A stretch of DNA of 64,000 nt from Kappaphycus alvarezii (taxonomy: Eukaryota; Rhodophyta; Florideophyceae; Gigartinales; Solieriaceae). Shown here piece by piece: positions 1 to 64,000 of the stretch. The stretch covers positions 1-64,000 of the forward strand of contig NADL03000492.1 in NCBI GenBank assembly GCA_002205965.3, read 5' to 3'. Below the pieces are notes generated by a model. The model worked only from the letters and a program-made list of their open reading frames with translations. It made no database searches and was not told the DNA's origin. The position numbers and the translations under genes were made by a program. Every line of letters starts with the position of its first letter. The first letter of the stretch is position 1.

Positions 1-1108
1 TCCCCTAAAACCCCTAAAACCCCTAAATCCCCTAATCCCCTAAATCCCCTAATCCCTAAACCCTAAAACCCTAAAAACCCCTAAATCCCCTAAATCCCCT
101 AAAACCCCTAAATCCCCTAAAACCCCTAAATCCCCTAAATCCCCTAAAACCCCTAAACCCCTAAACCCCTAAATCCCTAAAACCCCTAAATCCCCTAAAA
201 CCCCTAAACCCCTAAATCCCCTAATCCCCTAATCCCCTAATCCCCTAATCCCCAAAAAACCCCTAAATCCCTAAAAAACCCCTAAAAACCCTAAATCCCC
301 TAAATCCCTAAAACCCCTAAATCCCTAAATCCCCTAAAAACCCCTAAAACCCCTAATCCCTAAATCCCCTAATAACCCCTAAATCCCCTAAATCCCCTAA
401 ATCCCTAAATCCCCTAAATCCCCTAAAACCCCTAAATCCCCCTAAATCCCTAATCCCCTAAACCCCTAAAAACCCCTAATCCCCTAAAATCCCCTAAACC
501 CCTAAAAACCCCTAAAAAAACCCCTAATCCCCTAAATCCCCTAAAACCCTAAAACCCTAAAAAACCCCTAAATCCCCTAAAAACCCCTAAAACCCCTAAA
601 AAACCCCTAATCCCCTAATCCCTAAATCCCCTAAAACCCCTAAAACCCCTAAAACCCCTAAAAACCCTAAATCCCCTAAATCCCCTAAATCCCCTAAAAA
701 CCCCTAATCCCCTAAATCCCCTAAATCCCCTAAAAAACCCCTAAATCCCCTAAATCCCCTAAATCCCCTAAATCCCCTAAAATCCCCTAAAACCCCTAAA
801 AACCCCTAAAACCCCTAAAACCCCTAAATCCCCTAAATCCCCTTAAATCCCCTAAATCCCCTAAATCCCCTAAATCCCTAATCCCCTAATCCCCTAAATC
901 CCCTAAAACCCCTAAATCCCCTAATCCCCTAAAATCCCCTAAATCCCCTAATCCCCTAAATCCTCTAATCCCCTAATCCCCTAAACCCCTAAAAACCCCC
1001 TAAAACCCCTAATCCCCTAAAAACCCCTAAGACCCCTAATCCCCTAGTCCCCTAAAACCCCTAAATCCCCTAGTCCCCTAAATCCCCGAAAACCCCCTAA
1101 ATCCCCTA
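1..1108. repeat. Telomeric repeat tract, C-rich strand
   Basis: The first 1.1 kb is made entirely of short units CCCCTAAA, CCCCTAAAA, CCCCTAAT, CCCTAAA and CCCCTAAAAA in irregular order, degenerating slightly towards position 1100 (for example CCCCTAGT and CCCCGAAA). On the other strand this reads as variable (A/T)TTAGGGG repeats. A C-rich strand at the 5' end of the plus strand is the orientation expected at a left chromosome end. The unit differs from TTAGGG and TTTAGGG by having four G residues and a variable A/T spacer, which implies a telomerase template that allows slippage. An internal telomere-like tract cannot be excluded because the window starts inside the array. Confidence 0.93.
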
Positions 1109-1559
1109 ATACACAGACGTATCATTACAGTAACCCCCAATCCACTGACGATAGTTTTGCACTGTTGACTGGATTCCATATTTAGGAAATATCTTTTCAA
1201 TTAATTCAGTGGTATTGTTCCGCTCAATCTCGGAATCAAGAACGAAATCCATCATCATGGCGTTCTCTTTGTCCGCAAATGAAGCTTGATTCCCCAAAAA
1301 TTGCAGCCTCATCACTGCACGCATTTCCATCACGACTGCAACAAATATTTTGAAGAGAAATATCTGGATGACGGCTTACGACTCTCTTCCTTCCGCCACG
1401 CATCGCTTTTGTCTTGTCATAACCTGGAATAAAAGTTAGTCTCTCGTTGAAAAACACGTAGTTCCGAGGAGCAACCGCCGAGTTGCGAACAAGATGCAGT
1501 CCTATTTCTGTACCATGCGGGGGGTTTCCGCTCGATAAATATATCAAGGCTGTCATCAA
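1106..1559 (-). pseudogene. Telomere-linked-helicase/OrsD-like segment cut off by the telomere
   Basis: Two overlapping minus-strand reading frames (1236-1559 and 1106-1333) encode pieces resembling the conserved region that precedes the RecQ helicase domain in fungal telomere-linked helicase and OrsD-related proteins. The visible hallmarks are SGNPPHGTEI, which resembles the family's G-x-P-x-R-G-x-E box with H in place of R, followed by RN and by a Y-x-K motif (GYDKTKA), and then an NYRQ motif near the C-terminus. A frame change lies between them. Translation ends at TAG (1106-1108), whose bases are part of the first telomere unit, so the helicase domain expected next is absent. The family assignment is by eye and moderate; the truncation is seen directly. 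Confidence 0.45.
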
Positions 1560-1598
1560 CCTTGATACTCCCTCAATGTTCTTGAGCTTCCTTCGTAT

Positions 1599-2342
1599 TT
1601 AATGGAATCTTTGGGTGGCAGATATCAGCGACATTGATTTGAGAGCCCTGGTGACGAAGTTACGACATTCAACGACGAACATGGGACTGGCATGGTGGCC
1701 CATGATGCAATAACCAACTTTCTTCTCAGTCACGTCATCGCACAGATCTCCAAATTGATTCTCAATATCCATTGGAACCATTACACCACCAAATATGCCG
1801 CCTACTCCGAACATCAGCCTGTAAATACCTTCTTGCATCTTTCTCACATTAAGGACAACATCTGTTGGAGGAATATGCAGACCAGAAGCCCACCCACGGT
1901 TGACATGACCCGGATCGGAGCATGGCACCCAAATAAATCTAGCATTTTCTGCAGATAGTGTTATTTTCGTTTTTGCAAGCATCTCTTGAAATACATTGAA
2001 TTTAAGACCAGCATTCGGACTATGCTTCTGGGCAAGAAGCTCCAGCGCTTTTTTTCCAGTCGGGCAGTGCCAAAGATCAATTTCCAAAATGCCGCAACAT
2101 CCAACAATATACGCCAGTCCAGCAAGAGTTGGAGAATTTTCTCTCCCTTCAGAGAGACGTGCCTCCTCGCCTCTGCCTTGGTAGACTCCAAGGCATGTAA
2201 TGAATACATTGGCTGCAGTTAGATTAGTGGAGCTTTCAAGACTGTTCTCCTCATACAGAACGCTTTTCATAAGGTCAAAAAAATCTTTCATGACCTCATA
2301 CTTTTTTCGGGTCCAATCCATGGACTTGCTTCGATCGTGCAT
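1599..2342 (-). CDS. 247-residue ORF, unknown, probable part of the subtelomeric helicase-like gene
   Basis: This is an open frame of 247 codons starting at ATG (2340-2342). It has no motif I recognise with confidence. It is mixed alpha/beta in character, with a glycine-rich stretch (FGVGGIFGGV) near residue 185 and several cysteines. It lies between a C2H2 finger ORF upstream (2945-3505) and the OrsD-like segment downstream (1106-1559), all on the minus strand and in changing frames. It is therefore most simply the central part of one long, now frameshifted (or intron-containing) gene running toward the telomere. An independent small gene is the alternative. Confidence 0.4.
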   Translation of the reverse strand: MHDRSKSMDWTRKKYEVMKDFFDLMKSVLYEENSLESSTNLTAANVFITCLGVYQGRGEEARLSEGRENSPTLAGLAYIVGCCGILEIDLWHCPTGKKALELLAQKHSPNAGLKFNVFQEMLAKTKITLSAENARFIWVPCSDPGHVNRGWASGLHIPPTDVVLNVRKMQEGIYRLMFGVGGIFGGVMVPMDIENQFGDLCDDVTEKKVGYCIMGHHASPMFVVECRNFVTRALKSMSLISATQRFH

Positions 2343-2373
2343 TTACGGTTTATATTGTCCCTCGAGGAACAAT

Positions 2374-2393
2374 CCTCACCATTAATGGTGAGG
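2374..2393. repeat. Perfect 20-bp palindrome
   Basis: CCTCACCATTAATGGTGAGG is identical to its reverse complement. It directly abuts a second near-perfect 20-bp palindrome at 2354-2373 (centre CTCGAG). Both lie just upstream of the ATG of the 247-residue minus-strand ORF, where they could be an operator-like site or a transposon end. Confidence 0.6.
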
Positions 2394-2414
2394 GATTCCT
2401 TCAAACTTTGGCAG

Positions 2415-2872
2415 TCAAGATTTTTTCGGGACCAACGTCTTGAAAAACTGAACAGAGGCTTTTCTCACGTCTTCCGACAACTCAAATTGAAACTTTTTGC
2501 ATCCAGGAAAATCAATGAGTCGGCATAAACGAAAAATCATTAGGATGAGAAAAACACCGTGAAGGGCATACCTTTCTTCTGTACTCTCTTGGCAGTGCTG
2601 AAAGTTTCTTTTCGAGACAATTCCGGGAGCTGAAACTGCCTTCACTATATCGTTCCGTCGCATGTTGGGTTTTTTTCGTGGATACGTGAGAGACGGAAAA
2701 GGTCTCGGAAATAACTTTTGATTTCTACAACCAGCTTCATCACTTTCTCCCTCTTGCAGATATCGTTGGAGCCCGCTCCTGGACCAGCAGCAAGACAGAG
2801 AGAATTCTCCCAGTTTATTCCAAGGTTCAACAAGTACAAATCCAGTCTCTTCATGGCTGCAAAGGTGTGCAA
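2415..2872 (-). pseudogene. Linker segment of the subtelomeric helicase-like gene, frameshifted
   Basis: Two overlapping minus-strand frames (2645-2872 and 2415-2663) fill the space between the zinc-finger ORF and the 247-residue ORF. They carry no recognisable domain. Their coding-like composition and the shared strand and order suggest they belong to the same decayed gene. No function is assigned. Confidence 0.25.
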
Positions 2873-2944
2873 TCTTCTGACATCTATATCTTCAATACTT
2901 GGAAGCCTTTGATTTTGTGCATTCCTTACATGACGAAGAGCAAC

Positions 2945-3505
2945 TTATAGGGAATTATCAGCAGAAAAATCCTTACTTCGTGACCTCCCAATCATATCTG
3001 TTTCATTATTGTCAATTGCAAAATAGAACCTCTGCTTGGTTCCACGCCAAAGCGACTGGCCCTTCAGAATTGGAATATCAGATATGTCTACGTCTCCATC
3101 GAACTCATCATGATTCTTACTTTCCCGAATATGACGAGCTAAATTTCTGTGACCTTTGCATACATATTTGCAGAACATGCATTTCACAACGTTTGTCACA
3201 TGCAGTGCAGGAAGCTTGGGAAGTAGCTGGAAATGCCTGCTCGTTACTTCTTTTTCCTTGTACCGTACTTCAAGCTCAGCATTGATTTTCGACTTGGAAA
3301 TTTTGTTCATTTCACTTCTAAACAGATTCCGTGCACTAGCAGTACTGTGTCCATGCTCTCTGCGCATGTGGCGTATGTAATTTGGTTCATCTGACTCAAT
3401 TCCACCTTCACCTATCCCACAAATTATAACTTTTGCATGCAAAACGATGTGTGTATTTGACCTTCTTATGAAATCTTCCTGGTTCTCTTTCAATTTTTGT
3501 TCCAT
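2945..3505 (-). CDS. C2H2 zinc-finger ORF, N-terminal part of the helicase-like gene
   Basis: The 186-codon frame starts at ATG (3503-3505). Around residues 105-135 it carries CMFC followed by a spacing and the pair of histidines in RHIRESKNH, that is C-x2-C-x(n)-H-x(n)-H, a single nucleic-acid-binding C2H2 finger. A second possible finger with more distant ligands lies near residues 28-52 (HAKVIIC to HMRREHGH). OrsD-like and telomere-linked-helicase proteins characteristically begin with such fingers, which fits the downstream segments on the same strand. An additional minus-strand frame upstream (3408-3662) may be a further 5' portion. It could also be an independent zinc-finger protein. 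Confidence 0.45.
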   Translation of the reverse strand: MEQKLKENQEDFIRRSNTHIVLHAKVIICGIGEGGIESDEPNYIRHMRREHGHSTASARNLFRSEMNKISKSKINAELEVRYKEKEVTSRHFQLLPKLPALHVTNVVKCMFCKYVCKGHRNLARHIRESKNHDEFDGDVDISDIPILKGQSLWRGTKQRFYFAIDNNETDMIGRSRSKDFSADNSL

Positions 3506-4811
3506 TCCTCTTTACATCTGAATCAAAACTGTTGTCCGTTTTTACTGCGATTTCCAAGATATTCCGGAGAGACAATTTTGGTGCAAATTGCTCATCGAGG
3601 ACCAAGCTACACAAACGTTTTGAGTATTTTTTTGTTCTGAGACCGTTGAATGTAGTGACCAAATGGAGGATTCAGCTTATCGCACTACACTTCTCAGCTA
3701 TTGCAAAACAGCAAGATCCTAAATATGTTTCTTCAAGTGAGCAAAAACAGGATTTTCCAGACTGTTGCCTTCCTCGCAATGCTATTTTCTGTGATACAGA
3801 CTTGATCTTTTCTTGAATTGGATTAAAGATCTTGTTTGCTGCCGAGCAACAGTCTCACTTCTCGTTGACCAGAAAACTTACTGTCTCGAACTGCAGTTCA
3901 AAGGTGCAAAGTTCTTCTCAAACGCGTCAAAGCAGAAACCAAGTCAGAAGAAGAATAATATCAACCCTTCAACGTTCGATTTGTGCAAAGGAAGAATTGC
4001 AGAAGCAATCGGTTGCAACCAAAGTGGTGAGAATGTGTGTTTACTTGGAGAAAAAAACGGTAAACACCCTCTCTTTTACGCAGCAGTTCCGTCATTCGGT
4101 CATTTCCTACATTATGTTCTTGGCGAAATCATTTTATAAGCTTTCAATAAGCTGATCTCCCGGAAGAAGAGGAACAGAACCAAACCGAAGATGGCATTTA
4201 CTGTTTTCGAATATTCTCGCCAAAAGATGTCTGTGGCTCTACCCTCATTCCAGGTAAATTCAAGGGCTTAAAACTATCAATCGATGGGATCAATGATCTG
4301 CCAAAAGGATTTAAATAAGATCATGATTAGATCTAAACACGTTTTTCGGATATGCTAGAGCTATTCATTCGGCGACGTGTGCACAGAAATACTTCATAGC
4401 AGCTCCTTACTAATTTCGGATTTCTTTCAGCCAAGTTCACCAATTCCAAGCAGGTCACATCTGATGTCTCAACCTCATTCTCAAGCGCCTCTTCAATATC
4501 CAGAATGGCAGGTTTCGGCTCAATTTGATTGAATAGTAGCCGGATTTCCAATGTAAGTCGGTACTTGTCAAGTGCACTTGTCGTGTAGCCTTTTTTGTAG
4601 AAGAATCATTCTGATTTTATTATACTGGTCTTTCCAATTCCCATGGATACGGCTAACTCCCAATCCATGAGTACGAGCATGGGCAATTACCTCGGTGAGA
4701 TTTTTCCAAGCTTTCTCCATTGATTATTTCTTTGTTTCCTCAAAAAAATTGGGTTCAAAAACCAACGGGAATAATTCCAGTGTGTTGAAAAAAAGTGTCA
4801 AGTCGTTGCAA

Positions 4812-4831
4812 ACTGTTCCTCGTGGAACAAT
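4812..4831. repeat. Near-palindrome, type TGTTCCTCGTGGAACA
   Basis: ACTGTTCCTCGTGGAACAAT is an imperfect palindrome that recurs at 5989-6008 (ATTGTTCCTCGTGGAACATT) and, with CGAG in the centre, at 2354-2373. The three sites share the arms TTGTTCC and GGAACA. They may be ends of a degenerate element or protein-binding sites. Confidence 0.5.
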
Positions 4832-5988
4832 TTACGCCAAAATATTCCGTCACCGACGCGATCAATAATATCCAATGTCGATACAAAGTTATGTTTCCAA
4901 TGCCTTAGCAATCTCTGGCAACAAATTTGATGCACATGCCTTGTAAAGGTAGCAGATCTTGTGCTTCTAGTTGCTTGAAAGCCAAAAGGGGACAAGCAGG
5001 GATAGATTGGAGAAAAATGGAAAGAAAAGAGGTCAAAGGAGGATGAGGGACAAGAATATGGGTGACAGCAAACTTGTTTCTACCGACGAGATGGGAAAGG
5101 AGTCGTATGTCATGCCGACCGATCGGAGTTTAGACGCTGAGAGTTATATTTATGGCAGAAAAATTGCAGAAGTAAGTCCTACTTTTTTCTGTTATTTGGT
5201 GTAGGGTTTTCTGTGTCATGCCAATCTATTGGGTGTAGGGTTTTCTTTGCGATCTCAATCGAGCTCAAAACTAACATCTATTCCGTTGACGCAATCATGT
5301 GAATGTACAATAATTTGCAATTTGAGAACTCTTGTTTAATTGAAGTCGTACAAAACGTCGTGGGTTTGTGCAACAATACCTTGATTTAGTATCGCTTCCC
5401 AAATTTGGTGCCGTGACTGACTGCAACACTCAAAGAGAGCTGCTTTGACCTGTATTTACTCGCCTTTATTCAACATTAACCTGCCTGTTGGCCACCGAAA
5501 GAATTTTATTTTCCAGGAAACTTCAGTTGATCTGATTTCTTCATGTGCGAAAATCCGCTTATGGTTGATTTACATGCAACATTCCTTGACATAATCGGTA
5601 TGACTTGTTTCCCCTCAATTCGCAAACTGGTACTGGCAGCTTTTTGGTTAACTCTATTCCATGGTACACGTTCTGCACCGAAAACTGCAAGCAAAATTCG
5701 CTCACCAGCTAACCCAAGATACCTGACTATGAATGTTTATTAAGGCAATCTCGAAATGAAGAAGAATTATGCGACGAGAAATTCGAGAGCGGAGAATCCA
5801 ACTTGTAAGGATATCACCTGGACAAATCATCCCGGTTTTATTTGCGGTATCTCTTCCGTCTATTTGCTCTGAACGGGTTTCTACCTATGAAATTCAACAA
5901 CTCCAACTATTTACCAACTTTGGAATGCCAATATGACGCAACTGGTAATTCGACTAGTACAGTCCTGGCAATACTTGGACTGGTGCCG

Positions 5989-6008
5989 ATTGTTCCTCGT
6001 GGAACATT
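5989..6008. repeat. Near-palindrome, second copy of TGTTCCTCGTGGAACA type
   Basis: This has the same arms as the copy at 4812-4831. The homology extends a few bases further, to a GCACC(A/G) tail, suggesting a short diverged repeat rather than a chance palindrome. Confidence 0.5.
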
Positions 6009-6358
6009 CTGCACCAGGAAAAAGGTACATAATTCTCATTTGTTTGCCATGCAAAGCTTTCTGCGAATGCAAATATGACTAACATCTGTTTGAATATTAA
6101 AGCATGTTAAATGCACAACAAGATTAGTGATGCATCCGTTTGTACATTGAAGGGCTTTTGGAAACATGAAACACTGTGAATGAAATTCTGCAATGATAGT
6201 GTGAAACTTATTAAGGATTCGGACTGGAAATAATATTGGGAACAGCTACCAACTGAGTTTGCTTAATGTAATGATCTGCAGGGACAAGAAATTTTAACCA
6301 AAAAAACTACATGTGATCTGCACGTCCAGCCAAAAATAACAGTAAATCATTAGCCACT

Positions 6359-7253
6359 ATGAATATGAAAGATTCCCCGAGACCCCCCGTTTCCTTCAAC
6401 GGTTCCCCTTCTTCCGACGTCGCGCGCTTCTTTTTCGCGTACGAGAATGTAGTTATGCGCGACAAAGCGACGAGAAAAAGGCGCTCCAGATCCTTTGCCA
6501 CCTCGAGGGCGCAGCCTTTGAGCGTTACCACGAGGCTTTCGCGAAGGTGGAGCATTGGTGGAGGAGTCGAAGGACCATTCGACCGTTAAGGCCAAGCTCA
6601 TTGAGGAGTTTGGGGATAACCCGAAGCCGGAAGAAGAATTGCGGAAGGCTATCAACGCTAGGTTGGACCCGAAAGACTTAACGAGCTCCCTGGCGCAGTT
6701 GGATGCTCTATTCAAGAGAGTTGGATTCAACGATACCGCTTCGTTCGGCCTGCTTCGGAAAGCAGTGACAGGAAATCAAGAAATGGCGCAGTTTGTGATT
6801 TTTAGAGCTCCTACGGACTACAAAGAGCCCAAGAAGGAAATCGCGGACCTCGTAATTGGAAAGAAGACGTTCTATCGAGAAGAAAGTCAAGGGGCATCAT
6901 CGAGTGAAGCGCCGAAGAAGAACCTCCAAAGTCCGGATGCTCGTAGTGCACAGCATCTGGAAAAAAAGGTGGAGAAGCTGGCCGACCAATTAGCTGAACT
7001 ATCGTTGCTCGTGAAGAAGCAATTCGACGGAAAGACGCCGCCAGTGAAGACGGTTGCTGATTATTTTTGCAGCTATTGCAATCAGAAGGGCCAGGGAGCG
7101 AGCTGTTGCCCGCATAATCCGCATAGAGATACACGCTGTACGATTTGTGGGAGAAGAGGAAATTCGGAAGCAAAATGCTGGTCTAAGAACTCTCGTGGTA
7201 ATGATCAGCGAGCAGAAGTTGCTTGGGCCCGTCTGAGTCTGGAGAAGAATTGA
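6359..7253 (+). pseudogene. Ty3/gypsy gag remnant with two zinc knuckles
   Basis: The capsid part begins at ATG 6359, frameshifts near 6555 and continues to 7253. It matches, block by block, the gag of the complete element at 49.7-57.1 kb: an N-terminal FF-x-(A/F)-Y/F-EN segment, then a (D/N)-x-A-x-FGLLR motif. Near the end lie two knuckle-like clusters, CSYCNQKGQGASCC and CTICGRRGNSEAKC. In both, the histidine expected in C-x2-C-x4-H-x4-C is replaced, which would cripple nucleic-acid binding. It packaged element RNA when intact. It is a dead relative of the histone-mimic element family. Confidence 0.75.
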
Positions 7254-7525
7254 AAATGAAGAAGTCGAAAGACGATGACAAGATCGCCGTTGTTCAGGAA
7301 TCTTGCAAAAAGGACGTGGTGGCCGCCGCGACGAGAAGTGCGGACGGGCAGGCACTCCCGAAACAGCGGAGGGAAAACTTGATGGATCTTGAAGCCATCT
7401 TGAACAAAGCCCCTGCTAATCGTCCGCCGATGATGGCTCCCGTCCCAAGGAAGAAGACTTAGAGAGAAAACCGCAAATAGAGGAAGAAATCCGGTAGGCT
7501 TCAGGATCATTTAGGGAAGTATAAC

Positions 7526-7888
7526 GTGATCTCTGAACTGGGTTCCGCTTCCACAGGAATGAACTTCGGGCAACCGTTTCGCGGGGATGCCGAGGAGGCC
7601 AGAAAGGTTTTAATAAGAATTTTATCCAAGAGGTTACCGGTTACACAGGCGTCGTTGGTTAGCTCTTCAGGAGGTTCACGCCAACTGAAGGTAGTAGCCG
7701 TGAAGTTGTATGGAACGGAGACTCATGCACTTTTGGACACGGGTGGAGTTCCTAACTTGAGCTCTTGGGAACTCTGCAAAAGGCTTGCCCTCACCCCAAC
7801 AGAGACCGATCGTCAGGTGACTGTAGCAGACAGAACTGTCGCTGAGGTTCTTCGTTGTCTCAAAGGAGTGCCTGTGTCGTATGGGTAA
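7526..7888 (+). pseudogene. Ty3/gypsy retroviral-type protease remnant
   Basis: A 120-codon frame contains the aspartic protease signature ALLDTGGVP in the position of D-T/S-G-A. It aligns with WALLDSGAVP in the element at 49.7-57.1 kb, including the flanking VKLYGTE and the downstream VTVAD segment. The frame stops early at 7886-7888. The linker to reverse transcriptase (7889-8398) is present only as frame-broken acidic-serine-rich sequence. Confidence 0.75.
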
Positions 7889-8398
7889 ATGGTTGAGCAT
7901 CTTGAGTTCCTGGTAGTCAACAATGCCCGGTTTGACGTTATTGTTAGAAGCCCGACTCTGGAAGCTCTCCAGACGCGCATTGATTACGCACTCCAACACG
8001 TTACTTTGGTTATTGTAGAATAAGATGTTGTGTTCCCATTCGTAAACGAGCGTTCAGAATCAATGGGACTCAGACGGACGGTGAGAAATTCACGTCCCCC
8101 AAAGTTTCGGACGATGAGGAATCTCTCCACCCGTTCTCGTCGTCTAGCGAAAGCGATAGTGGATCTGATACCAAGCAAGACCTGGTCTTAGCCATCATTA
8201 ACAAGGAGTCGTACGAGCCTGATCTATCTCCCTCGACGAAGACTGAAGTTAAAGAGGTAAAAAAAGGTGGTGGCCCGCTCGGCTCTATTGGCCTCGAAAC
8301 TGAACCATCTCGAAGAGAAGAATCAGAAGGAGCTGGCGAAAGCTCTCAAGGAAACTGATGGCATAGCTTAGGAAATTCACGATCTGAAGCCTGCTCAT

Positions 8399-9776
8399 GT
8401 GCCGGTGGTGCATTCTTTTGAGTTGACGAACGAGACTTCGATACATCCGAAAGCTCGCCGAATGCCGCCGAGGCTTAACGAAGTCGTCAGGATAGAAGTT
8501 AAGGAATTATTGGAAGCTGGAATCATTACGCCGGCAAGGTCCGCCTGGTCCTTTCCGGTAGTGATAGCCACGAAGAAAGACGGAAGGCTCCGATTTTGCG
8601 TCGACCACAGTCAGTTGAACAGGGTGATGAAGCCGGACCGCTGTGCGTTACTGAAAACAGAAGAAATCTTCGACGAACTCTCTGGCGCAGAGTTCTTCAC
8701 AGCATTTGGACCTTTACACAGAATACTGGCAGGTTAGGATGTCCGAAACTTGCAAGGAAAAGATGACGTTCGTCTCTCGATATGGAATGTACAAGTTCGA
8801 GGTATTGCCGTTTGGACTCATGAACGCTCCAGCGACGTTTCACAGAATGATGGAGGAGGTGCTTCGCGGGCTGAAGTTCGCTATAGTTTATGTGGACGAC
8901 GTTGATATTTTCTCAAAGACGTTAGAGGAACACATAACTCATTGCAAAGAAGTGTTCAGGAGGATCAAAGAATCGAAGCTGAAGTTGAAGATTACCAAGT
9001 GCAACTTTCCTCAATCAGAAGTGAAATTGCTTGGTCCCATAGTTAATTAAGGTGGTATGAAGGTGGATCCCGACAAGATCAAGGATATTTTGGCAGCCCC
9101 GGTGCTTAAAAAAGTGACCAAACTCCGGGGTTTTCTAGGAATCGCGGAGTACTACCGACGGTTCATAATGGGGTTTGCCGACAGCCCAGCAGTGTTGCAC
9201 GCAGCGACGTCTGTCAAGAAGGCTTTCGAATGGACCTCGGAGATGCAAGAGGCTTTCGAATACTTGAAGGGGAAACTTACTGCCCCTCCAGTATTGGCGT
9301 TTCCGGATTTCAATTCTCCTTTCTTGGTGGAAACAGACGCCCCTTCGGCAGCCCTTGGGGTTTTTCTCTCGCAGAAGAAAAAAGACGGGAAAATACATCC
9401 CATTCAGTTCGCTTCTCGAACGATGACGGAATAGGAGCGCCGCTACTCCACAAGGAAACTAGAAGCACTCGCCGTGGTTTTCGCTTTTAAGAAGTTCAGA
9501 GTGTGCCTTCTGTTGGATAAGCCTTTCGTCGTTTATACAGACCATCAAGCACTTCAAACCGCGTTCAAGAAGAAAGATATTCACCGGCGGTTGGCAAGGT
9601 GGATGGACTTGATGGCGGAATACGACTTTGGTATCAAGTATCGTCCGGGACTAGCGAATGGGGCCGCCCATTATCTTTCGCGAAGACCCAACCAGAAGGA
9701 AGAAAGAAGAAACGATGAAAACATAACAGAAGGAATGGTAGCGAAAGTGGATTGGGCATTAAGGTGCGCCCCATGA
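8399..9776 (+). pseudogene. Ty3/gypsy reverse transcriptase and RNase H remnant
   Basis: Four consecutive pieces (8399-8737, 8706-9050, 9057-9434, 9474-9776) encode a Ty3-type polymerase broken by a frameshift near 8710 and stops near 9049 and 9432. Visible motifs are WSFPVVIATKKDG-RFCVD, LPFGLMNAPATF, IVYVDDVDIFS (catalytic VDD), LRGFLGIAEYYRRF, the RNase H start VETDAPSAALG and YTDHQAL. It shares these with the pol at 53.5-54.7 kb. Integrase does not follow; instead the plus-strand element stops at about 9776, where minus-strand integrase sequence begins. Confidence 0.85.
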
Positions 9777-10117
9777 ATTCTTTGGAAGCACATGCAAATA
9801 CTAATCGCAAAATAGGAAATTACCTCGGCTTCTCGGGGGTCCTCCGTTATTTCGCGAAGCCAACGTCTAGTCGGTAGCCTTCCAATAATTATGGAGGCAT
9901 AGCTTACACTTGGGAGACTAGGCTGTGTTTGAGGTGATCTCCTTGCTGATCTTCCTCGTTGCTCTCGACACCTTGTCCTTTTCGATGATCCGCCCCGATC
10001 ACTGGATGGTCCTGCTCGTATCATCATGACGGTCTCGGGAGGATCTTGGTCTTCAGCTGAGCTCGTGTTCCTTGGCGGAGACACGCAAGGTTTCCATATT
10101 GGATATGGGACCCGTCG
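9777..10117. other. Junction region between plus-strand pol and minus-strand integrase remnants
   Basis: A minus-strand frame (9671-10084) rich in S, P, R and acidic residues runs through here and could be the decayed 3' part of the minus-strand element. No domain is visible. The strand switch relative to the adjoining pol marks an inversion or two elements placed tail to tail. Confidence 0.35.
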
Positions 10118-11300
10118 CTATTCCATATCAGGGGGTAAGCTGTAACTTTTCAGTTGCAAATCTTGGTTGTTCTTGAGAAATACAAAAATCGGGCAGATGA
10201 CATTCAGATAGGTTTTCGACAAGTCCCCGATAGCTACTTTCCCATACTTTCCTGTACAGTAATGATATATTACCTCCACAAACTCTGGACCTGCTTCCGT
10301 GAACCTTCCGTTTTGGAATGAAAATAGAACTCTTATTAATAGTCGGAAATCTTCTTTGAGTAGCAATGGGCAGTTCAATGTACGAAACCATAGGCACATA
10401 TTAATGTAGAAATGTAGTATTACGTGTAGTTCGTAGTAGTCCCGCGTAATCGAGATGATCCATTCCCAGGCTCTTTTTCCTCCCATAGGAATCATTCTAT
10501 ATTTAAAGATGAGTATGCCTCGTGGTTGCACAAAGTCCTGTGTGAGAAGGAATTCTTCAGGCCTCTGATGATAAGGGACAAGGCGACGTGCATTGATGGC
10601 CCTCCTTAATCTCTTCCCTGAGCTTGAACAGAGCTTATAATGCGGGTGTCTTTCCTCCGTGACGATGCAAGGGTTCGGGTACTTTGTTTGGAAGGCCGGC
10701 CACTTCACACCCGGTTGCATTGCTTTTCAATGTACTACAAGTACTGTACTCTAGAGCCGACTGAGAAGGTTTGGGCTGGAGCCTCTGCACCCTCAATTCT
10801 TGTCTGTATTAACGCGCGGTGTGATCTCCAGCCTTCTGTGGCCAGTAGTTCGACTTCTCTACTCTCTACATCGATCTTATTTGTTTCCACGTCTCTCTTT
10901 AATATTCTAAGAGCCCTTCCGTACATTAGCTCAAATTGTGAGCGTCCACTTCTTCCTCTTCTTCGACGATAGCCGTGTAACACTTTCGGTAAGGCATCTT
11001 CCCACTGGATCTCATTCTTCGACATAGTTTTCGATATTGCTCTTTTGATGGTTTTAGCCATCCTTTCAGCTTTCCAGTTTGACATAGGAGCGTATACGAG
11101 AACTGTCTTCAACTGAACTTATTTTTCTTCCAAAAAACGAAGCAGTGACGTTGCAGTAAAACAAAGGGCGCTATCCGAGATGATCCTTTTTGGTAGACCA
11201 AACGGTTCAATTATTTCTTTTCGATGAATCTCAGGACCACCCCAGCATTGGCCTCCTCAACTGCAACTGCTGCTGGTCAGGTGTTCCATTATTGCCGAGT
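10118..11300 (-). pseudogene. Ty3/gypsy integrase remnant with an unrecognised C-terminal extension
   Basis: Reading leftward from 11,300, the sequence encodes the integrase core: a second-aspartate region SDSALCFTATS (cf. SDNAGCFTAAS in the element at 49.7-57.1 kb), then VLVYAPMSNWKAERM with the catalytic glutamate, and VLHGYRRRR. A stop/frameshift at about 10,730 separates the C-terminal part (10118-10720), which starts KWPAFQTKYPNPCIV, like an integrase GPY/F module. It then runs on for about 130 residues that I do not recognise and that the other element lacks. Same family as the 49.7-57.1 kb element; inactive. Confidence 0.7.
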
Positions 11301-11376
11301 AGCGGCACCAAGACCCGACCAACAATTTTTTCATGAATCAAAGTCAAAGATCTGAGTTTATTTTACATGTCTCCCT

Positions 11377-13465
11377 TTGTCCCAACTGATATTCCGCTTC
11401 ATGTTCTCGCTAACGATCCAACCCCTCATCCGTCGGATTGCTGAGATACCCAAAATTGCTCTCTGCCAATGGTACCCCAATGACGGTAAGATCGCCGGGA
11501 ACCTTGGCGGCATCCGTCAGGCGCTCAGGATCCTCGCCCGAGATGGTCCCACATTTGGGTTCCATGTCAACCCACGTAAGACATGGATATATTGGCCTCA
11601 CGTCATGCCTCCGGATCGAGCAGCCCTCTTGGCGGAATTCCCTCTCGCAGAATTCTCGCGGGACGGCTTTCCGTTTCTAGTGTCTATCCGACCAAGCACT
11701 GTCCTCATATGAGGCTTTGTCCTCACATGAGGACAAGTTCCGTCACATTTTGGAAAGGTAAATGTTTTGAAAGCCCGAAATTTTTACTGGAAAAAAGGTT
11801 TTTTAGGTTTAGTTACAGTACAGTAATTTTTACTGTATATGCGCCCTCGTTTCTGAAACCCCACACGATAATAAGAACTTTCTATTTTCGTCAAATGAGG
11901 ACAACGGTCCAATATACACTACGGCCTCCCATTGGCAACAAAACGTTCACGGAGAGTAAGTAAGATCGCTCAGTGCCGCCGCATCCTGGGCCGCCTAATG
12001 CTGGTGCGCGACGCCCGCGCCCGGTTCCACATGCACCGGATCTGTGCCTATGCATGCCTACTTTCGCATGCGTTCAATCTCTAGGATCCGCGCTTAGCTG
12101 AGTCCGCTGCAGAAGAATTAGATGATCTGCAAGGGCCATCATATGTAAAGTTACATTGCATCGCACTCACGGACCGAGCCTGGGACCAAGCCTGCCTCCC
12201 TATGCACCTCGGAGGTCAGGGCTTCGAAAGCATCGCCTCGTGCCTCCACGGCGTTGCCGCCGCCAGCATCATTGATGCTGCACCCGCACGACAGCAGACT
12301 TCCGCATACGCCATGCCGCGTGCTTTTGCACTAGCTTATGGTCGCTTCCGCGGAGACCGGTCTTTCCTCCTCCGTCAGGCTGGGTCTTTGCTCCGCCGTT
12401 TTGCCCTGTGCATCCCCGGGATAGTCGACCTTTCCACCCTTGGCCCTCCAACTCTGGCTCCTTCACCCATCAACACTAGCCCTTCTCAAACGGGTGCAGA
12501 AAGAGGCGCGGTTAAGAGTACATTGGCAAAACGAATCCTGGGCGAATGCCCCAAACCCGACTTCCCATAGCGATGCCGACATTCGACAATGCATCCGTGG
12601 TTTAGCGTTCCGCCGCAGCCCCGCTGCGGCGTTTCTCTTCGCTCACCCCACTGCAGTCACGAAGGTGCACACCACACACTGGCAGGCCATGCTCCGCCGT
12701 CACCTCGGACTGCCAGTGTATGATGACTCGATGCCCCTCAACTGCCACAGCTGTGACCACCTCTTGGACACCTTAGGGGATCACGCCGCCGACCTATGCT
12801 GCCCCGGTTTCGGCCGTCGTCTCCGCCATGACTCGCTCTGTTATGCCTTTGCGACACACCGTACCCGCACCGCGGGTCTGGATACTCGGTACGGGGTTCG
12901 GATCCTCGTCCTGGGAACTGAGCCCCGGCCCGCCGATATCCTTGTACAACCCCCCCAACCCCGGAAGGCACAACGTTGCGCCCCATTGCGTGTGACATCA
13001 CTGTCGTCTCACCGTTCAAGGCCGCAGTTTGCATCAAGGGGGGAAAGCTTTGGGTCTTTTTACTGTTGGAAGATGTATTAGATCTATCTTAAAGTTTTCC
13101 AGGCGACCCAGGTTGTCGGTGGCGCTGCTGAACTGGCGGCCGGCGACAAGGTTACAACTCTGGAACGCAACCTCGCCCGATGCCTCCCCGCTCCCTCAAC
13201 TGGCCCATCTTCTGCGCCTTACACGCCGAACTTCACGTTTAGATCTCTTGCGTTTGATTCTCTGGGTGCCCCTTCCCCTGATACAATTGCATTTATCGAG
13301 GACTTAGTTCCGCGGATCGCGTCCAAGTGTCACTCGACACCTGGCGTTATCCGCCGCCGTATCTACCAGCGACTGAGTTGCATCCTCTGGCCATCCATTG
13401 CTCAAGCTATCCTGTCCCGAGCCCCGATGCACATGGACGACGAGGTACATCGGGTTAGATCTTAG
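11377..13465 (+). pseudogene. LINE family A remnant with restriction-like endonuclease
   Basis: Pieces in order: reverse transcriptase end with WYPND at the WYLDD position (11377-11712); the post-RT region with LPMHLGGQGFES (about 12190-12570); and a C-terminal restriction-like endonuclease (12440-13034) with zinc ligands CHSC, GDHAADLCC and RRLRHDSL, then RPADI as the catalytic D site. A block at 13035-13105 is an inserted inverted LINE-tail repeat. The protein then resumes (about 13106-13465) with FDSLGAPSP and ends RVRS-stop. This is the architecture of R2/NeSL-type LINEs, which nick target DNA with the endonuclease and prime reverse transcription there. It is 5'-truncated and multiply frameshifted. 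Confidence 0.75.
13035..13105 (-). repeat. LINE 3'-tail repeat inserted in LINE A
   Basis: The sequence from GGGGAAAGCTTTGGG to TTTTCCAGG is a diverged, inverted copy of the repeat best seen at 62,740-62,838 and 60,725-60,825 (GTTTTACTGTTGGAAGATAT core). It interrupts the endonuclease reading frame of LINE A, so it inserted after LINE A. Confidence 0.65.
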
Positions 13466-13559
13466 CCGTATAGCTAGGACGGGCGCAGTCCTAAGTAGTT
13501 ACTGAATGCATTAAACTTCTTCTTCCGGCATTTTGAAAAACCAGCTTGCTGATGGCTTC

Positions 13560-16100
13560 GCATCGTGGGTAGTTAGCCCCAAAACCATCTAAGCAACTTT
13601 CTGTTACTCTAGGTGTTACAGAAAACGTGAACAGGCATCACAGCGTGTACACGTGTAAGGTCGAAAACTCCTCTCAGATACCCGGCCAATCAGTGTTACT
13701 GTCTTTGTGAACCTAATCGCTATGGTTCAGATGCAAGTCACCTAAGAGTCCCTTACGCAAATAGGGCATCAGTTGTAGCATAATCTCGATCATGCCAATA
13801 ACCAGATCGCTGCACACAGATCAGAGCTTTCTATTGCAGCGCGAAAGGTATCCTCCTTAGAATCTGAACTGGTAAACGCCGGAAACCAAGCCAGTTTGTC
13901 AAGTTATGCACCTATGGATAGTCAGGCTGGTCCTAAGAAAAACAAGCCAACTACATTCTCTAGGAAAGGATCAATTGGCAGCAGATGTGTTTAGATCGAC
14001 AACTACCTCGGATGAAATAATGGTAATGGAACCCTACACATAGCACTCAGTTACTTGGATGGCAATGCCCATGAATGGTGGATGGTCCATTCCAAGACAG
14101 AAGATGGGAAAGAAATAAATTCCTGGCAGACCCTGAAGGGAGCTTTGATACAGCGTTTATAAACCTTGAACAAAGAGAAGATCGCTTGAGACAAGCTGGC
14201 CCAATGGTAATAAGTCAAACATGTTCCTACCTTCAACACAGACTTCAACCAATTTATACTGGACATCCCCGATATTGGAATTAAAGACCAGATAGATCGT
14301 TACTCTCGTGGTTTAAAGCTCTATATCTGGAAGTCGTTATGCACCAAGAATACGTCAACCTCTCTGACCTCATGAGGGACGCTGAGAGAGTGGATTCGGC
14401 CTATCGGCGTTCTGGGCACGGTAACCTATCAAAGTTCACTGGAGGAAAGAATGGAAATGGAAGCCCTTTTGTTGGAAACGGCAGTCCAGTACCGATGGAA
14501 ATTGGGAACATAGAAGTGATACTGGGGCTGAAATGAAACACTCCTAATTTACAGAAGCATCACAAAGAAGAACGTGAAAGATTTATACGCCAAGGTCTCT
14601 GTCTCACATGCAGACAGAAAGGCTACATTGCCAAGAACTGCCCAAAAAGCTCGGAGGAACTGATTGAAGGTCCCCAGTCAGTTCGTTTCATTGAAAACCC
14701 ATTTAAACCCCTTAAATTAAGGCAAAAACCCCGAGCTTTAATATTGGAGCAAACAAAAAGATCCATCATGTCCACCATCAGATCGAATGCAACCTTCACT
14801 GAAACACTCTCCCCTGCATTCGAGAGAAATCAGAATGGCATTCTCATTGTCAAGGGTATAATTGCTGGTGGGCCAGCGAAAATCCTTACTGACCCTGATG
14901 ATGAGATCAACTTTTGGAGTGAATTATTTTGCAAGCAACATCAAATAAAGATCAAAGATTCCAGAGAGCTTGCTGAAATGGCCAACGGCGCGGACCAGAC
15001 ACTTAAAGAATTGGTAAATGCTGTCAGTGTACATATTACCGCCTATACTGAACCTCCCTACTTTTTGGTAAGCCCATTGAAGCGTTGTGATGCAATTCTC
15101 GGGAAGAAATGGTGCACCTCGCATGGGGCAAAAATCAATTTCCTTAATAATGAAGTTAAATTCGAAAATTAAGGGAAATCACTCGTATTTATTGGTAATG
15201 ATTCCGTACTGAGTCCTTTTGCATCCTCCAATACTATAGTTTGTGAATAAGATGAGAAAAATGAGTTATTTGAATTTTTATTTAAAACTTTACATTCTAG
15301 TGAACCAACAGCGCCAGTATATCTTCAAGACGTGCAGAAGGTTTTGGAAACATTTGCTGGTGTATTTTCAGAGAAGCTCCCAAAATTTTTGCCATCGAGA
15401 AGAAAACAGGACTTTGAAAAAAAATAAAGGAAGGAGCAGAACCACAGAAGAAAGGTCTCCATAGACTTTCTGGCAGAGAGATGTCAGAACTCCGAAAACA
15501 GTTGGAAGGGCTACTGGGAGCTTAATTTATAAGACCTAGTAAGAGCCCCTGGGGAGAATCTATTCTATTCGTGAGCAAGAAGGATAAAAGTCTACGGATG
15601 TGTGTGGATTACAGAGCCTTAAAACGGATAACTGTAAAAAAAGTTATCCCTTACCAAGAATTGACAACATTTTCGACCTGCTCAAAGGATCAAAGCTCTT
15701 CAGCAAAATTGATCTTAGATCTGTTTATCACAAGATTACACTACACGAAGATTCGGTTCCATTTACCGACTTCAGAACACGATACGGGCACTTTGAGTTT
15801 CTTGTTCTGCCGATTGGACTCACTAATGCCCAGCAACTTTCATAAACCTAATGAAGGAAATTCTTAAGGACCAGCTCGACTTATTTGTGACCGTCTATCT
15901 GGATGATATTCTCATCTACAGTAAGACATGGGAAGATCACTTGGATCATATTCGAACTGTACTCGAAATCCTCAGAAAAGAAAAGTTGTTTGGCAAATTA
16001 TCTAAATACGTTTTTAGAGTTGCAGTGATGTTTTATTTCACTTTACAAACCTTACAGCTTAACACGAGTTCACTGCATCTACTGTACTGTACATTCAAAT
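13560..16100 (+). pseudogene. Second-type Ty3/gypsy element remnant, gag-protease-RT
   Basis: Gag pieces (about 13,830-14,720) include NAHEWWMVHSKTEDGKE, RRSGHGNLS, the PVPMEIGN motif and a zinc-knuckle region CLTCRQKGYIAKNC. A protease-like ORF (14744-15172) has LTDPDDEINF where DTG/DSG is expected. Frame-broken RT (about 15,440-16,100) shows [29 protein letters not shown] and VYLDDILIYSKTWEDHL (catalytic YLDD). RNase H and integrase are absent. Motifs and order match the better copy at 26.88-29.44 kb, and both copies are preceded by the same LINE A tail, so the pair is a duplicated block or two insertions in one LINE site. Inactive. Confidence 0.8.
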
Positions 16101-16548
16101 AACTGGTAACCTTACAACCAAGGCTACTGGGCACTTTGCTGTCATTTAACTTTCCTTACAGTTCTGATCACAGTGTTTGACCCCATTGGTACACTTGGAA
16201 TAGTTAAAAGCGAGTTTCACACTGTGATATCATATCACTGCTTTACCAATCAAAAGTTTCCTTGCCACACCATGCCACGTGGACCAATGTACTTTTTACA
16301 CCTTGTCAGAGTATGTCACTCGTGCCGACCACAATTCTGAAAGCGCTACTTACGATACAGTCAGGGCTGTTTTACGAGAAAACCTTTGAATTCGCTACTG
16401 TTAGGCTGCATTTTCCTTAAGTATGTAGCTACCTTCAGTTCTATATAAAGCCTGGTTTGGAACGGCCGGCTTAACCTAGCCATCTTCAACCAAAATTTCA
16501 ACCACAGTTCTACCTAGATCTGCTCGTGTGCGCTTAACTTCCTACAGC
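16101..16548. other. No feature seen
   Basis: AT-rich sequence between the gypsy remnant and the PIF-related block. It has no coding frame with a domain and no repeat recognised elsewhere in the window. Confidence 0.5.
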
Positions 16549-17564
16549 CTTCGCATAGATATCGCTTCAGTTTCACGCTTAAGCTCAATATTAAACTCAG
16601 ATGAATCCAAACCCCGTCTGCGCATATAAAAAGCCCTATCGGGGTCGCATTCGTCTGTAAATGAACTTCCCAGTTTTCGAGGTCTATGGGGCTCTGCCTG
16701 TATCAAAACCAGAGGGAGATAGAACTTAGTTGTCATTAAAATCATTCAAAATCATGTTATGGAGCTTTGCGCACACCACGATTATGCGCGCATATTTCTT
16801 AACTGTACCTCGCAACGGCCTCCGGAAAATCCACCGCCTCGCAACAAGAATAATAAAAACATTTTGTTCGATAAAGATACGTGCAGAAGACTGCCAGTAG
16901 TTGAAACAGTCTTTCGCGATAGAAAATTTTCGTCTGGGCCAAGGTCTTCATAAACTATTCATGCGGTGATATGCGTCATCGGCGATAAGATTTTCAGGAG
17001 ATTATCAGACAAAAAGACAGATGGGCCCCCCTTTTCTCGGTTGTTTTTCAAGCGAATAATTTACTCTAAAAATTAAAATTGCCCTTATGTAAACAAACAG
17101 CTCGATAAACCTATCAGAGACCGAGCAACAGTGGAACTACTGACGACCACAAACGGAAGGAGGTCATCACTAGCCTCACACCATAGACAATACTGACTAA
17201 AAACAACGGAAAGCCACAGAAGAGCACGCCGATTACCCACTTGCTCCACGTTTTCAATCAGAAGAGACTTTCTTTGACGATTGAAAGCCTCATGCCACAA
17301 AGAAAAAAACGATCACACAATTCAAGCGATTCTGATATCGCCGCAATCAAAAACGATCAACTTCCATATTAGTCACTGCTACCTGCTACGCCGATACTCT
17401 TAATTATCGACCGTAATCTAAGAGCAGGGAGTTAGTCCTCCACTTCTTCGCTCAAATAGCTCAGAAAGACCTCTAATGGCATGTGCAGTAAATTCATGTC
17501 TTGATACAGCTTCTAAACGAGAGACGAAGGTAAAATATGATTTGAGTCGCACATAGCTTAGTCA

Positions 17565-18082
17565 TTAATCGAGAAAAATCTTTTTTGATGAAGAAGACGA
17601 ATAATTATCAATCTCCCAGCCAGCTGGATCCACTATCGCAATGATAATACCATCTAGAGCTCCAAAGCACATTCGCAGAGCGCTACGTCCAGACCTTGAA
17701 AACCTCGTCACGACTTCTTTTAGCCATAACTCATAACTTTGTGGAAATTGGATTTGTATTGACTGATTTATAGCTTCCATAGTTTCATCGATGTAAAACT
17801 ACACACTTGATAGAGATAAGCTATGAATAAATGGGATGTCAAGATAAGATCCCCTCTCCAACCCTCGTATAGTAACTGATAGATGAATGAGCGGACAACT
17901 TCTAGAATTCCGCTTGTCTTCCGATACAAGTTCCTCGGCAAGTCGCATGGAAGTTCCAATAGGCATGTGATAGAGATGTTCAAAGATTTCTGGGGGGTGC
18001 TAGACAGAACTGCCATAAAGAAGAAGACGCAGCGGGAAATAGATTGCAGTCCATGCCATAATTGTCGAACAAGAGAACACAA
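17565..18082 (-). pseudogene. PIF/Harbinger (DDE_Tnp_4) transposase fragment, copy 1
   Basis: The frame 17565-17780 contains FGALDGIIIAI followed by PAGW and a serine-rich stretch. This matches the first catalytic aspartate block (GALDG-I-x-I) and the following loop of DDE_Tnp_4 nucleases. The upstream frame 17768-18082 would be the helical N-terminal part. The second aspartate and the glutamate are not recognisable and stops break the frames. Intact proteins of the family cut and rejoin DNA at 3-bp targets together with a Myb-like partner; no partner gene is visible. Confidence 0.55.
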
Positions 18083-18419
18083 AGGGTTGAAAAGGTGAGC
18101 ATGACCTTCTGTATCGTGCTTTACTTTCTCGATACAAGCCCTGTAATGACACTTTCCGATGAGCTTCTGCCCCGCACAAGTTAGACGATTTCGCCTGATA
18201 GTCTACAGACCATTATGAGAATGTAAAAGTGGTGAAAGCTAAGCTGTATACTACAGGTTTTGCCTCTGTCTAGGTAAAAACAACGCTGATACATTTATTT
18301 CGTATGTTCTATCCATGCTGATATTAGCATGGGGAATACGACATGCATTTCGATTCCAATTCTACTATCAATACTACGTATCCCTTGTTCTTATCTACTA
18401 AATGTTTTTCGTTGTAACG

Positions 18420-18653
18420 ACCCTTAACAGCAGGGGGGGAATGTGGGGCAGTTTAACATTTGAAAGATATGGTCGCTTTTGGCCAGGAATATTTGAAAGT
18501 TACGGATCGTGTATCCCCCGGTGTATGATAAACGTGTTCAAGATAGTAGTTGGTGTCCCTCGTGCGCCTAGAGGGCTGCCTCAAGTCCTGTCAGCAGTCA
18601 TGAGGCATTGGACAACACTGCTGCTGCAATATGCCTCTGGGTTTAAAAAACTC
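18420..18653 (+). repeat. MWGS-type repeat, copy 1
   Basis: A stretch beginning GGGGGAATGTGGGGCAG recurs at 49,570-49,741 and, partly and inverted, at 31,430-31,500 and 60,680-60,720. One frame of each longer copy reads MWGSL-x-FERY-x-RFWPG, so the repeat is conserved at the peptide level or simply by recent common origin. No function is known to me. Confidence 0.4.
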
Positions 18654-18863
18654 TGTTTGGCTAACTGTAATGCACAGGGCTGTCAGCATTACAGGGTTCA
18701 TGAATGTCATTCGCCGGCACCTGCGACTTACAACGCACCGCGTGGCTCAGTGTTGTATATTAACGATAGTTCAGGTCCCCCGAGACAAGCCGAGAAGGAG
18801 AGGAGGCAGAGAGCAGTATTGCAGCGTAGAAGATTCCGTTGCTCTGCTAGGACGTCGGTCCCG
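18654..18863. repeat. Left direct repeat (probable LTR) of copia element 1
   Basis: From TGTTTGGCTAACTG to about GACGTCGGT this is collinear with 24,663-24,873, with scattered substitutions over about 210 bp. Both copies start TG, and the pair brackets a Ty1/copia gag-pol in plus orientation, the arrangement of LTRs. The exact 3' ends and a target duplication could not be fixed. Confidence 0.6.
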
Positions 18864-19727
18864 GCCCTTCTCATAAATAAAACTTCCTTTTAACCTCTCT
18901 CTCTTGCTCACCCATATCCCCGACGATTATCGTCGGGCTTCAGCAAAGGGCAAACGTTAGAGTCCCAGTACAATCGGGATTCAAGACTTCTTCGTTTGGC
19001 TACTAGGAATCACGCTATCCACCGACCTCTGGACTTTGATCTATGCAATTCTCTTGATATTCAACAGCCACGATGACGCCGATATCCGTCGTTACATTGA
19101 AGGCAAAGCATAGGAAGATCATGCGAATGATCAAAACGGCAAGAATCAAGGATGACTACTCCGAGCGCATCTTACTCTCTGCGAAGTCTACTTTGGAGTA
19201 CTACGATCTGTCAGACGAAGAAAAAAACGAACTCTGACCAACTACTGTTCGTAATCATGCAGGACCGAAATAATTGGCTGACTTCCTCCGTGATCTGCTT
19301 CCTCTGATTAATGCTATGTTCTCTGAAATTTTCTTTGGATCATCTACCTTTCCGTTCCGTGTACTCATTCAAATTGCCGACTTGTATTATTTTACGCTCA
19401 TCCCGAAAGACTTCATGAAATGACTACATTTGACGATCATCGAGAGAAACGATAAGTGTATTTCACTTTTGGCATGGTTGTGCTACTTTATGGGATGCAA
19501 TGTAGAGTTTTCATCCTCATTTATTCGCAAGTACAACGAAACCAATGATTCAATAACCTCACGCGCCTGGAATCTCGGACCACAGCCAAACATCACCGGA
19601 ACTTGTCCCCCGTACCGGCGATGCAAGTATTGGAACTCGAGGAACTGCGTTACCAATGCCTGTGACCAAAGTTCCCCCCGTACCTCAGCATATGTTCCCG
19701 GAGGATCCAAGGCATTCAGACCCGAAT

Positions 19728-20573
19728 CGCGCACCCAAAGAAAACTCTGAAGACGGACCCGCTCATACAGTTCCCGAAAATTATCAATCCCACAACGGCG
19801 ATGATGGGCGCAAAGCCAATTAAATTCACCAAATATTTAAAGATGCGAAGCTATCCGGGGACTTCTGTCAAGATATCCACGAAACTCTCAATTTGTATAC
19901 CTTCGTCGCTCGTCAGTACGTACTCAAGCCATCCCAGCGCACTTACTTCTTCATTCACTGTTTTGACGTGGCTGCTCGCAATTTTTTCTTTGCCAACTAC
20001 TCCGAATCGATGTCATATGGCGAAATGGTAAACGTGGTGCTCACGGAATACGTCAGTGATGCCAGGCAGCTCCAATTCAAAGGAATGCTAGAGACCCTTC
20101 GCCTCCGTACTTTCATGAAGGAAAAAGAAATTGCCGAGATCTCACTTGGTCTCATGAAGCTTGTCGAACACATCAATGAGCTTGCTACCCAATGCCCGCG
20201 TGACTTTCGAACCTATTCGCACAAGATTGATGACCTTCGCAAGGCTTTGACGGAATTCCAAATTTGGTCTCGGATTCCAATTCAGAGTATCACTTCGCAA
20301 GGCTACTCCTTTAACAACTTCGTGGCTTCTCTCCACGAGTCTATCCAGAACGTCCGCCAGCTTGAGCTGCTGACGGGAGCTCATGAACTCGATACGTCCA
20401 ATTTGACCGGCCTAGTCACCCAAGATGAAGAATACATGACGCACCTGACAAAGTATGGCAGAAACCCTTGTTCGAAAAATCGTGCGCACAATCGCTGTCT
20501 GAAGCAACCCTATCCTGCAGCAATGGCCCCCAAGCCCGCTGGTTCCCGCAAGCGAGGAGATTTCTGGAAGTGA
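19728..20573 (+). pseudogene. Ty1/copia element 1 Gag
   Basis: The main frame (19893-20573) gives a helical Gag-like protein with the LNLYTFVARQYV start, AEISLGLMKLVEHINELATQCPRDF, and IWSRIPIQSITSQGYSF. The first part (about 19,728-19,892) is in the same family but carries an in-frame stop. There is no intact CCHC knuckle; the C-terminus is basic (PAGSRKRG). It would form the particle that packages element RNA. Neighbour order (gag, then protease, integrase, RT, RNase H on one strand) is that of Ty1/copia. Confidence 0.65.
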
Positions 20574-21069
20574 GGTGCGCCCAATTGGAGTCGCTCTCAC
20601 CGAAGCGCTCCCGGCGTTGTTGCTGCATTTGCACGCAGTCGCTTGCAAAGGGAAGAGTCATCAGTCCACGTGCTCGCAGAAAAAATAATCCAAGGCGAAG
20701 AGGGAGCTCGAACCGAGCCCCTCGCAGAACAACAGAGCGACACTATGATTACATACCAGAATTATGAACTGGACGTATTCGATTCGCTTCTTTCGCAAGA
20801 TTACGAAGATCCTGTCTATCACTTCAATAATGACACGCACTATTACTCACGAGCAAGTCGAATCTATAGAGGCAGTGGACTCCGGTATCGCTACATGTCA
20901 CATAGCGGCAGCTACAGTACCAATGCCGCCACTGCGAGATGACGATGACTCATCGGATGACGAAGAAGATGTGCCCAATCAATGCGCAACTTCACCGATT
21001 CTCTCCGCTGAGTACTCATCTGTCGTCATGGCAGATATCTTCGTCCGAAATTTGGCGCGTGAAGTCCGT

Positions 21070-21288
21070 TAACGACACCCCCTTTGGTTCCTCTGCGATA
21101 TTGAAGCCCCTAAATCTTGCGTCGGTGGTAAGGAACTCAACCGTATTCTCACAGCCCTCGGCGTCCATAACAGGAAGATCCCACCTTCGCAAAATTCGTT
21201 CCGTTTCGCTGATGCTTCATACCCATCACGAGGACGCATTGTATTACCGCTTGGCACACCTCATGACGATCCCCACATCTTCGTCGAG
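21070..21288 (+). pseudogene. Ty1/copia element 1 protease-like segment
   Basis: In the frame starting near 21,070 the peptide WFLCDIEAPKSCVGGKELN matches the protease core of this copia lineage, in which D-I/T-G-A is followed by PKS. Here the glycine is glutamate, so catalysis is doubtful. It runs directly into the 21289-21720 frame (DIVDADIPTLLRLNV). Confidence 0.55.
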
Positions 21289-21720
21289 TTGGACATCGTC
21301 GATGCTGATATACCAACTCTCCTACGTTTAAACGTGATGAAACGAGAGTCTCTAATCCCCTGCACCGTATCCAACCGCTTTTTTCACCGCGTCCCAGACA
21401 CTTTGGAAGATGGGAAGGTTGCGTATATGGATGACTGGTACAATCCAATGTCAAGATCTCCAACCAACCACCTCTACGTTCCCATCCAAACGGCGACAAA
21501 TATCCACTTCACCAAGACCCAACTGGCCAGGCTTCATCGACAATTCTTTCACACCACGGCTAAAAAGCTCTTCAACCTTATTTCCCACTCCCTTCCTGGA
21601 GAGGCATCTCCCGAAACACTTATGACCCTAGAAGACATTTCTAGTCGTTGCGATCCTTGCCAGCGAATCCAGCGAGCACCGACGCGTTTCCGAAAATCCT
21701 TTGGAGCCGAAGATGAATAA
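21289..21720 (+). CDS. Ty1/copia element 1 pol part: protease end and integrase zinc domain
   Basis: The 143-codon frame includes IVDADIPTLLRLNVM (end of protease domain) and the GAG-pre-integrase/HHCC region: LARLHRQFFHTTAKKLF with two histidines followed by CDPCQRIQRAP with two cysteines. The integrase zinc module multimerises integrase and helps bind element ends. A stop at 21,718-21,720 separates it from the integrase core that follows. Confidence 0.7.
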   Translation: MDIVDADIPTLLRLNVMKRESLIPCTVSNRFFHRVPDTLEDGKVAYMDDWYNPMSRSPTNHLYVPIQTATNIHFTKTQLARLHRQFFHTTAKKLFNLISHSLPGEASPETLMTLEDISSRCDPCQRIQRAPTRFRKSFGAEDE

Positions 21721-21816
21721 TTGAACGAGCGTATATTCCTCGAAATAATTTACATCGACGGTTCACCCGTACTTCACATTGTCGACTAAGGCACATGCTT
21801 TAGCGCCGCCCGATTC

Positions 21817-22515
21817 ATGAACAACGTTTCGACAGGACATATCTGGCAAAAGATCCTAGAGTGTTGGGCTATAATCTACAGTGGACTACCTAGTAAGATC
21901 CTAGCCGACCAAGGTTCCGCCTTTGGCTCCAAGTTTAACCACCTTGTCAAGCTCGCTGACGTTGAGGTGAGCCGCACCGGCATTGAAGCCTACTCCAGCC
22001 TTGGTACAGGAGAGCGTTACAATGAACCCATTCGTACGATTATCCGCAAAATCATGGCCGTCAACCCGAAGACTAATAAGAATCTCACTCTCGCGTGCGC
22101 CATCAAATCTTTGAACGATACGCTTGGCCCCAAAGCCCTCGTCCCCTCCGCTCTGGTGTTCGGCGAATTCCCGCAGGTATCTACCCCGCTTGAATCACGT
22201 CCTGATCGCCCAACTCATCAAGAACGTGCTGAGATAGACACTATTGCCCGTCCAGAGATAGCTAAATACATGGCTTCCCTCCGACTGCGGAGAGCCTTAA
22301 AGGACGCCGTACCAACTGCCTGTGACCCCACATTTCAACCGGGCGACAAAGTCTTGGTCTGGCGAGAGACATTTGTAGCTAATCGTATTGTTGATTGGCT
22401 TAGATCATTCACCGTAGACGCCTTTGATCCTGAGAGGAAGCTCGTCTTCGTTCGCGAATTTTGGAATTGGCCCCTTAAAGCCATTCAACTTTGTACACGT
22501 CAACCCTTATATTAA
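21817..22515 (+). CDS. Ty1/copia element 1 integrase core
   Basis: This 232-codon frame has ILADQGSAFGS (second catalytic aspartate) and GTGERYNEPIR (catalytic glutamate region), followed by the conserved NDTLGPKALVPSALVFGE and PGDKVLVWRE segments of this copia lineage. The first aspartate (about 21,755, YIDGSP in the preceding frame) lies upstream of a stop. Integrase joins the cDNA ends into host DNA. It overlaps the RT frame that starts at about 22,424. Confidence 0.75.
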   Translation: MNNVSTGHIWQKILECWAIIYSGLPSKILADQGSAFGSKFNHLVKLADVEVSRTGIEAYSSLGTGERYNEPIRTIIRKIMAVNPKTNKNLTLACAIKSLNDTLGPKALVPSALVFGEFPQVSTPLESRPDRPTHQERAEIDTIARPEIAKYMASLRLRRALKDAVPTACDPTFQPGDKVLVWRETFVANRIVDWLRSFTVDAFDPERKLVFVREFWNWPLKAIQLCTRQPLY

Positions 22516-23281
22516 CCCAGACCTCCTGGCGCACACCTTTCTCTGCAACATCGCCACTGGTCTTCGCTCCTTCAAGTCGAAACATGACGAAAACGTCTTT
22601 GCTGTCGAAATCCCAGACCCTAATGAACCCCTTGCGACAAGTCACGAGATGAACGAAGGCAAAAAGGCCGAAATTATCGGGCTTCTTGAGCGTGGTACGT
22701 TCAAGATGGTCCTTCGTGAGGAGATCCCCCATGACGCCAGTGTCCTCCCCGGGATATTCATTCTCTCCCTCAAGTCAACCATTGACGGGAGGGTGAATTT
22801 TAAGGCAAGATACGTAATTGGAGGCCACAGGGACTTGATGAAGCACATCTTAGTCCATTCCTCCACCGCACTGCAACCGCAGTCAGTCCTTCTCCTCCTG
22901 GCTATGGCTGCTATTTTCGGCTTCGATGTATGGACTGCTGACATCACTTAAAATTACCTCCAGTCTACGGAACCACTTGAACGCGACATCTTCATAGAAA
23001 AACTGGTCATGGAGTTCAAACTTTGCCCTGAACAGTGCCGCAAGCTCCTCCGTCCCCTATACGGTCTTTGTGACGCCGGTGGTCTTTGGCACGACACGAT
23101 CGACCACCACCATCGCATAGAGCTCGGAATGACACCGCTCCGTATCAACCCTGCCTTGTATTACATACTCACTAACAACATCTTGACTGGCCTAAATGGC
23201 GCTTATTTGGATGACTTGATACGTCGTGGAGACCCCTCCTTTCGCAACGTGTCCGAAAGACTCGAAACAAGTTTGAAATGA
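22424..23281 (+). pseudogene. Ty1/copia element 1 reverse transcriptase
   Basis: Frames 22424-22951 and 23009-23281 give copia-type RT: EIIGLLERGTFKMV, FKARYVIGGHRD, SVLLLLAMAAIFGFDVWTADIT (block with the first catalytic D), LLRPLYGLCDAGGLWH (PLYGL-x-(D/Q)-AG-x-x-W), and GAYLDDLI at the Y-x-DD position. A stop after DIT (22,949-22,951) and others near 23,280 and 23,330 interrupt it. Its role was to copy element RNA into cDNA. Confidence 0.8.
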
Positions 23282-23424
23282 AACCCGATGAAACCCGCCC
23301 ATCGGAGTTCACTGGATTTATCGTTGGTTGAGATCCTGATGGTTCGTACTACGTCGACCAAAGCCATTACCTCCGCAAGCTGGAATTTTTTCCACTAGAT
23401 GCATCCTTCCCACATTTTCGATCC

Positions 23425-24183
23425 ATGCGCATGCGTCTTCCCTGGCTTTCGAACTCTAGACCAGACTGTTTGTTCGGTATCTCTCAACTTTCTCAGATGA
23501 CTGAAGAATTTTACAGGACGGAACGTCCCGCTCTTATCCACCGAATTAATAAGGCAATTCGCTACGCTGTCGACAACAGGGTAAAACTTAGCATCGAAAA
23601 GCCCGACCTCAACACCCTACGCATTATCGGCTTCTCGGACCCCTCGTTTGCCAATAACCGCGATCTCTCCTCCCAACTGGGACACATCTTTTTTCTTGGC
23701 GACGCCTCGAACAGAAGTATTCCAATTTCCCTCAAGTCCTACGAGGCCCGCCGCATCAATCGTCCCGCAATGTACGTAGAAGTCATATCTTTCAGCGACA
23801 TGTTCTATATCGCACTGGAACTCAGCCAAGGACTGAAGCCTATGCTCGAAAAGTCTGTCCCCGTCCATTTGATGACAGACAGAAGGAGACTATTCGATGT
23901 CGTCTCCAAAGGCTCCCGCACCTCCGAGAAGCCCATGATGCTTGACATCGCTGCTGCTCGAGAGGCGTTCAGGGAAAAGATCATCACTGATATTGGATTG
24001 GTCCGCTCTCAGCATAACGTCGCGGATGGACTGACCAAACCATTGACTGAGGAATTCCTCCGACAAATGATTTCCTCCGGCAGACTTCGCATTGCACCAG
24101 CGCAGTGGATCATCTGCCAAGGACCATCAGCAGTACCTTCAAGTTTATTTGGGGATCGGCTTAGTACATGGAGAGTCTCCTGA
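23425..24183 (+). CDS. Ty1/copia element 1 RNase H and RT end
   Basis: This 252-codon frame carries SRPDCLFGISQLSQ (post-RT) and the copia RNase H: IIGFSDPSFANN (catalytic D), SYEARRINRPAMYVEVISFSD (catalytic E region), HLMTDRRRLFDVVSKG (D) and the closing SQHNVADGLTKPL motif typical of copia pol C-termini. This is the longest clean piece of the element. It degrades the RNA strand of the RNA-DNA hybrid. The stop is at 24,181-24,183. Confidence 0.8.
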   Translation: MRMRLPWLSNSRPDCLFGISQLSQMTEEFYRTERPALIHRINKAIRYAVDNRVKLSIEKPDLNTLRIIGFSDPSFANNRDLSSQLGHIFFLGDASNRSIPISLKSYEARRINRPAMYVEVISFSDMFYIALELSQGLKPMLEKSVPVHLMTDRRRLFDVVSKGSRTSEKPMMLDIAAAREAFREKIITDIGLVRSQHNVADGLTKPLTEEFLRQMISSGRLRIAPAQWIICQGPSAVPSSLFGDRLSTWRVS

Positions 24184-24662
24184 ATTCCACAACATAATAC
24201 GGTCCGACTTGTCCATCAGTCCCAACTCTTCGTGCAGCTCTCTCATCTACTTTCTTGCATCCAACTGCCTCACTTCGCCACTACCCATCTCCTCGTCCCG
24301 ATGAAAATCACTTGCCATTTCACCTTTGCTATCACTCCTACACATGCTGCAAGCACCGCTCAGTAAGCTGGCCGCGACAATGAAGAATTGGAAATCCACC
24401 AGCAGAACAAGACCCAGCCTGGTATTTATACCTATTTGAACGAGCGTTCACATTGTAATTCACCGGGTACAGTATCTGACCAATGCAGTTTTGGCCCAAC
24501 CGGTTTATTGTATTCCCCAAGCGTTTAGTTTAGACTTTGGCACACTGTGTTACCCGTGCATCCTGATCTACATTTTTTTAATTAATTTTATATCTCTTTC
24601 ATATCTGACGTGCGTCCTGGGAATGCCACACGGCGCGGCGCATATAACACAAGCGGAGAGAG

Positions 24663-24873
24663 TGTTTGGTTGACTGAAATGCACCGGTCTGTCAGCATTA
24701 AAGGGCTTGTGAATGCCAGTCGCGGGCACCAGCGACCGAAAACGCACCGCATGGGTCAGTACTGTGTATTAACGAAAGTGCAGGTCTCCCAAGACAAGCC
24801 GAGAAGGAGAGGATGTAGAGAGAAGTATTGCAGCGTAGACAAATCAAGTCCATTGCTCTGCTAGCACGTCCGA
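24663..24873. repeat. Right direct repeat (probable LTR) of copia element 1
   Basis: TGTTTGGTTGACTGAAATGC to about GCACGTCCGAT matches 18,654-18,863 collinearly, including the internal GACAAGCCGAGAAGGAGAGG block. It lies about 480 bp after the pol stop. The mismatches between the two copies show an old insertion, consistent with the stops in gag-pol. Confidence 0.6.
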
Positions 24874-25250
24874 TGTGACGAGTATGCCGAGTAGTATCAA
24901 GATGCCCAGTAGTATCGCGCCAGTAGCCCTCAAACGGTATGAGCACCGTAGAGAGGCACCAGTGCAACATAAACACTGTAAGGAGACATCAGCGCAACTA
25001 TTGTACTGTAACCTGTCACCGACGCAACGCAAGACCACAGAGCTAATCAGACGAAGCCATCATGGATACTTGGCATACTCCTTGATACTTTCCAGGCAAG
25101 ACCAATCAGCAAGTGCTTTGTGCTGTCTCGCCAAGTGGATCAATGGAAATCTGCCATGATGGGCAAAACTGTTAGTCTCTCTACAATATACTAGGTGAAC
25201 TCTCAAAACCTTGTAGTATTACGCCCCTAGGCCTGTACTTCTAGAATAAC
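24874..25250. repeat. Decayed short tandem repeat region
   Basis: Contains two units of GAGTAGTATCAAGATGCC/CAGTAGTATCGCGCC type and three imperfect units of about 30 bp built on CACCAGTGCAAC, CATCAGCGCAAC and CACCGACGCAAC. No coding content is recognised. It probably represents a degraded minisatellite. Confidence 0.4.
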
Positions 25251-25306
25251 TTTGAATTTAGTATTGTTTGCTTACCATTCATTGTAGCTCTCGTTGAATG
25301 CTTCTC

Positions 25307-25315
25307 TATATAAAA
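25307..25315 (+). promoter_or_regulatory. TATA box candidate upstream of the C2H2 ORF
   Basis: TATATAAAA lies about 245 bp upstream of the zinc-finger frame, on the same strand, with a pyrimidine-rich stretch (GCTCCTGTCTGTTC) after it that could hold an initiator. It is a plausible core promoter; no direct evidence of transcription. Confidence 0.35.
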
Positions 25316-25550
25316 CATGGTCAGAAGCTCCTGTCTGTTCACAGGAAGCTTCAACCATCAGTTCAACCATCGATTACCTCTTGTGCGCCCAAAACCCCAT
25401 ATCTGGTAGCATCGCCAAAATTAAGTCAGTACTGCGAGTTCTTCCAATCCGACAGTAACTTAAAATCTCTATTAGATTTGCTTTTCTGCCCGATTGCAAG
25501 CAAAGACTAACATTTTTGTTTTTTACTCTGATCCTTCTGGATAACGCCCA

Positions 25551-26108
25551 GTGCCGAAAAACACGACTTCCACGAACCGCCCCCAGTCGCTTGACGAGTA
25601 CACCGAGAAGTGCTTACAGGGCTTTTTCGAGGAAAATTGTCAAGAAGTAACTAAGTTCTGTAACGGTCAAGAACCAAGGACACCAACGGGGATTGAAATC
25701 AAGGAACCGAGAACCCCGCCGCCTCCCGCTTTGGCACTTCCGTCGGCCCTTCCACCGATACCAGCGCTTCCCGAGATCCCCCGCTCAAGGCCCGTCAAGC
25801 CAGGGAAGGTCAAACCGACCACCAGGCCTACGATTTCCAAGAAGGGCCTACCTGTTCTTCCTGACGCCGCCTCCATCTTTATCCAAAGGACAGCCAACCG
25901 CCGTATCTGGAAGTCTGTCAGGAGGCCTCGAATGACCAAGAAACCTCGATCGTCTCCCTTCCACTGTCGTCACTGTCAAGTCACCTGCACAGGCCGTGTG
26001 CAGTACTTCGAGCATCTCCTTTCCCGCAAGCATCAGCATCGCGCTGAAAAGACAAGGCACACCTACAATATTTGCAAGATTGAAGTTCCGAGCAAGGCAG
26101 ACCTTTAG
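25551..26108 (+). CDS. Proline-rich protein with one C2H2 zinc finger, 5' end uncertain
   Basis: The open frame from about 25,551 has no ATG before residue about 127, so either the 5' exon is upstream (an acceptor-like CAG/TG sits at 25,548-25,552) or the gene is truncated. Residues 5-48 are acidic/polar. Residues 49-110 are rich in P and basic residues (EPRTPPPPALALPSALPPIP). Near residue 140 lies FHCRHCQVTCTGRVQYFEHL then SRKHQH, that is C-x2-C-x12-H-x5-H, the spacing of U1/JAZ-type fingers that bind RNA or dsRNA. The coding-like composition and good length suggest a real gene or a transposon accessory gene. I cannot name it. Confidence 0.5.
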   Translation: MPKNTTSTNRPQSLDEYTEKCLQGFFEENCQEVTKFCNGQEPRTPTGIEIKEPRTPPPPALALPSALPPIPALPEIPRSRPVKPGKVKPTTRPTISKKGLPVLPDAASIFIQRTANRRIWKSVRRPRMTKKPRSSPFHCRHCQVTCTGRVQYFEHLLSRKHQHRAEKTRHTYNICKIEVPSKADL

Positions 26109-26439
26109 CGCCACCGTTTTGGCCGTCTTCATCGCGAGACTGCTCATGAGTATGAGTAGCTTGTACTTGAATAAATATATCCTTGTCGAATAGGAAAAAA
26201 ACCTAAAAAGTTGCTTCTTCAATCGACTTCTTTTGTGCTGTGCTCACCCTCCCACTGTGGATACCTTACAAACTCGCTTTCCCCAGTTCCTTGCAGTAGG
26301 ACTTGTAAGTCCGTATCGCCGCCAGGTTCTAGAGGGGAAAACAACCTTTTGGTAAAGCATCGGAAGGAGGGCTACTATAGCACACCCGACGTGACTGACG
26401 TCAAACCCTTACGTCAGAGAAAATCAACTTTTCCAAGGT
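26109..26439. other. No gene seen
   Basis: Contains the 3' flank of the C2H2 ORF (an ATAAATAT A/T-rich block at about 26,170 could serve 3'-end formation) and no recognisable repeat except a short ACGTCA-rich stretch at 26,390-26,412. Confidence 0.4.
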
Positions 26440-26512
26440 ATCGACTGGGATTCGAACTCGAGACCTCTCACTGGTGTTTTGCTGGTCTTGTCAACTCGGC
26501 CACAGTGTAGAC
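26440..26512 (-). other. tRNA-like sequence with A and B boxes (possible SINE head)
   Basis: On the minus strand the sequence reads TGGCCGAGTTGAC (matches RNA polymerase III A box) and, 35 bases later, GAGTTCGAATCCC (B box with the TTCGAAT loop). The implied acceptor stem does not pair (TACACTG against TCGATAC) and the T stem has two mismatches, so it is not a functional tRNA. A tRNA-derived SINE or tRNA pseudogene of the Ser/Leu A-box type is most likely. Confidence 0.45.
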
Positions 26513-26571
26513 TGATTCTTGCTGAGCAAATTGGAAAACTTCTATTTAAAGGTAAAAAACCCAACACCACT

Positions 26572-26797
26572 CGAGCCCCTGGCTTTCGATTCCCTGGGTG
26601 CCCCATCCCCCGCCTCCATTCTGTTCCTCGAAGACTTCATCCCGCGCATCGCAGAGAAGCTCAACACAACCACAGCAGTGATCCGCAGACGTATTTATCA
26701 GCGCATTAGTTGCACACTGTGGTCTTCTGTTGCAATGGCGATTCTATCGCGAGCCCCACTGCACGTGCCTGACGTGGAACATCCGGTTAGTTCTTAG
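26572..26797 (+). pseudogene. LINE family A 3'-terminal fragment
   Basis: Encodes LAFDSLGAPSPASILFLED, then VIRRRIYQRISC and SRAPLHV ending in a stop. It is collinear with the C-terminus of LINE A at 13,240-13,465 and with 60,098-60,193. The shared 3' untranslated segment CTTAGCCGTATAG and AATGAAGTAAAGTTTC follows. It is a 5'-truncated insertion, the usual outcome of incomplete target-primed reverse transcription. Confidence 0.75.
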
Positions 26798-26883
26798 CCG
26801 TATAGTCAGTCCTGCAGTGTACACGATAGATACTCAATGAAGTAAAGTTTCATCAGTGACTCTATCGACCAATAGAAAAAGAC

Positions 26884-27880
26884 CATGGAAACTCCTAGAA
26901 TTACGGTAGAGGCTCTCGCTCAAGCTGTAAGCGAACTTCAACGTTAGCTGACAGAGGCCCATAATCAGATCTCCGCGCAGTAGAATCAGCTCAATAATGC
27001 TGCTCAAAAGGTAAGAGCCCTCGAGAATGAACTATCCCCAGTCAGGATCAATACTTGTACCTCTAGTAGTCAAAATGAAAACAAGGACGCCCCTAAGAAG
27101 AATAAACCGGAGTCTTTCGGTGGGAAAGGGTCTGTCGGAAGCTGTTGCGTGCAGATGGAGAATTACCTGGGTGAAGCAGATGGGCCAGCTACCATGAACA
27201 TTGCACTGAGATACCCCTCGGAAAATGCTCATGAATGGTGAATGGTCTATTCCAAGAGTGCGGAGGGGAAGGAAATTCAAACATGGAAGAAATTGAAGAC
27301 TGCTGTTCTCAATCGTTTTGAGACGATAAACAAAGAAAAAATCGCCTGAGACAAACTGGCTCGCTGGAAACAAGTCAAGGACGTTCCAACATTTACTGAT
27401 AATTTTAAAAAAATCTTATTGGACATCGTAGACATTGGAGTAACACATCAAATAGATCGATACTCACGCGGTTTGAAACCATACATTTGGAAAAACTTAT
27501 GCACGAAAGAATACACCAAGCTTTCCGATCTTATGTGAGATTCAGAAAGAGCGAAAGCGGCATACAGGCGTTCAGAAACCCTGATAAATACTAAGTCCGG
27601 TGGAAAATTGCTGAATAGAAGTTCATCTGCGGGAAATAATGGTCCTGTACCGATGGAAATTGGAAACGTGGAAGAAGTGAAGTCTGGTGTAGAGGCATCA
27701 AATGTGAATCTACAGAAGCTCGATAAGGTAGAGCGCGAAAGATGCATGTGCGAAGAACTAAGCCTAAGATACGTAAAAAAGGACACATAGCAAAGAACTG
27801 ACCAAAAGCCCGGAAGAACTGATTGACTGTCCGCATTCAGTTCCAGATCAAGTAAATCTAATTCTTTCAACAGTAAGATC
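26884..27880 (+). pseudogene. Second-type Ty3/gypsy Gag remnant, copy 2
   Basis: Starts METPRITVEALAQAVSELQ at ATG 26,884 and continues with NAHEW, SRGLKPYIWKNLCTKEYTKLS, the PVPMEIGNVEE motif and a degenerate knuckle. Several in-frame stops interrupt it (after ELQR, SAQ, HEW, EKIA and DLM). It is collinear with the copy at 13.8-14.7 kb; each copy keeps some residues the other has lost. Confidence 0.75.
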
Positions 27881-27939
27881 CAAAGAACTAGTTAGGGCCA
27901 CACCGACCCCGACCTTCCAGCGCCACCAGAGGGGACTTC

Positions 27940-28290
27940 TTATTGTTAAAGGAGTCATCTCCAACGGACCAGCTAAAATTCTCATCGACCCCGGCGGTGA
28001 GGCTAACTTCCTTAGCGATTCATGTATGCGATCACCACAAGATTAAAACCGAAGAATCAGAAGAACTTGCCGAAATGGCGAATGATTTTGATCAAAAATT
28101 AATGGAAACACCGCGTCCTGTTATCGTCCAAATAAAGCTATATACTGAACCACTGTAATTCGCCGTAAGTCTCCTGTAGAGGTATGATGCAATCCTTGGG
28201 AAGGAATGGTGTGGAGCCCATGAAGCGATTATCGACACCACCGAAAATCAAGTTTCATTCAATTATAAGGATGAAAATTACGTTATCGCT
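27940..28290 (+). pseudogene. Second-type Ty3/gypsy protease remnant, copy 2
   Basis: Encodes KILIDPGGEANFLSD at the position of the D-S/T-G core, then EELAEMANDFDQKLMETPRP and the LGKEWCGAHEA segment matching ILGKKWCTSHGAK in the copy at 15.1 kb. The frame is broken near 28,010 and 28,156. Inactive. Confidence 0.65.
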
Positions 28291-28305
28291 GCCAATGAAC
28301 GGCTA

Positions 28306-29440
28306 TTGAATTCTTTCGTCTCGGCAAATTCAATACTCACGGATTTGGAAAAAAATTATGGGACGTTTGCAGTACTTGCGAGACCCCTAAGGTCAAAGAA
28401 ATATTCTACGGAAACCTATTCCGGAGAGATTCAGGACATGGTTACAAAGTATGAGGATGTATTCCCAAGCAGACTTCCAAAAGGCCTCCCTCCGAAGCGA
28501 AAGTATGATTTCAAGATTGAATTAGAAAAAGAAGCAAAGCCCCAGAAAAAGGGTCTCTACCGTCTTTCGGAAAAAGAAATGGAGGAGCTTCGCAAGCAGC
28601 TAGATGAGCTGCTGAAGAGTGATTTCATTAGACCACGCAAAAGCCCATGGGGGGCTCCAATTCTATTCGTGACGAAGAGGGACAGCTCATTGCAGATGTC
28701 CGTGGATTACAGAGCACTCAATCGGCTTACTGTAAAGAACAGTTATCCACTGCCGCGCATATACGATATCTTCGATCAGCTCAAAGGATCAAAGTACTTC
28801 TCTAAAATAGACCTGAGGTCAGGTTATCATCAGATCAGACTGGATGAATCTTCAATACCCCTCACGGCATTTAGAACTAGATATGGACATTTTGAATTTC
28901 TGGTATTACCATCTGAATTGATTAATGCCCCAGAGACTTTCATGGGTCTCATGAACGACATTTTCAAAGATGTACTTGACGTTTTTGTTATCGTATATCT
29001 TGATGATATTCTTATATTTAGTAGGACATGGGAAGAACATTTGAAACACATCGCTGAAGAATTAGAGATCCGTAGAAGGGAAAATTTATTCGCAAAATTG
29101 TCAAAGTGTGTCTTTGGTGTTAAAGAAGTCGAGTATCTTGGGCACATCATAGGCCAGGAAAAAATTTCTGTGGATCCCAACAAGATTAAAGCCGTCATGG
29201 AATGGCCGCCACCTCGGAACAAACAACATCTTCAGTTATTCTTGGGGTTTGTAAACTATTATAGACGGTTCATTAAGAGTCGTTCCTTAATTTCGAAACC
29301 ACTTACCGAGTTGACAAAGAAACTTTGTTTTCATTGGACAGAAACTCAAGAAAAAATCATTTCAAACACTGAAGAAAATATTGTGCAACGCTCCAGTCCT
29401 TTGAAATTTCGATTCAAGTCTACCGATCTATGTCACTACA
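28306..29440 (+). CDS. Second-type Ty3/gypsy reverse transcriptase, 3'-truncated
   Basis: A clean frame of about 375 residues covers the RT almost fully: [106 protein letters not shown] (catalytic YLDD), LGHIIG and FLGFVNYYRRFI. It stops being pol at about 29,440, in the connection before RNase H, where an unrelated acidic-ORF LTR begins. The frame merely runs on to 29,622. Integrase is missing. Polymerase residues are intact, unlike in the copy at 15.4-16.1 kb. Confidence 0.85.
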
Positions 29441-29451
29441 GATGCTTCCCA

Positions 29452-29958
29452 ATACCGACTACGATGACTACTGTAGAAGAATGGACCTGGAACGCGTTCG
29501 GGAGTGGGTCCGCCGTAACTGCTTCCAGCATGCAGAAGAGGCAGAGGAGGAGGAAGATGAAGAGGAAGAGGAGGAAGAGGATGATGAAGAGGAGGACTGG
29601 GCTGACCCGTGGGAGCCACTAGCGTATAACGGTGGGAGAGGTCCCATGGAGAACGAAGGAGATACTGAGGGAGCAATCGTGATCTCTGATTCTTCTGAGG
29701 AAGATGAAGAGAAGGGTGAAGAAGAGGACGAGGAGAATAAGGGGAGGGAGACATGGAAAGCGGTGGAATGGTGGGGAGGGGGCCGGAAAGTATGGACCAG
29801 GTGGTCTCGACTCTGAAACCGGATGGGGCATCTTCAGTGTTCTAAATATTTGCCAGGAGGCAATGGAGAATTCTAAGCCGTTCGCGGATATTTTTAGGGA
29901 CTTCTTGGGTGGAATGGATATTTTGGGGGAACTGTTTGGCTCTGATCTAGATGACTAG
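29452..29958 (+). pseudogene. Acidic LTR-encoded protein, copy 1
   Basis: The first frame (to 29,816) reads DYDDYCRRMDLERVREWVRR, then a run of glutamates and aspartates, then IVISDSSEEDEE, which looks like a SUMO-interacting motif (hydrophobic-x-hydrophobic plus acidic serines). A frame change near 29,760 gives the conserved C-terminus NSKPFADIFRDFLGGMDILG, ending SDLDD (29,958). The solo-LTR copy encodes the same start and end (DDYLRRQ and PFADICGDFLGSMDILEELL). Highly acidic small proteins can act as histone or nucleic-acid decoys or chaperones; no function is known here. Confidence 0.55.
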
Positions 29959-30079
29959 GCTAATAAGGAAGAAATCTAGATATTTATCCTGATAGTATCT
30001 GTTGTTAGTCCTTCTCGTTCACACGATTCCATTTGATGCATTTTATGATTCTTAATATGTTTTGTTGAGACTTTAGGGT

Positions 30080-30110
30080 TAGCCAAAAAGTCTATATAAG
30101 CTGAGTAAAC
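30080..30110 (+). promoter_or_regulatory. TATA-like core in the acidic-ORF LTR
   Basis: AGTCTATATAAGCTGAGTAAAC is conserved in the solo LTR (there TCTATGTAAGCTGAG, inverted, near 48,235). It is the only TATA-like motif shared by both copies and lies downstream of the acidic ORF, so it would serve the element body rather than that ORF. Confidence 0.4.
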
Positions 30111-30524
30111 TGCTTCTGCTTGTGAAGGTCGAGCAAGTTGGCAGAAAACTTCAAGTCAAGTCCCGAGTAGTAGGAAGTTGAGAGTCAACTTGAGAGACAA
30201 GAACACTTTCTCTTGCAATGGCCAGAGAACATCAGTGGTAGACTCTGCCCCTTCTATACTTGTTTTTAGCCCTCTCAACTGTCTTCCTTTTCCGATCCTT
30301 TTTTCGTTCAACTATGCCACGGGAGCACTTTTGTCGCTTGCAACACGTCCTTCTTGGAGTAGTTGGTTGTGAGTATCTCTTGTCCCGGCAATTTACCCCT
30401 GTCAGATTGGTTATCTGTAGTACAGCGACTTACTAGCAATTTGATAGTTAAATAGTCAACTTGCTCTCCGTGTGAATCAAATCTCTGTTAATGCCAATCC
30501 TTCGTCACCAAACAAAAGTAGATC

Positions 30525-30959
30525 ATGGAGGCTAAGCTTGATAATCTCAAAGGACAATTTTATTGTAGTATATGTGGGGGGAAACCTTGGGTAGTTCATT
30601 ATTTGGAGGTTAGGGTCATTTCCGCCCACCACTGCCACGGAATTAGTCGCTTCACATCCCTAGTCAGTAAACTACCCAAATTCTCTCCGCCTTTTACGTT
30701 TTCCAGAGTGAACCCATTTCTTCCCTGTGGACATCTGTTGTTCCTTACCTCCTTTGACTCAACAAGTGAGTTTTTAGTCAATTGTGGTTGTATGGAAAAC
30801 TTTAGTATAGGTCAAAAATATCTTTCAATAGTAAAAACATCCAATCCTTCCGCCCTCCTCAACACTATTGCCTGTATGTCTAAATTTCTACCCGACTCGC
30901 ATCCAAATCATGCTGCGTCAGTAATACGTTTGCATTGCTTATTGGAACGCATGGATTGA
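30525..30959 (+). CDS. Small ORF with CxxCGG motif in duplicated block D1, unknown
   Basis: The 144-codon frame from ATG has MEAKLDNLKGQFYCSICGG at its start, a C-x2-C-G-G pattern that could bind zinc, followed by KPWVVHYLEVRVISAHHCHG. The paralogue at 57,778-58,209 keeps about the first 115 residues nearly unchanged and then diverges because of a repeat insertion. Residues about 90-115 fall within LINE-tail-like repeat DNA, so the ORF may be fortuitous. No function is assigned. Confidence 0.25.
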   Translation: MEAKLDNLKGQFYCSICGGKPWVVHYLEVRVISAHHCHGISRFTSLVSKLPKFSPPFTFSRVNPFLPCGHLLFLTSFDSTSEFLVNCGCMENFSIGQKYLSIVKTSNPSALLNTIACMSKFLPDSHPNHAASVIRLHCLLERMD

Positions 30960-31198
30960 AACGAGCTTAATTCATCACTGTTGGCGAAGTACTGTACATT
31001 ATATGGTATATCCGAATTGTTCCAAACTTAGAGATCCAATTGTGGACCTTGTACTGTACACTGGTACTGTTGATGTTCTTGAGGATTCTCATGAAAAATC
31101 TGATATTGCGTCCGTACGTTTAATCCGTTCACCTCCCTCTATGCAGCCGTCTTTGCGAAACATAGAAGATATGAATCTTTTACTGCAACCTCCATAAG

Positions 31199-31406
31199 AA
31201 GTAAGCTCGTGCCTATCTCAATATCTACTCTCGGAGGTTGGCACTCGGACGCTTGTAGGGTGCTAACCGACGTCGTGCGGAACGTGGCCGTTAGGGCGAT
31301 GGCGGTATATGGTAAGGTACGAGCGGTACTTACTCAGAGGCACGCTGCCGCGGTCGTAATGTCCAACGCAGCTTGTCTGCTTGGCAGCCTTGAGCCGGTC
31401 TTTTAG
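31199..31406 (+). pseudogene. LINE family B 3'-terminal fragment
   Basis: Encodes the last about 68 residues of LINE B: PISISTLGGWHSD, RNVAVRAMAVYGKVRAVLTQ, AAVVMSNAACL, stop at 31,404-31,406. Same as 58,522-58,731 and the end of the longer copy at 59,826. It is 5'-truncated. Confidence 0.75.
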
Positions 31407-31839
31407 GAAAATTTCAGAGGTATTGCTGGTCACCCTGTAGGATATTCCGGACCACAACCGACAATATCTTTCAAATATTAAATCACCCCACATTCTCCCC
31501 TTTATTGCATATTTGTGTTTAGTTCTCAGGGACTAGCTGGTACAGGAATTCATTATCCAATACCTTTCCCGCTCAACACTGCCCAGAGAAGTAGCAACTC
31601 CGCATACTTTATCAATAAGATATCAGCAAAATACCCAGAATCTACAGGCTATAATTATTGCATTTATGCTGCCAACAAATTATTATCTGGATGAGTGCTT
31701 ACCTGGAAAATACTGCAATAAATATTGGTGAACCTGAATCACGTCTACCAAAATTATTGTACCATGGTGTAGAGTATAAGTAGTACTAGGTTGTTAGAAA
31801 TATTTTTTATATCCTCGGGCCGGTAAAGTAGGCAAAGCC

Positions 31840-32262
31840 CTATGACTCGGAGGCAATAACGTCGGTGACAAAGCTGGCACCAGATAGGAGGCATGAGGCT
31901 ATGATATCGCCAGTAATGATGTCGTAGACGTTGAGTGACGGGACCGGTTCGGAGGGACCGGTGCCGACGACAAGTTGCGGGAAGGGTCCACCGCCGGCGG
32001 CGAAGAGCAGACTGGAGGTGGCGGATATGCCGATGGAAGTGCGGTTGCGGCCCGGACGGGCGACCGTGGTAGTGAGGTTTGTGTTGCCGTCAATGAGGTA
32101 GATGGGGCCGTTGTTCAGGTCTGCGGCAAAGAAGTTGGAGCCACCAGCGTGAGCTGCACCCTCTACTACAACGCCTTGAGGGAGATTGATGACAGTGGCT
32201 TGAGAAAGGGATGAGAGAAGGAGAGGGAGGAGACTTGGGAGAAGATAACTGAGAGCACGCAT
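31840..32262 (-). pseudogene. Truncated copy of the secreted six-bladed beta-propeller (SMP-30-like) gene
   Basis: Starts at ATG (32,260-32,262) with signal peptide MRALSYLLPSLLPLLLSSLS and follows the intact gene at 61,085-62,047 for about 138 residues, differing at a handful of positions. It stops because the 3' half is deleted. Roughly two of the propeller blades remain, so it cannot fold as the full enzyme. It could still be secreted if transcribed, since its upstream region is also duplicated. Confidence 0.8.
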
Positions 32263-32745
32263 GACTTAGGACGCATCCGGTGTGGATTGTGGAATTGATG
32301 GGGAGCGTGGATGAGATAGGTCGGACTGATGGAGGGTGATCTTCCAGCACGGGGCTTTTTATGGTGGGGAGGACGTGGTGCTGGTGAGTTGGATTGGTCA
32401 CTGTTTTTGGTAGTACTAGTAGTACTCGAGATGTGGAGGCGATCTGCGATTCGTGATTGGGTGGTTTGGATGACAAGATTTGGGTATTTGGCGTTGTGGA
32501 TGTTCCCTAAACGTCAAGGTTTGCATAGGAGTCAGACCTCCATGCTTGTGATATACGGATCCCCAAAGTCGGGACATCTAAGAGACGATGATTCGCTATT
32601 GGAATGATGTTGATGTCCCACTATCACCGATGAATTTAAGCCAAAGATGCATTCCCACACATTTCAATGCTACAGCAGTAGGCGACTACCGTACGGACTG
32701 AGCCATTACGTTACATATTACTGGGCAGCGCACTTCTACATTGGT

Positions 32746-32778
32746 GTACTGTACTGTACTGTACTGTACTGTACTGTA
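32746..32778. repeat. GTACT pentanucleotide microsatellite, 6 units
   Basis: Six full GTACT units plus a partial one. The paralogous site at 62,526-62,548 has four units, so the array has changed length since the duplication. Confidence 0.85.
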
Positions 32779-32919
32779 TTGGATCGTGCTGCATAGCTGT
32801 ACACTGCGGTACAGTACTGTACAATGCAAAGAAAATTCATAATTCACAGTACCATGGCGGTACAGTAAATCTTTACGAGTTTTTAAGGCACGAAAGTATG
32901 CAGAATATTCAGAGATCAC

Positions 32920-33103
32920 TTACTCAGGCAGGCCGTAGCGTTCCGCCACATCACGGAGTTAGCCCGAGCGGTCGCCAACCGAGCCTTGGACCAATACTCC
33001 AGGGTGAGGGCAATTCTCCTCCAACGACACGCAGCGTTGATGGTCACCTCTAACGCAGCCTGCTTGTCAACCGGTCTACCAGCTACTTCGTCCCGCTAGC
33101 GCA
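32920..33103 (+). pseudogene. LINE 3'-terminal fragment, family B-like
   Basis: One frame reads ELARAVANRALDQYSRVRAI, then LLQRHAALMVTSNAACLSTG and a stop, resembling the LINE B C-terminus (RNVAVRAM, VLTQRHAAAAVMSNAACL). It sits immediately upstream of the large LINE B fragment and so is a separate, diverged insertion. Confidence 0.6.
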
Positions 33104-35255
33104 ACACATACCGCGACGTGAACGTCAGCGGATTTCAAGGGAGCTAGCTCTTGTCCTTGGGGAATGCGCGGACGCACCACATGGTTCTCCTCAAGCTGTG
33201 GAGGCATTCACCAAGTTGTTCCTATTCCCGTCCGCGATCCTTGCTAATCCCAAGCCCTCCACCCTCTCAATCCTCGTTCCGGGCACAGCATCAAATTCCC
33301 GTATTTTTGCTGAACGTATTCAACTATGGCGTGATGGACAGTACGAAACTTTGATGCGAAGGGCAAACGCCTTGGCAACATCGCGCCCGTTGCATAAGGC
33401 AACGGAAGAGGAACAAGCGGGGATCAACAAACGGCGCGCCCTGAGGCTTGCAAAGGAGGGCGCTTACGGCAAGGCAGCGCGGGCGCTGGGATCTTCGGGG
33501 ATCGCATGCCCCTCTGCAGAGGTGGTTTCCATTCTTCGGGAGAAACACCCACAGCGCTCTCCGACCACGGAATCGTACCAACTCGCTTCCCCTGACTCGT
33601 TGCCGGCTTGCCCCCACTTCACTCCAGAACTCGTTCTCCGTTGCGTTCGGAGCTTTCCAAGGGGTAGCGCCGCAGGGGGATCCGGACTCCGCCCAAACCA
33701 CCTCGTCGAGCTTTTGCAGGTCCCACCAGTTGTCAATGGTGGAAGGAGCTTGCTAGCTTCTCTAACTAGTGTGGTCAACTTGCTAGCCAACGGGAAGGCC
33801 CCTGCGGCTATATCGGCATGGATCGCAGGTGCGCCGCTCACAGCACTCCTAAAACCAGACGGGGGAATCAGACCGATCGCCGTGGGCGAGACCCTCCGTC
33901 GCTTGGTGGGAAGATGTTTGCTGACTTGCATTTCCGAGAAGGCTTCCGAATACTTCCAGCCACTACAGTTGGGAGTAGCAACGTCAGGAGGATCTGAGGC
34001 AGTTGTCCACGCTGTACGGCGACTTTATGAGGAGCATGGCGAATCGGCAGAGTATGCACTGTTAACCGTTGACCTTCAAAACGCATTCAACCTGGTCAGC
34101 CGAAGTGCGTTTTTGAAGGAGGTCGAGGAGAGGTTCGCGGAGCTCTTACCTTGGGTCAATTACACGTACGCGGTAAACCCGGGTCATCTGTGGTGTGGGG
34201 ATGATATGCTCCGGAGCGTGGTAGGCGTGCAGCAAGGGGATCCTCTGGGTCCACTTTTATTCTCCCTTGTGCTGCAAAAAGTAACGCGGGAACTGAAAAC
34301 CCGCCTGGAAAATGTGGCTGACACCACAGGCAGGCCTTCTCTACTCCTTCAGCTATGGTACTTGGACGATGGGTATATAGTGGGCACCCATGAAGCCATT
34401 CGGAGGGCACTACAATTCCTCTCTTCCGCGGAGGTGCGTGCTTTGGGTTTGCACCTCCGCATGGATAAGTGTGCCGTCTGGTGGCCAACCGCTCCCCCCC
34501 CGTCTGTTCAGCAGTCCTTCCCAGCCGACCTTCGCCAGGACTATAGTGAAGGGACAAAAGTGCTTCGCGCCCCAATCGGATCGGACCTATTCGTGGAGCG
34601 CGAGTTCTCAAAGCATGTCGCTTCACTGAAGCCTCTCCTCAGCGCTTTGTTAACCCTGGAGGACACTCAAGTAGCTCTCCATCTACTACGGACCTGCTTC
34701 GGCGTATGTCGCATTAACTACCTCCTACGTGTAGTTCCCCCTCATTCCACTGCTAAGGGGGCCGCGGAATTCGATTCCGCTGTTGAAGCTACACTGCGGG
34801 GGTTGATGGGCGGGGTTCTGGACAGCAACACTTTTCGGGAATTACAACTCCCTGTGGCGCCCTTCGGCCCCCTCAAGCCAACTTTTGGCATTGGGCTTCG
34901 CTCTGCGAAGCTCACTGCGGCGGCTGCGTTCCTTTCCTCCGTGTCCCTCACGCGTGCCCTTTGCTCTACCCTTCTGCCTGTGCTACCGAACACTGCTCTT
35001 CATTCATACAAATCCGCAGTTCGGGCGCACGACGACTGGAAGACACAAGTGGCACCCGAGAAGGTGGTCCATTTCACGGCTATCGACTCAGTGCAGAGGT
35101 TTGGGCAGGGCCAAGTCGTCCGCCCAGTTGAGGAAAAGGCCTTTGATGCCATGCCGAAGGGGGATGAGAGGACTGTTGCATTCCGAGCCTCGTTGTCAGT
35201 GGAGGGTTGCAAGGACTGGCTGTCATGCCAACCGGCTCCGGGGTTGGGTACCTAA
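33069..35255 (+). CDS. LINE family B reverse transcriptase (5'-truncated)
   Basis: The frame is open from about 33,069 with coding character from about 33,084 and no upstream ATG at its start, so the N-terminus is missing. Motifs in order: SGLRPNHLVELL; GGIRPIAVGETLRRLVGRCL (RT motifs 1-2); LLTVDLQNAFNLVSR (motif A aspartate); GVQQGDPLGPLLFSLVL (motif B); QLWYLDDGYIVGT (catalytic DD, motif C); GLHLRMDKC. After the RT come the thumb and linker with FGIGLRSAKLTAAAAFLSS. A stop TAA at 35,253-35,255 divides it from the endonuclease in the same frame. It is a non-LTR retrotransposon polymerase that primes on nicked target DNA. It is the most complete LINE in the window. Confidence 0.88.
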   Translation, partial: NRSTSYFVPLAQHIPRRERQRISRELALVLGECADAPHGSPQAVEAFTKLFLFPSAILANPKPSTLSILVPGTASNSRIFAERIQLWRDGQYETLMRRANALATSRPLHKATEEEQAGINKRRALRLAKEGAYGKAARALGSSGIACPSAEVVSILREKHPQRSPTTESYQLASPDSLPACPHFTPELVLRCVRSFPRGSAAGGSGLRPNHLVELLQVPPVVNGGRSLLASLTSVVNLLANGKAPAAISAWIAGAPLTALLKPDGGIRPIAVGETLRRLVGRCLLTCISEKASEYFQPLQLGVATSGGSEAVVHAVRRLYEEHGESAEYALLTVDLQNAFNLVSRSAFLKEVEERFAELLPWVNYTYAVNPGHLWCGDDMLRSVVGVQQGDPLGPLLFSLVLQKVTRELKTRLENVADTTGRPSLLLQLWYLDDGYIVGTHEAIRRALQFLSSAEVRALGLHLRMDKCAVWWPTAPPPSVQQSFPADLRQDYSEGTKVLRAPIGSDLFVEREFSKHVASLKPLLSALLTLEDTQVALHLLRTCFGVCRINYLLRVVPPHSTAKGAAEFDSAVEATLRGLMGGVLDSNTFRELQLPVAPFGPLKPTFGIGLRSAKLTAAAAFLSSVSLTRALCSTLLPVLPNTALHSYKSAVRAHDDWKTQVAPEKVVHFTAIDSVQRFGQGQVVRPVEEKAFDAMPKGDERTVAFRASLSVEGCKDWLSCQPAPGLGT

Positions 35256-35860
35256 ATCCCGGACCGCAATTACAAGACGTGGTTGCAGTTCTATTGCAGA
35301 GTGCCACTGTTTCCTCCAGCCTCGAAATGCCACAAAGGGGGATGCACGACCCTCATGGATCAGTATGGTGACCACGCGCTGTGCTGTGCCTATGGATCCA
35401 CACGCGGGTGGCGGCATGACTCGCAGACACGTTTGTTTGCTGCAGATCTCTCCAAAGCTGCCCGACACCCTGTCCTCGAGCCGCCACAACGCGGCCACAC
35501 TGTTCGCCCGGACATCAAGGCGCTTGGAGAGAACGGGGGGACAGACTTTTTCGACGTAACTGTCATCCACCCATTGACCCCCGCCCGCCTTCCCTCCCTG
35601 GCGCGATGCCCACTCAAGCCCGTTAAACATGCCCGCCTTGGCAAGGACACTCGCTTTGCCGAATTGATACGTTCAAAAGGCCCTGGGCATCGCTTCATTG
35701 CCCTTCCACTTTCCACATTAGGGGGCTGGCACCCGGCTGCTCGGGACTTTGCGAAACGGGTTGCGACCGGCATTGCTGCACGGGCGGCTGTTCCGATTGC
35801 TCACGCAACGCAAACACTGTTCGCTCGTCACGGCTCCAGTCTGCGATCACAACTGAACTC
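35256..35860 (+). CDS. LINE family B restriction-like endonuclease domain
   Basis: Continues in the same frame as the RT after one TAA codon. Visible: zinc ligands CHKGGC, GDHALCC and GWRHDSQTRL; HTVRPDIKAL with the catalytic D of the R/K-P-D core; DFFDVTVIHPL as the following beta strand; LSTLGGWHPAARDFAKRVA. This is the R2-type C-terminal restriction-like (PDDEXK-fold) endonuclease that nicks the integration site. The paralogue at 59,020-59,826 has no stop at the equivalent place, so the stop here is a nonsense mutation. The LINE B reading is lost near 35,860 where LINE C sequence begins. Confidence 0.82.
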
Positions 35861-36665
35861 ATGCTCTCGAAGTCCGATAGGTTGTTCTCGTCCGCGGCAG
35901 CACACGACCGGGCACGTCTCCTCTCCGTGCGCACGTCCTCCGCCTCATCTGTTTTCTCTTCGCTTCCTCAACCCCACCGCGGTACGTACATGTCCTCTTC
36001 TACGAGGAAAGTCGCTCTGGCTCTCTGTCTCAGCATCGCGCTACTCCCTGGATCTACTTGCTGTCCGGTCTGCTCCCGGCGCTCGGCCGACATCGCACCC
36101 GTCTTAGATCCAAGCGGTCAAGACGCGTTGACCTGCAAATACGAAGACAGAATGACTCGTCGACATCACGTCCTCCGCAACGTTCTTGCCCGCTACTGTA
36201 AGAAAGTTTGGATCGTCGCCCTCGTCGAGCATCCGCTCCTCTACCAGGTTCCCGACTCGTCTGGGCATTCGGAGTCCCCCGCGTTACGAATGGGCATTTA
36301 CATACCGGCTTCACAGTACCGATATCGCCGTCGTTGTTACTGTTGCCCAGCCCTCCGCACACCGCCACATTTCGCCAAGTACGGTTACCGCAGGCGCTGC
36401 CGCAACACTCGCAGAGCGCGAGAAACATCATCACTACAGCACTTACTGCAACCACAACGATATCCTCCTCTCCCCCGTCGGGATTGATATCTATGGCGAC
36501 TTGGGCGACGACGGCAAGGGTTTTTTCCGCCGCCTTGCTTCCTTCGCTGCTTCCCGTCGCGGTTCCTCCCCTCAACAGGAGCTCCGCGACTTGGTTACCC
36601 GTTTTGAGTTCAGTCTCCAAATGATGCAGGCGCGACAGGTTTCTACCCACCGCCCGCATCCGTAG
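35857..36665 (+). pseudogene. LINE family C restriction-like endonuclease fragment
   Basis: Two overlapping frames (35861-36487 and 36186-36665) encode a different LINE C-terminus: AAAHDRARLLSVR, the zinc-ligand cluster CCPVCSRR with GQDALTCKYEDRMTRRHH, then DIAVVVTVAQPS, AATLAEREKHHHYSTYC, GDLGDDGKGFFRRLASFAA and a terminal helix. This is the layout of restriction-like endonuclease domains (zinc ligands, D site, late E-x-x-K-H-x-x-Y segment) but the sequence is not LINE A or B. A frameshift lies near 36,290. A short inverted copy exists at 62,860-62,990. Confidence 0.65.
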
Positions 36666-36954
36666 TTAATTTGTGAATACCCTCCGCACGCTTCTGTGCA
36701 GCATTGTACAACCCATAAAGATTTACCACCATCACCATGACTTTATTTTCGGAAATTACAGTTTCCTCACTTATTAACCCAACCTGACAGTGTCAGGGTG
36801 GGTGGGTCGGAACATCTGTACTGTACATTAGATTATAAATGATTTTCGTCAGACCCGAATGAGACTGGCCGCAAGTTACTCAGCGAGTACCATTACATCC
36901 ACTGCAGCGTGCCTTCGCAGTAGGACCGAACTGATCTTCACGAACGGTTAAGTT
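36666..36954. other. No gene seen
   Basis: 3' flank of the LINE C fragment. Contains a TACTGTACATTAG word and no recognisable coding frame. Confidence 0.4.
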
Positions 36955-37095
36955 CGTCTGCATTAGTTCCTTCCCCATTACTGTGTCGGCATACCTTTTA
37001 GAGTCGATCGTGGTTGTCTGGAAAACTACTGTATGGGATAGGTCGGATACATCTTCCAAGAGCAAAACACGCAATCCTTCCCCTTTACTACGGGG
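36955..37095 (+). repeat. LINE 3'-tail repeat copy
   Basis: CCTTCCCCATTACTGTGTC followed by GGTTGTCTGGAAAAC and ATCTTCCAAGAGCAAAAC matches the tail repeat at 62,710-62,838 with a few substitutions and a small insertion (ACTGT). Confidence 0.7.
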
Positions 37096-37234
37096 CACAT
37101 TTTGATTGCAACAGAATTACATATGTCAATTGTGTCGAGTGTTTGTCGCGACCTTTTCTGTCACAGTTGTAGGATCAAGTAATGAGCCCCGTCATGAGGG
37201 CAGGGGGTGGACTATTTGGAACTCCTTAGAAAAC

Positions 37235-38899
37235 TCAAACCCATTCTGGAGTTCTTGAGAACGATGTAAAGCTGTAAATTTGGACACTAGCTTCCCCCAG
37301 TTGTTCCGCCAAGACTTGAGACAGCAACCCCAAATTTCCCGATTCGAAATTATCTATCGGAAGTTGGCAAGAATATGATCCACTCAAAACTTTGGTCCAA
37401 GCGACCTTTCCCCTGGTGATGCCAGAGGAACGCCCATCCATTGCAACCAGTAAACTTAAACCTTCTGAACCATGACCGAGATGAATGATCTGAAATTCGC
37501 CTTTATCTGATACGCAGTTATATGATGTACGGCGTCCACCCACGATACTTACATCAGTCCTACGAAGAGGAACCGCGTGACTATTCCCGCTTGTCCACTC
37601 TTCCAACCCATGCCATGAAGACCGCGCACATTTGCGACTACCATCAAGCCACACAGCCACGCCCATCGTAATCCGTCCAAGGACCCTTCTTCTTGGGAGT
37701 TTTAAACTTTCAAACAGACCGTACCAAGAATGTACTCCGTGGCTTGCAATCCTCTCACGCCATCCAGGACCAACGATTGGATCACTCGCCGGGCATCCAA
37801 TATTCCATCGAGCCATGTCCTTCAATTCTTCAACATCTTCGGTCCATCCCGTTTCGAGAGAATCTGCGGCCCCATGATAAATATTCTTTAACAATAACTC
37901 AAGACTTTTCTCCGGTTCGAGCTTGACGCGAAGATTGAACGACGTCCATATTCTCACATCCCCTTCTTTGCAGTCTGCAGTCCTATATTCACTTGTCATG
38001 ATGACGCCTAATGACCACAAGCCAGCCACTTCTTCCACAAATGGCCACATTCTCCTAACAGTTGGCTCTGATCGATCCTTTCCTGGAATTCTATCATTCA
38101 GGCTGATCACAGGCCACAAAACGTATGGCAGTAGACCTGTATGGGCCCAACTACCCATACTCGCGTCGCGAATCCACAAACATTGATCCAACCACAATCG
38201 GCATCTTTGAACTCCAGCTTTACGCAATTCCCTCAGTGCATAATGCAAATTCTCCCAGTTTCGCCGTGAAAACTTGAATCTCCCGACAACTTGATCCTGG
38301 CCTACTTGGACGTAAGAGGTAGCGAAGCATGGTATACGATCCTGTATGCAATTCTCATACTGTTCCGCAATTGCTGCAGAGTCAACTCTTTTAAGCTGGG
38401 ATCCAAATAGCTGTAGATCATTGTCATCTCCTGGAGTGATTACACGCGAAAGGCCTTTACAAGCTTCTCGCACGGCTTCTTGTCCAAACTTGACACAGGC
38501 GGAGTATGGGCGCGTGAGAATCTGCTCAATCAACTCTGTAGGTATTACAGACGTTGGCACTGAAGCAGGAGTGGCCACGGGGCCGTAGAACGCAGCATTT
38601 CCAATGTGCGAAGGGTTGCTATTTCCTGGATTTTGTGTGGACTGATGCGGGTAATTTTGAGGATGATTTGTGATGGAAGCGTCGCTGATTTGGAAATCTT
38701 GGGACGACACGGGATGAGCAGGGAATGAAGGCGCATACGGAGCGGGGTTTGAAGCTTGATTTTGAAAATGAAAGAAATGTTGCAATGGGTCTTGAAGTTG
38801 GGTGATATTTGCCATACCAGGATGCTGTGTGAGTTGTTTCTTGAACTTCTTGAGCATTTTCAAAGCATCAGCCTTAACGCCGCGCGGGTTTTCAGACAT
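37235..38899 (-). CDS. Intact 554-residue protein of unknown function, weak HET-like resemblance
   Basis: A single uninterrupted frame from ATG (38,897-38,899) to 37,235. Residues 1-30 are basic and helical. Residues 45-115 are a low-complexity N/Q/P/S/H-rich linker. Residues 125-554 are a globular region rich in W, R and L, with RCRLWLDQCLWIRDASMGSW, RRMWPFVEEVAGLW and a C-terminal segment with WHGLEEWTSG and LLSQVLAEQLGEASVQIY. The W-x-D-Q and hydrophobic spacing weakly recalls HET-type incompatibility/NLR-associated proteins, but I would not assign it. It is not repeated elsewhere in the window and, unlike the transposons around it, is undamaged, so it is probably a host gene under selection. 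Its promoter side (38,900-39,300) has no clear TATA box. Confidence 0.65.
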   Translation of the reverse strand: MSENPRGVKADALKMLKKFKKQLTQHPGMANITQLQDPLQHFFHFQNQASNPAPYAPSFPAHPVSSQDFQISDASITNHPQNYPHQSTQNPGNSNPSHIGNAAFYGPVATPASVPTSVIPTELIEQILTRPYSACVKFGQEAVREACKGLSRVITPGDDNDLQLFGSQLKRVDSAAIAEQYENCIQDRIPCFATSYVQVGQDQVVGRFKFSRRNWENLHYALRELRKAGVQRCRLWLDQCLWIRDASMGSWAHTGLLPYVLWPVISLNDRIPGKDRSEPTVRRMWPFVEEVAGLWSLGVIMTSEYRTADCKEGDVRIWTSFNLRVKLEPEKSLELLLKNIYHGAADSLETGWTEDVEELKDMARWNIGCPASDPIVGPGWRERIASHGVHSWYGLFESLKLPRRRVLGRITMGVAVWLDGSRKCARSSWHGLEEWTSGNSHAVPLRRTDVSIVGGRRTSYNCVSDKGEFQIIHLGHGSEGLSLLVAMDGRSSGITRGKVAWTKVLSGSYSCQLPIDNFESGNLGLLSQVLAEQLGEASVQIYSFTSFSRTPEWV

Positions 38900-39319
38900 G
38901 AGGATGGAATTACGCGTGAATGTTAGACGAGATTGGATGTGTTTTGCCTGAGGTGCAGCTTGAGCGAAACTGCTAGCGGTGAGGTTTCCAAAGGCCGCGT
39001 GGTTCGAACGACAGGTCTAATCTCAGAGTCACAAAGCATTAGCAATCAATTTATGAATTGCGACTGTTACTACAGAGTGTAAATCGTTTACATCAAATGG
39101 TTTCTACAGAGTAAAAGAGAAGTCGCTAGAGACGAAAAGTACAACAAGGCGGCAACAATTATAGGGGAAATTTTTGGTTGGTTTGCTTTTTTGTTTTGGT
39201 AAATGACAAGGGCATCTCTCTCATCGCAAATTACGTACATCGCGCCCCGCCGCGGCACCAACCTAGCTAGTGGCCAAACGCGCACGCATCTTTCACATTG
39301 TCAGCTTTTAGTCCAACAG
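38900..39319. other. Intergenic, promoter side of the 554-residue gene
   Basis: No coding frame with a domain and no recognised repeat. It lies between a minus-strand gene start and the left LTR of copia element 2. Confidence 0.4.
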
Positions 39320-39471
39320 TGAGAGTTGCACTCCTGACGTGCAACGACTGCAATGCTCGCTTAGGAGCAAGCCGGGTCCGGCAGGGGACCCATATTTAGT
39401 GATTTGGATTAACCTCGAGTACCTGGGAGGTGCGGACAATTTGTCCTGAGGAGGTTTTGGGAGACTATCTT
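39320..39471. repeat. Left LTR of copia element 2
   Basis: TGAGAGTTGCACTCCTGACG to about GGAGACTATCT matches 44,182-44,336 with about 10-15 percent differences. It is followed by TTGGTGGGACCC, which begins with TGG as a primer-binding site does. It is a short LTR, with no clear 5-bp target duplication. Confidence 0.75.
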
Positions 39472-39631
39472 TGGTGGGACCCTTTTGTGGCAGTAAAGCA
39501 GAGTCAAACGGAGGGGGACCACAACGAACCTTCATCATGATTTGAACCGGATTTCTCTTTTTCTTCATACTGTCTACATCTACTACCGAATGTTACATCT
39601 TTATATTTGGCGCCATTTATCAAAAAAAGCC

Positions 39632-40222
39632 ATGTCCGGCGAACAAAACGCTTTGAAGCCAGCCAAGCTAACTAGCACCAAAGACTGCGTATCATGGCGT
39701 GGTCGTATGAAAGCCTACATTCAAAGCTCAGACATTGATCTCATGGGACTTTCTGATCTCGCCGAACCTGCAAGGTCCTCGCAGAGAACCGCCTGGAAGA
39801 AGGCAATGATCAAGGCTAAAACATCCGTAATCCTTCCATTGGAAGCTGGACCAAGCGCACAAACAACCACGATTGCAGAAGACGATGAGAAGTCGGCGAA
39901 AGATCTTTGGGATGCTTTTGTCTCTCTTCATACTGCATCCAATGAGCAGACAATTGTCAATCTTTTGCAAGAACTAGAACAGATGGAGTTCAAAGAAGAC
40001 GGAAACTGAGAAGTACCATTGACTAAGTTCAACGAAATTCTGAAAAAACTTTCTTCTCTTAGACGACCGGTTACTGAGAGTGAGAAGGTATCGAAGATGG
40101 TTAGAACCCTTTCGGAGCATTTCAATCCTATTGCAATGACATCAAGTGGTTTGAACTGGCAAGACTCGATAACAAACATTGAGACTGAAGTCGCTCGCCT
40201 TCGAATGAAGGAGATTGACTAA
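39632..40222 (+). pseudogene. Ty1/copia element 2 Gag
   Basis: Starts MSGEQNALKPAKLTSTKDC at ATG 39,632. The copia Gag pattern includes SWRGRMKAYIQSSDIDLMGL, SAKDLWDAFVSLHTASNEQT, LLQELEQMEF, then after a stop at about 40,007 PLTKFNEILKKLSSL, KVSKMVRTLSEHF and INIETEV. One or two point stops break it; otherwise well preserved. It packaged element RNA. Confidence 0.8.
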
Positions 40223-40225
40223 AGA

Positions 40226-40852
40226 AAGGGTTTAATTAGCATTTCGAAAGCAAATACTGCCGGGGGAAAGAACTGGAAGCCGAGAGATGGAAGGATTCAA
40301 AAGCAGCGCAGATTTTATGAACCTTGCTGGGTCTGCAACAAGATGGGATAGTACGCAAAAGACTGCTGATAGCTTGCGGACATGCAGGAAGATCAAGGAC
40401 AACAACCGCAGCATGAAAGAGGTCGTGGCTGTGGAGGAACGTACCGCGGTGGATATCGTCATTTTGGATCGTTTCGCGGACTTGGTAATTACTACCCGCA
40501 GAGAGGCCAGAACCGATACCATCAGTATCATCAGCGCCAGAACTATGATCAAGTTCAGCTGCAGCAAAGCAGGTGGGGTGACTGCAACATTACCCCACAC
40601 CAAGGAGCTCATATCCAAGGAGGCAATGTACCAAGTAGCCAAGCTACGCAGATTCGAGATTCACCTCCGCCTAACTATGGAGCTGGTCCTTCAAGCAATA
40701 TGCGAAATGGTCCATACGGATTTATGACTCAGATAAAATTTCGCAGCACCATCGCAAAATGTGCAGAAGAAAAATCTATTGATGCCTTGATTGACTCCGG
40801 TGGTTCGCACCATTTCTTCCATATCCGTAATTCTCTCGTTGATTACGAGTAG
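40226..40852 (+). pseudogene. Ty1/copia element 2 zinc knuckle and protease
   Basis: In frame near 40,325 the peptide CWVCNKMG-stop-YAKDC is a C-x2-C-x4-H-x4-C knuckle whose histidine codon has become a stop. A G/R/Y/Q-rich RNA-binding-like stretch follows (RGGYRHFGSFRGLGNYYPQR). The protease core IDALIDSGGSHHFF (catalytic DSG) is at about 40,780. The frame ends at 40,850-40,852. Confidence 0.7.
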
Positions 40853-40942
40853 ATCGAGGTAGCTGATGTCCAGGCTGCTTTCGAACTGTCTGTCACTGTC
40901 GGAAAAGGCAAAGTCTTCATCCCGCTGGATGGTGGCTCCTAC

Positions 40943-41278
40943 ATGGAAGCCTATCACGCACCACACTTTCACGCCAAAATCTTGGTAGTTGGACTTCTCA
41001 CCAAGTTCTTTAACACATTGTTCACTCAGGATCCTCCGGCAAAGAATTTTGTGAGCACTTGCACTTTCTTTCGGCGACGCTCTGAAGAAATCGTCAAGAT
41101 CGTGGAGATAGGTAAAGACGGACTCTATCGTTTACCTCTTTCGCCAAACAAGTTTTTCGGATCAGCAAAACCAACCAACGCAGTCATGAATCAAAAGGAG
41201 ACAACTCAAAACTTGGCGCTTGAATGGAACTGCCGAACTGGACATCAACATCCAGGTATAGGGAACCTTCGAGAATAA
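40943..41278 (+). CDS. Ty1/copia element 2 GAG-pre-integrase region
   Basis: Encodes YHAPHFHAKILVVGLLTKFF, the usual copia segment between protease and integrase, then LYRLP and WNCRTGHQHPGIGNL carrying the first histidines of the HHCC module. The cysteines (FCIPCAIGKAKR) lie just downstream at about 41,335 beyond a frame break. Confidence 0.7.
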   Translation: MEAYHAPHFHAKILVVGLLTKFFNTLFTQDPPAKNFVSTCTFFRRRSEEIVKIVEIGKDGLYRLPLSPNKFFGSAKPTNAVMNQKETTQNLALEWNCRTGHQHPGIGNLRE

Positions 41279-41329
41279 TCCCAGACGTCCCTAGGTTTGA
41301 TCTTGGTTAAGACATTAGAATCGATCTTT

Positions 41330-42071
41330 TGTATTCCGTGCGCAATTGGAAAAGCGAAACGAAGTCCAATCCCTCCAAGCTTGCGCATCACAACTTATCC
41401 CCTTTAGCTGGTACACCTGGAAATCACCGGTAAGATTGCAACTACTTCCACTGGTGGTTCGCACTATGGCGTCGGGTTGATGACCGAACTTCAAAGACTG
41501 ATGTCCACTTCATCAAAAACAAGATTGGTCTATTCGTTTCTCTCAAGTTATACAGGGAGCGGCACGAGAACATCCTTGGTAGACTGATGATCAATCTTCG
41601 CGCCTTGATGGAGCGGGGGAGAACATTTCAAATGAATTCATCAATTTCTGCCGGATGAATGGAATTCGCATGGAAGAGACTCCACTCTATGCTTCACAGA
41701 GCAATGGAGTCGCCGAGTGTTTCATGAAGGAGCTCGGCACGCTTGCACGGGTTCTGTTTTTTGGAGCAAAGCTTCCTTCTGACCTTTGTACCGAAGCCAT
41801 GAGCCACGGCAATTGGCTTCGCAATAGCTTTCCATCTGCAAGAATCAACAAAAAAATCCCAATTCTATTGTGGGACGTATCTGCAGTGGTTCCGTTCAAT
41901 TACTTGCCAACATTTGGACAGCAGGGCTTTTCCTTTATCAATCCCCAACACGAGCCAAACGCAAACTATTTGCAAGAGCCGTCCATGGGCACTTTGTCGG
42001 ATTGCAAAGCGACTCTTCGCTGTACCGTATTTATGTTCCGTCGAACAGGGGATTCATCATCACACGAATAA
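41330..42071 (+). pseudogene. Ty1/copia element 2 integrase core
   Basis: Fragments in changing frames: SIFCIPCAIGKAKRSP, LEITGKIATTSTGGSHYGVG, then NGIRMEETPLYASQSNGVAE and MKELGTLARVLFFGAKLP (41655-42071). The SNGVAE segment holds the catalytic glutamate. At least two stops or frameshifts occur before 41,655. Confidence 0.7.
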
Positions 42072-42099
42072 ATGATTTCCGCATATTCCATGACGAGAA

Positions 42100-42960
42100 T
42101 TTGCCAGGGACCACAACTCTGCTCGACGGAATTGCACAAAAAAGTTCTATTGAAGCTGATAAAGATTTATCAGATGCGGACGCTGAGGAAGTCCTAGTAC
42201 AGGCATTCCACGATTACCGTATTCCCTTGCGCAACATGTTGCCACACGTTCATATTGCACGCAAGAAGCCGCAAGACTCAAATTTGCCTCGCTCATTCCA
42301 TGAGGCGATACAAAACAGAATATGTTCTTAAGCTATCCATAGGGAATTCCTCGCTTTGAAAGATTGCCGAACTTGGGAATATGTTGAACGACGTCCCGAG
42401 ATGCATGTTTCCTTACACATGGGTCTTCCGCCTGAAGCCTTTGGACATGGATGGAACATCCTTCTTGCACAAGGCTCGATGAGTTGTTCGCGGCTATCTG
42501 CAAGCTTCCGGATAGGACTTTGACCCTGATAATATCTATGCTCCCGTCGCAGCCCATGAATCAATCCGTATATTGCTGACTGTTGCCGCCGCCAATGGCC
42601 TCATTGTCGAAGGAGGGGACGTGTGTAATGTCTACCTATACGGTAACATTGACACTGACATTTTCATAGAACAACCTACCAACTCCAGTGGAATTCTCGA
42701 GCAACCCGGGCATGTTTGTCGTCTCTTGAAATCCATGTACGGCATTCGACAAGCTGGAGAGGTATGGTGATCGGTACTGGTGACGACCCTCCGAAGTTGT
42801 AATTTCACTCAGTCCAATGCAGATGCAAGGGCATTCTTCGGGAATGTTGAAAATGAATTTTTAATTGTCTTGATCGTGGTTGACGATAATAATTTTGTCT
42901 CCAATTCACACAAATCTTCTTCAACATCGCAAGACAAGATTGAGCGCTAAGTTGGACGTG
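42100..42960 (+). pseudogene. Ty1/copia element 2 reverse transcriptase
   Basis: Recognisable pieces: APVAAHESIRILLTVAAANG, VEGGDVCNVYLYGNIDTDIF (first catalytic D region), HVCRLLKSMYGIRQAGEVW (K-S-x-YG-x-x-QA), and IVVDDNNFVSNS at the Y-x-DD position. Stops at about 42,330 and 42,768-42,770 and frameshifts break it. Confidence 0.75.
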
Positions 42961-43389
42961 AGGTTCTTTGGCAAGTTGTCGTTGTTCGTCGGATGAGAAA
43001 TATTTCAAAGTGAAAGCGGAGTTAAGATTTCGCAACACCGGTACAAGGAAAGTATCTTGAAGGACCAAGGTCTTAGAGAAGCAAACGGATGCTGGACACC
43101 TCTTCCCATCAACGCCAATCTTATAAGTGCTCGCCCATTCGAGAAATTTTTATCCTAGACTGAACACAGTTGGTATCGTGCAACAAGTGGTGCTCTTCTA
43201 TATCTTTCAGTATGCACACGGCCAGATCTATCGTTTGCGTTTTGTTCCTTAGCAAGACAACTTCATGCTCCAACTCATAGACATGCGTTACTGCTACATC
43301 GTGTGCGTCGCTACCTGCCGGGGACGCGTAAATTGAGAATAGAATACCGCTGATCAACCACAGGAGGGGCACATATACTTCAAGCCTTT

Positions 43390-43857
43390 GTGGATGCGGA
43401 TCGGACAGGAGATAAAGAAACTCTAAAGTCAACAATAGGTTATGTAGTAGTATTGAACGGATCACCCATCTCTTGGAAGAGCCAGCGCCAGACCATCGTC
43501 GCTTTATCATCAGCTGAGTCTGAATTCGGTGCACTTTCATCACTCTCGAAGAACTTGAATTGGATACGAAGGTTGCGTTGGGAGCTGTGCAATGTTGTTC
43601 AGTTTAGTAAAAGATCATCCATTCCAACCACTACCATCTTTACCGACAATACCGCCGCGCTTACACTTTGTGTGAGTGATCAAGTATCTGCGAAGAGCAC
43701 ACACAACTAGGTTAAGTATGATAATGTTAGGGACCTTATTCGAAAAGGAATCATCGCTCTGGAATACGTTGGCACGAAGGAACAAGTTGCTGATTTGTTG
43801 ACGAAGGCTGTGGACAAACTTACTTTGGAACATTTTCGTCCATCGCTTTTGAAATAG
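43390..43857 (+). pseudogene. Ty1/copia element 2 RNase H and pol C-terminus
   Basis: QAFVDADRTGDKETLKSTIG (catalytic D), VALSSAESEFGALSSLSKNL (E region), TIFTDNTAALTL (D) and the closing GTKEQVADLLTKAVDKLTLE motif of copia pol, ending with a stop at 43,855-43,857. One frame interruption lies at about 43,708. Confidence 0.8.
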
Positions 43858-44181
43858 TACGCATCGTTCGCCAATGATCCATCGTCGCAATATCGCTCGC
43901 TACTTATTCATCATTTTGCTGCTTTGACGTTCCATTCTTCCATCATCCATTCTTGCATCAATTTGCGTTGCCCCACAAGGGTGGTCCTTCCATTCCCGAA
44001 TCTCCTCTGAAGGACAAGACGTGATACGGGATCAGAGACATTGAAACGTTTTTTATTTGTGTTGTGTGAGTTGATGTAACAACTGCTACGAAGTAAGTTT
44101 AGACTAGCCAAGCTAAGGGCAACATTTGTAGAGTTTGTGTTTGCGTCGTCGAGCTAGGACGGAGCTGTCGTTGAGGAGGGG

Positions 44182-44336
44182 TGAGGTTTGCACTCCTAAA
44201 GTGCAACGACAGAAATGATCGCGTACAGGCAAGCCGGGTCCAGCAAGGGACCGATATTTAGTGATTTAAATTAAGCTCGAGTACATGGGAGGTGCGAACA
44301 ATTTGTTCTGAGGACTGTTTGGGTTACTATCTTACA
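44182..44336. repeat. Right LTR of copia element 2
   Basis: TGAGGTTTGCACTCCTAAAG to ACTATCTTACA; begins TG and ends CA. Matches the left LTR including AGCAAGCCGGGTCC/AGGCAAGCCGGGTCC and ATATTTAGTGATTT. Confidence 0.75.
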
Positions 44337-46162
44337 TTAAAGCTTGGGATGCGTGGCATAAGTACAATTCAGGGGTTACTCGTAGATTAAATCACTTAAT
44401 TTAGCTCATATTAGTCCCTTTCAGCATGGAACGGTGTATTCATACCCTGATTTTCAGGAAGAATCTGGTTCACCGCGGGAACTTGGGACCAGTGACTCTG
44501 GTCAACAATGTCCAAGAGAGCTCTGCTATTGACGCTGTCTGTCGCTGTCGACCGAGGAAACAAAGATTCTATTCACATCGCCCTCGCTTGTCTACTATCG
44601 CGGGTAGCAGGAAGTACAATGTACCTCGGCGAGATTCTTAGACTAGAGCTATGAAATAATTCTGTATCCTTTCAGATAAAATTACATCCCAACAGGAGTA
44701 TTAGTCATTTGGATAAGTACTCGCGATGTCCAAGCCGCTGTGCGCAATAAACCAGGGAGCCTTTGGCAAAAATCTGTGCCGTACCTCGTACTTGTTACAT
44801 CAGAAGGGGACTGGAACGTACTTGTCACCCAGCGCTGCTGGGTCAATAATCTTCGCTTCGCGGTTGTGATAGCTCAAAAAACCTGGTGAGCATGTCGCAT
44901 CTTTCATTCTAAATTGCGATCGACAGAACCTGGGTAATACTCCCGGTCAGCAAGGATGTTAACAGCGGGCGGCAAAGCTGCCCGCCATTCGAGGAGCCCA
45001 CCCTTCTTACCGAACAACAATGCTGCACGATTATCCCCATCCAAGTCCATGTCGTCCTTTGTCAACTAGGAAAGCCTCTTCGCGTACGACGCTTCCGCTG
45101 CGAAATGCGAGAACGCAATGTCGAGGACTTCCTCGACAGCAAACAGCAGGGTGAAATACTGAACTCTGCGACGAGAACAGGAAGCAACGTCATCTGGGCA
45201 AGCGTCCAGATGACGCTGACCAACTACGTTTCTGTCAAAGCGAACTAGCCAGTCTTTGTTGACAGCGTTCTCCACAGTGGTGGCGATATGAAATGTTCCG
45301 CCTTTTTCATGTTATTTTAGACCCAATCCATCAAATTATGTTGCGAACAATGTACCTTCGCATTGAAACGCGATCAAATCTTGATGCGCCCCATCATGAT
45401 CTTTTGGAAATGAATTCATGAAGCATTTTAACTCCTTGGATCTCAAACCGTCGCTCTTGCCAACAGCGTCAAAGAAGACATTTTAGTACAGTTCGACCCG
45501 GCAGTTCACCCTTTCATGCGACACAGAACAAGCTAGAGACTCAGATGGATTAAATTGTGGTCACTTTATACTAACGCAAGCACAAAATTCAGCAATTATT
45601 TTCATCCGGATCACCTCACATTCACCTCTTTTACAAACGGCGACGAGAGCATATCCTAATTGCAATGTGTTTTTGTGAATCATCTAAGTCTTGAAGCAGT
45701 TCTGGGAACCATGCCTGTGACAGCATAAATCGAATTTAGTGCTGATAGATCTGACTATAATCACCACTCCTGTACGGCAGAGGGGTATTTGTCTGCCCGC
45801 AAAAAGACGAGATGGAGATATTTCCTCAGTGGCTGCTTCTTTGTCAAAATTTGCGGAAAACAACTCCAATCTGCAACCCATAATAATTTAGAATGGAGCA
45901 CCGAACAACGAGTCTGATCCTGACAAATTACAACTGCATAAAGCAACCAAAATGGAGTTGAAAGCTACGAAAGTAATGGAGCTTGAGTCAAGATAATGGA
46001 ATCAATGGAAAGTACCACTTCCGATCTGCGTGGCCAGACAACTCAAACAGTGCTTGAGACAAGGGTTGAAAAAGTAAGTAAGCTAATAGATCGGACAGTT
46101 TGAAGTACTGAACGCAAGAACAGCGGGGAAAATGACTCATAAAAGCGTATCAGTACGGTCTT
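44337..46162. other. Intergenic stretch without assignable genes
   Basis: Short frames only. A minus-strand frame around 44,930-45,060 contains NILADREYYPGS and a frame at 45,066-45,275 is cysteine-poor and basic; both might be transposon debris. No repeat shared with the rest of the window was found. Confidence 0.4.
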
Positions 46163-47929
46163 TGCATAGATCCCGCCTCAGTTTCACGCTTAAACTCAAT
46201 ATTAGGCTCAGATGAATCCAAATATCGTCTGCGCATATACAAGGCCTCGTAGAGGTCGCATTCGTCCTGTAAATGAACTTCCAAGTTTTAGATGTCTACG
46301 TGGCTCATCCTGTATCAAAACCAGAGGGAGATGGAATTTAATTGTCATTAAAATAATCCAAAATCATGTTGTGGAGCTTTGAGCATACCACGATTATGCA
46401 CGCATATTTCTTAACTGTACATCGCAATGGCCTCCGGAAAATACACCGCGTCGAAACAAGAATAGAAACGTTTGTTCGATAAAGAAACTTTCAGAATAAT
46501 GTCAGTAATTGAAACAGTCTGTCGCGATTGACAAGTTTCGACCGGGCCAAGGTTTTGATAAACTATTCATGCGTTCGTATGCGTCATCGGCGATAAGAGT
46601 TTCAGGCGATTATTAAACAAAATGACAGACACGCTCCCCTTTTCTCGGTTGTTTTTCGGGGGAGATACTTTACTCCACAACTTAAACTTGCCCTTGTGTG
46701 GACAAAAAGCTCGATAAATCTATCAGAGACCGAGCAACAGTAGAACTACTGGCGACCACAAATGGTAGGCGGTCATTTCTAGCTACAAATCATAGAATAT
46801 ACTGACTAACAACAACGGAATGCCACAGGAAAGCACGCAGATTCCCCACTTGTCGCACGTTTCCAATCAGGAGAGACTTTACTGACGACTGAAAGCTTCA
46901 TGCCACAGACAAAAAAATGATTGCACAATTCAAGAGATTCTGATTTCGCCGCAATCAAAAACGTTCAACTTCAATATTAGTCACCGCTGCGCCGATACTC
47001 TCAACTATCGGCCGTAATCCAAAAGCAAGGAAGTAGTCCTCCACTCCTTCGTTCAAGTAGCTCAGAAAGACCAGTAATGGCATATGCAGTAAATCCATGT
47101 CTTGATCCAGCTTCTAGACGAGAGATAAAGGTAAACTATAATTTGGGTCGCACATAGCTTCGACATCAATCGCGAAAAACCTTTTCTGATGAGGTACGAC
47201 GAATAATCATCAATCACCCAACCAGCTGGCTCCACAATCTCAATGAAAATACCATCTAGAGCTCCACAGCACATTCGCAGTGCGCCACGTCCAGACCTTG
47301 AAAACACTTTCACGACTTCTATGAGCCATAACTCATAACCATGCGGAAATTGGATTTGTCGTGACTGATTCATAGCTTCCATAGTTTCATCGATAAAAAA
47401 CTACACACGTGATAGAGATAAGCTGTGAATATATGCCATGTCAAGATAAGATACCCTCTCCAACCCTCGTATAGTAACTGATAGATGCATGAGAGGACAA
47501 CTTCTAGAATTCCGCTTGTCTCCCAATACAAGTTCATCTGGAAGTCGCATGAAAGTTCCAATAGCCATGCAATATAGACTTTCAAATATTTCTTAGGGGT
47601 CCTAGATAGAACTTCCAAAAAGAAGAAGACGCCGCGAGGAATAGATTGCAGTCCATGCCATCAATGTCGAGCGAGAGAACATAAAGCGTTGAAACAGTGA
47701 ATATGACCTTCTGGATCGTTCTTTGCTTTCTCGATACGAGCGCTATAATGACATTTTTCGATGAGCTACTGCCCCGTACAAGTCGGATGATTTCGCCTGA
47801 CAGTCTACAGACCATTATGAGAATGTAAAAGTGGTGAAAGCGAAGCTGGATAGTACAGGTTTTGCCACTGTATATACAACAACGACACTGTACAATTTAT
47901 TTCGAATGTTTTACCCGTGCTGATATTAG
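46163..47929 (-). mobile_element. PIF/Harbinger-related block, copy 2, left part
   Basis: Collinear with 16,549-18,327, diverged by substitutions and small indels. It continues at 49,458 after a 1528-bp insertion and again at 57,110 after the 7368-bp gypsy insertion. It ends with the target sequence ATTAG (47,925-47,929). Confidence 0.7.
47062..47815 (-). pseudogene. PIF/Harbinger (DDE_Tnp_4) transposase fragment, copy 2
   Basis: Three overlapping minus-strand frames (47062-47382, 47370-47618, 47582-47815). The first has CCGALDGIFIEIVEPAGWVI followed by DDYSSYLIRKGFS, a better match to the family's GALDG-I and RKG blocks than copy 1. The second aspartate is not visible (KLCATQ in place of the C-D-x-x block). 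It is frame-broken and non-functional. Confidence 0.6.
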
Positions 47930-49457
47930 TGATAGGGGTAAATCGTTGGGAGAAGAGATACTCAGACCCAAATAACCCAAGAAGGAGGTGTTGCAAGCGA
48001 CAAAAGTGCTACCGTGGTATAGTTGAAGGAACAAAAAGGATTTTATATGGAAGAGAGTTGAGAGGTCTACAAGCAAGTATGGAAGGAGCAGGGTCTACCA
48101 CTGATGCTCTGTGACCAGCGTAGGAAAAAGTTTTTCTTGGGTCTGAAGTTGACTCTCAACTTCCTACTACTCGGGACTTGGCTTGAAATTGGCTGCCAAC
48201 TTGCTTGACCTCTCCATGAGGAAGCAGTTTACTCAGCTTACATAGACTTTTGGCTACCGCTAAAGTCCGAACAAAACTACAGAAGGTACCAGGAAATGCA
48301 TAAAAACAATTTGTGTGGACGATATACTCTAAACAAAAGATACTTAAGAAACTAACAATCAATGAGGTCCTCTTATTTCCCATTCTCTAAATCAGATCCA
48401 AGCAACTCCTCCAAAATATCCATGCTGCCCAAGAAGTCCCCACAAATATCTGCGAACGGCTCATAGCTCTCTGTTTCCTCCTGGGAGATATCTAAACTAC
48501 TAAAGATATCTCCATCCGGTTCCAGCGTCGGCACCACTTGTTCCATACTCTCCAGTCCAGGCCCCACCACTCCAACACTTTCCATGCCCACTTTTCCCTC
48601 ATCCACCTCGTCCTCGTCCTCATCATCCTCCTCTTCCTCCTCTTCTTCCTCTTCCTCCTCTTCCTTCTCTTCCTCCTCTTCCTCCTTTCCTCCTCTTCCT
48701 CTTCATCATCCTCCCCGTTATTAACCTCATAGGCCAATTCAGGGGCTACCCACTCCTCGAAGGTCTCCCCAGCTCCCTCCTCGATGTCCCACTCCCGCTC
48801 CTTACCTAGCTCCTCCGCCTCATCCTCAATAAAAAGGCGACGCACGAATTCGATCACCTTCTTTTTGGTTTGCCGGCGCAGGTAGTCATCACTGTCAGTA
48901 GGTCCGAAAGGGAGTAGGGGAATAGAGTTTAGGGGGCGGGGATGGCGTTTTTTGGAAATGACTTTCGAGGGGCATAGATTTTTCATTTTGGTAGGCTTTG
49001 GGGAATGGGAGGCAATTGATGGTGTTTTGGGTGTGTGGGGGGAGAGGGGTGATAAGTAAAATGATCGGGGACGTTTGAAACTTGCAATGAAGGGGTTTAA
49101 ATAGGCTCCCGGGGCAGGTTCAATAGACTAGGAATAGGTAAAATAAATCTGCAAGGGATTTTGTAATAGTGCATTTGCGCCCTTTTTCTCAAAAAAGCGA
49201 ATTTGGAGGAGGGGATAAGCTATAAGGGGAAAAGAACTTGATTCGGGATCGATTCAGAGGGGTAGATACAGTATAAAAATTTCTAGATAAAATGGAAGCA
49301 AATTTGGAGAGCACCGCGGTAATGATAAGCAAGGCTCTCGGAGGACGAGAAAGGACTGGAACTATAAGCAATTTTGGACAAGGGGAGGTAGTACAATATA
49401 CTAAAAGTCTGTAGATGACGGCGACAAAAATCGGTTCCTATCAGCACGCGCCTAACA
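47930..49457 (-). mobile_element. Solo LTR, 1528 bp, carrying an acidic ORF
   Basis: On the plus strand it starts TGATAGGGGTAAATCG and ends GCGCCTAACA (TG...CA). It is flanked on both sides by ATTAG (47,925-47,929 and 49,458-49,462), while the paralogous empty site at 18,323-18,327 has one ATTAG. This is direct filled/empty-site evidence for an insertion with 5-bp target duplication, as left by LTR-retrotransposon integrases. Its 3' two-thirds recur at 29,450-30,404. No internal element region is present, so it is a solo LTR or a small LTR-like non-autonomous element. Confidence 0.8.
48373..48986 (-). pseudogene. Acidic LTR-encoded protein, copy 2
   Basis: Starts at ATG (48,984-48,986) with MKNLCPSKVISKKRHPRPLN, a basic N-terminus, then DSDDYLRRQTKKKVIEFVRR (shared with copy 1), an acidic part and a GAGGAA-type purine microsatellite (about 48,606-48,700). 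A frame change inside the microsatellite turns the glutamate run into arginine/lysine in one frame; the other frame (to 48,373) keeps the conserved end PFADICGDFLGSMDILEELL. Length changes of the GAGGAA array may move the protein in and out of frame. Confidence 0.55.
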
Positions 49458-49741
49458 ATTAGCATGCGGAATACGACATGCATTCCAATTCCAATTCTAC
49501 TATCAATCCTACATATCTCTTGTTCTTATCTACTAAATGTTTTTCGTCGGAACGACCCTTAACAGCAACGGGGGGAATGTGGGGTAGTTTAATATTTGAA
49601 AGATATGATCGCTTTTGGCCAGGAATGTTTCAAAGGCGCGGTTCGGCTATCCCTCGGTGTATGCTAAACATGTTCAGGATAATGGGTGGTGTTACTCGTG
49701 CGCCTAGAGGGCTGGCTCAAATCCTGTCAGCAGGTATGATT
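49458..49741. mobile_element. PIF/Harbinger-related block, copy 2, middle part
   Basis: Matches 18,323-18,605 after the solo LTR. It includes the MWGS-type repeat and ends with the left target duplication (TGATT, 49,737-49,741) of the gypsy element. Confidence 0.7.
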
Positions 49742-49857
49742 TGATGGGAATGGGAGAGGGATTCTTGGAAGAAGACAGATAAAGGAGTAGGTTTAGGGTA
49801 GGGAGGGGTCGCTAGGTGACGCTGCCTCCTGCACGCTGCCCAGCCAACTCGGGTGCT

Positions 49858-49868
49858 ACCTATATAAC
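49858..49868 (-). promoter_or_regulatory. LTR TATA box
   Basis: On the minus strand CGGTTATATAGGTAGC; conserved in the 5' LTR at about 56,907-56,917. It marks the U3/R boundary for minus-strand transcription of gag-pol. Confidence 0.6.
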
Positions 49869-49902
49869 CGACACCAGAGCGGTCTGTGGCTGAGAGTCGT
49901 CG

Positions 49903-49935
49903 GTACAGTAGTGTACTTACTGTACACTACTGTAC
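49903..49935. repeat. 14-bp perfect inverted repeat inside the LTR
   Basis: GTACAGTAGTGTAC, spacer TTACT, GTACACTACTGTAC. It could extrude as a cruciform or bind a dimeric protein. In the 5' LTR (about 56,952-56,984) one arm has a single mismatch. Confidence 0.8.
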
Positions 49936-50060
49936 TTGACCATAAAAAATAATTAAAAACTACGAGGTAAAAGATAGAAAGTATAGTACGTTACCCTAAA
50001 ATATCGTCATAGATAGTACTAGAAACGCATAAAATCACCTTCCAGCCACTGTCATCAACA

Positions 50061-50076
50061 CCACTCCGTCCTCAAA
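50061..50076 (-). other. Polypurine tract candidate
   Basis: On the minus strand GAGGACGGAGTGG abuts the start of the 3' LTR (TGTTGATGA). It is a purine-rich run with two interruptions, where plus-strand DNA priming of LTR elements occurs. Confidence 0.5.
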
Positions 50077-50378
50077 CTGCAACCCGGGTGCAGTAAAGTG
50101 AGCTCGGCTAGCTCAAGGTAAGGATCGGCCGACCCTTGCACACCCCCCCACACACCTGCACACACTCGTTCCCATTCTTGCCCGCAACCCCAAGCTACCA
50201 ACTCTTGAGGTCTTGTACCCTCATAAGCTTCCATATCCTCCCGTGCACCGCCTTCGCCTCGAAGCTCAGTGTCGATTCAGATCAGACAAAGTCTCCGCGA
50301 CAGGCCTATCCACTGAGCGTGTAGAGGCGAAGGAATCCGGTGGTATCGTCGTCCCAAAATCCCCTGTGGATTAGTAAG
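50077..50378 (+). promoter_or_regulatory. Leader/promoter region of the antisense histone-mimic gene
   Basis: A 300-bp C-rich stretch with runs CACACCCCCCCACACACC and CTCGTTCCCATTCTTGCCC and no TATA box. It lies between the 3' LTR and the ATG at 50,379. Transcription of the plus-strand gene must start here or within the LTR in antisense direction. This is inference from position. Confidence 0.35.
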
Positions 50379-51374
50379 ATGGCGCATACGAAACAGACCG
50401 CCCGACGGTCAACAGGCGGGAGGGCTCCACGGCTAGAACTAGCTTGTAAGGCGGCAAGAAAGAGACCGTCCGAATTTCCTGTTACTACCCCACAGCCCCG
50501 AAGCTACCTCAAGACCATGGAATACTTCTCGCTAGACCAAGTCCGACGCGGGACAAACAAGAGTAGGCTCGTACGTCTCGCCGGCCGTCCGGATGTAATC
50601 AAGATTACAAGATCTCGCAAAGTAGGCGACAATCTAGATGATCTCTTCTTCCTGGTTTCATTTGGGGGCTATGAGAAGGAGAAGCCGGCTTCGGTGGAAC
50701 TGTCTTATTATGAAGCTACCCTTTTGTTCGGAAAGAATACGGTTAACATTGCCGCCTTCAGAGAGCTGACGAATGGTATTGACAGGGAGCTAGCATTCCG
50801 ACTGAGCTTAACAGAGTCTCTTCTCGATTCTGAGGACCATGCAGAGTACCCGGAATTTCCTGATTGGACAATCTACTCTGTGGTTTGGAAGATACCGGAA
50901 GGCGTACACGATTGTTTCATGGGGCAGTATCTTGCCGTCGACGTGGATACAGAGGAAGAGCACCCCATAGACTTGTACACTTTCTCATTCCATGAGGCGC
51001 TCCCAGGGGCCGGTCTTCATAATCCTCCTCAGAGGAACGTGAAACAGGAGCATAAAGACAGAGTAGTCGTCAATGCGTTGTTCGGGAGGAAGTTAGCTTC
51101 CCGTGTTGGAGCCATTATGATGATTGACTCCTGGTGCCAGAGGCACCCGAACAGTTATTACAAAGTACTCTTCCCGATGTCGAGGGCGGCTTCACCCTTG
51201 GCGCTCCCATTCCTAGACAAGGGCTTTCCAGTTCCTTTTCGAGACTTCGAAGGTCGCTGCATGCAGGCGTCCGCAGCGACGGCGCTCTACCTCGTCTTTG
51301 GAAAGGACACGGCAGAGGATTATTGGTCTCGTGATTACAAGAATGATCGTGAGACCTTAGATCAGTTGGGTTAA
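50379..51374 (+). CDS. Histone H3 tail mimic fused to chromo-shadow-like and peptidase-like segments (N-terminal part)
   Basis: ATG 50,379 (A at -3, G at +4) is the first ATG of the frame. Residues 1-18, MAHTKQTARRSTGGRAPR, and the following LELACKAARK copy the histone H3 tail: 21 of H3 residues 1-27 are identical, with R2H, K9R, K14R, K18L, Q19E, T22C; K4, R8, S10, K23, A24-K27 are kept. No histone fold follows. Residues 70-133 (VIKITRSRKV, LFFLVSFGGY, VNIAAFRELTNG) resemble a chromo-shadow domain by spacing. Near residue 294, GRCMQASAATALYL looks like a nucleophile-cysteine helix of a papain-fold peptidase. The gene lies opposite to gag-pol inside a Ty3 element. A TAA at 51,372-51,374 ends this part at 331 residues; the same frame continues. 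Mimicry is seen directly; domain calls are by eye. Confidence 0.85.
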   Translation: MAHTKQTARRSTGGRAPRLELACKAARKRPSEFPVTTPQPRSYLKTMEYFSLDQVRRGTNKSRLVRLAGRPDVIKITRSRKVGDNLDDLFFLVSFGGYEKEKPASVELSYYEATLLFGKNTVNIAAFRELTNGIDRELAFRLSLTESLLDSEDHAEYPEFPDWTIYSVVWKIPEGVHDCFMGQYLAVDVDTEEEHPIDLYTFSFHEALPGAGLHNPPQRNVKQEHKDRVVVNALFGRKLASRVGAIMMIDSWCQRHPNSYYKVLFPMSRAASPLALPFLDKGFPVPFRDFEGRCMQASAATALYLVFGKDTAEDYWSRDYKNDRETLDQLG

Positions 51375-51920
51375 CGTCCTCGTTGCACTTCCTTCGCCGA
51401 TGTTCTGAAGGGTTTGAACCGCGTTCGTCCTAGTCCCATCGTTTTGAGTCATATTCTCGTTGACGAAACTCCGCGCGGCCGCTTCAAGAGTAGTCTTCGA
51501 CAGCGGGATAGAAGGGATCTTGACATCAACTGGATCCGTGGTTTGCCGAATTCTTCCTCAAGTGGAATTTACGTGGCGCCGGTCATAGGACGCCGCGGGG
51601 CCCAGCATGCCGTATGCCTAGACGCAAGGGAAGGACGTATACTCATATATGATTGTGCGGAAGAGTATGCGATGCGGTTCTGTGAGGCCTCTCTGAGGAT
51701 TTGCTGCGGGGAGGAAGACCTGGAAGACTTTCTGAAGATCTCCGATGTACGGAGGGTGACGTTGGCAAGTAGGCAAGATATTCCTTCCCGAGGACATAGT
51801 ATCCCGACCGCTTCGTCAGGTTCGGAGAAAAAGAAGCGGAGGCGCCGTCGTCCAAAGCCGATAGTAGGTTCTTCTTCATCGGACAAGAGGTACAGGGGAG
51901 ACCAAGGAAGTCGTCAGTGA
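51375..51920 (+). CDS. C-terminal part of the histone-mimic protein: peptidase-like half and nuclear-localisation tail
   Basis: This is the in-frame continuation after the TAA: 181 further codons to 51,920. It contains RRGAQHAVCLDAREGRILIY followed by DCAEEY, a G-x-x-H-A-V-x-x-D/hydrophobic pattern like the histidine-and-strand part of papain-like peptidases, so the predicted cysteine and histidine lie on opposite sides of the stop. Later come a CCGEED acidic helix and the tail KKKRRRRRPKP, a strong monopartite nuclear localisation signal, then a serine-rich end. The uninterrupted coding character across the stop indicates a recent nonsense mutation (a one-base change such as CAA to TAA) or programmed readthrough. 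ATTAAA at 51,978-51,983 could direct polyadenylation. Confidence 0.7.
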   Translation, partial: RPRCTSFADVLKGLNRVRPSPIVLSHILVDETPRGRFKSSLRQRDRRDLDINWIRGLPNSSSSGIYVAPVIGRRGAQHAVCLDAREGRILIYDCAEEYAMRFCEASLRICCGEEDLEDFLKISDVRRVTLASRQDIPSRGHSIPTASSGSEKKKRRRRRPKPIVGSSSSDKRYRGDQGSRQ

Positions 51921-52394
51921 TTCCCATGTACGTCATTATATTCAAGAAGTATTGATTTTTGTGCGTGACTTAGTACTATTAAAGCTCCATCATTGGGTGA
52001 CAGAGGGTGTAAAATGCAGTTTTTCTTAGTTCGAAATGCAAAATGATTCAGCTTATTACTCAACAGCAAAGAAAAAGACATAAAAAGAATTAAAGGAAAT
52101 GAACGAGACGATAGCTATCATGGCTCAATCAAGTGCTCCTAGGCCTTCAAGTGGCTCGAGCGAAAGGCAAAAGGAACTAGTCTCCTCGCGTGGATGGCGC
52201 GGCGGGAATGGCGACCCCCGTATGAGATGAGCCAGTACCGAGGATGAGCAACTTTCCAAACGCGACAAGGCCCTTAATAGCGAGAACGGAGGGCAGGCCA
52301 CTTAGCAGCCGAAGTTAATGCCTGACCATGTGCCACTAGAACCCAATGCCCCAAGTTGAACATGCAAGGCTCTGTAGAGGTTGAATCACCCATT
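51921..52394. other. Spacer between the histone-mimic gene and integrase
   Basis: Holds ATTAAA motifs at 51,978 and about 52,090 and a plus-strand frame from about 52,099 (MNETIAIMAQSSAPRPSSGS, serine/arginine-rich, broken by stops) that may be the remains of a second antisense ORF. On the minus strand it is the decayed integrase C-terminus. Confidence 0.35.
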
Positions 52395-53004
52395 CTATAC
52401 ATCTGTTCTTCTCGACACTGAGCCCCGAAGGGCAGAGGAGGCCAGAAGTTCTAACTTGCGATGTGTATCTGAGGCGCGGTCCATCAACGCGACGAAGTCA
52501 GATGGACTCATGCGCGGAACTACTCCGAACATAAGTTCGAACGGCGAAGCTCCCGCGGAAAGGCGACGGCGGCGGTATCCGTACAAGACACGGGGCAAAA
52601 AACTCTTCCCAATCCATACCTTGGCCGACAACCATCTTCTTCACGGCTGTCTTGATGGTTCGTACAATCCTTTCAGCTCTACCATTAGACATGGGAGCAT
52701 ACGCGAGAACAGTGGTCCAGGTAATTCCATGTTTCTTCATAAAATCAGCGACGGAGGCAGCAGTGAAGCACCCAGCGTTATCGCTGATAATGTTCTTCGG
52801 GGGAACAAAAGGGTGCATAACTTCACTCTCGATGAACTTGGACACAGTTGCAGCCGACGAGTCTGTGGTGGCAACTACGATTGGCCAACCTGTCAAATGC
52901 TCGACGGCGATGAGCAGATACTTATTTCCGGCGTTTGATATCGGCAGAGGTCCCGCGAAATCGATCGAATAAGTTTCGAAGATATTCGTCAGTGGGACCT
53001 TCAA
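52395..53004 (-). pseudogene. Ty3/gypsy integrase core of the histone-mimic element
   Basis: The frame 52498-53004 has YSIDFAGPLPISNAGNKYLL (first catalytic D), IISDNAGCFTAASVADFMKK (second D) and APMSNGRAERIVRTIKTAV (catalytic E): a complete D,D-35-E triad. A frameshift near 52,600 moves to the frame ending at 52,395 (LYGYRRRRLSAGASPFELMF). No chromodomain is fused to this integrase. Integrase inserts the cDNA and made the TGATG duplication seen here. Confidence 0.85.
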
Positions 53005-53049
53005 AGTCGTACAGTACGGCGGAATGGGCCTCGTCTTCTGGCACCCCTC

Positions 53050-53631
53050 TCAACTTTTCACATAGTTGTGAATGTCTTGGTGCATCTGCGGCCACCAATA
53101 GCGGTCTACGACAAATTTCCTCGTCGTCTCCTTATCCCAATGTCCGATATCGTCGTGAAAGGTCTTCAATATCGCGACCCTTTCCTTCATAAACGGTACA
53201 GATTTTAGCCCGTTTCTGGTTCGTCTGAGCAGCTTTCCTTCCCACATCATGAAGTTTTTAGCCATACGCTTGACGGAATGACGCTTCTCTCCATCATCAA
53301 CTCGGACCTTTAAACCTTGCGAATGACGCGCGACGTTGAGGAGGAAAGGCTCGATTATGGGATTCTCTTCCGTAGCGGCAGAATCCAGCGAAGCAACTAA
53401 GTCTCCTTCATCAAGTCCAGAAGCAGGAGATGGACCGGCAGGTACCACACGCGAGAGGAAATCAGCTGCTCCGTTTCCCGTACCTGGCCTGTACTCTACC
53501 TCGAATTCATACTCCGCAAGGAAGTCCATCCATCCCGCCAGCCTTCCGTGAATGTCGTTTTTCGTGAAGGCATAAAGAAGGGCTTGATGGTCGGTAATGA
53601 GCTTGAAGGGCTCCGTCGATAACAGATACAC
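53050..53631 (-). CDS. Ty3/gypsy RNase H end and integrase zinc domain
   Basis: PFKLITDHQALLYAFTKNDI and GRLAGWMDFLAEYEFEVEYR (RNase H end), GNGAADFLSR, a linker, then FHDDIGHWDKETTRKFVVDR with WWPQMHQDIHNYV, the histidines of the HHCC module. A stop at about 53,047 separates it from the core. Overlaps the RT frame in another phase, showing a frameshift at about 53,600. Confidence 0.8.
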   Translation of the reverse strand: MYLLSTEPFKLITDHQALLYAFTKNDIHGRLAGWMDFLAEYEFEVEYRPGTGNGAADFLSRVVPAGPSPASGLDEGDLVASLDSAATEENPIIEPFLLNVARHSQGLKVRVDDGEKRHSVKRMAKNFMMWEGKLLRRTRNGLKSVPFMKERVAILKTFHDDIGHWDKETTRKFVVDRYWWPQMHQDIHNYVKS

Positions 53632-54667
53632 TCTGAATTTCCTTAAAGCGCGTAACGGAGAGGGCCTCCCTCTCGCAGGCTGAATAGTTACGCTCTGCTG
53701 AGTTCATCGTCCGGCTTGCGTACTGCACGGGATGAATCTTGCCATCTTCCTGTTTCTGGGCCAGGACTGCCCCAACGGCGACATGAGAAGCGTCGGTTTC
53801 CACGATGAAGGGGGACTCGAAGTCTGGGACGTCTAGCACCGGCGGACAAGTAAGCTTCTCTTTCAGGGTTTCGAAGGCGGCAGTCATCTCCTCAGTCCAT
53901 TCGAACTTCCTATTGCCCGAAGTTGCTGCGTGAAGGGCAGAGGATATTACGGCAAAGTCCTTGATGAAGCGACGGTAATACCCGGCAAGGCCAAGAAAGC
54001 TACGCAACTCCGTTGAGTTGGTAGGAACGGTGGCCCTTTTGATGGCATCAATCTTCTCATCATCGACACGGACTCCACGCTTGTCTAGGAAGTGACCAAG
54101 CAGCTTTACGCTTGTCATAGCAAACGCGCATTTTGTAATCTTAAACTTAAGTCCTGCGTCCCCGACTGCCTTGAAAACGACAGCCAAATGATCAATATGC
54201 TCCTCCATATAGTTGGAGAAGATAACGACATCATCAAGATAGACACGGGCGAAGGGAATGTCCTTCAGTACGTAATCCATCATGCGCTGGAATGTGGAAG
54301 GCGCGTTCATTAGACCAAATGGCATCACCTCGAACTTGAAGGTACCAAAACGGCTGACGAACGTAGTCATCTCCGTACACTCTTCGGCCATGCGGATTTG
54401 CCAGTATCCCGCCAACAAATCAAGGGTGGTGAATATAGAGCTACCCTTTAGGTCGTCGAAGATCTCTTCTGTCTTAGGTAGTGGCCAACGATCCGCCTTC
54501 ATCTTGCGGTTCAAAGTGCGATAATCCACGCAGAAACGAGGCCTACCGTCCTTTTCCGTTACGATAACCACTGGGAACGACCAAGCCGACGACGCTGGGG
54601 TGATGATCCCAGCATCTAGCATGTTGTCTATTTCTTGACGGGCGATTTCGTTGTGTCGAGGCGACAT
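53507..54667 (-). CDS. Ty3/gypsy reverse transcriptase and RNase H of the histone-mimic element
   Basis: A clean frame of about 340 relevant residues: EIDNMLDAGIITPASSAWSF, PRFCVDYRTLNRKMKADRWP, TLDLLAGYWQI, PFGLMNAPSTF, ARVYLDDVVIFS (catalytic YLDD), LGHFLDKRGV, LRSFLGLAGYYRRFI, then RNase H with FIVETDASHVAVGAVLAQKQ and YSACEREAL. All catalytic residues are present. The frame changes at the 3' end (about 53,650). Confidence 0.9.
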   Translation of the reverse strand: MSPRHNEIARQEIDNMLDAGIITPASSAWSFPVVIVTEKDGRPRFCVDYRTLNRKMKADRWPLPKTEEIFDDLKGSSIFTTLDLLAGYWQIRMAEECTEMTTFVSRFGTFKFEVMPFGLMNAPSTFQRMMDYVLKDIPFARVYLDDVVIFSNYMEEHIDHLAVVFKAVGDAGLKFKITKCAFAMTSVKLLGHFLDKRGVRVDDEKIDAIKRATVPTNSTELRSFLGLAGYYRRFIKDFAVISSALHAATSGNRKFEWTEEMTAAFETLKEKLTCPPVLDVPDFESPFIVETDASHVAVGAVLAQKQEDGKIHPVQYASRTMNSAERNYSACEREALSVTRFKEIQSVSVIDGALQAHYRPSSPSLCLHEKRHSRKAGGMDGLPCGV

Positions 54668-55220
54668 TCGGCGAGCCCTGTGATAGATCGGGATAAAGGT
54701 CCTTCATTTCGAAGGAATGCTTCGTCGGCACGGCTGCAGGACGTAGCTCGTCTATAGTCCAGGCGACGATTCCCGTGTCGCGAAGCAACCCATTTATTTC
54801 ACCTTGCGTTTCTTCTTTTAAATGAGCAAGTCGAGTTCTCAGAGCATCCCGCATTTTCTCCTTCTCTTCTTTTTCGTCGGTAGTGCTTTCCTCACTGCTG
54901 GGACCTTCGCTCCATCCGGTAAAATTGTCCTCGCGGATGGCTAGGACCAGCTCTTCTTCCGAAGAGTCCGAGGGCTCCATACCGGCGTTCGAATCAGAAG
55001 TAAAATCTTCACTGTGAGTCCCTATCTCCTCGCCCTCGGCCTGTTTCTTCTCGGTAGACTTAGTATCAGGCTCGAGCGGGAGCACAACTTCTTCGGAACC
55101 AATGGTTAAACGGACGCTCTGTGCCCCGAAATCCATATTCGCACGCATAGCTGTGAGCGTAGGGAGACCTATTATTAGGTCAAAAGGAGACTTCTCGATG
55201 ACAAGGAAGTCTAGTTTCAC
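54543..55220 (-). CDS. Protease C-terminal half and acidic linker
   Basis: LDFLVIEKSPFDLIIGLPTL is the conserved end of a Ty3-type protease (D-x-I-L/I-G-x-x-x-L). A long acidic serine-rich linker with SDSSEEELVLAIRED follows, then an approach to RT (IVAWTIDELRP, HSFEM). The protease active site is in the preceding frame, so one frameshift lies at about 55,200. Confidence 0.7.
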   Translation of the reverse strand: MKLDFLVIEKSPFDLIIGLPTLTAMRANMDFGAQSVRLTIGSEEVVLPLEPDTKSTEKKQAEGEEIGTHSEDFTSDSNAGMEPSDSSEEELVLAIREDNFTGWSEGPSSEESTTDEKEEKEKMRDALRTRLAHLKEETQGEINGLLRDTGIVAWTIDELRPAAVPTKHSFEMKDLYPDLSQGSPNVASTQRNRPSRNRQHARCWDHHPSVVGLVVPSGYRNGKGR

Positions 55221-56034
55221 GGCTTGGTCCCCAAAGGTCGTCGGGGGCCTTAACCAGCGAACCTACACAGGAAGAACTGTCACCATTCGCAACAGTTATC
55301 CTTTTAGACGTGTAGTTCGGTGAAAGGTAAAGAAGTCTAGACAAATCAGCTGAAATTACGTCCGGTACGGCTCCGGAGTCTAGTAGAGCCCAGACCTCGG
55401 TTCCGTAAACTTTGAGTTGGACCAACCGTAATAAACGAGGACCCGAATTCGAAACGACTGCAACACGTGAAATAGGCTGTTTTCCCAACAAACGGCGCAT
55501 GACTTTGGTAGCTCCTTCAGCATCTCCAGGGAGAAGCTGACCGAATGTCAAACCACGATTTGCATTTGCAAGCTCGGAAAAAACGTCATATTTCCCTACG
55601 TATTCCTGCAGCTTATTCGAATTCTTCTTCCCGCGGTTCGATTTCTTCGCCTTCTTCTTACGGCTAATGATTCGAAATTCTTCCGGGGGTAGGGCTGGGC
55701 CCGGCTGCATACCGCGAGCGTGGGGACCAGTTACGAGGCGAGAGATCGGAATGCCTCCATGATTGTCCTGACGGGGCTGTTTGGGTAGTGCCTCTCCGTC
55801 GGCGTTTCTTTTCGCGACATTCACTCCTTCGTCTTGTGAGGAGTCGGTTTCGGAAGAGTCTTCTCGGAGGACATTTACTCGGTCACTTCCCTCCCCGTCT
55901 TCTTTTTTCTCGGCGGGGGCTTCTTCTCGAATCGCTGCCCTTCTTCCACCGGACCAGCACGTGGCATCTGAGTGACCCATCTTTCCACAAAGGGAACAGC
56001 GGGTGTTACGATGCGGGTTCTTCTCGCAATTCAT
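55180..56034 (-). CDS. Gag zinc knuckles and protease N-terminal half
   Basis: CNEFGHNAMNC (just upstream at about 56,045) and CSLCGKMGHSDATC are C-x2-C-x4-H-x4-C knuckles. The basic stretch RKKKAKKSNRGKKNSNK could be a nuclear or RNA-binding signal. LKVYGTEVWALLDSGAVPDV holds the aspartic protease DSG. The frame ends in the protease, where a frameshift carries on to 55,220. Confidence 0.8.
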   Translation of the reverse strand: MNCEKNPHRNTRCSLCGKMGHSDATCWSGGRRAAIREEAPAEKKEDGEGSDRVNVLREDSSETDSSQDEGVNVAKRNADGEALPKQPRQDNHGGIPISRLVTGPHARGMQPGPALPPEEFRIISRKKKAKKSNRGKKNSNKLQEYVGKYDVFSELANANRGLTFGQLLPGDAEGATKVMRRLLGKQPISRVAVVSNSGPRLLRLVQLKVYGTEVWALLDSGAVPDVISADLSRLLYLSPNYTSKRITVANGDSSSCVGSLVKAPDDLWGPSRETRLPCHREVSF

Positions 56035-56263
56035 TGCGTTATGTCCAAACTCGTTGCAGTAAGAGCATTGGCGGACCTCATTATTTTCCTAGGGACCGAC
56101 GATGGTCCAGCCCCATCATCTATCTTAGTCTTCTTCAGAAAAAGAGTCAACTTTTGAGAGGTCTTTGGCTAGAGCGTCGACCTTATCTTCGATGTTCCTA
56201 GATCTAGAATCCGGGCGAACCAGCAACCTTGCCGGCGGAACTTCAGCGGTGCGGCTAGAAGGG

Positions 56264-56791
56264 CTAGAAAAACGCCACACGATTAGAGTGAAAGTCCTTC
56301 AGCGCCTTGACAATTCCCGGGTAATCCTTGGGTCCCCGAAATGCTAGAAACTGCTGCAGCTCCTTGTGTCGACAGGCGGCAGTGCGAAGGAGTCCGAACC
56401 TGGCGATGTTGTCGAACCCCGCCTTCTCGTAGAGGCGTTCAATTTCCCTCAACGAACCAAGAATGTCTTCTAGTTCAAGCCCAACTTCTAGAGCTTGGCG
56501 GATGACGTCCTCTGGGTCTTCGTCCTTCGCGAAATGCTCAAGAAACTTCTGTTTAACCTCGGCGTAGTTTTTCGCTTCGGGGACGAGCTCACCATTTGGC
56601 GCAAACGTATCGTAATAGAAGTCGAACGCTGCGCCGTCTAGGTGTGCGAGGAGAGAAAGAGCTTTCACCTCGTCAGGTTTGGATGCCATCGCGACATTCT
56701 CAAAGAAAAAGAAGAATTTTCGCACGTCGCTCGTGCCGTCGAACACGACCGCGCTGGCGCTGGGAGTATCGGCCCTGCGCAAGAGTACCAT
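56264..56791 (-). CDS. Ty3/gypsy Gag capsid of the histone-mimic element
   Basis: A 175-codon frame starting at ATG 56,791-56,789. The helical capsid pattern FDGTSDVRKFFFFFENVAMA, LLAHLDGAAFDFYYD, LEHFAKDEDPEDVIRQAL and DNIARFGLLRTAACRHKELQ matches the remnant at 6.36-7.25 kb. The start codon is formed by the last base of the LTR and the first two bases of the primer-binding site. A stop/frameshift at about 56,264 separates it from the knuckle region. Confidence 0.85.
   Translation of the reverse strand: MVLLRRADTPSASAVVFDGTSDVRKFFFFFENVAMASKPDEVKALSLLAHLDGAAFDFYYDTFAPNGELVPEAKNYAEVKQKFLEHFAKDEDPEDVIRQALEVGLELEDILGSLREIERLYEKAGFDNIARFGLLRTAACRHKELQQFLAFRGPKDYPGIVKALKDFHSNRVAFF
56773..56790 (-). 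other. Primer-binding site of the histone-mimic element
   Basis: On the minus strand TGGTACTCTTGCGCAGGG directly follows the 5' LTR end (CCCATCA). The TGG start complements a tRNA CCA end. The site is within the gag coding sequence. The tRNA was not identified. Confidence 0.6.
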
Positions 56792-57109
56792 GATGGGAGT
56801 CGAAGAGAGATTTTGGAAGAAGACAGATAAAGGCGTAGGTTTAGGGTAGGGAGGGGTCGCAAGGTGACGCTGCCTCCTGCAAGCTGCCCAGCCAACTCGG
56901 GTGCTACCTATATAACCGAAACCAGAGCGGTCTGTGGCTGAGAGTCGTCGGTACAGTAGTTTACTTACTGTACACTACTGTACTTGACCATAAAAAATAA
57001 TTAAAAACTACGAGGTAAAAGATAGAAAGTACAGTACGTTACCCTAAAATATCGTCATAGATAGTACTAGAAACGCATAAAAATCACCTTCCAGCCACTT
57101 TCATCAACA
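56791..57109 (-). repeat. 5' LTR of the histone-mimic element
   Basis: TGATGGGAGTCG to TCATCAACA on the plus strand, collinear with 49,742-50,060; about a dozen substitutions and two compensating 1-bp indels. Confidence 0.9.
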
Positions 57110-57160
57110 TGATGCATTGGACATCACTGCTGCTGCCGTATGCCTCTGGGTTAAAACCAC
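57110..57160. mobile_element. PIF/Harbinger-related block, copy 2, right part
   Basis: TGATGCATTGGACATCACTG to GCCTCTGGG continues the match to 18,601-18,641 after the gypsy insertion, which proves that the gypsy element is an insertion. Confidence 0.75.
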
Positions 57161-57169
57161 TCGAGTCGT

Positions 57170-57520
57170 CCCGTATGTCTCCATTGCCCTAATAGCGACG
57201 TTCCGCGCCACGTCGGTCAGCACTGCGTAGGCGTGCCTTCATACAGTAAGGTTTACCAGAATTACCTAATCGATATACAGTCCTTGGCACTGTACGGTAA
57301 CGCACATATGCTGCACATTTTGACAGTGTCCAATTTTACAGCAGCCGTCATGTCAAATGCGGCCTGCTTGATAGCTGGCCTGAAGGTAGCCTTTTAGGAA
57401 GCGTAGTTCCTCCCCCATTACTGTGTCTGCATACCTTCTTGAGTCGATTGTGGTTGTCTGGAAAACTATGGGATAGATCAGATATATCTTCCAAGAGTAA
57501 AACACCCAAACCCTTCCCCA
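57170..57520 (+). repeat. LINE B 3' fragments and tail repeat
   Basis: 57,170-57,250 is an inverted LINE B segment (DVARNVAIRAMETYG on the minus strand). 57,335-57,397 is a plus-strand end (AAVMSNAACLIAGLKVAF, stop). GGAAGCGTAGTTCC and the tail repeat follow to about 57,520. The order indicates that the tail repeat is the 3' untranslated region of a LINE B-type element. Confidence 0.6.
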
Positions 57521-57655
57521 TTTACAGCTTTAGATCATTTACAGTAACTTCTGATTGGTTTAAGGTTCATTTATCGAAAATTTCGAAACATTTGGTCTGC
57601 TTTTTCTTTAGCGACATACTCCGAGACTTGCTGAGGCCAATACCCCGAATTTGCT

Positions 57656-58768
57656 CAGATTGGTTATCTGCAGTAACGCGAGTTACTAACAATTTGATAG
57701 TTAAACAGTCAACTTGCTCTCCGTGTGAATCACATCTCTGACAATACCAATCCTTCGTCACCAAACAAAAGTAGATCATGGAGGCTAAGCTTGATAATGT
57801 CAAAGGACAACTTTATTGTAGTACATGTGGGGGGAAGCCTTGGGTAGTTCATTATTTGGAGGTTAGGGTCATTTCCTCCCACCACTGCCACGGAAGTAGT
57901 CGCTTCACATCCCTAGTCAGTAAACTACCCAAATTCCCTCCGCCTTTTACGTTTTCCAGAGTGAAGCCATTTCTTCCCTGTGGGCATCTGTTGTTTCTTA
58001 CCTCCTTTGACTCAACAAGTGAGTTTTTAGTCAATTGTGGTTGTCTGGAAAACTTTAGGATAGGTCGAAAATATCTTTCAATAGTAAAAACATCCAATCC
58101 TTCCTCCCTCCTCAACACTATTGCCTGTCTTGAAAACCATAGGATAGACCGGATATATCTTCCAAGAGTAAAACACCCAAACCTTTCCCCCTATTGCTTG
58201 TATGTCTAAATTTCTACCCGACCCGCATCCAAATAATGCTGCGTCAGTAATACGTTTGCATTACTTAATGGAACTCATGGATTGAAACGAGCTTAATTCA
58301 TCACTGTTGGCGAAGTACTGTACATTATATGGTACATCCGAATTGTTCCAAACTTAGAGATCCAATTGTGGACCTTGTACTGTACACTGGTACTGTTGAG
58401 GTTCTTGACGATTCTCATGACAAATCTGATATTGCGTCCGTACGTTTAATCCGTTCACCTCCCTCTATGCGGCCGTCTCTGGAAGCATAGAAGATATGAA
58501 TCTTTTACTGCAACCTCCATGAGAAGTAAGCTTGTGCCTATCTCAATATCTACTCTCGGAGGTTGGCACCCGGACGCTTACAGGGTGCTCACCGATGTCG
58601 CGCGGAACGTGGCCGTTAGGGCGATGGCGGTATATGGTAAGGTACGAGCGGTACTTACTCAGAGGCACGCTGCCGCGGCCGTAATGTCCAACGCAGCTTG
58701 TCTGCTTGGCAGCCTTGAGCCGTTCTTTTAGGAAAATTTCAGAGGTATTACTGGTCACCCTGTAGGAT
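57656..58768. repeat. Duplicated block D1, copy 2
   Basis: Matches 30,405-31,445. It contains the CxxCGG ORF (57,778-58,209, paralogue of 30,525-30,959), an extra tail repeat at 58,127-58,197 and a LINE B 3' fragment at 58,522-58,731. Confidence 0.8.
58522..58731 (+). pseudogene. LINE family B 3'-terminal fragment in D1 copy 2
   Basis: PISISTLGGWHPDAYRVL, RNVAVRAMAVYGKVRAVLTQ, AAAVMSNAACL, stop. Nearly identical to 31,199-31,406. Confidence 0.75.
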
Positions 58769-58771
58769 ATA

Positions 58772-59826
58772 TTCCGAGAACTCCAACTACCGGTGAAACC
58801 CCAGGACCCTAAGAAACCCACCCTCGGTTTACGGTTCACATCGGCGAAAAGCATCGCTGGGGCCGCTTTCCTTGCCTCCAGCGCAGCTGCCAACAGGCTG
58901 GCCAACGGTATCTTGCCGGCACCCATCACGGATCTTTCGACGTACAATGATGCCGTCCGCGCCCACCGAATATAGTCGATATTCTGCCTGCCCTCACGAC
59001 TCCTACCCTTTAGTGTATTTTGCTCAAGCAAACCCCCTCCGCAAAGACACTAACAGAAGCAGTCCATGCGGCAGTTCAAAAAGAGATCCCTCTCGGCGAC
59101 CAACGAAGGCAAGCTTTCCGGGCTTCTATGGGCCTTCCCGGCGCAAAGGAATGGGTCTATTGTGCTCCGTGCCCCGGCCTCAAGACCAATATTGACGCCC
59201 GTGAGTTCTCAGTGTGGCTCCAGTACTACCTCCAAGTCCCGCTCTTCGCCCCAGACACGCCGTGCCCACGCCCAAACTGCCCTGAGGTCCTCGACTGCCA
59301 CGGGGATCACCTCATGTACTGCCTGCACGGTGGGCACCGCACCCGACGACACGACCGTCAAGTCGTCCTCCTCGCCCAAGACCTCCAGAAGGCAGCCCGT
59401 CATCCGGCTATCGAGCGGCGACAGGGGCTTCTCCGCACAAGGCCGGATATCGAGGCAATGGGTAGCAACGGAGGAACGGACTTTTTTGACGTCACGTTCG
59501 TCAATCCTCTTGCGCCCTCCAATAGGAGAGTGCGTACTTTCAACCCACTCACCTCCCTCAACGCAGCCATCTCCGCCAAACGTAGAAGGTATGAACCACT
59601 GCTCGCGACTGCTATTAGAGGGAGGCTTGCGCCTATCCCAATATCCACCCTTGGAGGCTGGCACCCAGACGCGTACGCGGTACAAACCGATGTCGCGCGG
59701 AACGTGGCCGTTCGAGCGATGGAGACGTATGGGATGGTTAGAGCGGTACTTACCCAAAGGCACGCTGCTGCGGCCGTCATGTCCAACGCAGCATGCCTGC
59801 TCGCCGGCATTGAGCCGGCCCTGTAA
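58772..59826 (+). pseudogene. LINE family B truncated copy with intact restriction-like endonuclease
   Basis: Begins RELQLPVKPQDPKKPTLGLR in the linker after RT and has a break near 58,976-59,020. It then runs open to 59,826 with CPGLKTNIDAREFSVWLQYY, zinc ligands CPRPNC, GDHLMYC and RTRRHDRQ, TRPDIEAMG (catalytic D), TDFFDVTFVNPL, STLGGWHPDA and MSNAACLLAG, stop. The endonuclease is uninterrupted here, unlike at 35.25 kb. No promoter or RT is present, so it is a 5'-truncated insertion. Confidence 0.85.
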
Positions 59827-60097
59827 GGAAGGTCATGTACTGTAGTGTTACCCATCAGCGACGACTTTTCCCGCATAACGCATTAGCCGCGTGGATATAA
59901 CCGACCAAATCTTCCATGCATTAAAATAACCCAAAAATTTCCCCCTGTAGGATCACTTTCAAATATCTACCAGCTACTTTCTAGATGGTACACACGCTCA
60001 AGCACTTGCAATATAGGTCCCGCCAATGGTTCGATTACAAATACAGAGGACTCCCAACCTTTCCATTACTCGCAGTAAACCAAACCATTTTTCCCCC
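59827..60097. other. 3' flank of LINE B copy, start of tandem repeat region
   Basis: Contains a first diverged unit of the 60-kb tandem repeat (AATACAGAGGACTCCCAACC, about 60,040-60,090) and no gene. Confidence 0.4.
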
Positions 60098-60246
60098 TTT
60101 ATTAGTTGCACACTGTGGTCTTCTGTTGCAATGGCGATTCTATCGCGAGCCCCACTGCACGTGCCTGACGTGGAACATCCGGTTAGTTCTTAGCCGTATA
60201 GTCAGTCCTGCAGTGTATACGATAGATACTCAATGAAGTAAAGTTT
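60098..60246 (+). pseudogene. LINE family A 3'-terminal fragment
   Basis: Matches 26,703-26,850 nearly base for base, from AGTTGCACACTGTGG through the stop (60,191-60,193) to GAAGTAAAGTTTC. It is a third LINE A end. Confidence 0.75.
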
Positions 60247-60690
60247 CGTCTTTATTCTGGAGAGCAAATACAGAGGACTCCCAACCGTTCCATTACTCGC
60301 AGTAAACCAGTTTTCACCCTTTATTCTGGAGAGCAAATACAGAGGACTCCAACCGTTCCATTACTCGCAGTAAACCAATTTTCACCCATTTCCCCCCTTT
60401 ATTGAGTCGATTGCGATTGTCTGGAAAACCATGGGATAGGTCGGAAATATCTTCCAACAGTAAAACACCCAAACGTTTCCCCCTTCTGGAGAGCAAATAC
60501 AGAGGACTCCCAACCGTTCCATTACTCGCAGTAAGCCAATTTTCACCCATTCAAGTAAAACCAATTTTCCCCCTTTATTCTGGAGAGCAAATACAGAGGA
60601 CTCCCAACCGTTCCATTACTCGCAGTAATCCATTCGACTGTAAGCCCCATTCACCCATTCAAGTAAAACCAATTTTCCCTTTTCAAATAT
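60247..60690. repeat. Imperfect tandem repeat, units about 75-110 bp
   Basis: At least four further copies of GGAGAGCAAATACAGAGGAC, CAACCGTTCCATTACTCGCA and GTAAACCAATTTTCACCC, each ending in CCCCTTTATT. One unit is split by a LINE-tail repeat (60,405-60,482). No coding meaning. Confidence 0.75.
60405..60482 (+). repeat. LINE-tail repeat inside the tandem array
   Basis: GAGTCGATTGCGATTGTCTGG and ATCTTCCAACAGTAAAACAC match the tail repeat, inserted within a tandem unit. Confidence 0.7.
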
Positions 60691-60724
60691 TAAATCACCC
60701 CACATTTCCCCCCTTTATTGCATA

Positions 60725-60880
60725 TTGGGGGGAAACGTTTGGGTGTTTTACTGTTGGAAGATATTTCCGACCTATCCCATGGTTTTCCAGACAACCGCAA
60801 TCGACTCAAAAAGGGTATACCTACAGCGTAATGGGGAAGGAACTACGCTTCCTAAAATGCTACCTTCAGGCCAGCCATAT
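60725..60880 (-). repeat. LINE-tail repeat, inverted, with LINE B terminal codons
   Basis: On the minus strand: CTGGCCTGAAGGTAGCATTTT (LINE end LAGLKVAF plus stop), GGAAGCGTAGTTCC, then the full tail to CCCCCC at 60,725. Same as 62,690-62,838 in the opposite orientation. Confidence 0.7.
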
Positions 60881-61084
60881 TGCATATTTGTGTTTAGTTC
60901 TCAGGGACTAGCTGGTACAGGAATACATTATCCTGTACCATTCCCGCTCAACACTGCCCAGAGAAGTAGCAACTCCACATCCTTTATCAATAAGATATCA
61001 GCAAAATACCCAGAATCTGCCCCCTTATACATGTACTGCGCAATAATTACTCGGAGCTCAAACTGCATTTGAGCACAGCAAATG

Positions 61085-62047
61085 TCACAGGTCGATCACG
61101 GTTAATGTAAACACCATGTCGTCAACGTTTGCAATATTACCATCCATCAAAAGTTCATTGAACCGCGGGTTCGGAACAGCAAGTCTACCCGCGCCTACGG
61201 CCACTGTGGTCGGGAAGCGGAATCCGTCCGACTCGATATTTCTCACAAAGCGCAACGATACTACCCTTCTTTCTATTGCCACGGCCCAGACGGACACCAA
61301 GTTGAACACGTTCTGGGCGACATATAAGAAATCCCCGGCTCTAGTCCTGACAAGTTCCAAACCATCAGCGCCTATCACACGTCCGTCAGCGAGTAGCCGC
61401 TGCAATCGATTGCCATTTTGCAAGTCAACAAAGAAGAGGGTACCGAGTTGCGAATTAGCGACGATGAGACCGCGACTGAAGACAACAATACCATTGGCAG
61501 AGGTCGTGACGTTGGAAAAAAATTGTTGGGACAAGATAACTGTGGAGATTTGACAGGCGGGCAGCGAGTCCAGAGCAAGGGTGTATATGGCCCCGCGGGC
61601 AGAGTCGGTAAAGTAGGCAAAGCCCTCTGACTCGGAGGCAATAACGTCGTTGACAAAGCTGGCACCAGATGGGAGACATGAGGCTATGATATCGCCAGTA
61701 ATGATGTCGTAGACGTTGAGTGACGGGACCGGTTCGGAGGGACCGGTGCCGACGATAAGTTGCGGGAAGGGTCCACCGCCGGCGGCGAAGAGCAGACTGG
61801 AGGTGGCGGATATGCCGATGGAAGTGCGGTTGGGGCCCGGACGGGCGACCGTGGTAGTGAGGTTTGTGTTGCCGTCAATGAGGTAGATGGGGCCGTTGTT
61901 CAGGTCTGCGGCAAAGAAGTTGGAGCCGCCAGCGTGAGCTACACCCTCTACTACAACGCCTTGAGGGAGATTGATGACAGTGGCTTGAGAAAGGGATGAG
62001 AGGAGGAGAGGGAGGAGACTTGGGAGAAGAAAACTGAGAGCACGCAT
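61085..62047 (-). CDS. Secreted six-bladed beta-propeller protein, SMP-30/gluconolactonase-like
   Basis: A 320-codon intact frame from ATG (62,045-62,047). It has a signal peptide with a leucine-rich core, MRALSFLLPSLLPLLLSSLS, probably cut after SQA. Repeated propeller strands follow: FFAADLNNGPIYLIDGNTN, SVNVYDIITGDIIA-type turn, GFAYFTDSARGAIYTLALDS, LGTLFFVDLQNGNRLQRLL, DFLYVAQNVFNLVSVWAV, FPTTVAVGAGRLAVPNPRF. The D-x-x-x-G-x-I/L-Y pattern and length (about 300 mature) fit the SMP-30/strictosidine-synthase-like superfamily, often metal-dependent lactonases. The catalytic residues cannot be assigned safely. It is a host-type gene, not a transposon, and its 5' half and upstream region are duplicated at 31.8-32.9 kb. 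Confidence 0.75.
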   Translation of the reverse strand: MRALSFLLPSLLPLLLSSLSQATVINLPQGVVVEGVAHAGGSNFFAADLNNGPIYLIDGNTNLTTTVARPGPNRTSIGISATSSLLFAAGGGPFPQLIVGTGPSEPVPSLNVYDIITGDIIASCLPSGASFVNDVIASESEGFAYFTDSARGAIYTLALDSLPACQISTVILSQQFFSNVTTSANGIVVFSRGLIVANSQLGTLFFVDLQNGNRLQRLLADGRVIGADGLELVRTRAGDFLYVAQNVFNLVSVWAVAIERRVVSLRFVRNIESDGFRFPTTVAVGAGRLAVPNPRFNELLMDGNIANVDDMVFTLTVIDL

Positions 62048-62525
62048 GACTTGGGACGGATCTGGTGTGGAATGTGGAATTGATGCAGAGCGTGGATGAG
62101 ATAGGTCGGACTGATGGAGGGTGATCTTCCAGCACGGGGCTTTTTATGGTGGGGAGGACGTGGTGCTGGTGAGTTGGATTGGTCACTGTTTTTGGTAGTA
62201 CTAGTAGTACTCGAGATGTGGAGGCGATCTGCGATTCGTGATTGGGTGGTGTGGATGACAAGATTTGGGTATTGGGCGTTGTGGATGTTCTCTAAACGTC
62301 AAGGTTTGCATGAGAGTCAGACCTCCATGCTTGTGATATACGGATCCCCAAAGTCGGGACATCTAAGAGACGATGATTCGCTATTGGAATGATGTTGATG
62401 TCCCACTATCACCGATGAATTTAAGCCAAAGATGCATTCCCACACAGTTCAATGCTACAGCAGTAGGCGACTACGGATTGAGCCATTACGTTACATATTA
62501 CTGGGCAGCGCACTTCTACATTGGT

Positions 62526-62548
62526 GTACTGTACTGTACTGTACTGTA
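62526..62548. repeat. GTACT microsatellite, 4 units
   Basis: Four GTACT units and a partial one; the paralogous site at 32,746 has six. Confidence 0.85.
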
Positions 62549-62687
62549 TTGGATCGTGCTGCATAGCTGTACTGTGCAGTGCGGTACAGTACTGTACAAT
62601 GCAAAGAAAATTCATAATTCACGGTACCATGGCGGTACAGTAAATCTTCACGAGTTTTTAAGGCACGAAAGTATACAGAGTAAATGA

Positions 62688-62838
62688 TGGCTGGCCTGAA
62701 GGTAGCATTTTAGGGAGCGTAGATCCTTCCCCAGTACTGTGTCGGTATACCCTTTTTGAGTTGATTGCGGTTGTCTGGAAAACCATGGGATAGATCGGAT
62801 ATATCTTCCAAGAGTAAAACACCCAAACCTTTCCCCCT
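62688..62838 (+). repeat. LINE-tail repeat, best preserved plus-strand copy
   Basis: TGGCTGGCCTGAAGGTAGCA with the LINE B terminal stop, GGGAGCGTAG, CCCCAGTACTGTGTCGGTAT, GGTTGTCTGGAAAACCATGG and CAAGAGTAAAACACCCAAAC, ending CCCCC. No poly(A). Confidence 0.7.
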
Positions 62839-62859
62839 TACTCAGGCAGGCTGCTGGTG

Positions 62860-62990
62860 GCAACCAATCGCGTATGCATCACTGGATGCAAAAAGCAAAG
62901 CTGGGAACGAATTCGCAAAGTTCCTACTGGGGAGGGGAACCACGACGGGAAGCAGCGAAGGGAGCAAGGCGTCGGAAAGCTATCTGGCCC
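62860..62990 (-). pseudogene. LINE family C fragment, inverted
   Basis: On the minus strand it reads FRRLAPFAASRRGSPPQ followed by a stop and ELCEFVPSFAF, matching FFRRLASFAASRRGSSPQQE and the following helix at 36,520-36,640. Confidence 0.6.
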
Positions 62991-63337
62991 TCTTCGCCCC
63001 CGGATGCCTCGCTCCCTGTTTCACTGGCACATGCTGGCATCTCTTCCGCTGGCTCCGCTGCTTTTCAGATTTCGCATTGTTCGAGTTCGGGGTGCTGGAT
63101 TTTTGTACAAATGGAATTATTGTGTGATATTTGTGTGCAGTTCAATTTTGCAAATTCTTTTGCCAGCTTTTGATTCTGTAAGCACAATCGTTCGTACTGT
63201 ACTTCGGGGCCGGATTTCCAAGACTCCAGCAAAAATCAGTGAACCTGTGGAGTTTGGTACGTCGTTTACGACTTTCCGGTCACCATACGATCCCGAGTTG
63301 ACTTTTTAGAACCCAGTTGGACCTTTCGACTATCCCG

Positions 63338-63838
63338 ATGTTCAACTTGTCAGACGACTGCGGAGAGGAAGGCGAAGACGAAGGAGACTGGCATTTGGAC
63401 ACCCCGGAGGATCCCGCAGCACCTTTTGCGAGGACAGAGGCCGCTTGGTCGGACGTCCCGCGGAAGCTTAAGCCGCCCGGAGAATCTTTCCTCTATTTGC
63501 GACTGGTCTACTTCGCTCTAGAAAGTGACGTTCGTTCCCTGCTCCGTGAACCGAAACAAGACCTCAACGGGCTACATGCACAGGTCAAGCAGCTCGTGTC
63601 TGAACTCCAACGGTTCAGCCGCCTGCACAGTGTAACTGTGTGGCGTGACTACGGGATCAGTCACGTGGTGGCGGCAATCGTATGCGATCTGCTACCTCGT
63701 GTGAAAGCGTCCAAGACAGCAACGCGTGGTTTGAACCGCTCCGTGAGGGACCTTTTGTTCGCAATATTTGATGGCTTAAGGTCGGATTCTCACTCGGCTC
63801 CGTCTGTTCCCCAAAGAAACAGGCCTATAGTGAACTAG
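63338..63838 (+). CDS. 166-residue protein of unknown function
   Basis: The first ATG of the frame is 63,338 (stop TGA at 63,299-63,301 upstream). The N-terminus is very acidic (FNLSDDCGEEGEDEGDWHLD), followed by a helical region (LYLRLVYFALESDVRSLLRE, LNGLHAQVKQLVSELQRF) and a basic C-terminal third. No family is recognised and no paralogue occurs in the window. The undamaged frame and codon character favour a real gene, possibly the first of the host gene region beyond the window. Confidence 0.5.
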   Translation: MFNLSDDCGEEGEDEGDWHLDTPEDPAAPFARTEAAWSDVPRKLKPPGESFLYLRLVYFALESDVRSLLREPKQDLNGLHAQVKQLVSELQRFSRLHSVTVWRDYGISHVVAAIVCDLLPRVKASKTATRGLNRSVRDLLFAIFDGLRSDSHSAPSVPQRNRPIVN

Positions 63839-64000
63839 CCTGTGGTACCGAACACCCCGCGCCCGATACCTAGTGGCGGTAAGCTCGTGAGCTTCCACAT
63901 TGGTGGAAGCCGCCGATTACCAAACAACAACCAAAGGCGTCTATGGGCAGACGTCATGGCGCGAGGGTGGGATTATTACGGCCACTGAGAAGGACACTAA
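63839..64000. other. No gene seen
   Basis: 3' flank of the preceding ORF. Includes a short inverted repeat (GAGCTTCCACATTGGTGGAAGC, about 63,890-63,911) that could form a hairpin. Confidence 0.35.

What the first reader, a model, noticed from the sequence alone, without database searches (positions are those of the whole stretch)
50379..50470. A retrotransposon-borne, antisense gene whose protein starts as a histone H3 tail
Seen: the first 27 residues after the initiator Met match the H3 tail at 21 positions (AHTKQTAR, STGG, APR, KAARK blocks), with the Met followed directly by Ala as in H3, and no histone fold behind it. It lies inside a complete Ty3/gypsy element, opposite to gag-pol, between integrase and 3' LTR. 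Known: viral and bacterial proteins with short H3-like tails can hijack histone readers, and some plant LTR elements carry antisense ORFs. I know of no retrotransposon protein that begins with a near-complete H3 tail. Inference: the element deploys a soluble H3 decoy against, or as a guide to, host chromatin factors.
Basis: partly seen in the sequence, partly recalled or inferred. Interest (0 to 1): 0.96.

Follow-up and report, generated by a model that had tools for sequence, protein, structure and literature searches.

The report
Retrotransposon gene mimicking histone H3 tail
A family of jumping genes carries a backward-facing gene whose protein begins like the tail of histone H3, and that imitation has been kept by natural selection while the DNA beneath it changed, so it probably lets the element meddle with the host's chromatin machinery.

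Summary
At 50379 a plus-strand ORF, antisense to a Ty3/gypsy element, starts MAHTKQTARRSTGGRAPRLELACKAARK: 21 of 27 residues match H3, E = 1.7e-7 against PDB chains. The 331-aa ORF is the front of a 513-codon gene cut by a TAA in this copy.

The gene is real. In 38 related copies, variants shared by at least 4 copies are mostly silent (150 N, 266 S); single-copy variants are not (911 N, 199 S). In the tail: 1 N (a stop) and 26 S shared, 53 N and 17 S single. The tail is the gene's most constrained 27-codon stretch. Of 20 diverged loci, 15 start in frame with such a tail, some keeping K9 but not K4, the reverse of this copy. A differently bodied gene type carries one too.

Decoy, tether or import signal is untested. 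Antisense genes at this site are known (plant Retand, fungal Boty brtn); one with an H3 tail did not turn up in the papers I could search. A chromo-like fold and a Cys-His-Asp core are weaker leads.

The parts
49767..50060 (-). LTR at the 3' end of the minus-strand Ty3/gypsy element; the antisense gene starts 318 bp inside it
   Evidence: direct repeat with 56815-57109; 97.3% identity, 7 mismatches and 1 gap
50061..50378 (+). leader between LTR and antisense gene; presumed site of its promoter/5' UTR (inferred)
   Evidence: matched between LTR and ORF in 30 of 30 fetched copies
50379..50462 (+). start codon and H3-tail mimic, residues 1-28 (MAHTKQTARRSTGGRAPRLELACKAARK)
   Evidence: 21/27 identical to H3; PDB E 1.7e-7; shared variants 1 N (a stop) to 26 S in 38 copies
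50379..51371 (+). first part of the antisense gene, codons 1-331, followed by TAA at 51372-51374 in this copy
   Evidence: of the other 29 copies only L017 has a stop at the same codon, and L038 has one
50568..50789 (+). residues 64-137, possible chromo/chromo-shadow-like fold (tentative)
51375..51917 (+). in-frame continuation, codons 333-513; stop 51918-51920
   Evidence: codon 514 is a stop in 27 of 32 readable copies
51246..51668 (+). residues 290-430 with conserved Cys294 (FEGRC), His410 (QHAVCLD), Asp425 (ILIYD); possible papain-like peptidase core (inferred from motif order)
   Evidence: C 32/37, H 32/37, D 30/37 copies; in diverged subfamilies C 6/8, H 9/9, D 8/9 rows that cover the site
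51828..51857 (+). basic stretch KKKRRRRRPK near the C terminus, possible nuclear localisation signal
   Evidence: similar basic runs in most rows
52139..53004 (-). integrase, ending in a GPY/F-like module (name recalled) and a stop, convergent with the antisense gene; no chromodomain seen
   Evidence: PF00665 E 7.1e-12; C-terminal end read by eye in frame pieces
53050..54667 (-). reverse transcriptase/RNase H and integrase zinc-binding region, broken frames
   Evidence: PF00078, PF17919, PF17917 and PF17921
54543..56034 (-). protease region and zinc knuckle, broken frames
   Evidence: PF13650 E 0.0012, under its cut-off; ORFs; zinc knuckle by eye
56264..56791 (-). gag
   Evidence: ORF, similar to a stretch at 6389-6875; named by position and recall, no Pfam match
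56815..57109 (-). 5' LTR of the element

Best explanation
The ORF is the front of a conserved accessory gene of a large Ty3/gypsy clade, written antisense to gag-pol at the 3' end of the element. Its protein begins with a full-length mimic of the histone H3 tail, with a free alanine expected after Met removal, followed by a body of about 480 residues ending in a basic stretch. Shown: the gene, its tail and its place are shared by many copies and several subfamilies and are kept at the protein level. Inferred: the protein enters the nucleus and its tail docks on one or more host proteins that normally hold the H3 N terminus (readers, modifying enzymes or remodellers). The grip residues are kept (A1, T3, Q5-A7, S10-G13, P16, R17, L20, K23-R26 in the tails read of subfamilies A, B, C and E) while the lysines that carry the main marks (K4, K9, K14, K18, sometimes K27) are among those that differ between subfamilies. 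The most likely use is to compete with or divert host chromatin silencing of the element; tethering the element to chromatin is next.
For: H3 match: 21/27, E 1.7e-7. Protein-level selection in 38 copies: shared (at least 4 copies) versus singleton N/S 150/266 versus 911/199, p 1.9e-64; tail 1/26 versus 53/17, p 3.1e-11; tail against rest of gene p 9.9e-5; K4 is K in 38 of 38. Of 487 windows of 27 codons only the three starting at codons 1-3 have at most one shared replacement. The frame has 120 stops in 18837 readable codons and no position where most copies have a stop; the other five frames have 508-935 stops and 12-23 such positions. dN/dS falls from 0.58 to 0.19 as pairs get older (30 copies). 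The tail keeps 21 of 27 residues of host H3 but only 3 of those 21 codons are identical, so it is old and held at the protein level (host H3). Diverged relatives: 137 matches at 35-100%, tails. A second body type with the tail MARTRQTAAKSTGGAAPRGQLVAKAARIS and 68 tail-bearing matches, 57 of them reaching beyond the tail. Architecture: LTR sequence in 30 of 30 (partial in several) and integrase in 25 of 30 close copies, convergent integrase downstream in 13 of 20 diverged loci.
Against: No evidence of transcription, translation, localisation or binding. None of the 30 copies is open for all 513 codons (longest 428). Most of the integrase copies closest to this one have no detected antisense gene beside them: 29 of 150 do (counted before the second body type was known), so the gene looks dispensable for spread of the wider clade. 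K4 and K9 are not kept together in the tails read of A, B and C, which argues against a single modification-dependent reader. Beyond this genome I found nothing: the only protein-database hit is P0001, a fragment matching copy L038, and the database and collections seem to hold few eukaryotes, so the distribution is unknown.
Confidence: 0.55

Rival explanations
1. Import tag: the tail is kept because karyopherins that import H3 recognise it, so the protein, and perhaps the pre-integration complex, rides into the nucleus on the histone import route.
For: K23 and the KAAR block are kept in the tails read of subfamilies A, B, C and E; the H3 tail is a known import signal (recalled, from no call).
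Against: A classical basic stretch near the C terminus is also present in most copies; an import signal would not be expected to need A1, T3, Q5, T6 and the STGG block, which are among the most constant residues (expectation, not tested).
Confidence: 0.15
2. Tether: the tail is a substrate for host writers or binds chromatin readers so that the protein, with integrase, is carried to a chosen kind of chromatin and directs integration.
For: No chromodomain was seen at the element's integrase C terminus, so chromatin targeting may come from elsewhere; residues 64-137 may be chromo-like.
Against: No link between the antisense protein and integrase was shown; insertion sites were not analysed; chromo resemblance is weak.
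Confidence: 0.15
3. Self-binding: the tail is the ligand of the protein's own chromo-like domain, used for autoinhibition or for multimer formation, with no host target.
For: H3 tail and a possible chromo-like domain in the same protein.
Confidence: 0.07
4. Accident: a captured piece of a host H3 gene, or chance resemblance, without function.
For: Individual copies are decayed.
Against: Shared-variant test, codon divergence from host H3 with residues kept, presence in distant subfamilies.
Confidence: 0.02

Closest known systems
Boty-like elements of Botrytis cinerea and their antisense gene brtn (Zhao et al. 2011, Virology; the paper itself was not held; seen through passages of PMC8365987, PMC4227169, PMC7264820, PMC5987419)
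   Same: Fungal LTR element with an extra gene antisense to gag-pol, between pol and the 3' LTR.
   Different: A Boty gag-pol is described with a chromodomain; none was seen in this integrase. I could not obtain the BRTN sequence, so whether it has an H3-like start was not tested; 'histone' occurs 0 times in PMC8365987 and PMC7264820.
Plant Retand, Grande and RIRE2 antisense additional ORFs between pol and 3' LTR (PMC11963269 and PMC7264820, passages)
   Same: Same place and orientation; conserved across a lineage; suspected nuclear regulatory role.
   Different: Retand ORFs mostly encode a TRP28 domain; 'histone' occurs 0 times in either main text; no H3 tail in the passages seen.
HTLV-1 HBZ, antisense retroviral regulator (passage in PMC11963269)
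   Same: Gene antisense to gag-pol, nuclear protein.
   Different: No H3 tail mentioned in the passage; the proteins were not compared.
Viral histone mimics such as the influenza NS1 C-terminal H3-like motif (recalled; listing only)
   Same: Short H3-like sequence on a parasite's protein.
   Different: A few residues at a C terminus (recalled), against a 27-residue, properly N-terminal tail kept across an element clade.
VANC anti-silencing proteins of Arabidopsis VANDAL transposons (abstract starts only)
   Same: Transposon-encoded protein that counters host silencing (the function I think likely here).
   Different: Described as sequence-specific; no H3 mimicry in the text seen.

Membership tests
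Ty3/gypsy LTR retrotransposon | Two LTRs flanking gag, protease, RT, RNase H, integrase in that order | tested here: met
   LTRs; RT, RNase H, integrase by Pfam; protease weak; gag by position
Ty3/gypsy LTR retrotransposon | Target-site duplication | tested here: inconclusive
   none visible beside this one copy, LTR ends set by eye; other copies not examined
Chromovirus branch of Ty3/gypsy | Chromodomain at the integrase C terminus | tested here: not met
   in most of 43 printed lines (38 distinct loci) the integrase frame stops within about 15 residues of the RRAIHARRLVP module; exceptions L022, L036, L062 show nothing chromodomain-like (read by eye)
Antisense additional ORF (aORF-3R) | ORF between pol and 3' LTR on the opposite strand | tested here: met
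   window; LTR on one side in 30 of 30 and integrase on the other in 25 of 30 copies
Antisense additional ORF (aORF-3R) | Present in most copies of the element family | tested here: inconclusive
   copies were found by the gene itself; 29 of 150 integrase matches have it nearby, but those span several families and the second gene type was not counted
Boty brtn | Sequence similarity of the product to BRTN | not testable with these tools
   BRTN sequence not held; the protein database search found no named relative
Histone H3 | H3-type N-terminal tail | tested here: met
Histone H3 | Histone fold | tested here: not met
   no Pfam match in codons 1-331; in codons 346-513 only PF00808 at E 0.15, below its cut-off
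Chromo or chromo-shadow domain | Chromo fold, residues 64-137 | tested here: inconclusive
Papain-like cysteine peptidase | Cys, His, Asp triad in this order on a papain-like fold | tested here: inconclusive
   motif order and conservation; fold not modelled with confidence; no Pfam match to a peptidase
Histone mimic | Binds or competes for histone-tail binding proteins | not testable with these tools
   needs binding experiments

The most novel reading that the evidence does not exclude
A whole clade of retrotransposons makes its own histone-H3-tailed nuclear protein, with a chromo-like module and a cysteine-peptidase-like core, that imitates the H3 N terminus to bind, block or cut the host's H3-tail machinery. 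The subfamilies tune the mimic by changing which modifiable lysine they keep (K4 but not K9 in one, K9 but not K4 in others), as expected of an arms race with different chromatin factors. It would be the first retroelement-encoded full-length histone-tail mimic that I know of and a new class of anti-silencing factor.
Probability: 0.3. Interest if true: 0.95.

Novelty: new variant of a known kind. Interest (0 to 1): 0.85.

Why it matters
Antisense genes of LTR elements have been described for years, and the papers seen in passages say their function is unknown. A selected, near-complete H3 tail on one of them points straight at host chromatin proteins and gives a short peptide that can be used to fish for them. 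It also supplies natural sequence variants of the H3 tail, kept for some purpose other than building a nucleosome, which could separate grip residues from modification residues. If it counters silencing, it shows one way in which a retrotransposon clade could spread in a 336 Mb genome.

Tried and rejected
Chance match: rejected. Nested host H3 pseudogene: rejected, because codons differ from host H3 while residues are kept and the gene continues for about 480 codons without H3 similarity. Conservation caused by a DNA or RNA signal rather than protein: rejected, since 26 shared silent variants fall in the tail. Coding on the other strand: one reverse frame (offset 2) shows almost the same shared N/S (90/181 against 80/190), but it has 16 positions where most copies carry a stop, against none in the gene's frame. 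ULP/C48 protease: disfavoured, because the order here is Cys then His then Asp (motif orders recalled). Homologues elsewhere: three searches of 5.8 billion proteins (in only the 8000 best-sharing candidates were scored) gave only P0001, matching copy L038; viral contigs gave none; could not run for lack of a conserved stretch. Structures: A1 model pLDDT 39.4 not used; A2 model pLDDT 45.7, Foldseek best E 1.4, VIA weak. PDB profile searches with sub-alignments gave no convincing relative (one match, E 0.39; none). hhalign against recalled chromo and chromo-shadow sequences gave nothing. Literature: searches listed no paper on a retrotransposon H3-tail gene that I could recognise; they cover open-licence PubMed Central only, and I read passages, not whole papers. 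A count of tail loci by DNA pattern did not complete.

Rows dropped: 4 of 42 rows (L028, L034p, L034m, L040p) as haplotype duplicates, a judgement by eye; codons broken by indels were left out copy by copy. One search used 30 copies with no such removal. In one search, 3 host H3 matches were removed before counting 68; two of the 68 (C204, C545) are loci of subfamily C matched through the tail alone. In one search, 10 of the 67 matches (H3 genes and H3-core matches) and second pieces of one locus were left out, and the lists were typed. My notebook says 14 of 20 loci have a convergent integrase; recounting one search gives 13 of 20, since L051's integrase lies on the other side.

Full report
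What is there. The plus-strand ORF at 50379 begins MAHTKQTARRSTGGRAPRLELACKAARKRPSEFP. Residues 2-28 match the H3 tail at 21 of 27 positions, with E = 1.7e-7 against PDB chains and only H3, H3 variants or Cse4/CENP-A-type chains among the 60 of 131 matches shown. The ORF lies inside a minus-strand Ty3/gypsy element: LTRs at 49767-50060 and 56815-57109 (97.3% identical), gag at 56264-56791, protease to integrase between 56034 and about 52139. Integrase and the antisense gene point at each other, about 220 bp apart. In most of 43 lines printed from fetched loci (38 distinct loci) the integrase frame stops soon after a RRAIHARRLVP-type module; none shows a chromodomain-like continuation by eye.

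The TAA at 51372-51374 is in frame; the frame then runs to a stop at 51918-51920. In the aligned copies codon 514 is a stop in 27 of 32 readable cases and codon 1 is Met in 34 of 38. None of the 30 copies is open all the way (longest 428 residues), partly through single-base deletions that look like sequencing errors in homopolymers (inference). The product of the active elements was therefore probably about 513 residues.

It is a family. A DNA search of the window's own assembly (336 Mb, 884 contigs, unnamed) gave 45 matches at 73-100% (40 of 180 candidates scored). All 42 aligned rows carry a recognisable tail, some with small gaps or frame breaks in it (for example L024, L033, L034, L035). 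LTR sequence stood upstream in 30 of 30 close copies, partial in several, and integrase downstream in 25 of 30.

It is under selection. I compared variants found in one copy (mostly mutations after insertion) with variants shared by at least 4 copies (mostly inherited from active elements). In 38 copies singletons are 911 N to 199 S and shared variants 150 N to 266 S, p 1.9e-64; in the tail (residues 2-28) singletons are 53 N to 17 S and shared variants 1 N, a stop at codon 20 in 5 copies, to 26 S, p 3.1e-11. The tail is more constrained than the rest of the gene (p 9.9e-5). Thresholds of 3, 5 and 6 point the same way; at 3 the tail has 5 N to 28 S, and the tail-against-rest difference weakens to p 0.013 at 6. 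These are counts of sites, not of independent events, so the p-values are indicative. Of 487 windows of 27 codons, only those starting at codons 1, 2 and 3 have at most one shared replacement. In a first set of 30 copies shared variants crowd into third positions of this frame (47, 31, 192) while singletons do not (342, 307, 296), and pairwise dN/dS falls from 0.58 in the youngest bin to 0.19 in the oldest. One reverse-strand frame shows nearly the same pattern (N/S 90/181), as complementary codons would; stops tell the two apart: the gene's frame has 120 stops in 18837 codons and no position where most copies have one, the reverse frame 688 in 18825 and 16 such positions.

It is old. Against host H3 (N-terminal part fetched as L075, canonical tail) the window's tail keeps 21 residues but only 3 of those 21 codons are identical. 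A protein search gave 137 matches down to 35% identity (121 of 846 candidates scored). Of 20 diverged loci read, 15 start in frame with an H3-like tail, some degraded (L053, L062, L067), 4 show it in a shifted frame (L052, L054, L055, L063) and 1 (L066) shows none. Subfamily B (L049; L070) starts MAKTNQTARKSTGGKPPRKQLWQKAARKTAG or MARTNQTARKSSGG; subfamily C (L059, L061, L068 and others) reads much like MAKTNQTAKKSTGGRAPRRELMAKAARKTAG, with single changes; a B-like copy (L050) has R at position 4; L058 is further off (MTKTNQTEKKKSTCSGTPRKEI). Thus the window's subfamily keeps K4 and has R at 9, while B and C keep K9 and have N at 4. Convergent integrase was found downstream in 13 of 20 of these loci.

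There is a second body type. A search with H3 itself found five H3 loci of the host (82-90% identical) and many tail-only matches (67 matches, 150 of 396 candidates scored). Of 56 tail matches, the window set aside, 40 had no A- or C-type body within 2 kb. A 213-base piece of one (L076) reads MARTRQTAAKSTGGAAPRGQLVAKAARISPL and then a different body. Searching with it gave 86 matches (150 of 300 candidates scored), 68 of them tail-bearing after 3 host H3 genes were set aside, and 57 of these running at least 55 residues, beyond the tail; 15 of the 40 are among the matches. Three face an integrase at 1.93-1.96 kb among the integrases I compared, so at least some of this type sit antisense in such elements. 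Across the tails read of A, B, C and E the constant positions are A1, T3, Q5, T6, A7, S10, T11, G12, G13, P16, R17, L20, K23, A24, A25, R26 (my reading; single copies differ).

Not every element has it. Of 150 scored integrase matches (9046 candidates) 29 have the gene or a tail on the expected side within 4.5 kb (before the second type was known); most of the closest integrases have none detected. The gene looks like an accessory, gained or lost along the clade.

How it may work. The pattern, grip residues kept and several marked lysines changed, suits a protein that is held by factors that hold the H3 N terminus but that escapes or alters the usual marking. I favour a decoy or competitor against silencing, then a tether, then an import signal. 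None of these steps has been shown.

Compared with what is known. Antisense genes between pol and the 3' LTR occur in plant Retand, Grande and RIRE2 and in fungal Boty (brtn) (passages). Their function is called unknown in the passages read. 'Histone' has 0 occurrences in three of these papers. The brtn paper was not held, so an H3-like start of BRTN cannot be excluded. The searches listed under Tried and rejected showed no paper on a retrotransposon gene with an H3 tail; the library covers open-licence papers only. I therefore rate it a new variant of a known kind: a known site for accessory genes, with a content I have not seen described.

Noticed in passing
window 1-1109: Degenerate tandem array, consensus TCCCCTAAA, 125 copies, telomere-like, so the contig may start at a chromosome end.
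   Followed up: no
window 6389-11220: Pieces of other, decayed Ty3/gypsy sequence related to the main element (gag 35-54%, RT mostly 52-62%, integrase 44% on the opposite strand); no match to the antisense gene there.
   Followed up: partly
G000:C458:808245-808448 and the other matches; L076: A second, differently bodied gene type with an H3-like tail; open frames listed up to 415 residues. Deserves its own study; longer stretches could not be fetched.
   Followed up: partly
L002, L003, L005, L008, L030: About a dozen to two dozen small, mostly one-base deletions per copy within the antisense gene, looking like homopolymer errors of the assembly.
   Followed up: no
codon 429 of the antisense gene in L006, L018, L021, L026, L028 and L038-L040: The same codon is a stop in several copies, some of them haplotype duplicates of each other; possibly recurrent mutation or an inherited short form.
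   Followed up: no
L033 and L034 (C841, C44); L026 and L028, L039 and L040 (C477, C688): Near-identical copies on two contigs, probably two haplotypes of one genome; L033 and L034 each hold two antisense-gene copies in inverted order, 3' ends together.
   Followed up: no
window 33198-35255 and 59020-59826: Reverse transcriptase ORF of non-LTR look (PF00078), and elsewhere an ORF piece with a GDH motif like that of the ORF downstream of it; element type not tested.
   Followed up: no
window 57369-62839: Dispersed and inverted repeats of 66-151 nt sharing one unit, around an intact 320-aa ORF at 61085-62047 with no Pfam match at E up to 0.01.
   Followed up: no
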